A DNA stretch of 64,000 bases from Pseudoscleropodium purum (Eukaryota > Streptophyta > Bryopsida > Hypnales > Brachytheciaceae), in assembly GCA_963969395.1 (NCBI GenBank), contig OZ017805.1, forward strand, positions 5,580,001-5,644,000, in the 5' to 3' direction. Both the position numbers and the translations under genes were made by a program. The notes below the pieces were generated by a model, which was not told the origin of the DNA, did not search any database, and was given only the letters and a program-made list of their open reading frames with translations. Numbering within the stretch: position 1 is the first letter of the stretch; each line of letters starts with the position of its first letter. This document shows positions 1 through 64,000 of the stretch, piece by piece.

Positions 1-360
1 CTATTTCATTTCATTTTGATTTTTATAAATTTATTTTTGGGTTTAATTACCAATTTTGTTTTGACTTTCAAACATACAAAATTTTTATTTATCAAAGCAA
101 ATTTGGTACACATGTTGTATTGTGTCCAAAAATATGGAGTTCCTTTCCTAGAAAAATTTGCAGAGCATGTAAGTGCATTCGAGATAGTAAAATGCACCCT
201 CAAGGTCTCAACACTCAAAAGAGTTGGTACTCTATATTAGTTGAAGTCTCCACTTCCTATATTTATCGGGTAATAATTCTCATTGAGCTACTTCATGTAC
301 TTCTTTTATATTTTGTAATTTTTTAACAATTTTGCTAAATTTTTTGTTGTTGGGCTGTAT

Positions 361-1203
361 GAGATTGTAGTAGCAACTGATTTAGTAGTTCAAAAATATA
401 GAAAAGACACTATAGAAGAAGATCAGTCTCTGGAAAGCATTTTGGCTACAATGAAATTAGCTACCAAGGAGACAATATCCAAATTGACCCTATAATTGGG
501 CAAATTGACTATAGTTGCTAATTCTCAGTTGAGGAGAAAATTCCTTAAAGAGGTATGAATTTGTTGACTAATTTTGATCATTTATTATTTTTAATTATTT
601 TTAATCTTTCTAACTTCTATATTTTCTTGATATAGATCGAGAGGCACTGGACACAGAATATCACTCTGGAAATGACTTTGAACAAGTTGCAAATGATGCA
701 ACTTGTAATGTCACTAGAGAGTAGAAAGTCAAGTGGCTACAATGGTGGAATAGTTCAAATGAAACACAAAAGGCAAGAAGGTTTCTAGTGAAGCCAGTAG
801 GAGAAAATGAGTTGAAGTCCTTAGCAAAAACTTGTTATGCATGGATAAGTATTTCTCACCAATCTTTTGGTTTTTGAAATTGCATTCTTTTTTTATTAGT
901 GCTTGATGTTTTCTTTGTATTCAACAACTATTTTCTATCTTATATCTGATTTTTCTTCATCCAATAGATTGAAGGACTTAGCTTTGAAATATTTGATGAC
1001 ATTGTAAAGAAGGACCAATTGTTGTTGGTTATGAATTTTTCAAAGAGCCGGACACTTTTCTTGATTATCTTGAGAGATGGAGGATATGTATTTGAAACAA
1101 AGCATATTTGGTTCATTTCAAAGGGCAAGAGGACTTCAAGAAGTTAGATGACTTTAGAAAGCGCAAAGATACAGACTTAATGGTGAAACATGTTATTTTT
1201 TGG
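361..1203 (+). pseudogene. Decayed spliced coding region, unknown product
   Basis: Coding-like sequence runs from 361 and reads through a GT-AG intron at 553-635 (83 bp, ending TATAG), giving ...KFLKE joined to IERHWTQ... in frame. The reading carries a TAA inside the first exon and a TAG near 786. A second coding-like patch at about 1018-1200 reads VGYEFFKEPDTFLDYLERW and then DFKKLDDFRKRKDTDLM, but in a shifted frame. The patches look like remnants of one spliced gene of unknown family, broken by stops and a frameshift. I do not recognise a domain. Confidence 0.35.
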
Positions 1204-1519
1204 TATGAATTCCATTGCATATAGTCATTCATTTTGATTTTGTGAATTGGATAACATTTGGCTGTGAGAAATTGATTCTTTTTTTTTTGTATCTATAGAT
1301 ATTTAAAGTATAAGCTGTTGGCAAAAGGGTTCATTTTGAAGTAGGATTCACTACTTTTTTTGACAATATGGTTGAATGTCTCTTTTGAGCATTGCATATT
1401 TTTTCCATCACAATTATAGTAGTGGATTAGTTTGCACCTCAAGTCAAGTATTTGGCCCACAAGAATTTATACTAAATCTTGAGGAAGAGCTCAAGCTTTC
1501 TATCAATTGTTATAGCTAG

Positions 1520-1786
1520 GAAGACAACATTGATGAGTTTGTTGGCCTTGATGAAGATGCAAGAGCTAAAGCTGTGAAGAAGAAAGAGGAAGTTGACAAG
1601 AAGATTGCATTGAAGAACTCTGAGGCAATAAATAAGGCTAAAGAGAAACTTACAAAATAGGCCTTGAAACTCATACTTAGAGACTGAAGAGGCATCAACA
1701 ATCAAGAAGGGAAGGGAAAGAAAACTAAGCAACAAGTTAACCCTTTGGCTACTTAAGACAAAGGCTCCCAGCATTAGTGTTCATTT
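1520..1786 (+). pseudogene. Lys/Glu-rich coding remnant
   Basis: The frame starting at 1520 reads an acidic segment (EDNIDEFVGLDEDARAKAV) followed by a Lys/Glu-rich helix and a basic tail. It is interrupted by TAG, TGA and TAA codons at positions where glutamine or arginine would fit. It may be the 3' end of the broken gene at 361-1203, but continuity cannot be shown. No function is assignable. Confidence 0.3.
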
Positions 1787-2224
1787 TTACGAGGGACAAA
1801 GCATAATGTTGACTATTTGTCACTCAATAATAGTGGCATAATATATGGTCCATTGGCCATTGAATTTTTGAGTGATTTAGAGATTTCAATCTTTGAATCT
1901 ATTCTTAATCTTTTGCTTGTTGATGTTTAGGTTGACCCTTTACCCCAAGTACACCACAACATCATTAATTTCATCAATAAGGTGACCAATCTCATACTCC
2001 ATTTGCTTTTATGAGTTTCTTATGATATTATTTTCTGTGTTGGTTTATTGATTGTGAAAGTTCTTTTGCAACATAAGGGGTCCAAAGAATGCTTCTTCAA
2101 AAAAACCAAGAGTGAAAAACCACGCATTGATCTCATTATTGTGGATTTGTTAGAGGGTTTTTCAATCCCTAAATTATTTGTGCCTACAAATAACGTTTCC
2201 AAGTAGAATGCAAACAACCCTCTC

Positions 2225-2560
2225 TTGTTAGAAGCAATTTCCAAATTTGTTGATGGTCATCTACTTGATGACAAAGCTCTGATCATTATTTATCCTCTCA
2301 AGGCCATTACAAAGGCCACCATTCTTAAATACCATACTACCTATTCTTTTGTAAAGATCAAAGACCAATGGGAAACAAACTGGTTGCATCTAGCTTCACC
2401 TATGTCACCTTTACAAATTAATAGAGGGAGAGCCAAGTTCGAGCTTGCCAGGCTCATTTTATTGCCAAGACTAGTGGAGGGATTTAGTTGCAAGGCACTA
2501 GTTGTAGGATGGGGCACCAACCATGCAGATTGGACAATGATAATTATACCACCGCCATAA
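2225..2560 (+). pseudogene. Uncharacterised open frame, probable gene remnant
   Basis: This is an open frame of 111 codons with balanced composition, containing RGRAKFELARLILLPRL and a tryptophan-containing end. The frame is already open upstream of the first ATG-like codon, so it is more likely an exon or gene fragment than a complete small gene. It ends in TAA just before a SINE-like sequence. I recognise no family. Confidence 0.25.
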
Positions 2561-2578
2561 TCTAATAAGATGTCTCTA

Positions 2579-2700
2579 GTTGCGGTGGTCTAATAGCTTG
2601 ACATCGTGAGTTAACAATCGACAGACCTAAAGGAATGGGTTCAATTCATGGGCCATCGCTGGGATGCTATCCCTGAGTTTGTTACAAAAAGGCAATGAAA
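2579..2700 (+). repeat. tRNA-derived SINE-like sequence
   Basis: A degenerate polymerase III A-box (TGGTCTAATAG, about 2586) is followed about 50 bases later by a B-box-like GGGTTCAATTC (2638-2648). This is the spacing of a tRNA-derived SINE head. The downstream body (CATGGGCCATCGCTGG...) is not tRNA-like. The 3' end is undefined and I see no clear target duplication. Confidence 0.45.
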
Positions 2701-2789
2701 TTCTCGACTGTTGGCTATCACGATTGGAAGCACCTTTTACCAAATGAAGCTCTTGCACATTGAGTTTCTCACCACTTGCCTCTTTCTTT

Positions 2790-3985
2790 TGCCAATTTTT
2801 ATTTAAGGCTTTTATTTGCTATTTGTTTTTCGTTTCTTTAAATCATTTAGTCCAAACTCATTCTAATGAGGGAAGAAAAATGATTTAAAATTTTATTTTC
2901 TTTGACACAAATCTGCATTGATTTGAAAAAATAAAAAATAAAAAATAAAGACCTTATCTTCTCTATATTAGAGGTCTTTAGTTCTCAGTTTGATATTTAG
3001 ACTCTTCTTTGGTTTAATGTCTTTTAGTTAGTCCTAGTTTGAAAGTATAGATATTGACTGTGTAGCCCTTTTGGAAAAAAAAATCAAACAAGAGTGGGTC
3101 CATTCTAATGTGGGACATGAGCTACCAGATGGTTGCTACATGTAAGCACTAGATTTCATCATGTGTACTCATTTATATTTTTCTTTTGTGTTTTAGGATC
3201 TTAAGGATAAATTCAAGGGCAAATTAGGTATATTTAGTCCTTTTATTGTTAGGTAGGTGGGTGATCACACACTATAGTTGCTTTTTTTCTCCAAGTACAA
3301 ACAAATGCGAACTATATAAACTCTATGATAGTTGATGTGCCTCGTATTCTGATGGTTTATCCAATCCTTTGACAAAGGACCTGTGGATGTAGACAACAGC
3401 CTTGTGGATGCGGCCAACAAACCCGTGAACTTAGGTAGTCACTTGGAATGCTTTGATGCTTCATTGTCTATCATTGTTTTAGTTTATGGGTTGTCTAAAA
3501 GACGAGGAGGCAAGACAGAGGATTACAATGTAATAAGAGAAGGTTTGAGAGATGGAGAGGCATAGAGGCAATGTTGACACTGTCAATTAGTAAGGGGATG
3601 TTTTTCACAAGATGTTGAAAAAGGTGTCGCTCCAAATTCTAGTAACTACAATTACATTTGTATTTTAAAAGGTTTATCTCTCATAGTAACTGGAACTATT
3701 GTTTGTTTTGTTTTGTTTTGTACTTTTGTTTTTGAATGTCTCTTTTTCTTTTAAATTTGGTCTTAGAGGGTGTCCGCATGGTTTTTCCAAAAATTTTGAG
3801 AAGATTTTGAAAGAGGGAGGTACAAAGAAATGGTTAGACTCTAGTTTATAGGGAAACTCTGGTTTATATTTGTCAATGTAAAAATATCATACAGTAAGAA
3901 GGAATGGTCTCAAGTCATGTTTACTCGAAGATCGAAATGAAACTATGACCAATGGCTTAAATGCAAGCAGTTGGATCACATTTAG
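2790..3985. other. AT-rich sequence without recognisable genes
   Basis: I see only short chance frames here, including a 60-codon frame at 3383-3565 with no supporting domain, plus simple A/T runs. No terminal repeats or RNA gene features were found. Confidence 0.5.
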
Positions 3986-6160
3986 GCACTTGGACACATC
4001 CTCTTATGATATTATTGTTCAAAGGAATTACAACATACAAGTTTAGGTTTTAGTGCGTGATGAATCAATAGGTAGTAGCATGCGATTATCACAATTGCAC
4101 TTTTTGAATCAAGTTACATAGAAGCTATGGAAAATGTATTAACATTTACTACTATGTAAATAAGAATAGTAGATTGTATTGTGGGTTTGACCACTATACA
4201 GAATTTTGTTATGCATGGTCTGGAAACTATGCAAAATTATCTTTTTATAAGTACTAAGACATACTTTATATGCAATTTTATACATTTTGTACAATTTCAT
4301 GTTCTTTGTACAATTCTATACTTGGTTATTTTTGTTTGTTTCTTATATCTGCCATTGCAACTCTTGATCTTGTTGTTCATGTGCATTCAAAATATGTCCA
4401 AAGTAATATGTACTTGATTATCATGGAGTCATCTATTGTTTCTAATGCGTTTTTTCCATTCTATTTGACTTTTTTGAAATCTAATCTCAATACTTATGCA
4501 TCATATGCACACAAATATATTTTTTAAATATTGAAGGGAGAACTAACAATCAAACTTGTTAAACAAAACCAACAAGTGAACATTATTGTAATGTCAACAT
4601 AGGTTATAAGTCTTTTTTATTTTATCTAATGCGATTCTTGTCATTTGAATAAGTTATTCCTACTCCATATTTGTTAACAATAGACTTGTGATTGAAAAAT
4701 TAGAAAAGTTTTATTAATTTAGAAATGAACTTCAAGTTTGGAACTTGTGGATAGTTAGGAAACTTTAGTCTCGTCCAACTCCATCCACAGTTTTGTACTT
4801 TTTGTACAATTTCGTGTTCTTTGTACAAACTTATACTCTGTTGTTCTTGTCCATGCGATGTGATGACCTGTTGTCTTGAGCTTAATCATCTTAGAAGTTG
4901 TTAAACGGTATTTTGGATTGACTTTTAGATTGTGACATTTAGATTGATCATATTCCCTAGAATGTTTATTAAAGCAAACGAAAATATATGGCTGGTCACA
5001 AGCTCCCCAAATAGAATGGTTTGTCAACCCAATGAAATTGAGGTCATTGGGTTCCCTACTTACCTTCGTCGCTGCTTTTGAGAGCTCATTTGTTTTGGTA
5101 CCTGAGGGACTTAGGAATATTTGCCTTCTCGTTTTATGCTAATCTTTGTTGTTGCTCTTGATAGCTCATTTGCTTTAGTACGTACAAGACTTATGGGTTT
5201 TGCCTTCTCGTTTATAGTCTTGTACTTGTGTTTGGCTTCTTCTTTTTAATCTTGCACTAGTTGAATTTGCAATTTGGGGATGTCTAACCATAATTGTACA
5301 CTTGTTCAACAGTGCATCATGGCTTACTTTCCATTTTGTAGTACTAGAAAGTTTGATTCATTGATTACTTCTACGGATAGATTGTATGTTTCAGAAACCT
5401 CGATGTCTAAGCAAGGCAACATTGTGTACTACCTAGGACTCTATTGTACTAGAAATATGTCTAGTATTATTGTTGTCAAAAGCATTGTAGCACTATTTGA
5501 GTAAGCAATGTCAAGTAAAGCCCCTATAGTCTCAAGTGAGTCTGTTAATCAAAGTATGTGAAGGTTTGTGTATGAAATTCCTATTACTTTCATTCTACTT
5601 AAATTTCAACTTGCCTATTGCACTGATTCTTATCTTACTATATTATATTCATTGTAGTTGTTCAGTGTATTGAACTTGATTGAACTTGAGTCTAAGATGA
5701 TTATAGACTATATTCTTCTAAAAAATTGTAAGGTTGAGGATGTTGCAAGTGGTGGAAAATTTCAAGTACAAAGAAGGTAGAACATTTCAGTTGATGTATA
5801 GAATGAAGGTCTATTTATCTCTAGAAATGAGCATACTATTTAGATTTAATCGTATCTTTCAACTTGTATAATGGACTCTTTGTATTTCAAGCTCTTACAC
5901 ATTGTACATTGGCGAAAATGGAGTTGAGTTTTGAGACGTACTATCTATAAAACCATTATGTAAGTTCCCTCATCTCTTTTTACATCATCAATTTATGTAT
6001 TGATTTATATACTAGTTTTGTATATGGAGTACCAATTATACTCTAATTACTACTTTTATATTGTAGTAGTGAGTGAAAGAATGTTTGTAGAGTGTTACAC
6101 TACCATCCTTTGGTTCCAACAGTAAAGAATGTACTAAATGTAACTAAGGTGAAGGATTGA
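3986..6160. repeat. AT-rich repeat region with TTGTACAA-type palindromes
   Basis: The stretch is full of GTAC-centred palindromes such as TTTGTACAATTT and CTTTGTACAA. A roughly 70-base segment at 4265-4340 recurs at 4790-4860 with substitutions (TTTGTACAATTTC-TGTTCTTTGTACAA). Similar motif-rich DNA recurs at 10.5-13.2 kb and 36.2-37.7 kb, so this is a dispersed repeat rather than unique sequence. Open frames within it are short and not convincing. Confidence 0.45.
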
Positions 6161-6325
6161 GAATTGTTGGAATATGTTCCATTTTGAAATTGAACTGTTT
6201 GTATTGTTTGTATTAGGATTCAAAATTGTTGGAGTACAATCCATTTTGAAATTGTAGTGTTCATAATGTTTGTATTAGGATTCAGAATTGTTGGAATACA
6301 TTCCATCCTAAAATTGTAGTGTTAT
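6161..6325. repeat. Three-copy ~62-bp minisatellite
   Basis: Three tandem units begin at about 6161, 6223 and 6285 with GAATTGTTGGAATA or close variants. Each continues through TCCATTTTGAAATTG and TTTGTATTAGGATTC. Confidence 0.7.
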
Positions 6326-6985
6326 TTTGTCGCCGACAGGATACTAGAATGGTACTTCCTCATTACTTTGACTCCTTACACACCTGAACTACAACATTTA
6401 GAAGACATTGTAGTATGGAAGGCAAAAGCAAGAAGGTCCAAATGCCCTTCATTGCAACTCCTTATTTAGATGCACAACAATGGTACATGGTGTAGGAGCA
6501 CGGAAACTCAAAATGGATAGGATAGGATTAGGATAGACTCAAAAAAATTTATATTGGGGTAAGATAGAGAGAATCCGGTTCAAATAGGAATAATTGGAGG
6601 ATAGTTAGTTTTTATAGATTTCTAAAACTATTACGGATATCCCGGATGGAACTGTATTAGAACTGTTACGGATGTCACTGGATTCAAGACAAATCCAAAA
6701 TTTGGAAAAGTCCTGGATTAGGGGAACCTACGACCTAGGATTCCGGTCTAGGAAAACTAGGGTACCATTATGGGAACGATCTTCTACCCTTTTTCCTCCA
6801 AGAACTATCGGTTGCTCGTCAAGTACTTAAGCATACCACTACTCCATTTATTCTCCCTCTCTGTTTGTTGAACTCTGTAAGTGTGTAGTTGAATGAAAGA
6901 GTGGTGAGTTAGTGATCGTGCCAGGAAGAGAAAGGTGAAGTCACTGCCGTTTGTAGTGGATTAGTTTTCCTCGTGTCAGCATCCC

Positions 6986-8975
6986 ATGGCAAAGGGTGAC
7001 AATTTGCCAATCCGTAAGCTTGTAGTTATGGCCCAGATGATCTGTCTCATCATCCCTTCCAACCCGACTATCCGGAAGTAGCTAGAGGAGGATCTAATGT
7101 GTATTGGATGCATTGGGCTATTACAGTGGCTATGGAACATTAAGAATGAAGAGATGATTCAGAAACTCATCTTTGAGGTTCCAAATCAATATGAGTTGAC
7201 AATGAGGGGTCAACCTATAGCTTAGATGGAAGATGTTTGGGTAGACGTATACTCGTTCAAGAAGAGCGGCTCTAGATTAGCTTTCCAAGTGGATAAGTAC
7301 GCGAGCGAAAAGTTCCAAAGTCTAGCTAATGCAAAAGAGGGGTATGCCACTAGTGAGTATAGGAATGATAGGCATAAGCAAATGCTAGAGTTTTTGATTC
7401 TACTCTTGTATCCAAAAAATCTTACCTAGGTTACGGTCACAATGGTGAACACCATCTTTGGGGCGATGAAAGATAGGATTGTGCATTCGGGTAGAGTGAT
7501 CGCAAGTGTAGTATCAAAGCTAGCTGAGCATGTGTTGAAGGAACAATACAATCCAATTACCCCGTACCTATTTCACCTCTACCACCATAAGGAAGTTTTG
7601 AGTGGTCATAAGAGGATACAATGTAACATTGGTATTAAGATCTTGGAGTATGGCTTTAGAAAAGAGGTGGAGAAGGATTAGTCGGAGTTTGAGGAGGGAA
7701 GATGTTTACAAGAAGAAATTGTCGAGTGAAAGCAAAGGAAGTCCACTAATCCAATTGCACAAGGAAAGCTACCAACTCGAGAAAGAGGAGAGCCTAGCCA
7801 AGGTCCGAATTCAACAGAAAAGACGAATTTCTTTGATGCTACAATCCAATGGATGTGGCAAGCTTAGGAGATGCATAATGATATGGCGGAACTTCTACTT
7901 GGTGTTGCTTGCGAGTTGAAAGTGGATCCCAACAAGATTTTGGACGAGGTCAAACGATGGCCGGATCTAGAAGTGTTGTACGAAAAAGAGGAGCAAATCC
8001 GGAACTTGGAGAAGGAACGGAATGACCTCCAATCCTGGGTAGATTGGATGGAAGGTGAGTTGGCCATGGCGAGATAGAAGGAGAAGAATGCTCTCCAACT
8101 CATCCATAATCTGAAGACAATGGTCGAGCAACCAAAGCATATGGTGATCAAATCTGAACTCTTTGACGCTTGATTGATCAAAAAAGGCCATATAACCAGA
8201 TCGAAGGTGGTGACAATCTTAGTCGATTTTGAAGCTCGGATGGGCATAGTGTTGAAGGAAATGTGCTAGTTGCTAGGACACTTGGATCTAGAACGAGCCA
8301 TGGACTTCTCACATTTACTAGAATTCCTAGATACCCTATTCAGAGGGACTCCACTTAAGTTGATTCTGGTCTAGCAGACTTCTAGTGCTCTAGTTTAGCT
8401 ACAATAAGAGGGAATGAAGTCTCTTCTGACTCCACCTGCAGGTACTTTAGTAACTCAAGCACGGATACCACCAATGAGGGAGAAGGCGGTACCCGAGCCT
8501 GAAAAAGACCTAACGGGAGATCTGTTGTGGTGTAGTGAGAAGTTTTCGTCTGACCAAGTATTCCGTCCACCCAACGAGTTATGGTAGGGAAATTCAAGAT
8601 GCCCTAACTAAATGTCTACGGCAACCTTAGTGATCAAGTTGGGGCTATGACAAACCTAGTCTGGTCCCATTCAAAAGATTTCTGTCACATGCAACAACCG
8701 TCATCCAAATGGGACCACATGGAAATAGACCTAAGTGAGACTTCGCAAGCAAAGGATCCAATTGTGTAGGAAATCAAGGATTCTAATGAGGAAGAGCTTA
8801 AGACTAGATCTGAATCAAAAATGGATGAAGAAAATTCACCTCCACTAGTTCAATGCAAGATCCAGACCTGGGTGGCAACCAAGATGACTCCAGCGAAGGC
8901 CTTTCTGAGGACTCCAACAAGTCGAAGTAGTAGCAGTTCGAAGAAGGTACAAAAGGGGAAGAAGCTAGTGGATTG
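6986..8975 (+). pseudogene. Family A long coiled-coil protein, decayed
   Basis: From ATG 6986 one frame continues for at least 500 codons, broken by about nine TAG, two TGA and one TAA codons; a frameshift is likely near 8590. Conserved stretches shared with copy 2 and family B include YELTMRGQP followed by ED-W-DVYSFKK, VTMVNTIFGA, and PYLFHLYHHKEVL. A long Glu/Lys coiled coil follows at about residues 310-370 (EEQIRNLEKERNDLQ), then DFEARMGIVLKEM and LLGHLDLERAM. Where this copy has TAG, copy 2 has Gln or Trp, so the stops are decay and not recoding. The product is unknown; a structural or DNA-binding protein of the element is a guess. Confidence 0.6.
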
Positions 8976-9301
8976 CCTCTAGTTAGTTAGGATTTTTAGG
9001 TTTAGATTCCAGAATGGTTTTTCCGTGCGTGGGTCCAGGTTTTGGTTTTTCAGAACAATTGGCCTTTGCCTTTTTGGTTTTTCTGGGGGTGGATTGGTGT
9101 GGTTGCCTTAGTTTTTGGAGTAACTTTTTGACTTTTTGGTTTTGGTTTTAATTTTAATTTTAAAGGTGGGCAAGGTTGTTACCTGCTCATTCCATGCTAG
9201 CGCATTTTCAATTTGTATTTCATTCCGTTCTTTAATTTGAGCCACCAAATGAACATTCTAGCTCTAATTTTGTGCAAAGATTTGTATTGGTTTGTTTATT
9301 G

Positions 9302-9568
9302 CAGGGTGGACAGGATGGTCAGACGTCCGGGACGTCTGGACGCGTCCGCTGTGTCCGTAGTGTCCGCTAACATTCACGGACGCCATCCGCCCTGTTCGCC
9401 CATCCGCACGTCCGCCCCACCCCGCCTTGTCTGCCCCGTCCGTCCGCCTTGCCCCGCCCGTCTGCCTTCCAACGGCGGGAGGGACACTGCGTCCGCTGGA
9501 GTACGGACGGACGGACGTCCGGGTTATGGATGCCTTTTTCGGGTGGACGTAGAGATTCATCAACCCTA
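9302..9568 (+). mobile_element. GC-rich hAT-type MITE 1
   Basis: This is a 267-bp element with ends CAGGGTGGA...TCAACCCTA, packed with CGGACG/CGTCCG motifs, and flanked by the perfect 8-bp duplication GTTTATTG (9294-9301 and 9569-9576). The 8-bp duplication and the unpaired outermost C/A bases match the Ac-type hAT pattern. It sits inside family A copy 1. The related copy 2 lacks it and aligns across the site without a gap. Open frames within it are by-products of high GC and not genes. Confidence 0.95.
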
Positions 9569-10352
9569 GTTTATTGGACTATTGAGATGTAAAAATGACG
9601 GGTGAAAAGGAATCCAAATCTTAGGTAACCAGGCTAAAATGAGAGAATATATTTGTGATAGAGTTGGACTTGTGAATGAAGACTTGTGTCTAGTACCTTT
9701 GAACTATTGGAAAGGTATTCCAGTAAAGCTATGGAATAGTGTGAGAGTAGATCTAGAATCAAGTACAATTTCGTGCAGAGATAAGCAACCGCCAACAGAA
9801 ATCCCTATTCATTAGAAAGTCTACCAACCACATGATCAGTCTAGCAACTAGAAAAATTACCTTCTTTTGGTTCTGGATGTCTATGATTTGTCATAGTAGT
9901 AGAGGGGAATTGTGGTGACTTTAAGTGACCTGCTTGCCGGATAGGCCATTCGGAAAGTTGTGAGGATGTCAACTATTCTTCTCAGCCACAACACATTGAT
10001 TTGCTTAAATGTTGGTTGGTTTTAGTAAGATTAGAAAGTGTGAGAAATTGGAGTGGTGAAGTCCCTACCCCTCTAAATATAATGGTGGACCCTCTGATGG
10101 TAAAACAGTGGAATAGAAAACTACTAACTTCAAGAGATGTAGTTGGAATCTAAATGAGGATGGATCCAAATTGGATTTTGGATAGGAAATGGAATTGGAA
10201 AAGAAAAAAGGGAGTGGACAGATTGAAAAGGGAGGAAAACCAAATACCTTAGTTTGTAACAACATCCTAGAATCCTTTGGGATGATATTTTGAGTAATTT
10301 TACCACATTCATATGTTGTAAGGATACTTATGCTTAGACTGTGCATACGACA

Positions 10353-11120
10353 CTTAGAGGCTCTGTAATAAGATGAACGAGCAAGAGAGCAATATGACGA
10401 GCTTTTGTAATTAGCTATCGAGTTTTTTTTAGGTGCAACCTTAAACAAATTGTAAAAGAGTTAGTTCATAGAGTTTGTGCATGCTTGTTTGGAAGCCTTG
10501 ACAATGTGTATGCATTGTATGCAATTGTAATGTGTATCTTGTGTTTCCTTTCATCATTTCATGAGTAAATATACTTCACTTCATATAGTGTATATGTGAA
10601 TAGACATTATTCACAGGTCTGAGTTCTCAAGTTAGTTTGCATCTTATGCATATGTCATACTCTACATACAATTCTATACAAAATGTACTAATTGTACAAG
10701 GATGTAGCCCTTACTGAGTTGCCAATAACTATCTTCTTGCTACCACATTCCAAAGTATGGTCTTTCAATGTTGATGCCTATACTACAAATATTAACATGT
10801 ATTGAACGTATAATTCTAAACAAAATGTACAAAATCCATCATTGATCACGAGATACTATTCTGACAAAAATAGCAATACCAAGCATTACAACGTCACTAT
10901 GGCTCCTTTATCAGTTGTACAGCACCAACAAATGGAAGTTGTAATATGGGATGCATAGGCTAAAAAGACAAGAGCAAATAATTAATTGTAGCATGGTTTA
11001 ATTTTTGTAAATTATAATCTTAAAGAAGTTGTTGGAGAATGCATTTATGTTTGTAATTCATCACGAAATTTGGTTTAGTTTATAAAATATATTCTAGGAG
11101 TATGTAAATATGTAGGTCTA
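10353..11120. other. AT-rich spacer
   Basis: This stretch contains scattered GTAC palindromes (for example TACTAATTGTACAAGG) and no supported gene. Confidence 0.45.
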
Positions 11121-11421
11121 TGTTTTTATGGCACTTTGCAACACATGCATATACCATATCTTACATGCCTACACGTACAATTTTGTACAAAATCTACAAA
11201 CTCTACAAAGATATATACAACTAAACATGGCAAGGTCTTTTGTGAGCACCCCTTGCTATTAATTGGCTTATTATTGACATATAAACGTCTTCTCTTATAA
11301 TGTTGAAGCCTTCCAAAAGGACCACAAATATTTACATGTGTTAAGCGGTTCCCTAGACATTGCAATAGTAGTTCTAGATATGTTAGATATCCCCCCAATA
11401 TTGGTTAATTCATTCCTAAAT

Positions 11422-12050
11422 CTACCAAAGTAGATACTCCACAATGCAGCCTACAGCATCATATAGTGGTAAGAGATTTGTGATAGGATGAATTGAATAA
11501 TCGTCAATTACTCTATCACGATAGTCAGTGCTACCACACTTACAATGGAAGGGAACTACAACATCTATAGCCCCTACTTTTGGCATTTTGAAGCCACAAT
11601 CATAATCCCAAGTCAATTTTTCCAATAGTAAAATGTCTACTTGTGCAAAGAAAGCAACATGGTAGAATCTTGGGTTTGCACAACCTATTTTGATAGGCAT
11701 ATCAATGAGGTTGGCGTCTTCACATCTTGAAAACACACAACTACATATAATGAGATTTGAAGCAACACAAGTACAATCAACCCTCAATTTGCACAATACT
11801 TGTAACAACAAATGCATTTCAAAATCACAAAATATAATTTATAGCAAATACCTATGGTTCAGAAATCTATTGATATTTCCTCCAAAAGTGTTGTCTATAC
11901 ACAATGCCACATCATTGGTCACTATTTGCTTGGATTTCCAATCAACATCAAGTGCTAGCGTGAAAGCCTCTGATTTCTCCAATCTTGAGAAAGCCTTACG
12001 TTGCACGAGCTCAGCATTTGTAACGATCTCTTCTACATATTCAAAATAAG
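11422..12050 (-). pseudogene. SUVR-like SET-domain methyltransferase fragment
   Basis: The minus strand carries two exons joined by a canonical GT-AG intron (11851-11726). Exon 12050-11852 reads FEYVEEIVTNAELV, LALDVDW, then ALCIDNTFGGNINRFLNHR. The junction codon AGA gives NHR-CEDANLIDMP, followed in exon 11725-11422 by YHVAFFAQVDIL and KLTWDYD. This order (EYVGEI-like, NHRC, AFF, ELTWDY) is the SET domain of plant SUVR-type histone H3 lysine methyltransferases. The post-SET motif is damaged: CKCGSTDYRD has Tyr where the third zinc-binding Cys should be. Pre-SET exons are not visible, and the frame upstream (12057-12305) does not obviously match. It is probably a DNA-level duplicate, since the intron is retained. 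Nearby minus frames at 11126-11398 may be further remnants. Confidence 0.8.
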
Positions 12051-12305
12051 GAAGGTTCAGGGATCATATTTAGATATGTATTGTCCATATTTATGCATTG
12101 CTATTGTACATTCCTTGGAGTCAATATAAAAAGATTCATGACATCTCCACACCACCAAATCATCCCCTCCATCTCCACCAGTTTCTACAGTGGATGGAAG
12201 TGCTTCCATCCTACATTCCGACATAGCATATTGTAAACCTAGTATGCAATGTGCTTTGGTGGGTACACAATAAAAAAACAATAGCAAATGCACTAAATCA
12301 AACAA

Positions 12306-13436
12306 AATGAATATCTAGTTCTTGTTGCTATTGTTGCTAATAATGCAACTTATGTTCATTCTTGGAGCCTAAACGCAAGACTATCTACTATTCTACTAAC
12401 ACCCCAAAATATGCTAGCTTGTTTTGTAGTAACCCCCTCTTCAATGCCAATTACCATATAATTTTCTCTCCCTCCTTTGCCATCTGACAAACCAAACACT
12501 ATACAAAAATACCATCTTCAATACCCTATAAATCACATTCTATATCTAAATTGGGGACAAACATACAAACATGTTACATGTCACAATACAAAAGTTACAA
12601 TTTTGTACAATTTGTATGTAATTATTGTACAACTTGTTGAATATAAATAAGAAAAAATACTAAAATAATACAATTATCCAAGTATTAACAACACGAAAAC
12701 TTGCACAAATTGTATTGATTATACTACAATAGGTACAACAAGAAAGATCTCAGTAAACATGAAGTACAAATGAATACAAATGAAGTACACATAAGGAACG
12801 ATATATCCAAAACGTTTCTCAACTATACACACCTGAGATACAAAAGTACAAACAATACAACTAGAAGGGCAATAGTAAACATCAGGTACAACAAAAAAGA
12901 CCATAGTAAACATGAAGACAAATCAAGGAACCCAGAATAATTGCAAATAACGATGTATCCGAAACATTACCCAACTATACATACCTAAGATACAAAAGTA
13001 TAGACAATACAACCAAAAGGACAATAGTAAACACCAAGTATAAATCAATTATCTCTAGACACCTTTTTGGTAACAATCTACACAAAATATAACAGAACAA
13101 TACAAAATTGACATAGCATGATTCAAACAATACAACCAATGTTATAAAAACTACCTTTCTCCCAATCCCCTTAATTCCAAAGAAACTAGGGGAACCAAAC
13201 AAAACTATACAATATACACCAATCAATTCAAAGTTAGACCAATTATAATGCAATTTTATAATATCACCTTCATCCTTGATGGTTGTTCTACACTATTAGA
13301 TTGTTAAGCAAATTTTTGTTGCTACATCGCTCCTCAGTGCTAATCCTTTAGTGATGATAGTAGCACATGCTACTTTCAATGTTGTCCATTCTTTACCCCC
13401 ACCTCCAAAGCATCTACAACCATGAAAAACCCTCTA
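12306..13436. repeat. GTAC-rich AT region with a tandem duplication
   Basis: The DNA resembles the 4-6 kb GTAC-rich repeat. A segment of about 100 bases at 12795-12890 (GATATATCCAAAACGTTT...AATAGTAAACATC) recurs at about 12950-13045 with substitutions, a period near 155 bases. Frames here are long only because stop codons are diluted by TAC/ACA repeats. I find no domain. Confidence 0.45.
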
Positions 13437-13444
13437 ACCAAAAC

Positions 13445-13625
13445 CAGGGTTGACACGACGTCCAGACGTGGACGTTGTGTCCGCAACATCCGCTGACATT
13501 TGCGGTCTCGGCGGACGCAGCGTTCGCTTGTCACCCCGTCTGCCTTGTCCGCCCCGCCCATCTGCCCCGTTCGTTTTGACGGCCCTATTTCCCCCGACCG
13601 CCCTACCCAAACTGCCCCGCGGTCA
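13445..13625 (+). repeat. Left terminal GC-rich block of the cargo element
   Basis: After CAGGGTTGAC the block continues with GGACGTTGTGTCCGCAACAT and CCGCTGACATT, matching MITE 2 base by base over most of the first 80-100 positions. It then diverges into further C/G-rich sequence and gives way to AT-rich DNA. In hAT elements such subterminal motif clusters are transposase-binding sites; that role is inferred here. Confidence 0.8.
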
Positions 13626-14020
13626 CTCCCTTAATCTTTAAACAATTAAATGTTAAATGAAGTGCAATGGTTCGTGATTTGTTATTAAAACAATGTCTCT
13701 TATAAATTGAAAGATTATAAAGTTTGACCACGAGTCCATGATAGTCTTGAAACTATGAAAAAATTCCAATTCATTTTCAGAAGGCAAACTAAAAAAGTTT
13801 GTGACTTCAAATATATATATATACTATTTAAAAAATCGAGATCAACACAAATACAAACATAATCAATATGGGCAAAATATATTGAATTTAATATAGAATA
13901 CCATACATTGTGCACATTTGGCTAATTGCACATATAATTTTTTTCATTCCAACTCTATATTTCTAAATTAATTTTTAATGCCTATATAACCTATTGAACT
14001 ACTACTTCTACACTACCAAT

Positions 14021-15514
14021 CTAATATAAATGGCAGAAATGTTCATCTGGCATCGGCCAACGATATGTATTAGAAAATCGCGTAATAACATGGGCCAAAC
14101 TAGTATTTTCATCGTCAGTCTTCGAAGAAATGCGCTTCAAGTAAGCATAAAACACTTTTGCAAAGTCATGAAAGGGAAATTGTGTCGCACTAGGTGTTTT
14201 TCGTAGCAAGTTGAAATATGCCTTTGACATGTTGTTTCCATTCATCCGTTGAGCAATTTTTCGAATGGCATACTCTTCCGACTTACGTGAATACATCGGA
14301 ATGACTTCCACATTTGCACCTGCTTTATACAAATATGCAATACGTGGATCCACCCACCATCTCCTCTGCAAAGTTTGTTTCATCTCATTTGCTGATGTGA
14401 ATGTGTACAAAGACTTCATTGGCTGAGAAACTAAGGTGGTCATGCCCCAATCGCAAACTCCAATGTACACACGTGACTCATTCTCTGGAAAATGCAACAA
14501 GATGTTATCCGGAGAAAGATCATTGTGCAAATGTCCAGCAAAATGCACTGCATACATTATATGCATAAACGCCCATGTAAGCTTTGTGCGCTTCTTCCGA
14601 TATCGCCCTAAACGGTGAGCTTTTATAACCTCCTCTTCGGTTGGATTTGTATACATCAAACGGATTTGAATGTTGTCTGGATAGTCCTTATTCATATTCA
14701 ACATTTGTCAAAGAGTTCCACCATTCCACCAATACGCATGACCTTCACACGTCGTTCCGTGCACCGCAGCAAACCGTATCACACCCGCATGTGGAATTCG
14801 AACAACCATTGATTCGTTTTGATGTTCTAACTTTGCAAGATCAGGTCGAGTTTGGTAGTGAATGGATTTCTTTGCCGCAAACTCCCAATAAGGAAGTATT
14901 CCTGAACATCCTTCAATACGAACCTTTCGAATCGTTGCATATCCACCTCTCATCGTTCTATCATCAACAGCAATCACGCGTGTTGTATCTGGAAGTGCTA
15001 TGAGGTGCCGTTTGGTCCTTTCCGCTTCAGCAACTCCATCATTGCTTTTCTAACAACCAATTGAACCAACTCGATTGTGCTTTTTGGCGAATGGAGCACA
15101 TCGCCCCCTAAACAAGTCCGTTTTCGGAATCACTTCTTCAAACTGGGCGTCATTGGGTCGATACTCCTTTCCATATTTAACCAAAATGACTTTGGAATTC
15201 CACAAAGCGTCATGAACCTTGTTCTCCAAACATTTGGTGAAGTACGTTTTATGCATTTCGTCATACCACTTCGCGACATTCAATGCATCCAACAACATTT
15301 GTGTCATGTCTACCTTGAATTTAGACACGCACTCCTCTTGATATGTGATGTATTTATTGTCTAAAAACAATGTTGTTTCCGATTCATAAAATTGAATGAT
15401 GCGCTCGATCATGAATTTCTTGCATTCTTCCGAAGGACTTTGGCGAGCTACCTCCAAGTTTGATGGTTCCTCTCCATGTTTTAGCTTCGCAACTTTCTTC
15501 TTCCCCTTCGGCAT
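14021..15514 (-). pseudogene. Divergent protein kinase-like gene, two in-frame stops
   Basis: One frame of 497 codons runs from ATG 15514 to the stop at 14021, interrupted by TAG at codon 155 (15052-15050) and TGA at codon 269 (14710-14708). The first 150 residues are basic then helical, with no known domain. A kinase domain follows: a glycine-rich-loop-like RGGYATIRKV (about residues 189-198), a VAIK-type lysine in FAAKKS (about 215), the catalytic loop HNDLSPDN (330-337, matching HRDLKPxN) and a DFG-like DWG (355-357). The three catalytic landmarks (K, D, D) are present, so the ancestor was probably active; DWG for DFG and the weak glycine loop are unusual. It is the leftmost gene of the cargo element, tandem with the next gene, with its own TATA/CGGACG promoter. 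Whether it was captured from the host cannot be told here. Confidence 0.8.
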
Positions 15515-15710
15515 CGTGACAAATGAAATTGATATAAATCAAATTTTTTAATTTAAAATTGAATTCACACGCAAGTGTTCAAAAAATTGGCAACAAGGGG
15601 GCCCCAATAAACCACTCTTGCCTTGCCTCGGAAAGGAGCCAATGGAGGATGAACCACCAAGTTCTCCGCTCTACCTTGCATTCACAAGGGGCAAAGCAAA
15701 AGTGACAATG

Positions 15711-15880
15711 CGGACGGCCCGTCCGTCCATCTTATAAGGCACGGACAGCCCCAAACCATCCGCCCAATGGGACGGGCCGGGGGTGGCGGACGCATCGGCC
15801 GTCCACCTCCCCGAAACCCCCGAGCCCCGTCCGCCTGATCGGACGGCCACGGGAGGACAAATCAAGCGTCCACCTGATCC
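15711..15880 (-). promoter_or_regulatory. TATA plus CGGACG-rich promoter block of the kinase-like gene
   Basis: On the minus strand the block reads CCTTATAAGATGGACGGACG, with the TATA-like core at 15731-15739, about 220 bases upstream of the ATG at 15514. CGTCCG/CGGACG repeats lie on both sides. The block is a sharp GC island between AT-rich sequences, like those before the other two genes. It lacks the AGGGTTGA terminus, so it is not another MITE. Confidence 0.6.
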
Positions 15881-16481
15881 GATTTATTTTCCATATTTGA
15901 AAATAGAATCTAAAGAAGAACCACTAATTGTCTAATTTGGGCATTTTTTCATACCAATAAAAAAATCATTTTAGTTTTTAGCAATCGTTGAATGAAAAAT
16001 AAAAAAAATTTCAAATATTCAAATAATTCAATCTTTCATAAATTAATTAGAATTACATTTATACCATTTACGAGTTTCTAAATGTAATAAACACACAACA
16101 ATAATTTCAAAATACACACCATGCTAGTACATATTTAACCTCGAATGCTGAATTCAAAAATAGACATAATATGGCTCTTACAAAGTTACATTTCTTCTTC
16201 ATATTTTTATTATTTATCAAAGTCGCTTATAGCCTTATACATCAACGCTATTATAAAATAATACAATGATGTCTTCAACAATATGCTTGCCTACATACAT
16301 ACTTGGTGTACACTATTACACAATACTTTTTGAAAAAATGAACAAAATTGTTGTTCAAAATTGTTCTATTCATTTAAAATTTTGTACTACTTCTACCAAT
16401 CTAGTGCTCTATACTTGTCGTGAGAGTAAAAATGAGAAAATGGAGCAAATACATGCTCACTATATATACTTGCATGTTTTT

Positions 16482-17744
16482 TTATTCGGAATCTGAATCG
16501 GACTCAAATTGTTGACCGGTGCCTCTTCTTTGTACTCCAATGAATGGACCACCTCCGTAGTTTCCGTGATATCCACTCGGTGCACCTCCTTGTCCATAAT
16601 TTGAACCTCCAAAAGTAGGAGGAGGAACCGGAGTAATAGGCTCTGATACTCTTTCATTTGAAGCCCCATAATAAGAGGTCCTATGATGCCCATATGAATC
16701 ACTTCTAGTTGATCCCGGATAGTATTGGGCGCTTCCGTGAAGAGAGCAACTATACTGCGAGGTTACATGGCTTCCTCCACTACCTTCGGAGCCCACTTGA
16801 GTGGGAATCGTATAATATGAACCAAATCCACTAGACCTACCATAGTGTGTGTTGCCATAGCTACCTGCTCCACCTTGAGAGCCAATTTCAGGGGGAGTGC
16901 CATAATGAGAACCAACTGCACTTGAACCACCATAATGCGTGGATCCATAGCTCCCTCTTCCACCTTCATATTTATTTTGAGGATCGTAACCAGAGTATGA
17001 ATCACGTCTTCCTTGTTCAAATTCTCGCGTTCCATGTTCATGTCCGTAGAACCCACCATGCCTATCTTGCCGCTCACGATCTTGAAGGCTTCTACATGTT
17101 GCCTCTTGCATTTGTTGTTCAAATTCAATTCGTTCTCGTTCTTCTACCCGCTCGTGCCTAACTCCAAATGTGACAGGCGCTTGCATATCATCGTCATCAT
17201 CGTCATCATCCCACGCATCTTCAGCATCTCGTAGAACAACTGAAGGTTGTTGTAAATAACCTCGATTGGACCACTCTGGCATGCAATCGCTTGCGCCCCT
17301 CCACTGTGTATCTATAACGACATCCGTGCGCATATAGTTCTCCACATTGCGACCTGTAGTGGTACGCCAGTCCACATCCTTATAGAGTACAATCTCTGCC
17401 CAAACCATTGCCATAACATTATAATTCATTATATTTGGTTTGACGCTTTTAATGCCAAGAACTCGATGCACTTGTGTATATTGTTGTTTGAAGTGCTCAC
17501 TTTGGCACGTAGATATTTGTCCTTCTCAACGTGGCGCTTGGTGCTCTACACGTTCACGTCGCCAAAGTTTTTGAATGTGAGTCATTTTCACATACTTCTT
17601 GCACATTGAGCAATCCCACACTCTTGTTGGTTCCTCTTCCTATCTCGGTTCACCCACGAACAATGGATCAGCCCAAGCATCCCAATCGAACAATTGGGGT
17701 CTTCCCTTTCGACTACTTTTTTTGGGTGTTCTATCTTTCGGCAT
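16482..17744 (-). pseudogene. Zinc-binding N-terminus plus Gly/Ser/Tyr-rich tail, two in-frame stops
   Basis: ATG 17744 opens a 420-codon frame ending at 16482, with TAG at codon 35 (17642-17640) and TGA at codon 73 (17528-17526). A basic start (MPKDRTPKKSSRKGR) is followed by C45-x2-C48, YVKM, H56, IQKLW, C80-x3-H84, then YNVMAMVWAEIVL and VDW (to residue 126). This block aligns with the N-terminus of the RING gene with identical spacing C-x7-H-x23-C-x3-H. A short Asp run (about residues 179-186) precedes a charged helix. The last ~170 residues are a low-complexity Gly/Ser/Tyr tail with loose repeats (YGSTHYGGSS, YGNTHYGRSS), ending ESDSDSE. A zinc-dependent DNA- or protein-binding role is inferred. 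C-x2-C resembles the start of a BED finger, but the rest does not fit cleanly. Confidence 0.7.
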
Positions 17745-17914
17745 GATGAAGCCGAAGCAAAGAGAATGAAACAATTAGAAAGCTTAAGAACCAAAATTTT
17801 GATTTAATTAATTAATTAAAATTTTACAAGCGTGAACTTTGTGAAAATTTGTAACAATCTCACAACAATCGTTCACTCAAAGCGGAAGGGGCACGCAGAG
17901 CTTCCAATGCACTG

Positions 17915-18095
17915 GTCCGCCCACTCCAAAAGAGAATGATTGTTCGGAATGAGCCGTCCGCCTCCCCATATATAAATGCGGACGCCCCGAGGCGGACGTC
18001 CAGATCATGCGGACCAGATCAGTCCGCGCGTCAATTGGACGGCCATAACGGGGCGGACGGGTATCGGGGCGGACAGGGCGGACGGCTCATCTTAA
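17915..18095 (-). promoter_or_regulatory. TATA plus CGGACG-rich promoter block of the zinc-binding gene
   Basis: On the minus strand, GCATTTATATATGGGG (TATA core near 17968-17977) lies about 228 bases upstream of ATG 17744. It is flanked by GGCGGACGGC and CGTCCGCC repeats, the same layout as the blocks at 15.7 and 20.6 kb. Confidence 0.6.
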
Positions 18096-20480
18096 ACCCT
18101 AGACCTAATGAAACAAATTGTTCTTTTTTCAAAATCTCACGGTATAGATGTTTAACCCGTAAAGTTCTTTTCACTAAAAACACTTCAAACCTGCAAATAT
18201 CAAGTCTTAGAAGAAAAATACTTTGGGGCATATGTAACCGTAGGATCTTGTAGTAAATTAGTTGGAAAAGATGTGGAAAAAATTTTAGACAAATCCATCA
18301 TTTGGATTGTAAGATATAAGATATTGAATGTTTCATTTAAGAGGGCTACTCAATTATGTCTATTAATGAACAATTGGTAGGCTAACAAACTTAACTTAGC
18401 ATGTATTTTAATATTTGTTGCAATTGTTTTAGGAATATTATAACATAACACTATTATAATATTCTTATAAATGATATAGTACTAAATCATTTCAAAATCA
18501 ACAACATTCGAACACAATTTGTCAATCTTGTCTTCCATACTCCTTTAATGATATATATATATATATATATAAATATATATACATACATAAAATATATTTG
18601 ATAAATCAACATGAACAAATCAATGATTATATATTTCATAGATCTATTCTTCATCAATCAAATAAGAGTGCATGTTCAAATATAGACAAAGATAGTTTCT
18701 CCATCTGTTTCCAAAAAATAGATAAACAAATAGAGAAAGATATGAAGTGAATGTTACTTGGAGAATTGGAAAGAAAGAAATTGAAGTACTCAATTGCATT
18801 TTATTAAATTGGAAAATTGCATGTGGATGGCATGAATTAATCTTCATAGATGCTAAACTCATACGAGTTGCATTTCAACATTTATGATTTATGCAATTGA
18901 TTGAATTGAAAGCTCTTGTAATTACATTTTCAAATTTTCGATTCAATCATTCAAATTTACAAGAGTGATTTATGATAGATTTATGACTTTAAATGTGAAA
19001 GCATTCAATGCCTTTATGCGTTTGTTCATCAATATATTAATTTTAAATAAATAATATATATTTTTTATAACATATGCATAAACCATTCCATTAAACAAAA
19101 CAAAAAACTAAGAGCCAAGCCAAATAGGCTGGTCAAATGAAGAGAACAAGAGAATAAGAGCCCTACGAGACAGAAAACAAAGGAAAATAAAGAAAATATC
19201 AAAAGGATTCAAAGGAAGGAACAAGATGCATTCTTGCAAGACCTTAGAATACATAATGATTTCAAAATCCAAACACAAATATATTTTCTATTTCAATGAG
19301 AGTCAAAAATGAACTACCCTGCTCTCAAAGATTGTACAATGTACACGTTATACAAAATGAACATATAACAGAAAGAGTAGAAGACATTGTTTATCATGAT
19401 TGAAAACTAAAATGATTTTTTTTTTCTATGTAGAATATTTTATGAAATGTAACAATGTATTTAATTATCATAGTAATTGGTAGAAATCTTTGTGCAATAC
19501 ATAGAAACATTTCATTCATGTGGAGTTCTTTCATTTATTTAGGATTAAAATTGAAGTATTATACTCTACAAAGTACAAACCAAAAACAATACCATATACC
19601 TAAGTTCAAAAGTTTGCAATTGTTTCGTGAATTCATTTTGAAAACTCAAACAAAGAAATATTTTATAATCAATATCTTGTTCATTTGAATCATTTCAAAA
19701 ATCGAATTCCGAATTCAATTACTATTTATAATAGAAATTATATTTGTCAATTTTTTAGATCTTTAAACAATGAACCCTCTTTTTTAAAATTAATATTTAA
19801 AAACATCTGAAATAAGAATATTGGAATTACCCTTCAAAATAAATATAGCACATGTATAAGTGTATAATGTATTCTACTCAACCAACTCAAGTAACGAATT
19901 TTTCTATGTTTTTAAGGAAAAATATAGCCATACATGATTTGAAAGTTAAAACATTGATTCTTTTTCTTTGTTTTCAAATCTAATCAAAATTTCATTAAAA
20001 AATATGAAAGACTCGATGTTCATTTGAAGATCGTGATGCACTTCTAATTAGAAATCACAACCTTTCATTAAATATCATGAGGTTGAAATCCATTAAACTG
20101 TTATTCTAATTATGTATTGGGGCCTTTTTTTAAAATTTCATTTGCTTACAATGAAAAAGGAATTGATTATTTCTGCAAAACATTTGATTTCCTAATGAAC
20201 TTTAAGAAAATTCCCACCATCTTCAGATCTTCTCAAAACCTATTTAGAGGGATAATATTAGTAAATAATCCAAACATATTGAACTTAACCACATTCCCCT
20301 CATTCGTAAAACAATTTAGGGGAGAAAAGAAAAGGTTTAGGGTAATTAGGGTATAGGGTTTAGGATCTACATTTTTTTTTTTTTAAAATGATAAATCAAT
20401 TACATTGATCCTCATTTAGTAGTGATTATTAGGCTATTTTATTTTTGAAATGTTACCGCTCTTTTTGAATAATAATGGCC
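18096..20480. other. AT-rich spacer between divergent genes of the cargo element
   Basis: About 2.4 kb of AT-rich DNA without a supported gene. It includes a (TA)n microsatellite at about 18549-18590 and degenerate telomere-like GGGTTTAGG motifs near 20330-20365. It separates the two minus-strand genes from the plus-strand RING gene. Confidence 0.5.
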
Positions 20481-20494
20481 TCATAGGATGCACC

Positions 20495-20695
20495 AATGGA
20501 CAGCTGGGCGAACGCTGTCGGCGGTCAGTGTTTAAGTGGGGCGGTGAGCGTGTCCAAAGCGCGGACGGCGTCGGAAGACGGACAGTGCAGACAGTCCGGG
20601 CGGACGGCGCGTCCGCTACCGAAGCGGACGCGAGGTTCGGGGCCGCTTCGCGCGGTCCGGGGCAGGTCCAGCGACGGACGGCTATAAGGGTCGAT
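20495..20695 (+). promoter_or_regulatory. TATA plus CGGACG-rich promoter block of the RING gene
   Basis: GCGACGGACGGCTATAAGGG places a TATA core at 20682-20689, about 212 bases upstream of ATG 20901. It is preceded by about 180 bases of CGGACG/CGTCCG-rich sequence. The layout matches the other two blocks in spacing and composition. Confidence 0.6.
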
Positions 20696-20900
20696 TGACT
20701 TCCATTTCTTCTCACTTCAATTTTCCTTCGGTGCTAAGTTGGATGTGCTACTATTGCTTTATGCGCTAGTTGCTCCTACAGGGTGGAGAGTTGGGGTCCT
20801 CTATCTTTTGTTACTGTATTGCGGTTGATGCCATCACTTTTGACTATCACGTGAGATTTTTTTATTCACTTCAATTGGTTATTCAATCCAATTGACAATC

Positions 20901-23900
20901 ATGAATGGCGAAGGTGATCGAAATATGGATGGGGTGACTCCGGGAAGCGAAGCCAAGAAAAAGAGCAAAGTGAAGGGGGCTATGCATGACCTTTGGCTTG
21001 ACATTTTAAATGACCCTACAATTAAAGCAGAGAGTGGGTGGGAAGATGAAGATGCGGAGTATTGGACATCAAAAATGTGCAGGACCTATGTTAAAATGTA
21101 CCACATTGACAAGTTGTGGCCTCAGGAGTTGCACAAGAGTCATACACGGGATTTTTGTTGTAAACCATGGACTTGCAACAACAAACATTTTGTCCATCGA
21201 TCTGAGGAGGTGTGGCGTGTTCTATTCGGAAACAAGCCTTGAAGCAAAGGCTATGTTAATTATAGCATGGCGTGTATGGTTTACGCTGAACTTATATTAG
21301 AGCGCAAGATCGATTGGAGCACGTTTCCGACAACAACAGCTTGCCCACTTCTACTTGAAGCCAATCAAAAGGACATTCCCGACTTGTACAATTCAGAGGG
21401 AGAAACAGAAAAAGTATTAAAAAATACTATAGAGGTGAAAACGGATGGTGTGGAGAAAGCCTCAAATGTTGAAGAATTACAGTCTGTACAATCTCCAACA
21501 AAAGCAATCAATGAAAGCTCTTCGAAAAATGTAGGGAAAGATGTGGAGAAAAATGTAGAGGCGCAGGAGGGTGAAGTCTTTTCCACAGCTCTAACGCGTT
21601 TGACCTTTACACCAAATGTTGCGGCACAAACGGAAACGGAGTTTGTAAACAAAGGCAATGTTTGCACGGAAGGTGGGGAAACTTCAAAAAGTAAAGTAGA
21701 CGAAGTCTTGGCGGAGAAAGTGGCAAAGGCTAATGCTACAATTGATAGTCTGATAGCCAACAATTGTTTTGATAGTTTGGTCTACAAATCTCCGCCTATG
21801 CATCAAGGCGTTGAATTTAGTCTAGCGTTAAGTTTAGAAGACAAAGTACATACGCCTCGTGGACAAGGCGTGACGATTGATAATATATCCTCATTATGGA
21901 GTTCCGAGCGTAAAAGGCGGGCGGAGGAGTTTCCGTTTACAGCGGCATTGCCAAATCCTCTACATCGAACCTTGCAAGACATGTCCAATCCAAAACAATT
22001 GGAAAATCTTTTGAAGCTCTCGGTTCAGTTTGCTAACCTTCATGAAGAAATAGGCGGATCGTCTAACCCCGATGATGGTGCTACTGCTGTTCCAATGAGT
22101 CCACTTGCAGATCCAAAGAATGTTGCACATATACTTGATACAACTTTCAAGATGACGATGTCAGCTGAATTTTTAGCGCAAGTTGCTCCGACTTTTATGA
22201 ATTTGGCCAAGGAGTTTTCTTTCATAGCACCAGAGATGTTGAAAGGTGCTATAGCATTTCAAAATCTCACGAAGACTTTCGGACCACTTTTCGAAGAAAG
22301 AGATGTTCACATACTACAATTGGTGGAATATGAGAAAAAAGTTGCTGACCTTGGAGGAGTGGAAGCAAGGTGCAAAGTGTTGGAGTTGAAATTAAAGACT
22401 TCAGAGAGTGAGGTTGAACATTTAAATCAACAATCATCGAGGCAAATGGAGGAGTTGATGAAGATGCGTAAACGGATTGCAGAATTACAAGGGACCTCCA
22501 AGAATCCAAATGAGGTTGCAATCTCACCAGTGATTGTACTCGGAGACAGTCAAGAGACTTAAGAGAGTGAAGATAAGCTCTCTCTTCTTTTTGATAAGGC
22601 CGAAGCAAGCAACAACCCTGCCATTGTAAATGTACAAGAAAGTCACGACATGAGCATGTTAAAAGCGACACAACAACCATCAATGGAAAAACTTTCATCC
22701 GTTTACGTGAATGCGGAGACGCAAACGGAGAGTTGTGACTTTGAAGAGTTGAAGCATAAATTGGAGGAGGCAATTGAAGCAAAAGGAATTGTTGAATCCG
22801 AGTTGAATCGATTGCAATTGTGCTTGGATTTGGAGAAGTTTATGCCATCTAGCGGCTTGGAGTCTCAATGGTTAGCATGGGTACAAAGACTCCAAGATAG
22901 ACCCTCTGTAGTATCTTGAGCAATGGCAGGTCTTCAAACATTGGCAATGGGATCGAATGAAAATTGCAATGCCATTCAAAGCTCTTTGAGTTGGTTCAAG
23001 ACTATATTTGACCAACATCCTTCTAAGGGATATATGGAGATCACATGTTGGGGAGACATGGATGCCATGTTTGAGCGGTTAAACCACACAAAGAAGAACC
23101 AAGCTCCACCCATCAATTGGACCTTGGAAGTAGAGGAAGGATGGGTCCCTTACAACACACTTTCAGCACACATCAATGTGAAAGACAAGCGAGTGGTGCA
23201 TGCTTGTGATCCAGCCTCTCCAATCTTGGATGGTTCTTGTAGCCTTTGCCAAGGCCTCTTCGGACCGGAAGGTGCAGTAACCATGGGCCAATGTCACCAC
23301 ACTTTCCATATCACTTGCATTGTGAAAGCATCACTCATTCGTTCGGTGTGTGCCGAGTGTCGTAGTCCATTGAGTGCTAGGTTCTACGAAATGTTTGGTA
23401 TCTTGGAAGCTATGCCTCCAGGCCACGAGTACAATTGTTGGAATCTTCCACTTGATCAAGCGCCGTACAAATTTCAAAATTATCAACATTGGAGGAAGCC
23501 AATCCGGTGAAATGCAAATGAACAGAGGCATGATTTGTACGAGGAATCTGAACAACCATTGGATTTGGATGTGTAGATGACTCACAATAAAGAGGTGAAA
23601 TTGCGGGCTCAAGGAATCGTAGATGACGCGGCCCGTGAAATGTTTTGTCGCAACATGGGGGGACATTGGAGCTTGCAACACGAAAAGTTCTTTCGTTTTC
23701 CAGATAAAAAAGTGAAGAGAGGACCAAAAGACAGTTGGGTGGAAGTGAATTATGGAAAAGAGTTCGATGAGTAGTATAAGGCATACGACCATACCCTCGT
23801 AGGTAGGGCCCTTCTATTGTCGAAGTTGGAAGAGGCTGCAAAAGTTCGTACTGTCTACGATACAAATGGACAAACAAGCATAGGACATTCATCTATAGAT

Positions 23901-24299
23901 GTGGCAGCAGCATTTGATAGGCGCATTGGCGATATTATAGGGCATTGGAAGGCTTTCCTATTGGATGGAGACTGCCTCACAGCATGGCAAGGGAAAGGAG
24001 ATGATGAAGTTGTTCAAGCGATGGTAGATCGTATGGAGAGCAACTTGAGAACCTTGAAGGCAGACGAAGTCGATTTATCACCCAAAAAAAAAAAAAAAAA
24101 AAAGCGTGAAGAGGACGATGACTTCTCTCCGGAAACCAAGAAACAATTTCATAAGGTGGACATCGAAGTTCAATCTGGAGGGCAAATAGTCCGTCCAAGT
24201 CAACAATGGTCAACTCGTCAATCATCTGCTAAACTCCTCAGTACAACAGATTTTCCTTTTGTTTTGGAAGAAGGTAGTGGTCCATCCGGTGGAAAGTAG
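20901..24299 (+). pseudogene. 1,132-codon RING-H2 protein with shared zinc-binding N-terminus, broken by stops
   Basis: One frame runs from ATG 20901 (context CAATCATGAATGG) to TAG 24299, broken by TGA (21240), TAA (22560), TGA (22917), TGA (23508), TAG (23574) and TAG (23772). No frameshift is needed. Residues 55-140 repeat the domain of the neighbouring minus gene: C60-x7-H68-x23-C92-x3-H96, then MVYAELIL and IDW. A coiled coil lies at about residues 475-535. A RING-H2 finger (23238-23375) has C780-x2-C783-x14-C798-x-H800-x2-H803-x2-C806-x10-C817-x2-C820, the C3H2C3 pattern of E3 ubiquitin ligases. The C-terminal part (GGHWSLQHEKFF..., about 900 onward) is unrecognised and ends with a poly-Lys/acidic NLS-like tract from an A20-type run near 24084. 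Ubiquitin-ligase activity follows from the family; its target is unknown. Confidence 0.8.
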
Positions 24300-24595
24300 G
24301 ATTTGAGGAGAATTTAGTTTTTAAAAAACAATGGTCCTTTCATTGTTTAAAAACAAAAAAGAATGTGAAAGATTTAGATCTTAAAAAGATCGTATAGGAT
24401 TCAATAGTGATATTGGAACTATGTTTTCATGTATTTTGTTTATACATATATATTTATATATAAAGATGCTATATTTTCATTTGCGTATAAAAATATTTTT
24501 ATATGTACATCTTATTTTATGTGGATGCATTCATTTCTGATTATGTAACATTCAAATTACATAACAATATAAAATTTTCTAATGACTAATGGCAA
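24300..24595. other. 3' flank of the RING gene
   Basis: AT-rich sequence between the stop codon and the right terminal block. It probably includes the 3' untranslated region, but no specific signal can be singled out. Confidence 0.35.
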
Positions 24596-24781
24596 TGCGA
24601 AGTCCGCCCCGTCCGCCCTATCCGTCCACCCTGTCTGGTCTGTACGCCCGATCGCCCCGGCCGTCCGCCCCGCCCCGCGCGTCCGCCTTCCGACAGCGGG
24701 AGGGACGCTGCGTCCGCTAGCGTCCGGACGTCCGAAAAACGGACACTATTTTGTGGCGGACGTTGAGATTCGTCAACCCTG
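24596..24781 (+). repeat. Right terminal GC-rich block of the cargo element
   Basis: The block matches the right half of the MITEs: GCGGGAGGGACGCTGCGTCC, then CGGACGTCCG, GGCGGACGTTGAGATTCGTC and the terminus GTCAACCCTG. It has no left terminus of its own, so it is the right end of something longer. Confidence 0.85.
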
Positions 24782-25052
24782 ACCAGAAACTCATAATCCA
24801 CTCAATGGACTAAACTTGCCTGTAATTTAAAGCAGAGCATTCTATGCTCTTTGTGAAATTTACCAATATACACCATGGATTATAGAGGTATTTACATACA
24901 AAGACAATCATCTCAAAATTTGGGAATGGAAAATCACACAAGGTGCACATGAAATCCCCTCCTCCATTGCCTATTTCTCCCCTAACGTACACCATCGATA
25001 ATGGCTTCAAATGAAATCCACATGATGCATGCCCTAAATAAGCATGTTCCTC

Positions 25053-26131
25053 CTACAAAGCACGAACTTGCATTTGCACCTTCACAATTTGATGGTCCTG
25101 GAGCTTCAAAGTCCCTTCAAACTTAGCAACTTTGCCCTCGAACTTGTTCACTTGTTTAACTTTGTTGTGTACTAAATTGTTGTAAGCATCCACCTTCTTC
25201 CTTAGCTTCAAATCCACCACCCCATCCGTGGTCATTGCGTGAAACTGCTTCTTGTACGCTTTTTGTTTACGTTTCATGATCTTCACCACCCTCTTGTGAT
25301 GATTCAAAGCATTTGTAGACCTCTCCTTTGCTGTAGTTGCCTCTTGCTCAGCCTCTACCTTAGCTTCCAACTCTAAGTTCTCTACAGCCAATAATCGTCC
25401 CAAGTACTCCAATTTGGAATTACATTCCTCCTCTTCCAACACCAATCCATCCATTGAATTCCATCTGCCCTCACAAATTTCAGATTGCAACTCCCATTTG
25501 GTGATATGAAGTTTTCAGCAAGCCTATAACGTCCCTATCTCCTTCACCTTCTTCTTCATCTTTTGCAGTTTGAAAACATTGCGCTCATATAGCATCCATT
25601 GGATCTTATTAGTAGCCTGCCCGTATGTGACCCAATTAATTGGGATGTTTTCCTCCTCCAAAACAATCCCCCGTGCCATCTTATAAGAAGCAAGATACAA
25701 AACATTCATTGTTGATAAAGAACTTGTAAGAGCTCTTTTATCCTCTTTTTCAATTGCGAGGGCTTCACGTCCTTCTAGTTGTATCTATAGTATCCAAATA
25801 AACCCACTGACTTTCCAAATAACTTCACACACTTCTTGTCATCAAATTTCTTTCCTTTCCACTTTGTCAACTGATTCGATAAGTATCCTTCATCTTTGAA
25901 GTTGTACTTCTCCATAAAATTAGCTTTGGTTAGTATAAGTGGTGGATCAATGAGCTTCTTGAGTTCATCATCCACATCATCAACATTGAACTCCTTGGCC
26001 TCCTCATCCTCAACCACCTCCTCTTCCTCCTTCCCACTACTTGAACACTCGCTACCGGAACGCTCCTCACTACCAAAACTCTCATCGCCTTTCTCGCCAT
26101 CTTGTTCTACTTGCTTGACTTTGGATTGCAC
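25053..26131 (-). pseudogene. Decayed acidic/coiled-coil protein gene, unknown
   Basis: Minus frames 26131-25775, 25709-25524 and 25490-25053 read as one gene with a frameshift and in-frame stops. The N-terminal part is very acidic and Ser/Glu-rich (EEEEVVEDEEAKEF), then KANFMEKYNFKDEGYL and KKCVKLFGKSVGLFGYYRYN. The middle contains INWVTYGQATNKIQWMLYER, and the C-terminal part is a long Glu/Lys coiled coil (RLLAVENLELEAKVEAEQEA). It lies just outside the right end of the cargo element. The family is not recognised; a transposon-associated structural protein is one guess. Confidence 0.45.
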
Positions 26132-26134
26132 TTA

Positions 26135-27211
26135 GGCTTGTGTAAGTGCCTTTGCCTCCAACTTGTGTCATTTCTCGCCTCAATTACAGCAAACAATAAA
26201 ATCATGATCTAAGACCTCATACTCAATCAACATATCTACTTTTGAAACAAATGAGTTGGAGTGCCAAAAAATAGAGATGGGAGTGATTGCGCACATTCTT
26301 GTATATCATGTACAAATTTCTACGCACAATACATTTGGAAAATGGGATTCGTTCCTTAACAACTTGAAATTGAATTCACAGATTTGATTAAAGCATTCAA
26401 ATGTGATTGAAAATAATGTTGCCAGCACAAGATCCATGTCAACCATTACCAACTCTTAAACCCTAAATCCTAAGCCGTTTGATTAAGTACAAACCTCCTA
26501 AAATAGTACGTATAGTACAAAATTTATATGCAAGAGGTCCAGACAAAATACATATTCTAGTACAACGCATTGAAATTGTACGCATGGTACAAGTAGGAAG
26601 TGGGGTTTTCTCACTCCTGTCTTCTACACCATGAAATGGGATTCACTAAACCAATTTGGCCATAAAGACTATGATTGAAAAAAATATTATCAATATTTGA
26701 ACCCTGAATGCAAATTATTGTCTTCAAGAAGAAAAAAAGTAAAATATGCAAGAGGCCACCTACTACTACAATAAAATCAAAGGTAACAGGACATGGAAAC
26801 TAGTCAACACATACCAAAATCCATCTAAAATGAGTAGTAAAACAGCATGAGCAATACAACATTCTTACGCCTAGTGCATACTCAAAACAATGGCCTTACA
26901 AAGAGGGACATCCTTGACGCACTACACCTTTTTCCTTCCTAGTGCGTTGAATCTCACAATAATGCTTTGCGCCCTCCTCGTACTCTTCACCTTCCTTGTC
27001 GAAGTAAATTTTTTATAAAATCACCAATACAAAATCTACAATTTGTTCACCACCAAAGTTGTTAAAAGGCTTTGGAATGAACTGCATTTCAACAAATGGA
27101 ATTGGGATTTTAGCAAAAATCCACCCTAAATTAAAGATTGAGAACCTAAAAACTAAAAACACAACGTTGCTAAGTTGAACCTAACGTTGCTAAGCAAGCA
27201 AGGGTGCAAAA
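26135..27211. other. Spacer without supported gene
   Basis: AT-rich, with GTAC motifs and a short AACCCTAAATCCTAAG telomere-like stretch near 26458. I see no gene. Confidence 0.4.
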
Positions 27212-27219
27212 CTGAGCAC

Positions 27220-27454
27220 CAGGGTTGATAGGACGGTCGAACGTCTAGGATGTCCGGACGCGGACGTTGTGCCCGCAGCGTCCACTGACATTCGCCGTCC
27301 CGTCCGCCCTGTCTGTCCGCCCCACCCATCCGCCCTGCCCCGCCCGTCCGCCTTCCAACGGTGGGAGGGACACTGCGTCCGCTGGCATCCGTGAGGACAG
27401 ACGTCCGGGTTACGGACGCTTTTTTGGGGCGGACGTACTGATTTGTCAACCCTA
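27220..27454 (+). mobile_element. GC-rich hAT-type MITE 2
   Basis: This is a 235-bp element, CAGGGTTGAT...TCAACCCTA, flanked by the perfect 8-bp duplication CTGAGCAC (27212-27219 and 27455-27462). Its left ~100 bases match the left end of the 13.4-24.8 kb element and its right ~180 bases match the right end, as expected of an internal-deletion derivative. Confidence 0.95.
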
Positions 27455-27799
27455 CTGAGCACTAGAGTGAGCGGGCGAGAAAGAGCGCTCGCGACTCCAA
27501 ATTGTTATCAATCACAAGTTGTTGCCGAATCTCCAGTAAGATATCACTGGTTACCATATGAAATTACAAGTTGTCACCAAAACTGGAACTAGGTACCACC
27601 AATCACTACATGAGTTGACATAACCCCTTTTCTAAAGAAACTGTTGAATTCATAATAAATCATAACCACCAATGAATGCAAGGAAGTATTGTAAATAATA
27701 TGCATTTCAACTTATATTTATTTCACCAAATGATATATTACAAGTTTTAAGAATTTGAATCATTGGTTTTCAATTGGTACTACATTTAAATAATATTGG

Positions 27800-28303
27800 G
27801 TGTCCTTATTTTTTTTAAATAGTAAACTATAGTAATGGAAAATAAATAAATGTTTTTATTCTTATAAGAGAAAAATTCTTTTATTCTAAACCAAAGTAAC
27901 AATTTTTTTATTTTTCTAAAAGAAATATTCAGCTATAGTAATGAAAAAACAAAGGTATTATAGGTCTTATTAAAGAAAACTAAAACTCCCTTATGAAACA
28001 AAAATGGCTATTCTTATTCTTATAATGAAATATTCAACCATTGTGATGAGAACGATGGGTATTTTTATGAAAAAAATACTCAACTAGTCATGATAATGAT
28101 GGGAATTCTTTTTCTTATAAAAGAAATATGAATCAACCATGGTAATGAAAAAAATAGGTAATTTTATTCTTATAAAAGAAATATTCAACCATAATAATAA
28201 ATAAAAGTTGGATGTTAGTTTGAAAAAATTACTCTACGTGCCAAAACAATGATGCATAAGGTTTTTATATTTTTGTACAAGAGATATTCAACTATAGTAA
28301 TTA
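27800..28303. repeat. AT-rich minisatellite, left arm
   Basis: Loose repeats of AGAAATATTCAACCATAGTAA and GGTATTTTTAT alternate through this segment. The same repeat type lies on the other side of the satellite array (34.8-36.1 kb) and between 29.23 and 29.62 kb. Confidence 0.6.
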
Positions 28304-29228
28304 ACCCCTAAAAGACCAAGGTGGATTTTTTGGCAACATAAATTTTTTGAGTAGGTGCATGTGAGCGGAGATTTCTATATTTTTGGCCCAATTTTTAATA
28401 GGAGGTGTGGACGAGGAATATCTTTCATGTGCACAAATTTCAAGACATTTAGAAATATGAGTCAAAAGTTATGGCCTAATATGTAGTTTGTTTCTCAACT
28501 CAAGTAGTCTAGGCAGATTTGGAAAAATCTTTTTTTTCAAAAATAAAAATTTGAAATTAATTCTCTAGATTTATCTATACATAGAAAGCTTTGAATCATT
28601 CCATTTTGATCAATGAGTCAAAAGTTATGAGGTATTTTAGTTTGTGAACAGTCATGGATTATCTACTCCAAAATAAATTTTGAAGTCCTTTATTGAACTC
28701 AATTTTTAATATTTTTGGAAAAAAATATAAGTATTAGGTGAATGTTGTTTATTATAACATTACAACCATTGGGATTGGCATTTTCCAGTTCCATAATTAA
28801 ATTATTAACAAAATTAGTATTTTGATTCATTTTCTACTTCTTTCTACTTACTATTTTTTTTCTATATGTTGTACAATTTCAAATGATCTGAAAATTTTCA
28901 AGCATTTAGCCAACTTGCCTTGAAGAATGAATCCAAAGAGTTGCAATCATTTTGGACACTTTTTCATACAAATATGACCTTGTGAAGTGCAACTGCCCGA
29001 TTTTTCGGAGGGCCAAAAAAAGCTTTTTGTCAATTGAAACGCTAATATCTTGCAATCTACACAGTGGAAATTCCTGAATTTTTTTTCCACATCTCTTCAA
29101 ATTATCATACTACAAGATCCTATGGTTGAATGTATCCAAAAATGTTTTTAAATTTTTTTTCATACATGTCTTAAAAATGGCAGTTTTTGAGCATTTTTGT
29201 TGAAAACATAGTCATGGAACTTTAGGGC
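28304..29228. mobile_element. Possible 925-bp insertion with TTA duplication
   Basis: The minisatellite is interrupted by unrelated sequence starting ACCCCTAAAAG and ending CTTTAGGGC, short imperfect inverted ends, with TTA on both sides (28301-28303 and 29229-29231). A 3-bp TTA duplication would suit a PIF/Harbinger-type or other small DNA element. In AT-rich DNA, TTA is weak evidence. Confidence 0.35.
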
Positions 29229-29620
29229 TTACAGAAAATGAGTATTCTTATGAAATAAATCCTCAATCTTAATAAAGATGTATATGTGGTGATTTTTATT
29301 TTCTTAAAGATGTACTCAATCCTTGAAAACAAATAAAAATGGGTAGTCACATGTTTGTAAAATAAATGTGAATCAAATATAGTAATGAAAGGAAATGGGT
29401 ATTTTTATAAACTAATTCCTAAACCATAATAAAGATGTATATGTGGTATTCTTATTCTTGTAAGGAAATAATCAAACTTTCAAAACAAATAAAAATGGGT
29501 ATTCATACTTTTGAAGAAGAAATATGAATAGACTATAGTAATAAAAGAAAATGGATATTTTTATCAAAACAAATATTCCAAGCGCCATAATAAGGATTGT
29601 ACATAATCATATTTGTATTT
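29229..29620. repeat. AT-rich minisatellite, second part of left arm
   Basis: Units such as AAATAAATCCTCAATCTTAA and AAAGATGTATATGTGG recur, matching the 34.8-35.5 kb segment. Confidence 0.55.
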
Positions 29621-30963
29621 TTGTGAATTCATAAGAAAACTAAATTCAAAATAGTTTTTGGGATTTTCCAACATAAGATAACTTTCAATTCCATGTGTTG
29701 TAGTTTTAAAATGTGGAACCCCAAAAGATATGACATACATTCAAAAAAAAGAGAAAAAAAAAATATGTGCAAGTTGAAAATAAGGTAAGATTTAAGAATT
29801 TATGAGAAAACTAAATTCAAAATAGTTTTCGGCATTTTCTAACACAAGACAACTTTCAATTCAATAACCCATGTGTTGGAGTTTTAAAATATCGAAGCCT
29901 AAAGGACATGACATACATTAAAAATAAAAATAAAAAACAATATGTGTAAGTTGCAAATAAGGTAAGCTTTGAGAATTCATGAGAAAACTAAATTCAAAAT
30001 AGTTCTTGGCATTTTCCAATGCAAGACAACTTTGAATTCAATAACCCATCTGCAGTAGTTTAAAAATATGGAAGCGCAAATGACATGACATACGATCAAC
30101 AAAAAGAGGAAAAAAAGAAATATATGCAAGTTGGAAAGAAGGTTAGCTTTGAGAATTCATAAGAAAACCAAATTCAAAATAGTCTTCGGCATTTTCCAAA
30201 GCAAGATAACTTTCAATTCACTAACCCATGTGTTGTAGTTTAAAAATGTGGGAGCCCAAAAGACATGACATACATTCAGAAAAAAAAAGGAAGAAAAATA
30301 TGTGCAAGTTGGAAATTAGGGAAGCCTTGAGAATTTATAAGAAAACTAAAATCAAGATAGTTTTCAACATTTTAAACGCATGCCAACTTCGAATTCAATA
30401 ACTCATGAGCTCTAGTTTTAAAATGTGGAATTCCAAAAGACATGACATACATTAAGAAAAAAAAGAAAAAAAAAAAAGAAATATATGCAAGTTGGTAAGA
30501 AGGTAAGCTTTGAGAATTCATGAGAAAACTAAACTCAAAATAGTTTTTAACATTTTCCAAAGCAAAATACCTTTCAATTCACTAACCCATGTGTTGTAGT
30601 TTAAAAATGTGGATACCCAAAAGACATGACATACATTCAAAAAAAATAAAAATAAAATATGTGCAAGCTCAAAATAAGGGAAGCTTTCAGAATTCATGGG
30701 AAAACGAAATCCAAAATAGTTTTTGGCTTTTTCCAATAATCCATGTGTTGTAGTTTCAACATGTGAAAGTCCAAAAGTTATGACATACATTCAACAAAAA
30801 GAGGAAAAAAAATATATATGCGAGTTCAATATAAGATAAGCTTTGAGAATTCATAAGAAATCTATATCCAAAATAGTTTTTGGCATTTTCCATCGTGAAA
30901 TAACTTTCAATTCAACAACCCATGTGGTGTAGTTTAAAATTGTGGAAGCTCAAAAGGCATGAC

Positions 30964-32009
30964 CACTACTAGAAATGCACAACCAAAACAACGGAATTTC
31001 AACTAATTTAAACTATTTGGGATAGTAAAATGACCATTTTGTAACTTTCTGTGAAAATCAACCAAATGGCAAATTCTTTCTGTTGATTTGGAGAGAGCAA
31101 TGACTAAATCAACAAGTTTTTGTTGAATTTGGAATCTTTTAAGAATCTTTTAAGAATCTTTTTGGAATATTTGAGAATCTAAGTACAATGATTTAAAAAA
31201 AAATTAATCATGTAAAATTCAGTCTTTTTTCAATTCAGCAGACTTTAGAGTCCATTCTCGTATAGTAGAATAAAAAATTTCAAAAAACTTAGAATTGAGA
31301 AAAGTTGTAAATTCAAGCTACCTTTCACCTCCAAAATCCTTTTGTAATTTAGATCCTCTAATCAAAAGTTGTAGACAAAAATTAGAGGGGTAGTTAGGAA
31401 CATTTATTTTGACATTTTCAAACATCCTCTCTGATTTTTGTCCATAACTTTTTATTGGAGACTCAAAATCATAATCGGATTTTTGGAGGTTAAATTTAGT
31501 TTGAATTTATAACTTTTATTAGGTATAAGTTTTTTGAAAAAATATGTTCTACTATAACTAAATGACCTCTGAAGTCTTCTATAAATACAAAATTCATGAA
31601 AAAACAATGTAAAAACTAAATATATAAAATTCTAGTTCTTATGTGGTCACTTAAGTATTTAGGTGGTTTAGTGGTTGGAACCTTGGACCTCTAAACATGA
31701 CGTCCAAGGTTCAAATCCCCTTGGAGGTACCTACCCACGTGGTGGGTGGTCTAGGTGGCCTTTGCTTGCACGGTCAGCCGCCTGGGTGGTTGCTTGGGCA
31801 AAAAAAAAATTATTTTAAACAAGTAGTGCCCAAAAAAATTTTAATTCTAAAAAAAATTAAATTAAATTATTTTTATTTGTCCAAAATAACAGAAAAAATC
31901 AACAAATTTCAATTTGATTTTGTTCAAAACAACACCTCTAAAATGACTAAATCATTCAACAGATTTGAATTAAAATTTTGTTGTTTTGGTCATGAATTTT
32001 CTAGTAGTA
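30964..32009. mobile_element. Non-autonomous CACTA element
   Basis: The element starts CACTACTAGAAATGC and ends TTTTCTAGTAGTA, with the 3-bp duplication GAC on each side (30961-30963 and 32010-32012). CACTA...TAGTG ends and 3-bp duplications define the En/Spm superfamily; the last base here is A where G is expected. The satellite unit resumes exactly after the insertion (GGCATGAC then ACACATTAAAAATAAAC). No transposase is present in its 1,046 bp. It carries a SINE-like sequence. Confidence 0.8.
31655..31811 (+). repeat. tRNA-derived SINE-like sequence inside the CACTA element
   Basis: TGGTTTAGTGGTTGGA (A-box-like, about 31664) and GGTTCAAATCC (B-box, 31710-31720) are about 47 bases apart. 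They are followed by a GC-richer body and an A-rich tail beginning at 31800. The B-box is a near-perfect tRNA match. The 5' half does not fold convincingly into a functional tRNA, so a SINE head is preferred over a tRNA gene. Confidence 0.55.
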
Positions 32010-32080
32010 GACACACATTAAAAATAAACAAGAAAATAAAATAGGTGCAAGTTGGATATAAGGTAAGCTTTGAGAATTCA

Positions 32081-32436
32081 TAAGAAAACTAAATTCAAAA
32101 TAATTTTCGGTATTTTCTAATGCAAGACAACTTTCAATTCAATAGTCCATGTGTTGTAGTTTCAACATCTGAAAGTCCAAAAGACATGACATACATTCAA
32201 CAGAAAGAGGAAAAATAAATAAATGCAAGTTGGAAAGAAGGTGAGCTTTGAAAATTCATAAGAAAACTAAATTCAAAATAATTTTCGGTATTTTCTAATG
32301 CAAGACAACTTTCAATTCAATAGTCCATGTGTTGTAGTTTCAACATCTGAAAGTCCAAAAGACATGACATACATTCAACAGAAAGAGGAAAAATAAATAA
32401 ATGCAAGTTGGAAAGAAGGTGAGCTTTGAAAATTCA
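32081..32436. repeat. Perfect-looking 178-bp tandem duplication
   Basis: 32081-32258 and 32259-32436 appear identical, while neighbouring satellite units differ at many sites. Identity stops a few bases into the next unit (TAAGAAATCTAT), so this is a recent local duplication. Confidence 0.85.
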
Positions 32437-32822
32437 TAAGAAATCTATATTCAAAATAGTTTTCAGAAATTTCCAACACAAGATAACTTTCAATCCAACA
32501 ACCCATGTGGTGTAGTTTAAAATTGTGGAAGTCCAAAAGGCATAACATACATTAAAAATAAACACAAAAATAAAATGGGTGCAAGTTGGATATAAAGTAA
32601 GCTTTGATAATTCATAAAAAATCTATATTCAAATTAGTTTTCAGGAAATTTTCAACGAGAGAAAACTTTCATTTCAACAACCCATGCACTATAGTTTAAG
32701 ATTGTAGAAGCCCAAAAGATATGACATACATCTGAATAGAAGAAGAAAAAAGAAATATGCAAGTTGGAAACAAAGTAGACTTTAAGGATTCATGAAAAAA
32801 CCCAATTTAGAATAGTTTGTGG

Positions 32823-33036
32823 TAGGGTTGACGAATCTCTACGTCCACCCGAAAAAGGCGTCCGTAACCCGGACGTCCATCCGCATGGACGCCAGCGGAC
32901 GCAGCGTCCTTCCCACCGTCGGAAGGCGGATGGGCGGGGCGGACGGGGCGGACGGCGTCCGCGATTGTCAGTGGACGCTGCGGACACAGCGTCTGTGTCT
33001 AGACGTCCCAAACGTCCGAACGTCTTGTCAACCCTG
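32823..33036 (-). mobile_element. GC-rich hAT-type MITE 3
   Basis: This is a 214-bp element in reverse orientation (TAGGGTTGACG...TCAACCCTG) with the perfect 8-bp duplication GTTTGTGG (32815-32822 and 33037-33044). It split a satellite unit within the AATAGTTTTTGGCATTTTC motif, and the unit continues after it. Confidence 0.95.
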
Positions 33037-34785
33037 GTTTGTGGCATTTTCTAATGCAAGACAACATTCACTTCAATAACCCATGTGCTGTAGTTTGAAA
33101 ATGTCGAAGCTCGAAAGACATGCCATACATTCAAAATAAAGAGGAAAAATAATATGTGCAAGTTAGAAATAAGGTAAGCGTTGAGAATTCCTCAGAAAAC
33201 TCAATTCAAAATAGTTTTCCGCATTTTCCAAAGCAAGACAATATTCAATTCAAAAACCCATGTGTTGTAGTTTTAAAATGTCAAAGCTGACAAGACATGA
33301 CATACATTCAAAGAAAAAGAGGAAAAAGAATATGTGCAAGTTCCAAATAAGGGAACCCTTGAGAATTTATCCAAAAATTCAAATCAAAATAGTTTTCCGC
33401 ATTTTCCAACACAAGACAACATTCAATTCAAAAGCCCAAGTGTTGTAGTTTTAAAATGTCAAAGCCTACAAGACATTATATGCATTAAAAAAAAAAGAAG
33501 AAGAATATGTGCAAGTTGAAAATAAGGTAACCGTTGAGAATTCCTCAAAGAACTCAATTCAAAATAATTTTTTGCATTTTCCAACACAAAACAACTTTCA
33601 ATTCAATAACCCATATATTGTAGTTTTAAAATGTCAAAGCCCAAAAGACATGACATACATTAAAAAAAAAAGGACAAATAATATGTGCAAATTCAAAATA
33701 TGGAAAGCATTGAGAATTCCTCAAAAAACTCAATTTAAAATAGTTTTCGGGATTTTCCAATGCTAGACAACTTTCAATTCAATAACCTATATGCTCTAGT
33801 CTTAAAATGTGGAAGCCCAAAAAACATGACATACATTATAAAGAAAAAGAGGAAAAATAATATGTGCAAGTTGCAAATAAGGGAATCCTTGAGAATTTAT
33901 TCGATAACTCAATTCAAAATAGTTTTCTGCATTTTGCAATGCAAGACAACATTGAATTCAAAAACCCATGTATTGTAGTTTTAAAATGTCAAAGCCTACA
34001 AGACATGGCATACATTAAAAAAAAAAAAAGAAGAAGAAGAATATGTGCAAGTTGGAAATAAGGTAACCGTTGAGAATTCCTCAAAAAACTCAATTCAAAA
34101 TAGTTTTTGGCATTTTCCAATGTAATACAATAACCCATGTGCTGTAGTTTTAAAATGTTGAAGCCCAAAAGACATGACATACATTCAATAAAAAAGAGGA
34201 AAAATATATGTACAAGTTGGAAATAAGGAAAGCATTGAGAATTCCTCAAAAAACTCAATTCAAAATAGTTTTTGGCATTTTCCAACGCAAGACAATTTTC
34301 AATTCAAAAACCCATGTGCTATAGTTTTAAGATGTCAAAGTGCAAAAGACATGACATACATTAAAAAAAAAAAAGAGGACAAATAATATGTACAAGTTCA
34401 AAATAAAATAAGCATTGAGAATTCCTTTGAAAACTCAATTCAATATAGTTTTCGGCATTTTCCAACGCAAGACAACTTCCAATGCAATAACCCATGTGCT
34501 ATAGTTTTAAGATGTCAAAGTGCAAAAGACATGACATACATTAAAAAAAAAAAAGAGGACAAATAATATGAACAAGTTCAAAATAAAGTAAGCATTGAGA
34601 ATTCCTTTGAAAACTCAATTCAAAATAGTTTTCGGCATTTTCCAACGCAAGACAACTTCCAATGCAATAACCCATGTGCTCTAGTTTTAAAATGTGGAAG
34701 TCGAAAAGACATGGCATATATTCAAAAGAAAATAGGAAAAGTAATATGTGGAAGTTGGAAATAAGGTAAGCCTTGAGAAAGAAAT

Positions 34786-36065
34786 TATATGAATCAACCA
34801 TTAGAATGAAAGAAAATGGATATTTAGATTATTTTTCTAAAGGATATATTTAACAATAGTAATGAAGAAAAATTGGGTATTTTTATGAAAGAAATACTCT
34901 AGGTGCCAAAACAATGATGCAAAGGATTTTTATATTTTTGTAGAATGAATATGAATGAGCTATAGTAATGGAAGAAAATGGGTATTTTTATGAAATAAAT
35001 CCTCATGCATAATAAAGATGCATTCTTGTAATGAAATGATCAACCTCTTAAGCAAATAAAAATGGATATTTATATTTTTCTAGAAGAAATATGAATGGAC
35101 TATAGTAATGAAAGAAAATGGGTATTTTTATGAAATAAATCCTCAACCATAATAAAGATGTATATGTGGATAATTTGATTCTTGTCAAAAAAAAATTCAA
35201 TCCTTAAAAACAAATAAAAATGGGTATTCATATTTTTCTAGAAGAAATATGAATAGACCTTAGTAATGAAAGAAAATAGGTATTCTTATGAAATAAATTC
35301 TCAACGATAATAAAGATGTATATGTAGATATTTTTATTCTTGTAAGAAAATACTCAATTTTTGAAAACGAATAAAAATGGATATTCACATGTTTGTAAAA
35401 TAAATGTAAATAAAGTATGGTAATTAAAGGAAATGGATTTTCTTATGAAATAAATCCCAAACCATAATAAATACTAGACCATAATAAGGATGCATATCCT
35501 TGTATTTGACTATTTGTATTTTTGTAAAAGAAATATGAATGAACCATAGTAGTGGAAAACATGGCTATTTAAAAAACAATCCAACAATAGTAAGAATAAA
35601 TATGGATATTTTTATTCTTGTAAAGAAATATTCAACCGTTGAAATGATAAAAGATGCGTATTCTTACAAAAAAAATGTTCAATCATAATAAAAATAAATG
35701 CAGATATTTGTATTGTTATAAAAGAAATATTCTATCTACAATAATTACAAAAATAGGTATTCTTTTTATTATAAAAGAAAGATTTAACGATAATAGAGAA
35801 TAATAATGGAAAGGAAAGAGTCAACAATATTAAAATATATTATGATTGTATTCTTATTCTTATGAAAGAAAGATTAAATGATAATAATCAATAAGAGATG
35901 TTTCGTTTTTTATTAAAAGAAATATGTGATAATAACTATTGTTTTTATTCATATAAAATAAATTTGTTTAATGATAATTAAAGAACTAATAATTTCATTC
36001 TTATCAATAAAATAAGTGATATTAAATTGTAAAGATATATTCTATTTTTATAAAAAGATTGTAAG
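34786..36065. repeat. AT-rich minisatellite, right arm
   Basis: Repeats of AGTAATGAAAGAAAATGGGT, TATGAAATAAATCCTCAACC and ATAATAAAGATGTATATG continue the left-arm repeat. The satellite therefore seems to have been inserted into, or grown within, this repeat. Confidence 0.65.
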
Positions 36066-36107
36066 TGATAAAACAACTAAGAAATAGATTTTTGTAATCT
36101 ATGTGAA

Positions 36108-36140
36108 GACCCTAAACCCTAAATCTTAAACCCTAAAGAG
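36108..36140. repeat. Short interstitial telomere-like motif
   Basis: CCCTAAACCCTAAAT and AAACCCTAAAG are two to three copies of the plant telomere unit. Similar short patches lie near 20.34, 26.46, 57.05 and 63.12-63.20 kb. All are too short to be telomeric arrays. Confidence 0.5.
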
Positions 36141-39100
36141 CCATGCAACTATAAATGTACAAGAGCTAGTATTTTATACATATGCTTTCAACCTTTCCTT
36201 GTACATCGGATTTCAATATTTTCCTTCTATAACTAACAAGATAAGAGTTCTACCTATTTTTAAATGTGCATGCAAATGGAGAATGTACCTGAAAAAGTAC
36301 ACCCCATAAACTAGACGTAGTTGTAGGTGAATCCTAATTTATACAAGATGTGACAAACATTCATTGGTTCCCTATCTACTCAGTTGTGTACTTCTAAAAT
36401 CACAATTGAAGCTTCCAATACAAAAGACACATTTGCAAGAATATTTTGTTACAAAGATATCAATGTATACCAATATAATAGAACTATAGTGGGAGTTACA
36501 CAAGATTTCATTAACTAAAGCCTAAAAACAGAACGCAATTGCATAAATATATACTTAGTAATTAGTTTTCAATGTTTTCCTAAGTACAAACCGATACACT
36601 AAGTACAAACCAATGCAATCTATATGTAAAACAACTAGGCAAAATTATCGAAATGCATAGTAGAACTTTTTAAATTTTGGTCTATTTGTTGCTGCTATGA
36701 ATTAATTCCAGCCTATCCAAGACAATCCCTCCAAAAATGCACCAACAATATGACAGTTTAATTGAATCTACTATTCTTCCCAAAAATCGTTGACTCAGAA
36801 CACAATGCTACATTTTCGGAGTTGGAATAGAATGTTGCTATTTTAGATTTGGAATATAATGAGCCTTGAGTGACAATCTTCATTCACTCATTTGTCCTTT
36901 CGTTTTTTTTTGCGAATTTTGCTTCTTGTAGACTTTTACCTCCGAGACCACATTCTTCTCAATGTTGCTATTCACAACTTCATTTGCATTTTGGTCGAAG
37001 GCATTCTCCACACAAGCCAGCATCTCCATTGCCATCTCATGATTGCGTAGTTAGCGTAAGATAGTAGCTCCAAACCACCCTCTCCTTGTTTGATACCATC
37101 ATTTTGAACAACTTCAAAACAAAAAAGTGATAGTCTATAAATAAACGAAGTGAAGGGAAATTCTAGCATGGCTATGGTTATTTTATTTAAATTGCCTTTC
37201 AAAGGCACTTATAATATCTACTAGAGTAACAATGATTGTAGACAATTATGTACGCAAAAGCAATATTGTACAAAGTATATCTTAAAACATATAGTATGTA
37301 CTTAAACAATGTATGCATTGTACAATTATTGTACTCTCTTGTCTTCTTCCAAGAAGAAACATATACCCCAAAACAATGGAGATCCTCAAAATTGTATCTA
37401 AACCATTGTGTACCTAACCACAGCAATGTTGTCCTGGAACATTATACATTCTACATAGTAATTGTATTGAATGACTCTGTGAAGGAGGCATGTTGTATCT
37501 AACAAGTAACAACATAAAGGCTATATTAATATATTGTGCATATTTTACTTTGATTGTACCCAATGAACTTCGTAAACAATGCTTGCACCTCGTAATCAAG
37601 GCGTGTTGAATCTAACAATATAGATGTACTAAAATATTGTATATATTGTACACTAATTGTAGCTTCTAAACGACGTGAAGGAAATGTGGTGTAAATCAAC
37701 CACAAAAGAAATGTTATTAACAAATGAACACTATAAGTGAGCCTTGCATTCTCAATTGGCCTTGACATAAATCTAATATTAAGACCAATTCATACTATAG
37801 ATAAGACAATCGTTCTAATGTTGAGATTGATTCATATAGTAAAAAAGTGCAGCGCTCTAATCTCAAAAACAGATTCACATCGTAAACAAGACATGTGTTC
37901 TCAATAAATCTCGGTAAAAATCAACCTTTGCGGAAATCAAACTTACTACATTCAACATCCCTCCTCATTGCTTCTCTCCGTCAAATCTCAAAGTGTAAGC
38001 GGAGTTGTGAGGTTGGTTCACTTTCTTCAACCTCTATTCATAGTGCAGCAAATTCAAAACTAGACACATGGTAGATACTAGCCAAGATTAGAACATTGTT
38101 TTTTTTAATGTGTAGGAGAGAATGTCGCTGCAAAAGCACCCTGGATAATTTGGACGTTGAAGGTGAATCCTAATTTAGATGATATGTGGTGGATGGCTAT
38201 TGGTCCTTGATGTATACTAAGTATGCACAATATGCTCCATGTATGATGGGCAAACCCTAGACGTTCAAGTTGAAAAATAGGGCAAAAATCTACAATAGAG
38301 AAAACTAGAACAAAAATGTCATTATACCAAAATGAAATGTTGGCCCATGTCACCAAAATGGTCTTTTTACAAATTCCAAAATGAAAAATGAAAAAAACAC
38401 TCTTTAAAGTCAAAATTTGGGCCTCGTACTAAAATTACAAATTTTCAATGATCTTTCCTTATAAAATTCTATAAACCCTAATAAAGTGCCAAATCATTGT
38501 ACCTTAACATTAGACTATTGGATTTAATTATTTGAATTGCAAAAATGAAACCCTAAACTAAACAAAAAGAAGTACAACAATGCTAAAGCTAAATTTGTGA
38601 TAGTAAAAACATTTTATGTTTGTACTTCATACTTTGAATTAATAGATGAAAGTCACTTTTTGTTTTGCAATTTAGAATATACACATAATGTCCTACATTG
38701 ACTTATTTTTGTTTTTAAAAAAAATGACTAGAATTATAATAAAATTGACTCCAAACTTTTGTCTTGTATAGACTTGAGCCAAATATATATAAATTTAAAA
38801 AATATATATATATACTTATTTTTCTTATTTTTAATTTTTAGAAATAGGTTAGGGGGGTAGGAGTCCTAGCTTAAGAACTTTTGGAAAAATTAAAGGATGA
38901 AAGTTTAAAAGTTCTTACAATATATAAGATGTAAGATAGATACAATTATATAGGAAAAGATGAGTGGAAGTTTAGAGAGTTAAAGTCTAAAAGCTTTTAT
39001 GATGTAAGATGTAAGAAGTAGTTGAACGTTGTGTAAAACGGTTTAGGATGTAAAACATAAGAGAGGTACAAGTATATGGAAGAAGATGATTGGAGGTTTA

Positions 39101-40225
39101 GAGAGTCAAAGTCAAAAAACTGTTACAAATATTTAGGATGTAAGAAGTTGTTAATCGGCATGAAAGTAAAAAAACATGTGATAAAAAGGTGGAATTTGAT
39201 GTGGAGATCCAAAAAACAAGAATTGAAGTCAAAGATGAAAGACCTTCAAAAATAAAAAGAGAGATTGTGAAAAGAAAAAGATGGAGGCTTGCAAAACTAT
39301 AAGAAGAAGCCATGAAGAGCAATAAACATCCTATTCATCCCATCCTTCTACAATACATATAAAGTCTTTTAAAACATACTTTTCATTTGCATCTACACTT
39401 AGTCTTCATCCTCCTTTGTATTTTCCATCACTTTCCTAAGCTCTTGATAATAGTTATATGAGTTAAAGTAGAGGAGCATCTTCATCACTTACTCTCAGCT
39501 TCTTTCATCTGTAGGGTATAGAGTTGTTTATTTTAAAATTTGAAACTTTGAGAGAACCTTTTTCTTATTGCTAACTTTCTAGAGAGTTAAAATTAGTTCA
39601 ATTTGGAGCATGCATGTAAAAGTTAATGATAGTTAAATGAAAGGAAGTCAACTATTATAGCACATAGTCGGCTAAGACTTTAAAGGATCATAACTTTCTG
39701 TCAACAACTTTTTTTGAGTTAAAACTTGTTGAGAAAAATATACGTTGTTGTTTTGTTTCTAATTTGATTTATTTTATGTTATTTAAAGTTTGTGAGCAGA
39801 AGCTATAGGTATTGAAGTGACTATAGGTCTAGGTTTATCTTTGCGGGTTGTAGTTTAATTCAACTTGAATAGTGGTTAGCTTGGAAGGCAATATTCTAGT
39901 TGTTGGACTATAATTTTAGTAACTATCTTTTATTTTCATTGTCTTTATTTTAAAAGCATTTATAAGAGGACTTCTACCTAGAACTTGTATGTTAATTTCA
40001 CCTTTGGTCTTAAGATAGTGGAGAAAGTTGAGGATGACATTTGGAGAGTAGAATCAATGTATGACCTATGTTTTCAAATAGCCACTATAAAAATACATTC
40101 TACTTCACTTTGATTTTAAATCAATGTCATCTATTTGATTTGTTCATATTGAATGTATTATAATATATAGACCACCACTGTAGTAGTCTCTATATTTGCT
40201 TTGCACACATTTTTGTCTATAATTT
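36141..40225. other. AT-rich region without supported genes
   Basis: This region has GTAC-type motifs at 36.2-37.7 kb, an (AT)n patch near 38.8 kb and a locally repeated GATGTAAGA-rich segment at 38.93-39.15 kb. Open frames are short and have no domain. Confidence 0.45.
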
Positions 40226-40229
40226 TTGT

Positions 40230-40560
40230 AATCAAGACCTTCAAAAGTTGGAGGAGGAACTAAAGTATTGTATCGAGACCCTCCTTCACTTGAGCCCTCT
40301 TAATGTTGATATGAACCACCTCTAATGGATCTAAGATTTTATTGAAAGCCTTTTTGGTTGGAATTACTATAGTACATGGTTCCATGGCTTCTTCTTTGGC
40401 TTCAAAAGCCAATTTAGAGGACATTTTTGTAGTATGAATCACTTATTGTGGTGAATCCATGATAGTACAAGGAGCCTCTTTAGCTAGAACAACCATAGTG
40501 CATGGTTTCATAGCTTCCTCCTCTATGTTAGGAGCCAACTAGGATTGTCACCACGAGTGA
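40230..40560 (-). pseudogene. Decayed fragment of the zinc-binding/low-complexity cargo gene
   Basis: The stretch resembles 16610-16970 base by base with many substitutions: AAAAGTTGGAGGAGGAACTA, TGAGCCCTCTTAATGTTGAT, AGTACATGGTTCCATGGCTT and CAAAAGCCAATTTAGAGGAC have counterparts in the tail of the 16.5-17.7 kb gene. Only part of the tail remains, with stops. It shows that more than one copy of this cargo gene existed. Confidence 0.5.
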
Positions 40561-40679
40561 ATTTGGGTCATCAAATGGGACGGTTGGGCAATCAAATAAC
40601 TTTTAGAATTTGGAGCTTCAAATTTTGCCAAGTAAGAATAAAGTTACTATGAGTTACATTTTCTACATGACATGGCAGT

Positions 40680-41170
40680 CCATGTTGGAGTTTGAGCGTC
40701 GACACTATGGGTAGGAAAGTATTGTATGGGTGTGAATGTAGTTGTATGGGTGTAGATATAGATAGGTGAGAATTTAGAATTCATGTGCATAGACATTGTG
40801 GTTCATGTGGAGATGTGGGTGCGTAGGTATGGACACAACAAAGCAAAAATCTATAATGGTAAATTACAAACTTAAGGTACTAAGTAGGGACATTATTGTA
40901 TGGGTGAGGATTTAGACGGGTGCGAACAACAAATGTCTAGGCATGGACGTCTTTTTGTGGGTGCAGATGTATCTTATATAGATGTAGATACAGTTAGGTA
41001 CAGACGTTTAATTCTTGGGCGTAGACGTTTATGTGCAGGCAAATACCTTCATTATCTTGGCACAGACATAGTGAGTTGCAAATGCAACCTGTCTAGCTCG
41101 AACATGTTAAATGGGGACCTATATCGACCAGGGCGTGGATGCTGTAGGCCGCAATTAGTGAAAATTAAAA
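40680..41170. other. TG/GA-rich segment, possible decayed CGGACG block
   Basis: GGGTGTAGATGT-type repeats with scattered GGACG, CAGACG and GTAGACG remain in a GC-richer patch next to the decayed cargo-gene fragment. C-to-T decay of a CGGACG block would give this pattern, but an unrelated minisatellite is also possible. Confidence 0.3.
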
Positions 41171-41320
41171 TTCGTCATGTTTTGTAAATGCTTAAGAGGT
41201 CTTCAAGCTTTAGGAATTGAAATAGATCATCTTATAGTAAGTCAATTGCAAGTCCTTAACATTATCAATTAGATATTGAAAAATATAAGCATATAATATT
41301 TCTCTATATAATTGACCATC

Positions 41321-41340
41321 CACTACAAAAAAAGGATTGT
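41321..41340. mobile_element. Single CACTA-like end
   Basis: CACTACAAAAAAAGGATTG is a typical CACTA terminus. No matching opposite end was found in the window, so it is a truncated remnant or chance. Confidence 0.3.
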
Positions 41341-41894
41341 TTAAAGATAGTATTTAAATAGTATCTCTAGTAAAGCTTTGCTAAAAATTTCTAAAAGGTC
41401 ATTACTTATAATCTTATATTTAGGACTATACTTAAAAAATCATTGAAAACAACCCTTTCTCTTGAAGTGATTGCATTCAATATATAATCATACATGACCA
41501 ATAAATAAGCAATAAGCATGCAATTGTCATTATGATAACCAAAAGTATTTATAGATTCTATGCAATTCAATGTAGAATAATAATACAATAAACCTATACT
41601 TCTATAACACGTAGACTTCTGCATTGGTTATCAAAAGAACTCCTTTTCTAAGTTCTCTTCACCTTCAATCTTTCATTCAATTTCTAAAATTGTCTTCAAG
41701 ATTTGGTTGGTTTATTGATGTTGTTGTTGCATTATTTAAACTTGACTTGCGAACTTTCTAGGTAGAGAGCACCATCCAATGAGCATCTCAAATGCACACA
41801 TCATCATCTACTAGTACTTTACTGTAGTCGTGATCATTGTCATCTTCCTCATCGTCACTTTTGGAACCTTCTTCATTATCAACGTGATGTGAGG

Positions 41895-44360
41895 TAGGGT
41901 TGATAAATTAGAATGTCTACCTCAAATTAACGTCCAAAATCCGGACGTTTGAACATTTGGATGCATAGATCCTAACAGAAGTTGCATCTTTCATGCTGTT
42001 AGAAGGCAGATGGTGCAAACAGGGCATACGAGGGGGTGGATGGGATAGTTTAGGAGGTTCTAGCGGTTTAGGTGGATGGTTTAGAGTTTTTGGTGTTAGT
42101 GTTACTAATGTTTTCACTAAAAACTACTTGTGGTCATTTGAATTTGGGTTTTTATTTTTCTTATATTGCACTTGTAATTGAAAGGGATGGAATTGTACAA
42201 CAAAATAATGACATGAACAAAAAAGCCCTTGGTATTGCAATGTACAAGTACATCATGCTCCATTTAAGAAAGGAAACACATAATCCATTTTTAGTTCTTC
42301 AGTAGGATTTCACTTGGTTTTTGAAACAAAAGCATCCTAAAATCCAAATAGATTAAACAATCCATTGTCATTATATGCTCAATATATCATAAGCAATTAA
42401 ACACTCAAACACTTAAGCTTACATCTCCTCTATTCCTATGGTTGATAATCACTATCCCCTTTCACCTCAACCCCACTACTCTCTCGTCTAGCTCTTTATT
42501 CGACATCTTCATTGTCGAAGTCATCTTCCACATCATCTGATGAAGATGAATCAAGTAGGTGATCTCCATCTTCATTGCTTCCTTCAAAGTAGGTGATTTC
42601 CCTTCTTTTGGATCCTTTTTTTCCCTTTTTACTTTCGATAGGGACTTTGCATTCTTTTCCCTACTAGTAGGGACTTTTCTTTTCTTTCTCTTTGAAGAAG
42701 CAATCAAATCCTCATCGAGGAGGTTTTGTTTCTTCACTAGAGAGATAGCAAAAGGTTGCATCTCTCTTTTAATTTTTTGGTTTTCTCCTTACTTGATTCT
42801 TAGACCATGAGTTTTGGTTTAGGGCTCAGCTATTCGTGAACGGTTATCTCCAACTTCACAATTGGCTTAATACAATTTGTCAATTTGATGGTTTTTTGTA
42901 CTATTGCTTTTTCTAAACATCAAGTACGAATAGATGCCAATGTCTCTTCATTATCCATATGAGTTTGGATAGTAGGTAATGACACTACTTTTTGTAGATT
43001 GATGCCTAGAGAACTTTCTTTTGAAATGTTCATTAGGCGTTGTCTATATACAAAGCTTTCGGAACCATCCAATCTTGGACTACAAGGCTTCAGTGATGTC
43101 AGTAGAAGAATACTACATCTCGGTACTTGAGGAATTGGCTTCATTTGCGTCTTTCCTTTGTTACTCTTCAAAAAAATTGGATTTGTGGACGCCATCCTCA
43201 TTAAACCACTATTCTTCTATACTTCAATATTTGATTCACCTTTATTGCCACTATTGTTGCCTATATCCTTTTGAATGTCCATCTCATTGACCTCACATCC
43301 TCCTTTGTCATTCTGTTTGACATTTCCTTGCACAATCTGTAGTGCCATGGGTGGAAACTTTGAAATTAGAATGGCTTCATCCATTTGTAAAGTTTGATCA
43401 TCACCAATTGTATTCTCATTTGACTCCACCACCTCGGCATTAGTGACATCTTTTTCCAATAGAAGGATTTGGCTACTCATTAAACTTAGTTCCATTGCAA
43501 TATCTAGCTATTGAAGGGAGATTTTTGTATGCCCCTACATTGTCCTCTTTTTGAGGAAAGTCATATGTATCGTTTAGATTGTCTTGAACGTCAACATTGC
43601 AGTGATTATTGTTATAATACGTATCATTGCCCAAATTGTAAATGTCTTTTAAACCCCCTTTATCATTCAATAGAGGTGCACCATATTAGTCATACTGGTC
43701 ATCTTTGTCGCTTTTGTCATCATCGTCTTCCAAAGCCGGCCCATCTGAATCCTTTGACTCCATGTTATTGTGGTGCCACTTTTTTTCATCTTTTTCCTTT
43801 GACATAGCTAAAACTTTGGAATTGATGTACACATACACCAAATCCGTTGATTTCTCTAGCTTCAACTCATTTCGCGATTTGTTGTGAATGAAAGAATAGT
43901 TGCTCCAATTTCATTCACATGAAGATGATGACACCAGTTGGGCCAATATCTTTTTCGATAGTCGAGCTATAAGCTTACTACATGCACCTTCAAAATTCCA
44001 CCAAGCATGTGTGGACTGCACTAGTTTCCCCGGATTCAACATTCAATGGAATGGAGGTTCTCTATGTCAAAAAGTCATGAATTCCCTGACCTCTACTGCG
44101 TACTCCTCTTGTTTACATATTTTCACAAAAACATGTTTGCATGCCAACATTGCATCTGGATCGTCAACTAGTTCTTTATTGTGAAGATGATACAGATTCA
44201 AAAAAGCTACAACAAAATGTAAATCGTTCTTCCCCATTTCCCTTTGGTGGGCGAAGGACTGTTCTAGTGGGATTGCAAATCCTTCACACAAACTAAAAGG
44301 CAGGCTTTGTAATGTATATACATGCTTTTATAACTTCCTCATGATATGCAACATCTTCCC
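41895..44360 (-). mobile_element. Decayed hAT element with matching terminus, truncated
   Basis: TAGGGTTGATAAATTAGAAT at 41895 and the following ~180 bases (AACGTCCAAAATCCGGACGT, GCTGTTAGAAGGCAGATG) align with the right end of the MITEs in reverse, with most CpG sites changed. The transposase gene on the minus strand has its 3' end toward this terminus. The other end is missing: satellite-type DNA starts at about 44.36 kb. Confidence 0.7.
42462..44330 (-). pseudogene. hAT transposase, C-terminal half, decayed
   Basis: The frame from 44291 reads DLHFVVAFLNLYHLHNKELV, then AWWNFEGACSKLIARLSKKI, SSSSCE-stop-NWSNYSFIHNKSRN and STDLVYVYINSKVL (to about 43800). This is the hAT C-terminal dimerisation region (WW, SSxxCERNWS, HxKxRNxL, DLVYVxxN). 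TGA at 43913-43911 replaces the Arg of CERNWS, as expected from CGA to TGA. Downstream the frame continues into an Asp/Asn/Lys-rich tail with frameshifts to about 42462, unusually long for this family. The catalytic DDE part upstream of 44.3 kb is lost. This decayed gene is the only transposase evidence in the window for the MITE family. Confidence 0.85.
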
Positions 44361-44364
44361 TATG

Positions 44365-44637
44365 CATGACAACTTCAATTCAAAAAATGGAAGGAAAAAA
44401 AACATAGACAAGTTCCAAATGACGCCATCTTCTAAAATTCATGCAAAAACTAATTTGTGGCTCATTCTATGCCATGTTTCACGAAAAAGAACTTCTACTT
44501 TAGTATCTCATGTGTTGTAGTTTAGAAAGGGGTAAGTAGAAAAGACATGACCTAAATTAAAAAAATTTTAAAAAAAACATTACGTACAAGCTGCAAAGGA
44601 GCTTGATGTTGAGAATTCAAGAGAAAACTAAGTCCAT
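44365..44637. repeat. Two diverged satellite units
   Basis: ATGCATGACAACTTCAATTC, ATGTGTTGTAGTTTAGAAAG, AGACATGACCTAAATTAAAA and GAGAATTCAAGAGAAAACTA match the 29.6-34.8 kb satellite in forward orientation. Confidence 0.7.
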
Positions 44638-44731
44638 GGGAATCCCCTAGGACAATATTCTGTGTTATCTTACCACGTTTTTGTGTGTAAAGATACTTAC
44701 GCCTAAATTGCACGTACAACACTAATTTCAA
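44638..44731 (+). mobile_element. 3' end fragment of a family A element
   Basis: GGGAATCCCCTAGGACAATA through GATACTTACGCCTAAATTGC and ACGTACAACA match the last ~100 bases of family A copies 1 and 2. Only the end is present. Confidence 0.6.
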
Positions 44732-44739
44732 CATAGCTA

Positions 44740-46318
44740 CTTTACATAAAAGTCTCAAATTAATGAGTCCAAACAAAGCTTCCACTCTAGTATACCAAGT
44801 TCCCTAATTGATTTAATTGCTCTCCCAGAACCAGATCTAGATAGGGCCTGGGGGCTACTCTTTTTTCTCTAAGTCAACAAATCCAACTACCCACACTAAG
44901 GAATGTTTCTAGCATTGCCAACATACCAACAGAAAGTTAAGTGATGAGCTCAACACCTTGAAGTGGAAATATTGAAATTGATTTGCTTAACAAGGGAAAC
45001 ACAAAAGTATGAAAATGCCCAGGGCTTCAAACTAACATTAACCCGTAAATAACTAACACTCCTAGGAACCCTAAAAGCCCCAATGGAACAACACAGGAAC
45101 AAGAGAATGACACATTATATTCCCCTAGTCCACAACCCGTTAACTTCCCAATATGCGATTGATTTTGCCAAAAGTTGATCTCAGATTTAGGAAATTTGAA
45201 TCCGGATGTCGAGATTCATCAGTACAAAAGCAACTAACAAGTAACTTTCTAATTCCAAAAAAACTTATGTTTTCTTCCGGCTACCTACTTTTACTTCTAA
45301 AATAACTACCCTTAAGATTTTTTGGCCAGCTTTGGAGTTCCTTCCACTTGTTTGGTGGCCCCTCTTCTTGTTGGCTACTTGCGATTGGTTGAGGCCTTGC
45401 CACCACGCATTGCCTTTCCCTTGATTGGAACTGGAGTCTTACCTTTCCCCTTTTTGCGCAAAAGAGAGGTCTATTCTGGTTCTAATTTTTCTTTTGATTT
45501 AGCTGTGTTGCCCTTGTCTTTGGTGACTCCCTTTCGTCTTTTAATCCAAGCACAATCAATGGGCTTGGCTCCCTAGATTGCTTCATGATTTATTTGCGCT
45601 TTACCATACTTGGCAGTTTTGGAGAAAGATTAGAAACCTTATTCTTTATTGTTTCCAAACTTTCCTCCCCTAACCTTGAATGACTCTTGGTTTGGGATCT
45701 AGGTGTTGATCCTTTTCTAGTTTCAAACTCCACTCTACTACTAGGATGGGTTGATGGCAGAGTAGTCTCTACGCTCTTCTCTTTCTGCTCTCTAGAAGTA
45801 GGTGGAGAGAGTGGAAGTGTCTTGGAGGGAGTTGCTTCCATCAACCGACTAAATCCTTTTTCTCTTTCCGATTTAGAACCCGGTTCCATCATAAGTCTCA
45901 TCTTGTCTAACGTCCTCTCCATCTTCTCTCCGTAGTCAATGAGAACTGATACCAATATCGGACTTGGTTGTGACCTTTCCTTGTAAACACCAACCTCAAA
46001 CAACTTGGCCTTATTCACCACATCGCCTATATGCACAAGGAAATTCCAGATCCGGTTAAGGGTTTCTGTGGACTCAGATGAAAGCCTTTTCTTCCTAGCT
46101 ACCTCCTCAAACTTCTACTTTAGTCTGCTTTGGAGCAATTTCACTTGGCCAGTCAACTCTGCAACCCAGTCCTCTAACTTCCTTACATCCTTATTTGGAG
46201 AATAATCTCCACTCTCTTGTAGAGTTCTGGAGCGTGACTATTCCCATTAGCTCACACACCTTTCTTATTACCTCTTTCTTGATGAAGATGTACTCTCGGA
46301 TCCAGTTTAATTCGTATC
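44740..46318 (-). mobile_element. Family B element, partial copy B0
   Basis: Similar to 47005-48550 over its whole length, in the same orientation about 2.27 kb away. Minus coding remnants at 46036-45590 read NKAKLFEVGVYKE, LIDYGEKMERTLDKMRL, then a Ser/Glu-rich tail. Similarity to B1 stops at 46318. 46319-46989 is sequence I cannot place. Confidence 0.6.
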
Positions 46319-46989
46319 ATAGCATAAAAAAGCACAAATTCCTTAGTTAGTGCTAAAAAGTGTCAAAAGCACAACTAAGTGACTCGTGTAACGTTCCTAA
46401 GAGATTTAGATTGTAATTCTTCAAAAAGTGTCTAGAACCAGATACGGAAGTCAAAATTCACCAAACCCAAAAACCCATTAAGTCTACACCTGCAAGGACT
46501 TAACTTACATCCTAATTGGTACCAACTATTTTCTCTCTCAAGTGTATTGTTTCATTACTCTCCAACAACTAGGAAGGAGTGTCTTAGCATTATATCTCTT
46601 CTAGTTCCGATCTTTAGTAACCGAGTTAGAAGTTTAACTTCTATATCAAAGGGTTCCACTTTTGCAATTAAAGAAAGATGCATAAATCTTATCCTCCTAG
46701 ATTTTTAAGTGATTGGAGTTCCACTAAAACATGACAACATACACAAACATAGAAAGCAAGTATTTCTTTACAACTAATCCGGTTGTTAATCCAAATTAGC
46801 AAGTCATGCAAGAAACTCCTAGTTTCCCCGCTTACTACAATGACAAACCTATCCAATCTAAGTTCCTTAAGCGAGGAGGGATAACCAGATAACTGTACAA
46901 ACTCTGCCCGGTTGCTAATTCCTACTATCGGTTGTAATGGGACTTCATCACAAGTTAACTAGCATGCGCCTTGCTTCTTACAAAACACA

Positions 46990-49900
46990 CCTAATCTCAG
47001 CACGACTATCCCATACAGAAGTCTCACAATAACCAATCCAAACAAAGATTCCCATACAGTACACCAAGTTCCCCGACCGATCCAATTGCTCTCCCGGAAT
47101 CAAATCCAAATAGAATCAAGGGGCTATTCTTTCTTTTCCAAGTGAACAACCCCAACTACCCGCACTAAGCAATGGTTCTAGCATTGCCAACATACCAACA
47201 CAAAGTCAAGTGATAAGCTTAACACCATGAAGTGGAAATACTAAAATTTGATTAATTTCATCAAAAAAAAACACCAAAGTATGAGAACGCCTAGGGTTTC
47301 AAACTAACATCCGCCCCTAAATAGCTAACACCCTCGGAGAACCTTAAAAGCCCCCAAGAGAATGATACAAGGTTAAGGAAATGACATGTCACATTTCCTT
47401 GATTCAAAACTTGTTGACTTCCTAACATGCAACCAAACCTGCCAAAAGTAGATCTTGGATCCAGAAAAACTGGATTCGGTTGTCCAAGTACATCTGCACA
47501 AAAGTACCTACTTAGTTGCTTCTAAGTACAAAAACTTTTGTTTTCTTCCACCTACCTACTTCTACTCCTAAAATAACTACCCCTAAGATTTCTTGGCTAG
47601 TTTTGGAGTTCCCTCCACTTGTTTGGTGGCCCCTTTATTTGTTGGTTGCTTGCAACTAGCTAAGGCCTTCCTTCCACATGTTGCCTTACCCTTGACTGGA
47701 ACTGGAATCTTATTTTTCCCTTTGTATTGAGAGGAGTTCTATTCCGGTTCCAATTCCTCCTCTAACTCGGCCGTGCTACTCTCCTCTCCGGTTGTTTTTG
47801 GAGACTCCCCTTCTTCTTCCGTTCAAGTACAATAGGTGGGCTATGCTCCCTGGCTCTATTTAAGGTCTGCTTGTGCTTGGCTATACTTAGTAGGGTTAAG
47901 GAAGGATTGGAAACCTTACTCTTCAATGTTTCCAAACTCTCCTCTTCTAACCTCAAATGACTCCTGGTTTGGAATTCGGGTGTGGATCTCTTTCCTATTT
48001 CAGACTCCACTCTGCTATTGGGATGAGTTGGTGGTGAAGTAGTTTCAACACTCTTCTCTTTCCATTCTCTAGAAGCTAGTGGGAGAGAGGAATTGGCTTG
48101 GAGGGAGTTGCTTCTACTAAACAACCAGGTCCTTTTCCCGTTTTTGGTTTAAAATCCATTGCCATCTCATCTCATCTAATGTTCTCTCCATCTTCTCATT
48201 GTAATCAACAAGAATTGTGACTAGTTTTGGACCTAGCTGCAACCCATCTTTGTGAACACCAACATCAAACAATTTTGCTTTGTTCATCACATCTTCGGAA
48301 TGCCCACTGAATTTCCAAATACAGCTAAGAGTTTCCGTGGACTCATAAGAAAGCCTTCTCTCTTCCTCTACCTCCTCAAATTTTTGCCTCAATCTACCCT
48401 GAAAGGTTTTTACTTGAGTTGTCAACTCCTCCACCTCGTTTTCTAACTTTTGGACATCCTAGGTTTGGAGAAGGATCTCCACTTTTGTGTAGAGATCTGA
48501 AGGTTCAACATGCCTTATCAACTCACACACCTTTTGGGTTATCTCTCTCAATGGTGATGTGACCTCTGATCTAATTCAACTCTTCTATCACCTTTCCTAA
48601 GGCATTGCTCTTTTGGTCTAGATTCCAAATTGGGTCCCTTTCCTTTGACTCCTCAACTACTTCTTTTCCTTTCTTTCATGAAGCTATTTCTTCTTTCTTT
48701 AGTTCTAGAGACTCATCTCTTAATCTCTCTTTTCCAGTTTCCTCACTAGTCTCATACTCTTAGTATGACTAGAGCAACCTTATATATTAACTTTTGTGTC
48801 TCTCTTAGAATATCTAGGGATTCATACAAATGGTAGAGGAATGGTCTGAGCCTAGAAGGTTTGGATTTTTCTACTGTTTCCACCATTTTGGCCACTACAT
48901 CCTAGATGATTGTCTTCCAATTTACTTTCTAGTCCCTGAGTAGTGCTCCAAAGATTGTATTGGCTAAAGTGACTATGAGTTTGGTAGGCCTCTCAAGATT
49001 CAAGATTGGGACTAAAAATTCTAACACTTTTCTCTCCCTCAAATTCTCACAATCTACGACTACATACCCATCTTTGGGATTAACTGGATTGGAAAACTTA
49101 CCACTTCCGAACTTGTCAGTCTGGAAAGCCCACCTTCTCTAGTGTTGGAGAAGTAGTAGACCATCCCCCTCCTCCTAGATGTCCACTTCGTTGGTTGTGC
49201 TTTCATAATCAGCGGCCACTCACTTGATTGCTCCTCCAACAACTCTTGCACCATTACTTCATCCCACAAGTTGCAAGGCAGCTAGAGAAGCCCTTGACAT
49301 CCAATTCAACGCAATTCAGTCTCCAAGTACTCTTTTTGTGACTTGTCCTTAGGGATTCTCGGAACTACCAACCGGAGGATAATCAAATGCAGTTCCTCCT
49401 CAATCTTTGTCTTCACCATCTCTCCTAATGCACTCGGAGATACCTCACCACCTTTCTAATTCTTCAGATCTAGAAACATCCAAATCTCTAACAACAATTC
49501 ACTCAGAAGGAACCTCTTCTTTCTGTCCTCACTCTAAAAACTAGAACTTCAAATCTCCCAAATACTTCGTCACCCAATTAAGAAAATACAAACAGAAAAC
49601 CCTATAGCTTAGCCAAATGCATGAACAAGTGAAATGGGAAAGGAGAGTGACCTTACTTTCTCTTCCCCAATTTTTAATTCCTGTAGCCAATGGAAATGAT
49701 CGTTGCACTATTTCAATGAAACTTCCGTCCATTGAACATTCCGCCTGTAGTTCTGCCTACATCCATTAGCTTTCGAATAGATTCTGATTCCAGTTCTGAT
49801 ACTATCAAAAAAATCTTAGAAATATTTTGGCTAAGTATTTGGATTCTGATTCCAGTCAAAATAGAAAACATACTTTTTTCTTTAACCATTTTATCTCAAT

Positions 49901-49990
49901 TAAGAGATCCTATGGTTTCCTACTCCTTAATCCTAATAATTTTTTTGTTTCTAACCCTTAAAAGCTAAAAAATGTATACTACAAATGGCC
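46990..49990 (-). mobile_element. Family B element, copy B1
   Basis: This is the most complete family B copy apart from its ends. Coding remnants run on the minus strand from about 49.3 to 47.76 kb in several frames: VTLANTIFGAL, then PSRLRPFLYHLYESLDIL, then NKAKLFDVGVHKD, ILVDYNEKMERTLDEMRW and a Ser/Thr-rich tail. These motifs parallel family A (VTMVNTIFGA, PYLFHLYHHKEVL), so A and B share an ancestor. Stops and frameshifts are frequent. No reverse transcriptase or integrase is seen. Confidence 0.6.
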
Positions 49991-50841
49991 CTTTTACTTC
50001 AAATTCTATTTGAAGTAATTACATTCTAACTTTCTAGGTTTCCACAACTCTTCTACTACCTTCCCTAGGGCATCACTCTTTCGGTCCACAACCCAAATTG
50101 GTTCTTTTTCCTTTAGCCCCTTAGCCACTCCCTTCCCTGTCTTTTAGGTAGTTGTTTTTTCCTTTTCCAATTTTAGCGACTCATCTCTTGACCTCTCCTT
50201 TCTAGCTTCGTCTCCCAATTCATTACTAATGTCATACTCAAGCATGACTACATTAGCTTTGTATATTGACCTCTCTGCATCTCTTAACAGATCTAGGGAT
50301 TCATAAAGATGGAAAAAGAACGGGTTGAGCCTGGAGGATTTGGACTTTTCAGCTCCCCCAACCATCCTAGAGACTACATCCTAAATGATTATCCTCCAAT
50401 TGACTTTCCTATCTCCAAATAGTGCTCCAAAGATCATATTTGCTAAAGTGACTATGAGTCATGTAGGTCTCTTCAAATTCAAGATTGGAACTAAGAATTC
50501 TAACACTCTCCTCTCTCTCAAGCTCTCGCAATCTGTGACTACATATTTGTCTTTAAGATTAACCAGATTGGAAAACTTACCTCTCCCAAACTTGTCAGTC
50601 TATGAAGCCAATCTTTCTTTGGTGTTTGGAAAGTAGTAGACTATTTCCACAAATTGAATGTCCACTCTGATGGCTACACCTTCACGGTCCGCTCCCACTT
50701 GCTAGACTGGTCCTCCATAAGTTTCTGCACCATTGCTTCATCCCGCAGGTTCCAAAACAGTTGCAAAAATCCTTGGCACTTAATGCACCTCATATCCTAC
50801 TTTAGGTGCTCCTTCTCACTTTTGTTCTTTAGAATGCCTGG

Positions 50842-53800
50842 TGTCATACATATTGTCTAGGCATAAATATCTTTATATACAAAAACATAGTAAGATGTTA
50901 CAAATTATCATCCCAGGGAATTCCAGATGTTTTGTCAAACTTCAGTATCCAATTGATCATTTTCTCTTCTTCCAACTACTCTCTTCCACCCTTTTTCCGA
51001 AATCAAATACTATCCAAATTCCATTCCGGATCTGGCTTTACCCAATTTCCGGTTACCTTTCTCAATACATTGATTTTCAATTCCTTTGTTTTACCTTCAG
51101 AGAGTTCACTATTGATTTTTCGAGGGATGGGGACTTCACCACTCTAGTCTACTTACTACACAAGCAAAAACAAACACCCAAGTAATCAAGGTGTTGCAGC
51201 ATGGAAAGAAGATTCGAATCCTTACAACAATCCGGATGGCCGATCCAAAATGCAGGTCACTTAGGACTGCATTCACTCTTCCTTACTACAGCAACAAATT
51301 TCAGGCATTCGGAGTTGATAAAGAATGTTATCTTTTTACATGTAAGATGGATCCTAAGGTTGGTAGACCTTCCGATGAGTGGAAGTTTCCACTAACGGTC
51401 ACTAATCTTCAAACAAAATCATTTTCAATTTCGAATCTGCACTTACACCACTCTTTGCTATAATCGGATTACCATTTCGGTAGTTCAAAGGCACCACGCG
51501 CAGCTCCTTTGTCACAAACCTAACATCATTACAATACTACTCCCTCAATCCAATCCAGTCATCCAAAATCTAGATTCCTCCTCCCCCATCCTTCTTACAT
51601 CTCAATGCTCCAAGCAACAAACCAACACAACCTAGATACAAGGTTGGAGCGAGAATATCCACCATGTGATTCAAATTAAAGAAGGGAATGAAATACAATA
51701 GAATAATTGCTAGGATGGAATGAGAAGGCAACAAACTCACTCACACTTAAAAACCAAAGCAAAACCAAAGTCAACGCCTAAAAAGCCAAAAAGGCATTCC
51801 AAAAATCAAGGTAACCAACTAGTGCACACTCCAAGATATCCGAAACATTTACAACCCAACTATCCCTACAAATCCGAAACCGAAGCCCACATTTAGAAAT
51901 CCCATTCCTGAATAAAAATCCTATCCAACTGCCTACCAACTATTTATCTACCCCGCCATGCTTTCTTCGTGCTACTCTTGCTTTGGCTACTCGGAGTCCT
52001 TACTGCAACCTTCACCGGTGTATTCTTTGCTGACGACCAAGTTTGAAGCTTACGTAGAACTTCTGGAGGTTAGTCTTCAGATTTCGTTTCTTCCTCGAAT
52101 CTGGACTTCAATACCTTTTTTTTTCGACTCCTTAATCTCCTCAATCTCTTAATCTTTGGCTTGGGGCGATTCACTCAATTCAATCTCAACACAATCCCGC
52201 TTTGGTATCAACTACTCCATATGCGAGAAATCTTGCGGATGAGATTGGGCCATGCGTTAAGGTTGCCGTGAACAACTAGTCTGGATACCATGAACTTTTT
52301 GGCTGTGATTTTCCCAAGTGGTGGAAGAATTAGGACGGAAACTCCTTGCTCTGTCGGAACAGACTTCTCACTTGCTTCTTTCTTCAACTCAAGTACCATT
52401 GGTCCTATTAGAGTCCGCACTTGATTACCTAATGGACCCGCAATTGGAGTGAGGATAGACTTTAGCCCTTCCAATTGTGGCTGAATCGGACCACTAGAAG
52501 CCTGCCAGATTGGAATTTGTTGATTCAAAGTATCCCGGAATGTGCTCCTCGGAACTTTTGGAAACCCTTCTAAGTTGATGGCCCATTCCAAATCTAGGTA
52601 TCCCAACAACTTGTGCATGTCCTTCAAAACAATCCCCATCCACGATTCAAAGTTGACCAAGATCTTTACCATCCTTGATCGGATCATATACACTTCCTTC
52701 TCCAACCAAGCAGTGTAGAGGTCAACTCGGATCACCGTATGTTCAAGAACCATAACGAGTTCCTTGAGGTCGTAGATAAGTTCAAGAGCCTCTGTCTCTT
52801 TCTGTCTTGCCATGTTCAGCTTCCCTTCCGTCCACTCTAGTTGGGACTTGAGGCTATCTCTTTCTTCCTCCAACTTTTGGATCTATTCCTCTTTCTATCG
52901 AAACTCTTTCGAATCTAGGCATTTCCAGATTTCCTCCAAAATCTAGTCCAACTCCACCTTGAGTTTGTCCGCGATAAGGAGCACATGATCTTCCAAGTCG
53001 CCATACATTTGTTTGGCTTGCTACATCCACTAGGTTCCGGCTTCAAAGAAGTCCAAGTCTACATGATGTTTCGAATCTGTAATCGACTCCTCTCTATCCG
53101 GTGTTGGCGCATTCCTTTGTATAACCAAATCCATGGACGTCCTTCGTTTCCGGTCCACCATTTCTTCTTCTTCCGGTTGCCCTTCTTCTTCGGATTCTTT
53201 CTCTTCTTTCTCCAACTCATCCGGCGGGTCGTACTTCAAGATCTCGACTCTGGTGTTGTATTGCATTGTTTCATCCACACTCAAGACTTCTTTTTAGTGA
53301 TAGAGGTGGAACAGATACGTGGTGATAGGGTTGTGTTTCACCTAGTACACATGATTTGCCAGTTTGTCCACTCCTCCCTAAATCACTCTCCTCTAATGGA
53401 CAATCCCGTCCTCTAAAGCCTTGAAAATGGTGTTTACCATCGTGAACGTAATCCAAATAGGCTTTTCCAAGTATAAGATTGGAATAAAAAAGTTTAGTAC
53501 CTATCTATGCCTCTCAATTTTGCAGTCACTAATAGCAAAACCCTCTTTTGAGTGGGCTTGACTCTGGAATTTTCCAACTACGTATTTATCCGCTCTTTTG
53601 GCAAATCCGGGTCAGTTTTTTTTTTAAACGAATAAACATCTGCCCAGATGTCTTCCGTCCAAGCTACAGGTCAACCTCTCACCGTCAACTCGTAGTGGTT
53701 TGCAACTCTGTAAATGGGTTCCTAGATCATCTCCTTGTTCTTCATATTCCACGGTCTATCTCACAATTTGACACATTCGATATATATGAGGTCCTCCTCT

Positions 53801-54364
53801 AATTGCACTCGGTGGGTTGAATCGGAAAGAATAACCAGACAAACCATTTGGGTTGCAATTCCAGACTTTTGCACAACCGGATCGCTAGTCATTGCCATAA
53901 ATCACCGATAGTCGACAATCTAATCCGGTGCACTTGGCCTTGACCTTTCCATCCTCTCTCTATCCTAGTTGCTAACTCACCATTCTTTCTCTCAGCTATA
54001 CGATTCACAAGGTTCAGCAAATAGAAAAAAAGAAAAAAAGAAGTGGCGATGGGTTTAAATACCCGGCATGCGACCGACAGTTCTCAGTGGAAAATGGGTA
54101 GAAGACCATTCCCCTAACACTACCCTAGTTTCTTAGACCAGAGGCCTAAAATGTAGGTTCTATAATCCGGTACTTTCTTGGATCCTATATTGGATCTATT
54201 TCCGTAACGCTAGTAACGATTCTAGCAATCCGAAAATTGACTATTTCTACTATAGTCTTAGTATAGCAAAAATCTCAATGAATTACTAAAAAAATAAAAA
54301 TTGTAAATCTACCTAATATTATTCTAGACTGATTCTATCCGGTTTGAGTTTCCGTGCTCCTATA
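50842..54364 (-). mobile_element. Family A element, copy 2, with 5-bp target duplication
   Basis: In the minus direction it starts TATAGGAGCACGGAAACTC (TG mutated to TA relative to copy 1) and ends TATGTATGACA. It is flanked by the 5-bp duplication CCTGG (50837-50841 and 54365-54369), and removing it restores family B sequence. A TATTTAAA box lies near 54052. Length is 3,523 bp. The homologue of the MITE 1 site lies near 51610 and is empty. Confidence 0.8.
52208..53952 (-). pseudogene. Family A long coiled-coil protein, copy 2, decayed
   Basis: ATG 53952 begins MERSRPSAPD. The frame shows YELTVRG-stop-PVAWTEDIW and ADVYSFKKKTDPDLP, then shifts frame by about 53.28 kb. From 53284 to 52208 one frame contains an acidic stretch and a coiled coil (QKLEEERDSLKSQLEW), then NFESWMGIVLKDMHKLLGYL. 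Five TAG codons and no other stop lie between 53284 and 52873. The final 221-codon stretch (52873-52208) is open, longer than the same part of copy 1. Product unknown. Confidence 0.6.
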
Positions 54365-55050
54365 CCTGGAACTACCAACTAGAGGATGACTAGATGTTGT
54401 TCCTCCTTAATCTTTGCCTTCACCATCTCTTCTAATATACTCAGAGATTTCTCACCACCTTTCCAATTCCTCAGATCCCAAAACATTCAGACTCCTAAAG
54501 AAACTCACTCAAAAAGGAAACTCTTCTTCTTATCCACTCTTTAAAAACCGAAAACTCAAAATTCTCAAAACTACTTCACTAGAGCAAAAACACACAAACA
54601 CTAACCCCAAAGCTAAAGCGGATCTAGAAATAGGTGAGGGGGGAAGGAGAATGACCTTCCTTTCTCTTCTCAAGTTATGTTTCATGTAGCCATTGGAGAT
54701 GACCATTGCACTATCTCAATAGATTTTCCGTCTGTTGAACATTCCACCCGTAATTTTGCCTACGTCCGTTATCTTCTGAATGGATCCCGATTCCAATTCC
54801 GATACTATCAAAAAGTCTTGTAACTATTTTTGGGCTAGTTACCCGGGTTCTAATTTCAATTAGGACAAAAAATACAAATTTCCTCCTTAACCATTTTATC
54901 TTAGTTAAGAAATCCTATGGTTTAATAATCCATAATTCTAATAATTTCTTTGTTTCTAACTTCTGAAGCAAAAAAATATACTAGAATTTTTTTCCTTACT
55001 TCAAATTCTATTTGAAGTAATAAAAATCTAATTTTCTCGATTCCCATAGG

Positions 55051-58000
55051 TACTCTTCTCCAAATTGTCAATCCTTGTTCGCAGCACTCTTCAAATCAAG
55101 CACTCTTCTCTAAATTGGCGCTCTTTACTCATAGCACTCTTCAAATCAAAACATCAAATCCCTTAACCAAGGTCATAGTAATCTCACCCTCACCAAACCC
55201 TCACCAAACCTTGATACTCCAAATCAAGTGTCCTTGCAACACTCCTCCACAAACCAGCACTTCTCACTCCTCCCAAAATCAGCATTCCTTGAATGAAAAC
55301 AAGAGATCTCCAACGTAGGTCACACTTATCTCACCTTCATTAAATCCTGACATTCCAAAGTGAACACCTAGAACTACCTAAACTAAACCAACATTGAGAA
55401 CAGTAAATCAGAAAACTAAAGCAACAAACATCCCCAATTCAAACTGAAAACACTAAGTGCCTACAAACACCTTGAGTGAGCAAAGAGAGAAGTCCTCCAA
55501 ACCTACTGCCAAGCCACCATTTACAGCCGAGCCTCTGTACCAAAGCTAATTCCCAAACCTCTCACCCATCGAGCATATTGGTACCTTTTCGAATTTGAAT
55601 GGCAGTTGTCCAAATCTAAAACCAAAGTTAAAATCCAATTACTTTAAGTGTGTGAGCATGAATTTGCATGATAGTACTAGTTTGGAGGTATTTAGTGTCT
55701 TCAATTGACTAAGAATTAAGCGATTGTTTAAAAAGGAAGCGCTCTAACGTCCATTTTGGAGATGATGAACAAATTAAAGTTTTTATTTCTATCTTGTTCC
55801 TACTTGGATGAAAGTCATCCTAATTTTTGGTGATACTTTATTAAGTTCTTGTCTTATCTAATAGTTGAATTTGGTGTTCCTAGAATAAATTTTTTTCTAA
55901 AATTTCAAATGCGAAACTGTATCACATGGTCAAATTGCATTGATTCTAGTTCAAAACTAGATTAGTAAAAATGAGGTCCTAGATGTAAAGAACAAAAAAA
56001 ATTCAAAAAATTACCATGTCAAAAGAACCTCATTTTGAATCCATTCCAATAATATTTTCTCAAAAAATAATAATATTTCGTTTGTAATCAAATTTTGAAG
56101 GAATTTTGAAATTTTCCTTTCCAAATTTATAGAAAAATACTAGTGATAGTATTGGTGAATCTAACCATATAGATGGAATCTAAAATTCAAAATCTACAAT
56201 TTTCTTTTGTATATCACTTTTAAAATATTCTTCCAAATAGCACTTTGTAAAGATTTTTTTCAAAACATCAATTCTAGAGAAGAGTCTAGACGCTCAAGGG
56301 TTACAATAGAACCATCCATACTTAATCATTTAAGCAATTAACAAAGCACAAGACAACAAGGAGTATGAGGTAATGAATATTTTTCCCTGTATGAAGTAAT
56401 GCATATTTTTCTATAATTTTATTGTCAAAATTGAAATTATTATGTCTTCTAGAAGGTTTAAGGTCTTTAAAAATATTGGATCCTAAAATTTAAACCAACA
56501 AGGAAATCCTGAACCCTAAACCTACAAAATAAATGTTTCCACTATTTTCCTTTTTTTGTGGCTCTTTACCCCTAATTGCACCTTACACAATACATAGATG
56601 GTTATGATTTTTCTACTCAAAATAACATTGAAGTGTACATTGTAAATCTTTATTTTCAAATGCATGTGATGCCCTTTACTTTTTTGCTAATCAATCAAAA
56701 ATTATGGGAAGAGAGTGAGTCCACAAAAAGTAACTATCATTGAATTGGAATAGAAGTGCTTTTATAAATCATAATAAAAGAAAAAGAAAAAGGAAAGGAA
56801 ATAATTTCACCCAAAAAAAAGGGAGGGTGGATATGGAAGTGCTTTATTAATTAATGCTAAGAATATATGTTATTAAATTAAAATAGAAGACTAATGCCCA
56901 AAAAAATGAGAGATGGAGTGATGCAAGATTTTTGCAAGCATGTCAATTGATTTCAAGGTGCCCAATTTTTTTAAAAGAATGTTAAATCCAGTGAAATATA
57001 TTTTATTTGAGTATGATTATAAATTTTAATCGCAAATTACAATGATTGATCCTAAACCCTAAATCCTAGATAACCTTAAAATTCTAATCCTTGAGTTTGT
57101 TTTGAGGGGAATATTTAAGTTGGAATGGAAGAGTATAACTAATCAAAGCAAAAAAAAAATAGGAAAGGTAGATGGGGATTATTGAGTTGGGATAGAAATA
57201 AGTTGATAAGCTTACAAAAAATGGTAACCAATTTTTTAAATGAAATGCAACGAGAATTGAAAGACTCCATATGAATAACACAATTATTATAATTACGTTG
57301 GATTTAGGAAAGTGTATTGCCAACTAAAGCACAAAAAAAATGAGAGAAGAAGTGACTATCCAAAAAAATTGTCATTGAGATGTAATAGAAATACTTTGCT
57401 AATGTCATTGAATTGGAATAAAAAACTTTCTCAATTAATACCTCAAAAAAATAGCAAGAAATTTATAGTTAAATTGAGATGGAGCTAAATCAAAGCTTAT
57501 TTCTAAGAAAAAATAAGACATGAGAAAGCTAAATGGATCCATTAAAAATTAATTCATTAATATTAAACACAAGAGAATAGAAAATTGCACCATGATGTAG
57601 AAAATAAACCCTAAACTAAAGTTGTAAGAACATCACCACCTATATACAACCAATACGGTTTGGGGAATGGGGTGGCCTCTAACCAAATCTTTCCAGGTTT
57701 GATTTAGCCGGGGAGGCCCATCACTCATTCATGGCAAAAGTTCATGGGTAGAAGTCAAAGACATGAATTAGCCACTAGTTGGCAAACTTTAAGAACATTA
57801 AATGAAATCCTAAAGTGCTTAAAGGAAGTGTGCTTGAGATAGTCCTTAAATATAGGTAGAATACATTCCTCCTATAGTAATTGCCTTGAAATAAAGAAAA
57901 TTCTAAAAAATGTAAACAACTTTTCAAAATTTAAAATATAATCGACATTGCTTGAGGTGTGCTTCATATCTATTATAAGCTCACCTCAAGCAAATTTCTA

Positions 58001-60109
58001 GTATTGAGATTTCTTTTTATTAAAACAAAATTTTAATTGCAATTTATGGGTTTAAGAATTCAAATGAAATCATAAAGTGCTTGAAATGTGTTTCTGTTGG
58101 GCTTGAGGTTTACTTCAAGCATACCCCAAGCACATTCTTACAATTCTCGTCATCTTTGAATTTATATAGAACTACAATTTAATTTGTTTAAGTTTCCGTT
58201 TGAAGTGGTGAAAAATAAAGTGTCCTATAAGTGAACTTTAAGTTTACTAGAAGGAACTTTTTTTATTTGCATTGCAATCAAAGTAAAAATCAAGTAAGTA
58301 AATTTTTTTGAAATTGTCTATTTAAAATGAATGAAATAGTGAAATTGACGATGAGTTATTGTTGAGGTGTATTTGAAGTCTACTTGCATATTTTTAGTAT
58401 TTTCATTGCATTATCATTATTTTTGGAAGTTGCAATTATTCAAAGGTATTCAAATTCATAATTACATTTCACCCGTGGACATATTCAATCCACTTCTAGA
58501 ACGTGATATTTTAAAAATGGATTAGAATTAAGCCCTATACTTTAGAGGCCCAAAAATTAAAAAGTTATTGAATTCATTTATAAAAGACATCCACATTCCT
58601 TGTAGAAGTTGCAATTGTTCAAAAGTAATTATATAAATTCATAATTTCATTTCATTTGTGGACATTTTCAATCTACTTCTACGCAAAATTAGGATTTAGG
58701 GTTCAAAAGTATAAATATATGCATATATATAGACATATATATACAAATCCCTTAGTATTGCTTATGAATCTCTCCTTGATTGTGTTCCTTCCTACCTCCT
58801 TTTATTGCATTGACAAGTGGACAAAATGTAAAGTTTGACAAATCTATAAGCAAAGAATATATACACAAAATCAACAACTATATAGGACAGGGCCTTACTA
58901 TTTGTAGAGCCATTTGCGCTGAGATTGGTCACTTTCTGTCCTTCCTCAGGCCTGCAATGGCCCCCTTTTTTTTATCAGCCTCAACCAAGCCTCGAGCCGG
59001 GAGCTCGCTTGTGAATGGGTACCGATGCAATAAACTTTTCAAAACTTGAAGACTTTACAAGACATTTTGAATCCTCCATTGTGGTAATTGACACTTGTAG
59101 ATTGTATTCACAATAGCATAAGGTTACTATTTAAAGTGTGCCACCATACAATGATCATGACCATCCATCATGTTGGAGTCAAAAATTCATTTTGTGAATT
59201 CTCTTTTAATTTTAAGTAACTTCAGGTTATGGTAAATAATATGCACTTATTAGTGGAATTCATCATTGAAGGTACAAGGTATTCAAAGTGTGCCACCATG
59301 CAACGATTTAACATGATTACCATCATGATAGACTCCAGCAGTGCTTAAAGTATTTGCAACTTCAATCTAATATTTTATTTCCACATCGTCCATTTTTATC
59401 CTTTTTCATGATTTTTTTTAGAAGCCTTTCATGTCTAAATTCCAAGACGGTCTTCTTATGTATATGCCAATGTGCCCATTGAAAGAGAAGGCACAATTAT
59501 ATACCATTTTAAAAATTGACGTGGTAGTAGACTAAAAATGTACAAAATGAATTTTCTCATAGATTTGTAGAGGCTAATAAAATAGTAATGAATTGAAAAT
59601 TTTCTTGAATTCTTAAAATTAATAGTGATTACAATTTGAACATTTTTTTTAGAATTCTTCCTTTGAATTCCATGACAGTTCTTTTTTTGGCTTGCAAAGT
59701 ATATACTTTTTAGTCATTCAAATCTACAAAATACAAAAATTGGTTAATTTAACAAAAACTTGCTTTCTATAGTAAAATAAAAAAATAACTAGCATGAATT
59801 GTAAATGTGTTGCTATGACAACTTGGACATATTTTTTTGCTCTTTCCATAGTAATTTTTATGATTTGGAGGCTTCCATTAAGATGTATACAATATAAAAA
59901 TAGACTCATTTCCAAAAAAATAGGTTTTGGAAATCTCATGAACTTAATTTGGTTTAGGACTTTCTTAAACTTTTTATTATCTACAAATTAAGTTTTTTTT
60001 TTCCTACTATGTCATATAATGTGCATTAAGAAAAATAGTGCAAGCAGAATTTATTTTGATTAGTCAAATAATTTTTGGTCGAGAATAGACATAAATTGTT
60101 ATCTTTTTT
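55051..60109. other. AT-rich region without supported genes
   Basis: There is a C-rich patch at 55.13-55.30 kb (CCCTCACCAAACCCTCACC) and an imperfect direct repeat of about 178 bases at 58.43 and 58.61 kb (AAGTTGCAATT-TTCAAA...GTGGACAT-TTCAATC). Telomere-like CCTAAACCCTAAATCC occurs near 57.05 kb. A degenerate B-box-like GGTTTGATTT near 57.69 kb is too weak to call a SINE. A GC-richer patch at 58.90-59.02 kb has no recognisable content. Confidence 0.4.
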
Positions 60110-60235
60110 TCTAGAAAGTTCCAAGTGATGGTGACATGGGTTATTGAATTAAAAGTTGCTTGCATAGAAAAATGCCTATAAGTAGCAAGAATTTAGTTTT
60201 CTTGTGAATTCTCAAGGTATTTTTGCAAACCTTGT
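60110..60235. repeat. Inverted satellite unit
   Basis: ACATGGGTTATTGAATTAAA, AGTTGCTTGCATAGAAAAAT and TTTTCTTGTGAATTCTCAAG are the reverse complement of the 29.6-34.8 kb satellite unit. Confidence 0.75.
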
Positions 60236-60945
60236 ACAACTTGTAATGTCAAATTACAATGCACTTTAATTATGAACACAAAATTTACTTATTACAAGAA
60301 TGTTATATAAGAGCTCAAACCACCTGACTATAGAGAGAGATCCATCTCCAAGGAGAGATTGTCTCTTCACCCCCAAGCTCCATCTTATGTCTTTGAGATT
60401 ATCAATAAAGACTATTAATATTAGTCTTTAATATAGACTAGGACTTCTTTCTACTTATAGCTTTCTATCCATAGTTCTTTCTAAAACCATTCACTAAAGT
60501 AAAAGTCCTAGTTAAATTTCTCCAATCATATCTTATCTAAATCTCTTATCCATATCTTGATCTTCTATTTGGAATTATGTAACTCTAAGCTCCATTTGCT
60601 TGTCTTTGTCTAGAAGGTGTCTAACTCCAATGCAATAGTCATCCAAGTGGAATTATGAACTTCACTGCATTTATCTCTAGGCACTCCAAGGCCCTCATCA
60701 TCCAATTGGAGTTGTATAATTCCAATACAAAAATCCACCATCTAAAGATTTCTATCTTTAAGCAATCTCTACTCATTCACAAGTGCACATTTCATCATGA
60801 ATTAGTTCATGATCCATAAATGCATTCATCCATTAAAGGTCATGACAGAATCATCATAAATTCTTTCATCTATTAATGCATTTATCCATCAAGGTTTGAA
60901 GGTGTCACATGAGTCATGACATTTACCTCATTTGCAACCGGGTTT
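60236..60945. other. Non-satellite DNA between inverted satellite units
   Basis: AT-rich sequence that separates one satellite unit from the next three. No terminal repeats or gene were found. Confidence 0.4.
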
Positions 60946-61450
60946 GCAACTTGAACATAATTTGTTTCCTCATTTTTTTAAATTTATCTCATGTCTTTTA
61001 GGCTTTCACACTTCTAAACTATAGTACATGGGTTATTGAATTAAAAGTTGTCTTGTGTAGGAAAATGCCTAGAAGTAGCAAGAATTTAGTATTCTTGTGA
61101 ATTCTCAAGGTTTAGGTCATTTGCAACTTGTAGATATTTTTTTTCTCGTTTTAAAAAAATTTATCTCATGTCTTTCAGGCTTCCACATTTTAAACTACAG
61201 CACATGGTATATTGAAGTAAATGCTATTTTTCGTAAAGAATTGTATAAAAGTAGCATAAATTTAATTAGTTTCTCATTGATTGCAAATGTTCATGTAATT
61301 TTCAACTTCTACATATTTATTTATTTTCTATTTTAAAAATTAATATCATATTTTTGTGCTTAATTTTTTAAACTACAACACAAGGCTTTTTTAAATAAAA
61401 TTTGTCTTGTGCAAAGAATTGCATAGAAGTAGCAAAAATTTAGATTTCTA
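60946..61450. repeat. Three inverted satellite units
   Basis: Repeated TCATGTCTTT(T/C)AGGCTT, ACATGGGTTATTGAATTAAA and GAATTCTCAAGG segments are reverse-complement satellite units, increasingly diverged toward 61.4 kb. Confidence 0.75.
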
Positions 61451-64000
61451 AATATGTACCAGTTATAATAAGAAAATCTTGAAAAGATTATAATTAAGCT
61501 CAGGGTGAAGATATGTTGCTAATGAATGACTAAATTAAACCTACACTAAATAGTGAAATTAGATTGCCTTCACAGTTAGGTTACCTTTCAATGACGTTCT
61601 TTGTAAATTTACTACCTCAACTATATAAAAATATAGGATGTGGTTTTAGGGTTCTCTTAAATATTTAGAACATACCAATTTACATACAATTATATGACAT
61701 ATATTATTCAAGTGTCCTTGAGTACAACAAATGCATCATCGACTGTGTAATTTTAAATTTTGAGTTCATGCATATTGGCTATTATCAAAAATGAATAAAT
61801 TATTGCATAGCTCAATCTTCTAAATAATGCTAGAATATAACACAATTAATACTTTTTACTCCTATTACCTTTGGCATTTCAATATCAATGATGTGGTTTT
61901 ATAAAAAACAAAAAGTGTTGAAATGATATTCTTTTTTATTCATGTTCACTTGTATCTTTTGGTTAGATTGAACAAAAGAATAATTTTGCATTAAAATTTT
62001 CCATGTTGCATTGTACGTTTATATTTCAATCTTCTATTTTATGAAACTGAAGGCCCTAAAGGCATGGGATTTGTTAGACAAAGGAAGAAATATAATGTAC
62101 ACCTTGTAATAACATCAAGATTTAGAATGCATGAGCAAATGTATCTTATGCCATTTTTTTGCATTTCACTATAGAAGTCTAATTTTTTATCCATTTTGTA
62201 GTGGAACAAAGGAATCAAAGTGTCACTATGTCCAACTAGAATAATAGAATAATTAATTAATTAAAAATTCCTTATATTATAGTTTTTTAAGTACTAAATT
62301 TAAAGAACATTTTAAAGGTTCTTTAAAAGAGATGTATTAATGGATGGAATTCCAAATGTTCTAAGATTGTAAGATAAAAGGAAAAGTTTGATACACAATT
62401 TTCTTAATTAGTTAATGATGTTAAATCCTATACTTCATAAAAAGTAGTGCTTTTAACTATAGTAAACTATGTAGTGCTTTTAACTATAGTAAACTAATTT
62501 GTGCTATTTTAGATTGACATAGTACCTTTTGTTTAGGTATCAAAATTAAGGAATATAAAAATCGCATCTCTCATAAAAAATTCAAATATTTAGAATCTAA
62601 AACTTGAAATTCCTCTGCCAATTTACATATAATTATCTGACTTTTATAAATTGTTTTTTCTTAAATACAACAAATGCATCCATGCTAAATTATAGCTCAC
62701 ACATGAGTATTTTTCCAAAAAGGAAAAATTCAAGAAATCAATTCTGTATACAATCTTATTGATTAAGAACAATAAAAAAATTTTAGTGCAATTACAATTC
62801 ATTTGGCAATTCCAGTAACTTTAGCTCTTATTGACTACAACAAATTATAATACAATTATAATACATATTTTTCACAATTCAGGTTGACTTCTTTGTACCT
62901 CTCAGTCGTTAAGAAAAATGATGTATTAAAATTTCCTTTCCATCCTACATTCCCTAAACATTTGGAAGTTCATCCTTGAACTTGAACTTCTTAAGAAGCT
63001 TCTTTGACTATTCATTATTAAAAAAGAAAAACATAATATATGAATTACCTTTCATTCCATTCCAATACCAAAACACATTAAGCAAAAATGCTAGACCCTT
63101 GAAGAACTAAAAAAACCCAAAACCCTAGTCTAAGCCCTAAATCCTGAATCCTACTCTAAACCCTACGTCCTAAAAATCCTACCCTAAGCCGAAATCCTAA
63201 AATTTTATTATAAATAAAAATATCATTTACTATGTATCATAAATTATCTATTCTGAACTATCATAATAAATTAAGTCTTCGGATGCTTCCACTTCAGTTT
63301 TGTAATGTGCCTTTGAAAGAAAGTAGGTCTTCCTGAATATAGTCTGGATTTTTTTAATAATGCAAATGGTAGTAGTAAGACAAAACTTCTTCTAGAAAGT
63401 TAAATTTGTTGATAGTTTTTGATGTGGATTCCTTAGCTTAGTAGCTAAAATTGGATAGAATCCAACGTATTGCTCATGAAAATTTTAACTGTGTACAAAA
63501 TCACCAAAAATTTGTGGAAATTCCTAGTCTACGAATAATTATATTTTCAAGGAATGATGCCCACTAGATAAGAAAATTTAGAAGCACAAGAAGTTGCCTA
63601 TTGTCCCTTGACAATACTTCTATGGACTTTTTCTAAAAACTAAATTGCAAATGAAATAAAGTAGCATGAGTCATTCTAGAATTTTATTAGCCTACGTTTA
63701 CTATAGCCATTCCATAGGAAAATAGGTTCTTGAACAATAGATTTGGCCACTTTCTAGATGTCTAGATTCTATTCCATTAATGACTAAGGTGGCTACTTTT
63801 TATAAAAGAGCTTTTCCTCCTTGAAATACCTTGCAACTTTTGATAGACGTTTGAATCCGCTTAAATTCCTTCTTGCTGAACTTATCCTACATTCGAGAGC
63901 TACATTGTCTCCTCTCGGGCAAAGTTCTTGCCCCATTTTCTCTTATTCATTTTATTTTTCACTGTTTGCTCTCGGTTGCTATAGACATTGTATTTGCATG
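61451..64000. other. AT-rich terminal region
   Basis: No supported gene is present. A degenerate run of CCCTAAATCCTGAATCCTAC and similar telomere-like sequence lies at 63.11-63.20 kb. The last ~150 bases are slightly more GC-rich and may be the edge of a feature beyond the window. Confidence 0.4.

Follow-up and report, generated by a model that had tools for sequence, protein, structure and literature searches.

The 64-kb window, by which we mean the whole stretch of DNA that was analysed, contains an 11.3-kb element with hAT-type ends at 13445..24781 (+ strand), three genes lying within it, and three related MITEs lying around it. The exact 10-mer CAGGGTTGAC is present at 13445 (+) and at 24781 (−), giving a perfect 10-bp TIR, and the only further exact occurrence in the window is at the left end of MITE 3, at 33036 (−). 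The consensus start of hAT TIRs is CAGGG, and the 10-bp perfect TIR has the short, CAGGG-like character of the group. All three of the nearby MITEs are bounded by exact 8-bp duplications, these being gtttattg for MITE 1 (9302..9568, +), ctgagcac for MITE 2 (27220..27454, +), and ccacaaac for MITE 3 (32823..33036, −).

Both ends of the element are related to these MITEs. The left terminal region (13445..13640, +; 62% GC) resembles the MITE left halves, with 77–83% identity over 66 aligned bases, and the right terminal region (24600..24781, +; 68% GC) resembles the MITE right ends, with 79–84% identity to the right halves over 110 aligned bases, the stretches of 66 and 110 bases having been picked by hand. 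A somewhat longer comparison, using the right 133–136 nt of the element, gives 76–78% identity to the right halves of the three MITEs, and 17 bp that are present in the MITEs are missing from the left end of the element. The 8-mers immediately flanking the element, accaaaac (13437..13444) and accagaaa (24782..24789), are identical at six of eight positions; identity at six or more positions is seen in 0.8% of random 8-mer pairs from the window (a chance of ~0.008), and the flanks are a candidate, probable rather than certain, for an 8-bp target-site duplication. These observations agree with the sequence-only reading, which had proposed a left-only terminus at 13445 and a right-only terminus at 24781, each homologous to one half of the MITEs, and flanking 8-mers matching at 6/8. 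A search within the window for an empty site, using the joined flanks, yielded only a 31-nt match (E 0.015) that is unconvincing.

Three genes are situated between the ends, and introns are not needed to read any of them. Gene 1 (14021..15514, −) has 497 codons and codes for a protein kinase, gene 2 (16482..17744, −) has 420 codons and codes for a zinc-type protein with a Gly/Tyr/Ser-rich tail, and gene 3 (20901..24299, +) has 1132 codons and codes for a protein with a zinc-type domain, a long helical middle, and a RING-H2 domain. None has a frameshift, and each is interrupted by in-frame stops. The kinase, zinc, and RING-H2 genes that had been recognized between the ends from the letters alone are real, having 65, 25, and 16 database matches, respectively. 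The alignments described below use subsets of these matches, namely 31 of 65 or 39 of 65 for the kinase, 12 of 16 or 16 of 16 for the RING protein, and 15 of 25 for the zinc protein. Pfam matches of the window's own kinase and RING sequences are below the curated cut-offs; their relatives score better.

In the kinase family the residues K, E, D, N, and D, whose catalytic roles are assigned from the motifs typical of kinases, are invariant in 39/39 aligned relatives (39 of the 65 matches being used). In the model predicted for P0006, a relative of gene 1, a helical N-terminal domain is followed by a kinase fold (pLDDT 84.9), and the 50 listed Foldseek matches to this model are all kinases; when compared with viral models, generic kinases alone were seen among the named matches listed. 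The eight ligands of the C3H2C3 RING-H2 in gene 3 are invariant in 16/16 relatives, and zf-RING_2 matches all 16 at E 0.01. The gene 3 product thus has the ligand pattern of the RING-H2 E3 ligase type, and is predicted to belong to it. Genes 2 and 3 have an N-terminal domain in common (hhalign probability 99.8, E 4.5e-28) with an identical Cys/His spacing of C-x7-H-x23-C-x3-H, the first Cys not being invariant in gene 3. We considered zf-C3HC as an identity for this domain and rejected it, because the matches (3/16 members, best E 0.0054) are too weak. No Pfam match to the family of gene 2 falls below E 0.005, and a search for a domain shared between the kinase and gene 3 found none. Gene 3 also has conserved stretches outside of the RING, and its predicted model is poor, with a mean pLDDT of 45.4 that is too low for a fold search. 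Sequence searches of the PDB returned RING proteins and one coiled-coil match for gene 3, two weak kinase matches for gene 1, and nothing useful for gene 2.

This copy of the element is degenerate, and all three genes are broken. There are ten in-frame stops (two in gene 1, two in gene 2, and six in gene 3), and at each of the ten the closest relatives that extend across the position encode Gln, Arg, or Trp; stop-free relatives of the genes are present in other sequence data. Reassignment of the genetic code as the source of the stops is ruled out, because TAA, TAG, and TGA are all represented, at sites for Gln, Arg, and Trp. We compiled 147 derived amino-acid sites, at which two relatives agree and the window differs, so that the change may be on the side of the relatives and the polarity is uncertain; these comprise 69 C>T/G>A changes, 14 in the reverse direction, 45 transversions, 4 that are ambiguous, and 15 that are multi-step. 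The excess of C>T/G>A over the reverse is seen in each gene (25 vs 7 in gene 1, 25 vs 4 in gene 2, and 19 vs 3 in gene 3), and, with a polarity that is not certain, the bias appears to be in the direction expected from deamination of methylated DNA. The genes are not depleted for CpG, although depletion would be predicted from old CpG methylation; the observed/expected ratios are 1.02, 0.80, and 0.70 in genes 1, 2, and 3, compared with 0.53 for the window.

The ends, the MITEs, and the regions upstream of the genes have a hexamer, CGGACG, in common. Counting both strands, there are 52 CGGACG sites in the 64-kb window, of which 50 fall into eight segments totalling 1,737 bp, and because both the hexamer and the segments were picked after inspection (seven motifs were tried) these counts are descriptive. 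The segments correspond to the three MITEs, the two ends of the element, and one GC-rich cluster upstream of each of the three genes; of the two sites elsewhere, one (41942) belongs to a further right end of this family that has decayed, and the other is isolated. Within the element, 24/24 sites are either in the terminal 200 bp or in the 500 bp that precede each of the three ATGs; together these regions make up 16.8% of its length. The clusters upstream of gene 1 (15660..15885), gene 2 (17880..18095), and gene 3 (20490..20690) contain five sites each, at 197–326 bp, 211–335 bp, and 226–339 bp from the respective ATG. The latter two are divergent, and between them is an AT-rich spacer of 2.4 kb (18100..20480; 26% GC) in which a six-frame Pfam scan found no domain.

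The right end of the element has eight CGGACG sites and the left end has one. In dinucleotide shuffles, 0/500 reach the observed count in seven of the eight segments; the exception is the left end, where the single CGGACG is reached in 163/500 shuffles, and where there are three copies of GCGGAC (0/500). The related hexamers GCGGAC (41/45 in the segments) and GGACGG (27/35) are less clean than CGGACG. The possibility that the clusters upstream of the genes are themselves inserted MITEs is ruled out, as they are without the 10-bp ends and barely align to the MITEs, with only 35–39 nt of the gene 2 cluster aligning to MITE 3 and to the left end of the element. Neither the in-frame stops in all three genes nor the end-motif cluster upstream of each had figured in the sequence-only reading.

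The best full-length relatives are 72% identical for gene 1, 71% for gene 2, and 71% for gene 3, similar values that do not imply one common genome. One gene 3 relative, P0071, has 95% identity over 71% of the query and is on a 49.4-kb contig. For two further relatives at 45% identity, P0073 (RING) and P0095 (zinc), the source is the same and the only contig given has a length of 17,649 bp in both cases, so that they are probably neighbours on one contig, as judged from the equal contig size rather than from the DNA; no kinase match (n=65) is on a contig of 17,649 bp. The matches form 106 clusters, of which six contain 54–126 sequences within 90% identity (P0042 with 126, P0043 with 85, P0061 with 79, P0102 with 65, P0082 with 59, and P0037 with 54) and most are small. 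The large clusters suggest that the genes themselves multiply, as mobile genes would, with the reservation that a cluster can mix assemblies. Three of the 106 matches carry an organism name, and all three are kinases. Of these, P0026 and P0042 are from the moss Ceratodon purpureus; the P0042 entry is described as hypothetical or kinase-domain protein, and its KC19_VG locus tag is taken by us to denote the V sex chromosome. The third, in a bacterial metagenome bin, is taken as contamination.

A six-frame Pfam scan of 13445..24781, with stops read as X, revealed no transposase domain, although such a scan may miss a very diverged or decayed transposase; the earlier view that there is no transposase among the genes is thus borne out insofar as none is recognisable. 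The scan returned kinase and zinc-finger/RING families together with two coiled-coil-like matches, all of them below curated cut-offs. The element is referred to as hAT-type by virtue of its ends, a putative assignment, and is not filed as an autonomous hAT. Other copies were sought by scanning viral contigs with kinase, RING, and zinc profiles and with the MITE-end pattern, and genome contigs with RING and kinase profiles, and nothing usable was recovered. One candidate locus (L001) was rejected as a chance match of ~40 residues on a bacterial contig of 63% GC.

We consider it somewhat better than an even bet that 13445..24781 is the degenerate remainder of a DNA transposon with several genes and hAT-type ends, probably a transposon of mosses, in which the kinase, zinc, and RING-H2 genes are long-term residents and not accidental cargo. 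The initial proposal was of a three-gene module moved by a hAT transposase in trans. Its core is retained, in that there is one hAT-ended element with no transposase recognised inside, but the 'cargo' is recast as a resident gene set on account of the motif clusters upstream of the genes, the similar identities of the best relatives (72/71/71%), and the probable linkage of the zinc and RING genes at 45% identity. The probable gene-2 remnant described below, with its possible decayed motif cluster, also speaks for this reading; against it stand the differences between the flanking 8-mers, the single CGGACG at the left end (no more than chance), the lack of CpG depletion in the genes, and the presence of gene 2 by itself near 40 kb. 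With no recognisable transposase inside, movement in trans is the simplest inference, and this copy would be non-autonomous and moved by a hAT-type transposase encoded elsewhere. The location of the hexamer at a fixed place before the three genes suggests one factor for both ends and promoters. Such a CGGACG-binding factor, for which the candidates are the transposase and the zinc-type domain that genes 2 and 3 have in common, would act at the ends and at the three promoters, and the three genes would thereby be switched together with transposition competence. The kinase and the RING ligase might then act on the transposase or on silencing proteins, as accessory factors comparable to the VANC protein of VANDAL elements.

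A quite different origin, in which two unrelated half-MITE insertions happen to flank a gene cluster, is highly improbable. The flanking 8-mers do differ at two of eight positions and the left end does lack the 17 bp found in the MITEs, as separate insertions might. However, the left and right ends are similarly diverged from each of the three MITEs (77/79, 83/83, and 83/84% identity), where one insertion is to be expected rather than two of different age; this, together with the identical 10-bp TIR in inverted orientation, the 6/8 match of the flanks (p ~0.008), and the end motif borne by the intervening genes, supports a single element with hAT-type ends. Such an element could nonetheless be a Pack-hAT, in which three adjacent genes of the host, or copies of them, were picked up by chance and have no role in element biology. 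All three genes are broken and there is no Pfam transposase inside, both as such a capture would have it, and hAT elements are known to capture gene fragments, if rarely (PMC3260210, in excerpt). We regard this as unlikely, because the reading frames are complete and not fragments, because the end-motif clusters are present upstream in 3/3 genes, and because the zinc/RING pair is apparently linked at 45% identity; the 6/106 clusters with 54–126 sequences also suggest self-multiplying genes, although most clusters are small and can mix assemblies.

The probable conservation of the gene set and the motif that it has in common with the ends would also fit a new autonomous transposon, in which the RING or zinc protein is an unrecognised transposase and the kinase is its regulator. 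The conserved stretches of gene 3 outside of the RING point the same way, as does one survey reporting no hAT homologue in Physcomitrella (PMC6027215, in excerpt). But no transposase domain was detected (the gene 3 model, with a mean pLDDT of 45.4, being too poor to judge), the ends and the 8-bp duplications of the MITEs fit ordinary hAT elements, and a MITE survey of 207 plant genomes, four bryophytes among them, describes hAT MITEs in almost every one (PMC12550479, in excerpt); a new autonomous transposon is therefore very unlikely. It is also distinctly doubtful that the locus represents an undescribed class of moss transposon whose machinery would be a kinase, a zinc DNA-binding protein, and a zinc/RING ligase tied to the ends by one hexamer, with one of the three being a new transposase or the set forming a switch, based on phosphorylation and ubiquitin, by which transposition is released or silencing is overcome.

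For the favoured reading of a degenerate hAT-ended transposon with resident genes, partial parallels exist among known systems. VANDAL elements are Mutator-like. They resemble the present element in that they encode accessory genes of their own and have clusters of a short motif in their non-coding regions, and VANC of VANDAL binds that motif and causes DNA methylation loss (PMC5735166, in excerpt). VANC would be the nearest functional parallel, and by analogy the genes described here may act in a similar way. Likenesses to Ac/Ds include short TIRs with a CAGGG start, 8-bp duplications (exact for the three MITEs, 6/8 for the element itself), a hexamer repeated in the terminal 200 bp (eight sites at the right end, one at the left), and short non-autonomous derivatives. 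The Ac hexamer, AAACGG, is bound by Ac transposase (PMC3260210, in excerpt). In contrast to Ac/Ds, the hexamer here is CGGACG and is scarce at the left end, and this copy is without a transposase; it contains three genes of other kinds, each preceded by a cluster of the hexamer. Pack-TYPE elements likewise have non-autonomous ends around non-transposase genes (PMC13317346, in excerpt), but here the genes are complete, are probably conserved as a set, and have a motif in common with the ends. No description of such an element was found in the literature, as represented by titles and abstract openings among the matches listed. If the favoured reading is correct, kinase and ubiquitin-ligase genes would be conserved components of a plant DNA transposon, controlled via the end motif, and the expression of genes would be coupled to transposition or anti-silencing in a manner new for such elements. 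The large clusters of similar proteins seen in moss data, of which the kinase cluster P0042 (126 sequences) is one, could have the same explanation.

The window also contains what are apparently older traces of the family. Ten ORFs outside the element have no Pfam match, and a tblastn search identified a reading frame resembling gene 2, probably an old remnant, at 40108..40554 (−), with a best E of 1e-11 unmasked and 6.5e-6 with low-complexity masking; the tail matched there is rich in Gly/Tyr/Ser. Near 40 kb, gene 2 alone is seen. On the 5′ side of this remnant there is a possible decayed motif cluster at 40901..41250, where a deamination-tolerant motif scan finds 5 sites per 300 bp (the mean is 0.77); this is the one extra non-coding cluster apart from the named ends, and the scan also peaks once within the gene 3 coding sequence (at 22451, 5 sites). 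A decayed right end of the same family as the element and MITEs is located at 41895..42013 (−), with 71% identity over 70 nt to MITE 2 (E 3e-8) and 61% over 119 nt to MITE 3 (E 2e-5), the E values being from a search confined to 38001–44000. Separately, a kinase-like match is present at 43957–44070, with a best E of 0.004.

The region between 40108 and 41250 probably contains an old relic of a frame resembling gene 2, the zinc-type gene of the 11.3-kb element, and may also include an adjoining decayed motif cluster. Together, these hint that a member of the 11.3-kb element's family had inserted here at an earlier time.

The GC content of the element itself (13445–24781) is sharply layered, at 61–69% in the ends and upstream clusters (CGGACG hexamer groups 5′ of its three genes), 42–46% in the genes, and 23–26% in the spacers. 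Immediately to its left is a 95-bp direct repeat (12797–12891 and 12949–13043) with copies 84% identical.

A tandem array with a repeat unit of ∼177–180 bp spans 29620–34811 and is broken up by MITE 3, which has halves resembling the element's ends; inverted relatives of the array repeats are present at 60.1–61.4 kb. Within 44722–48460 a block is duplicated at an offset of ∼2.27 kb, with pieces 71–84% identical; a second duplication follows at 48577–50540 with an offset of ∼1.47–1.48 kb.
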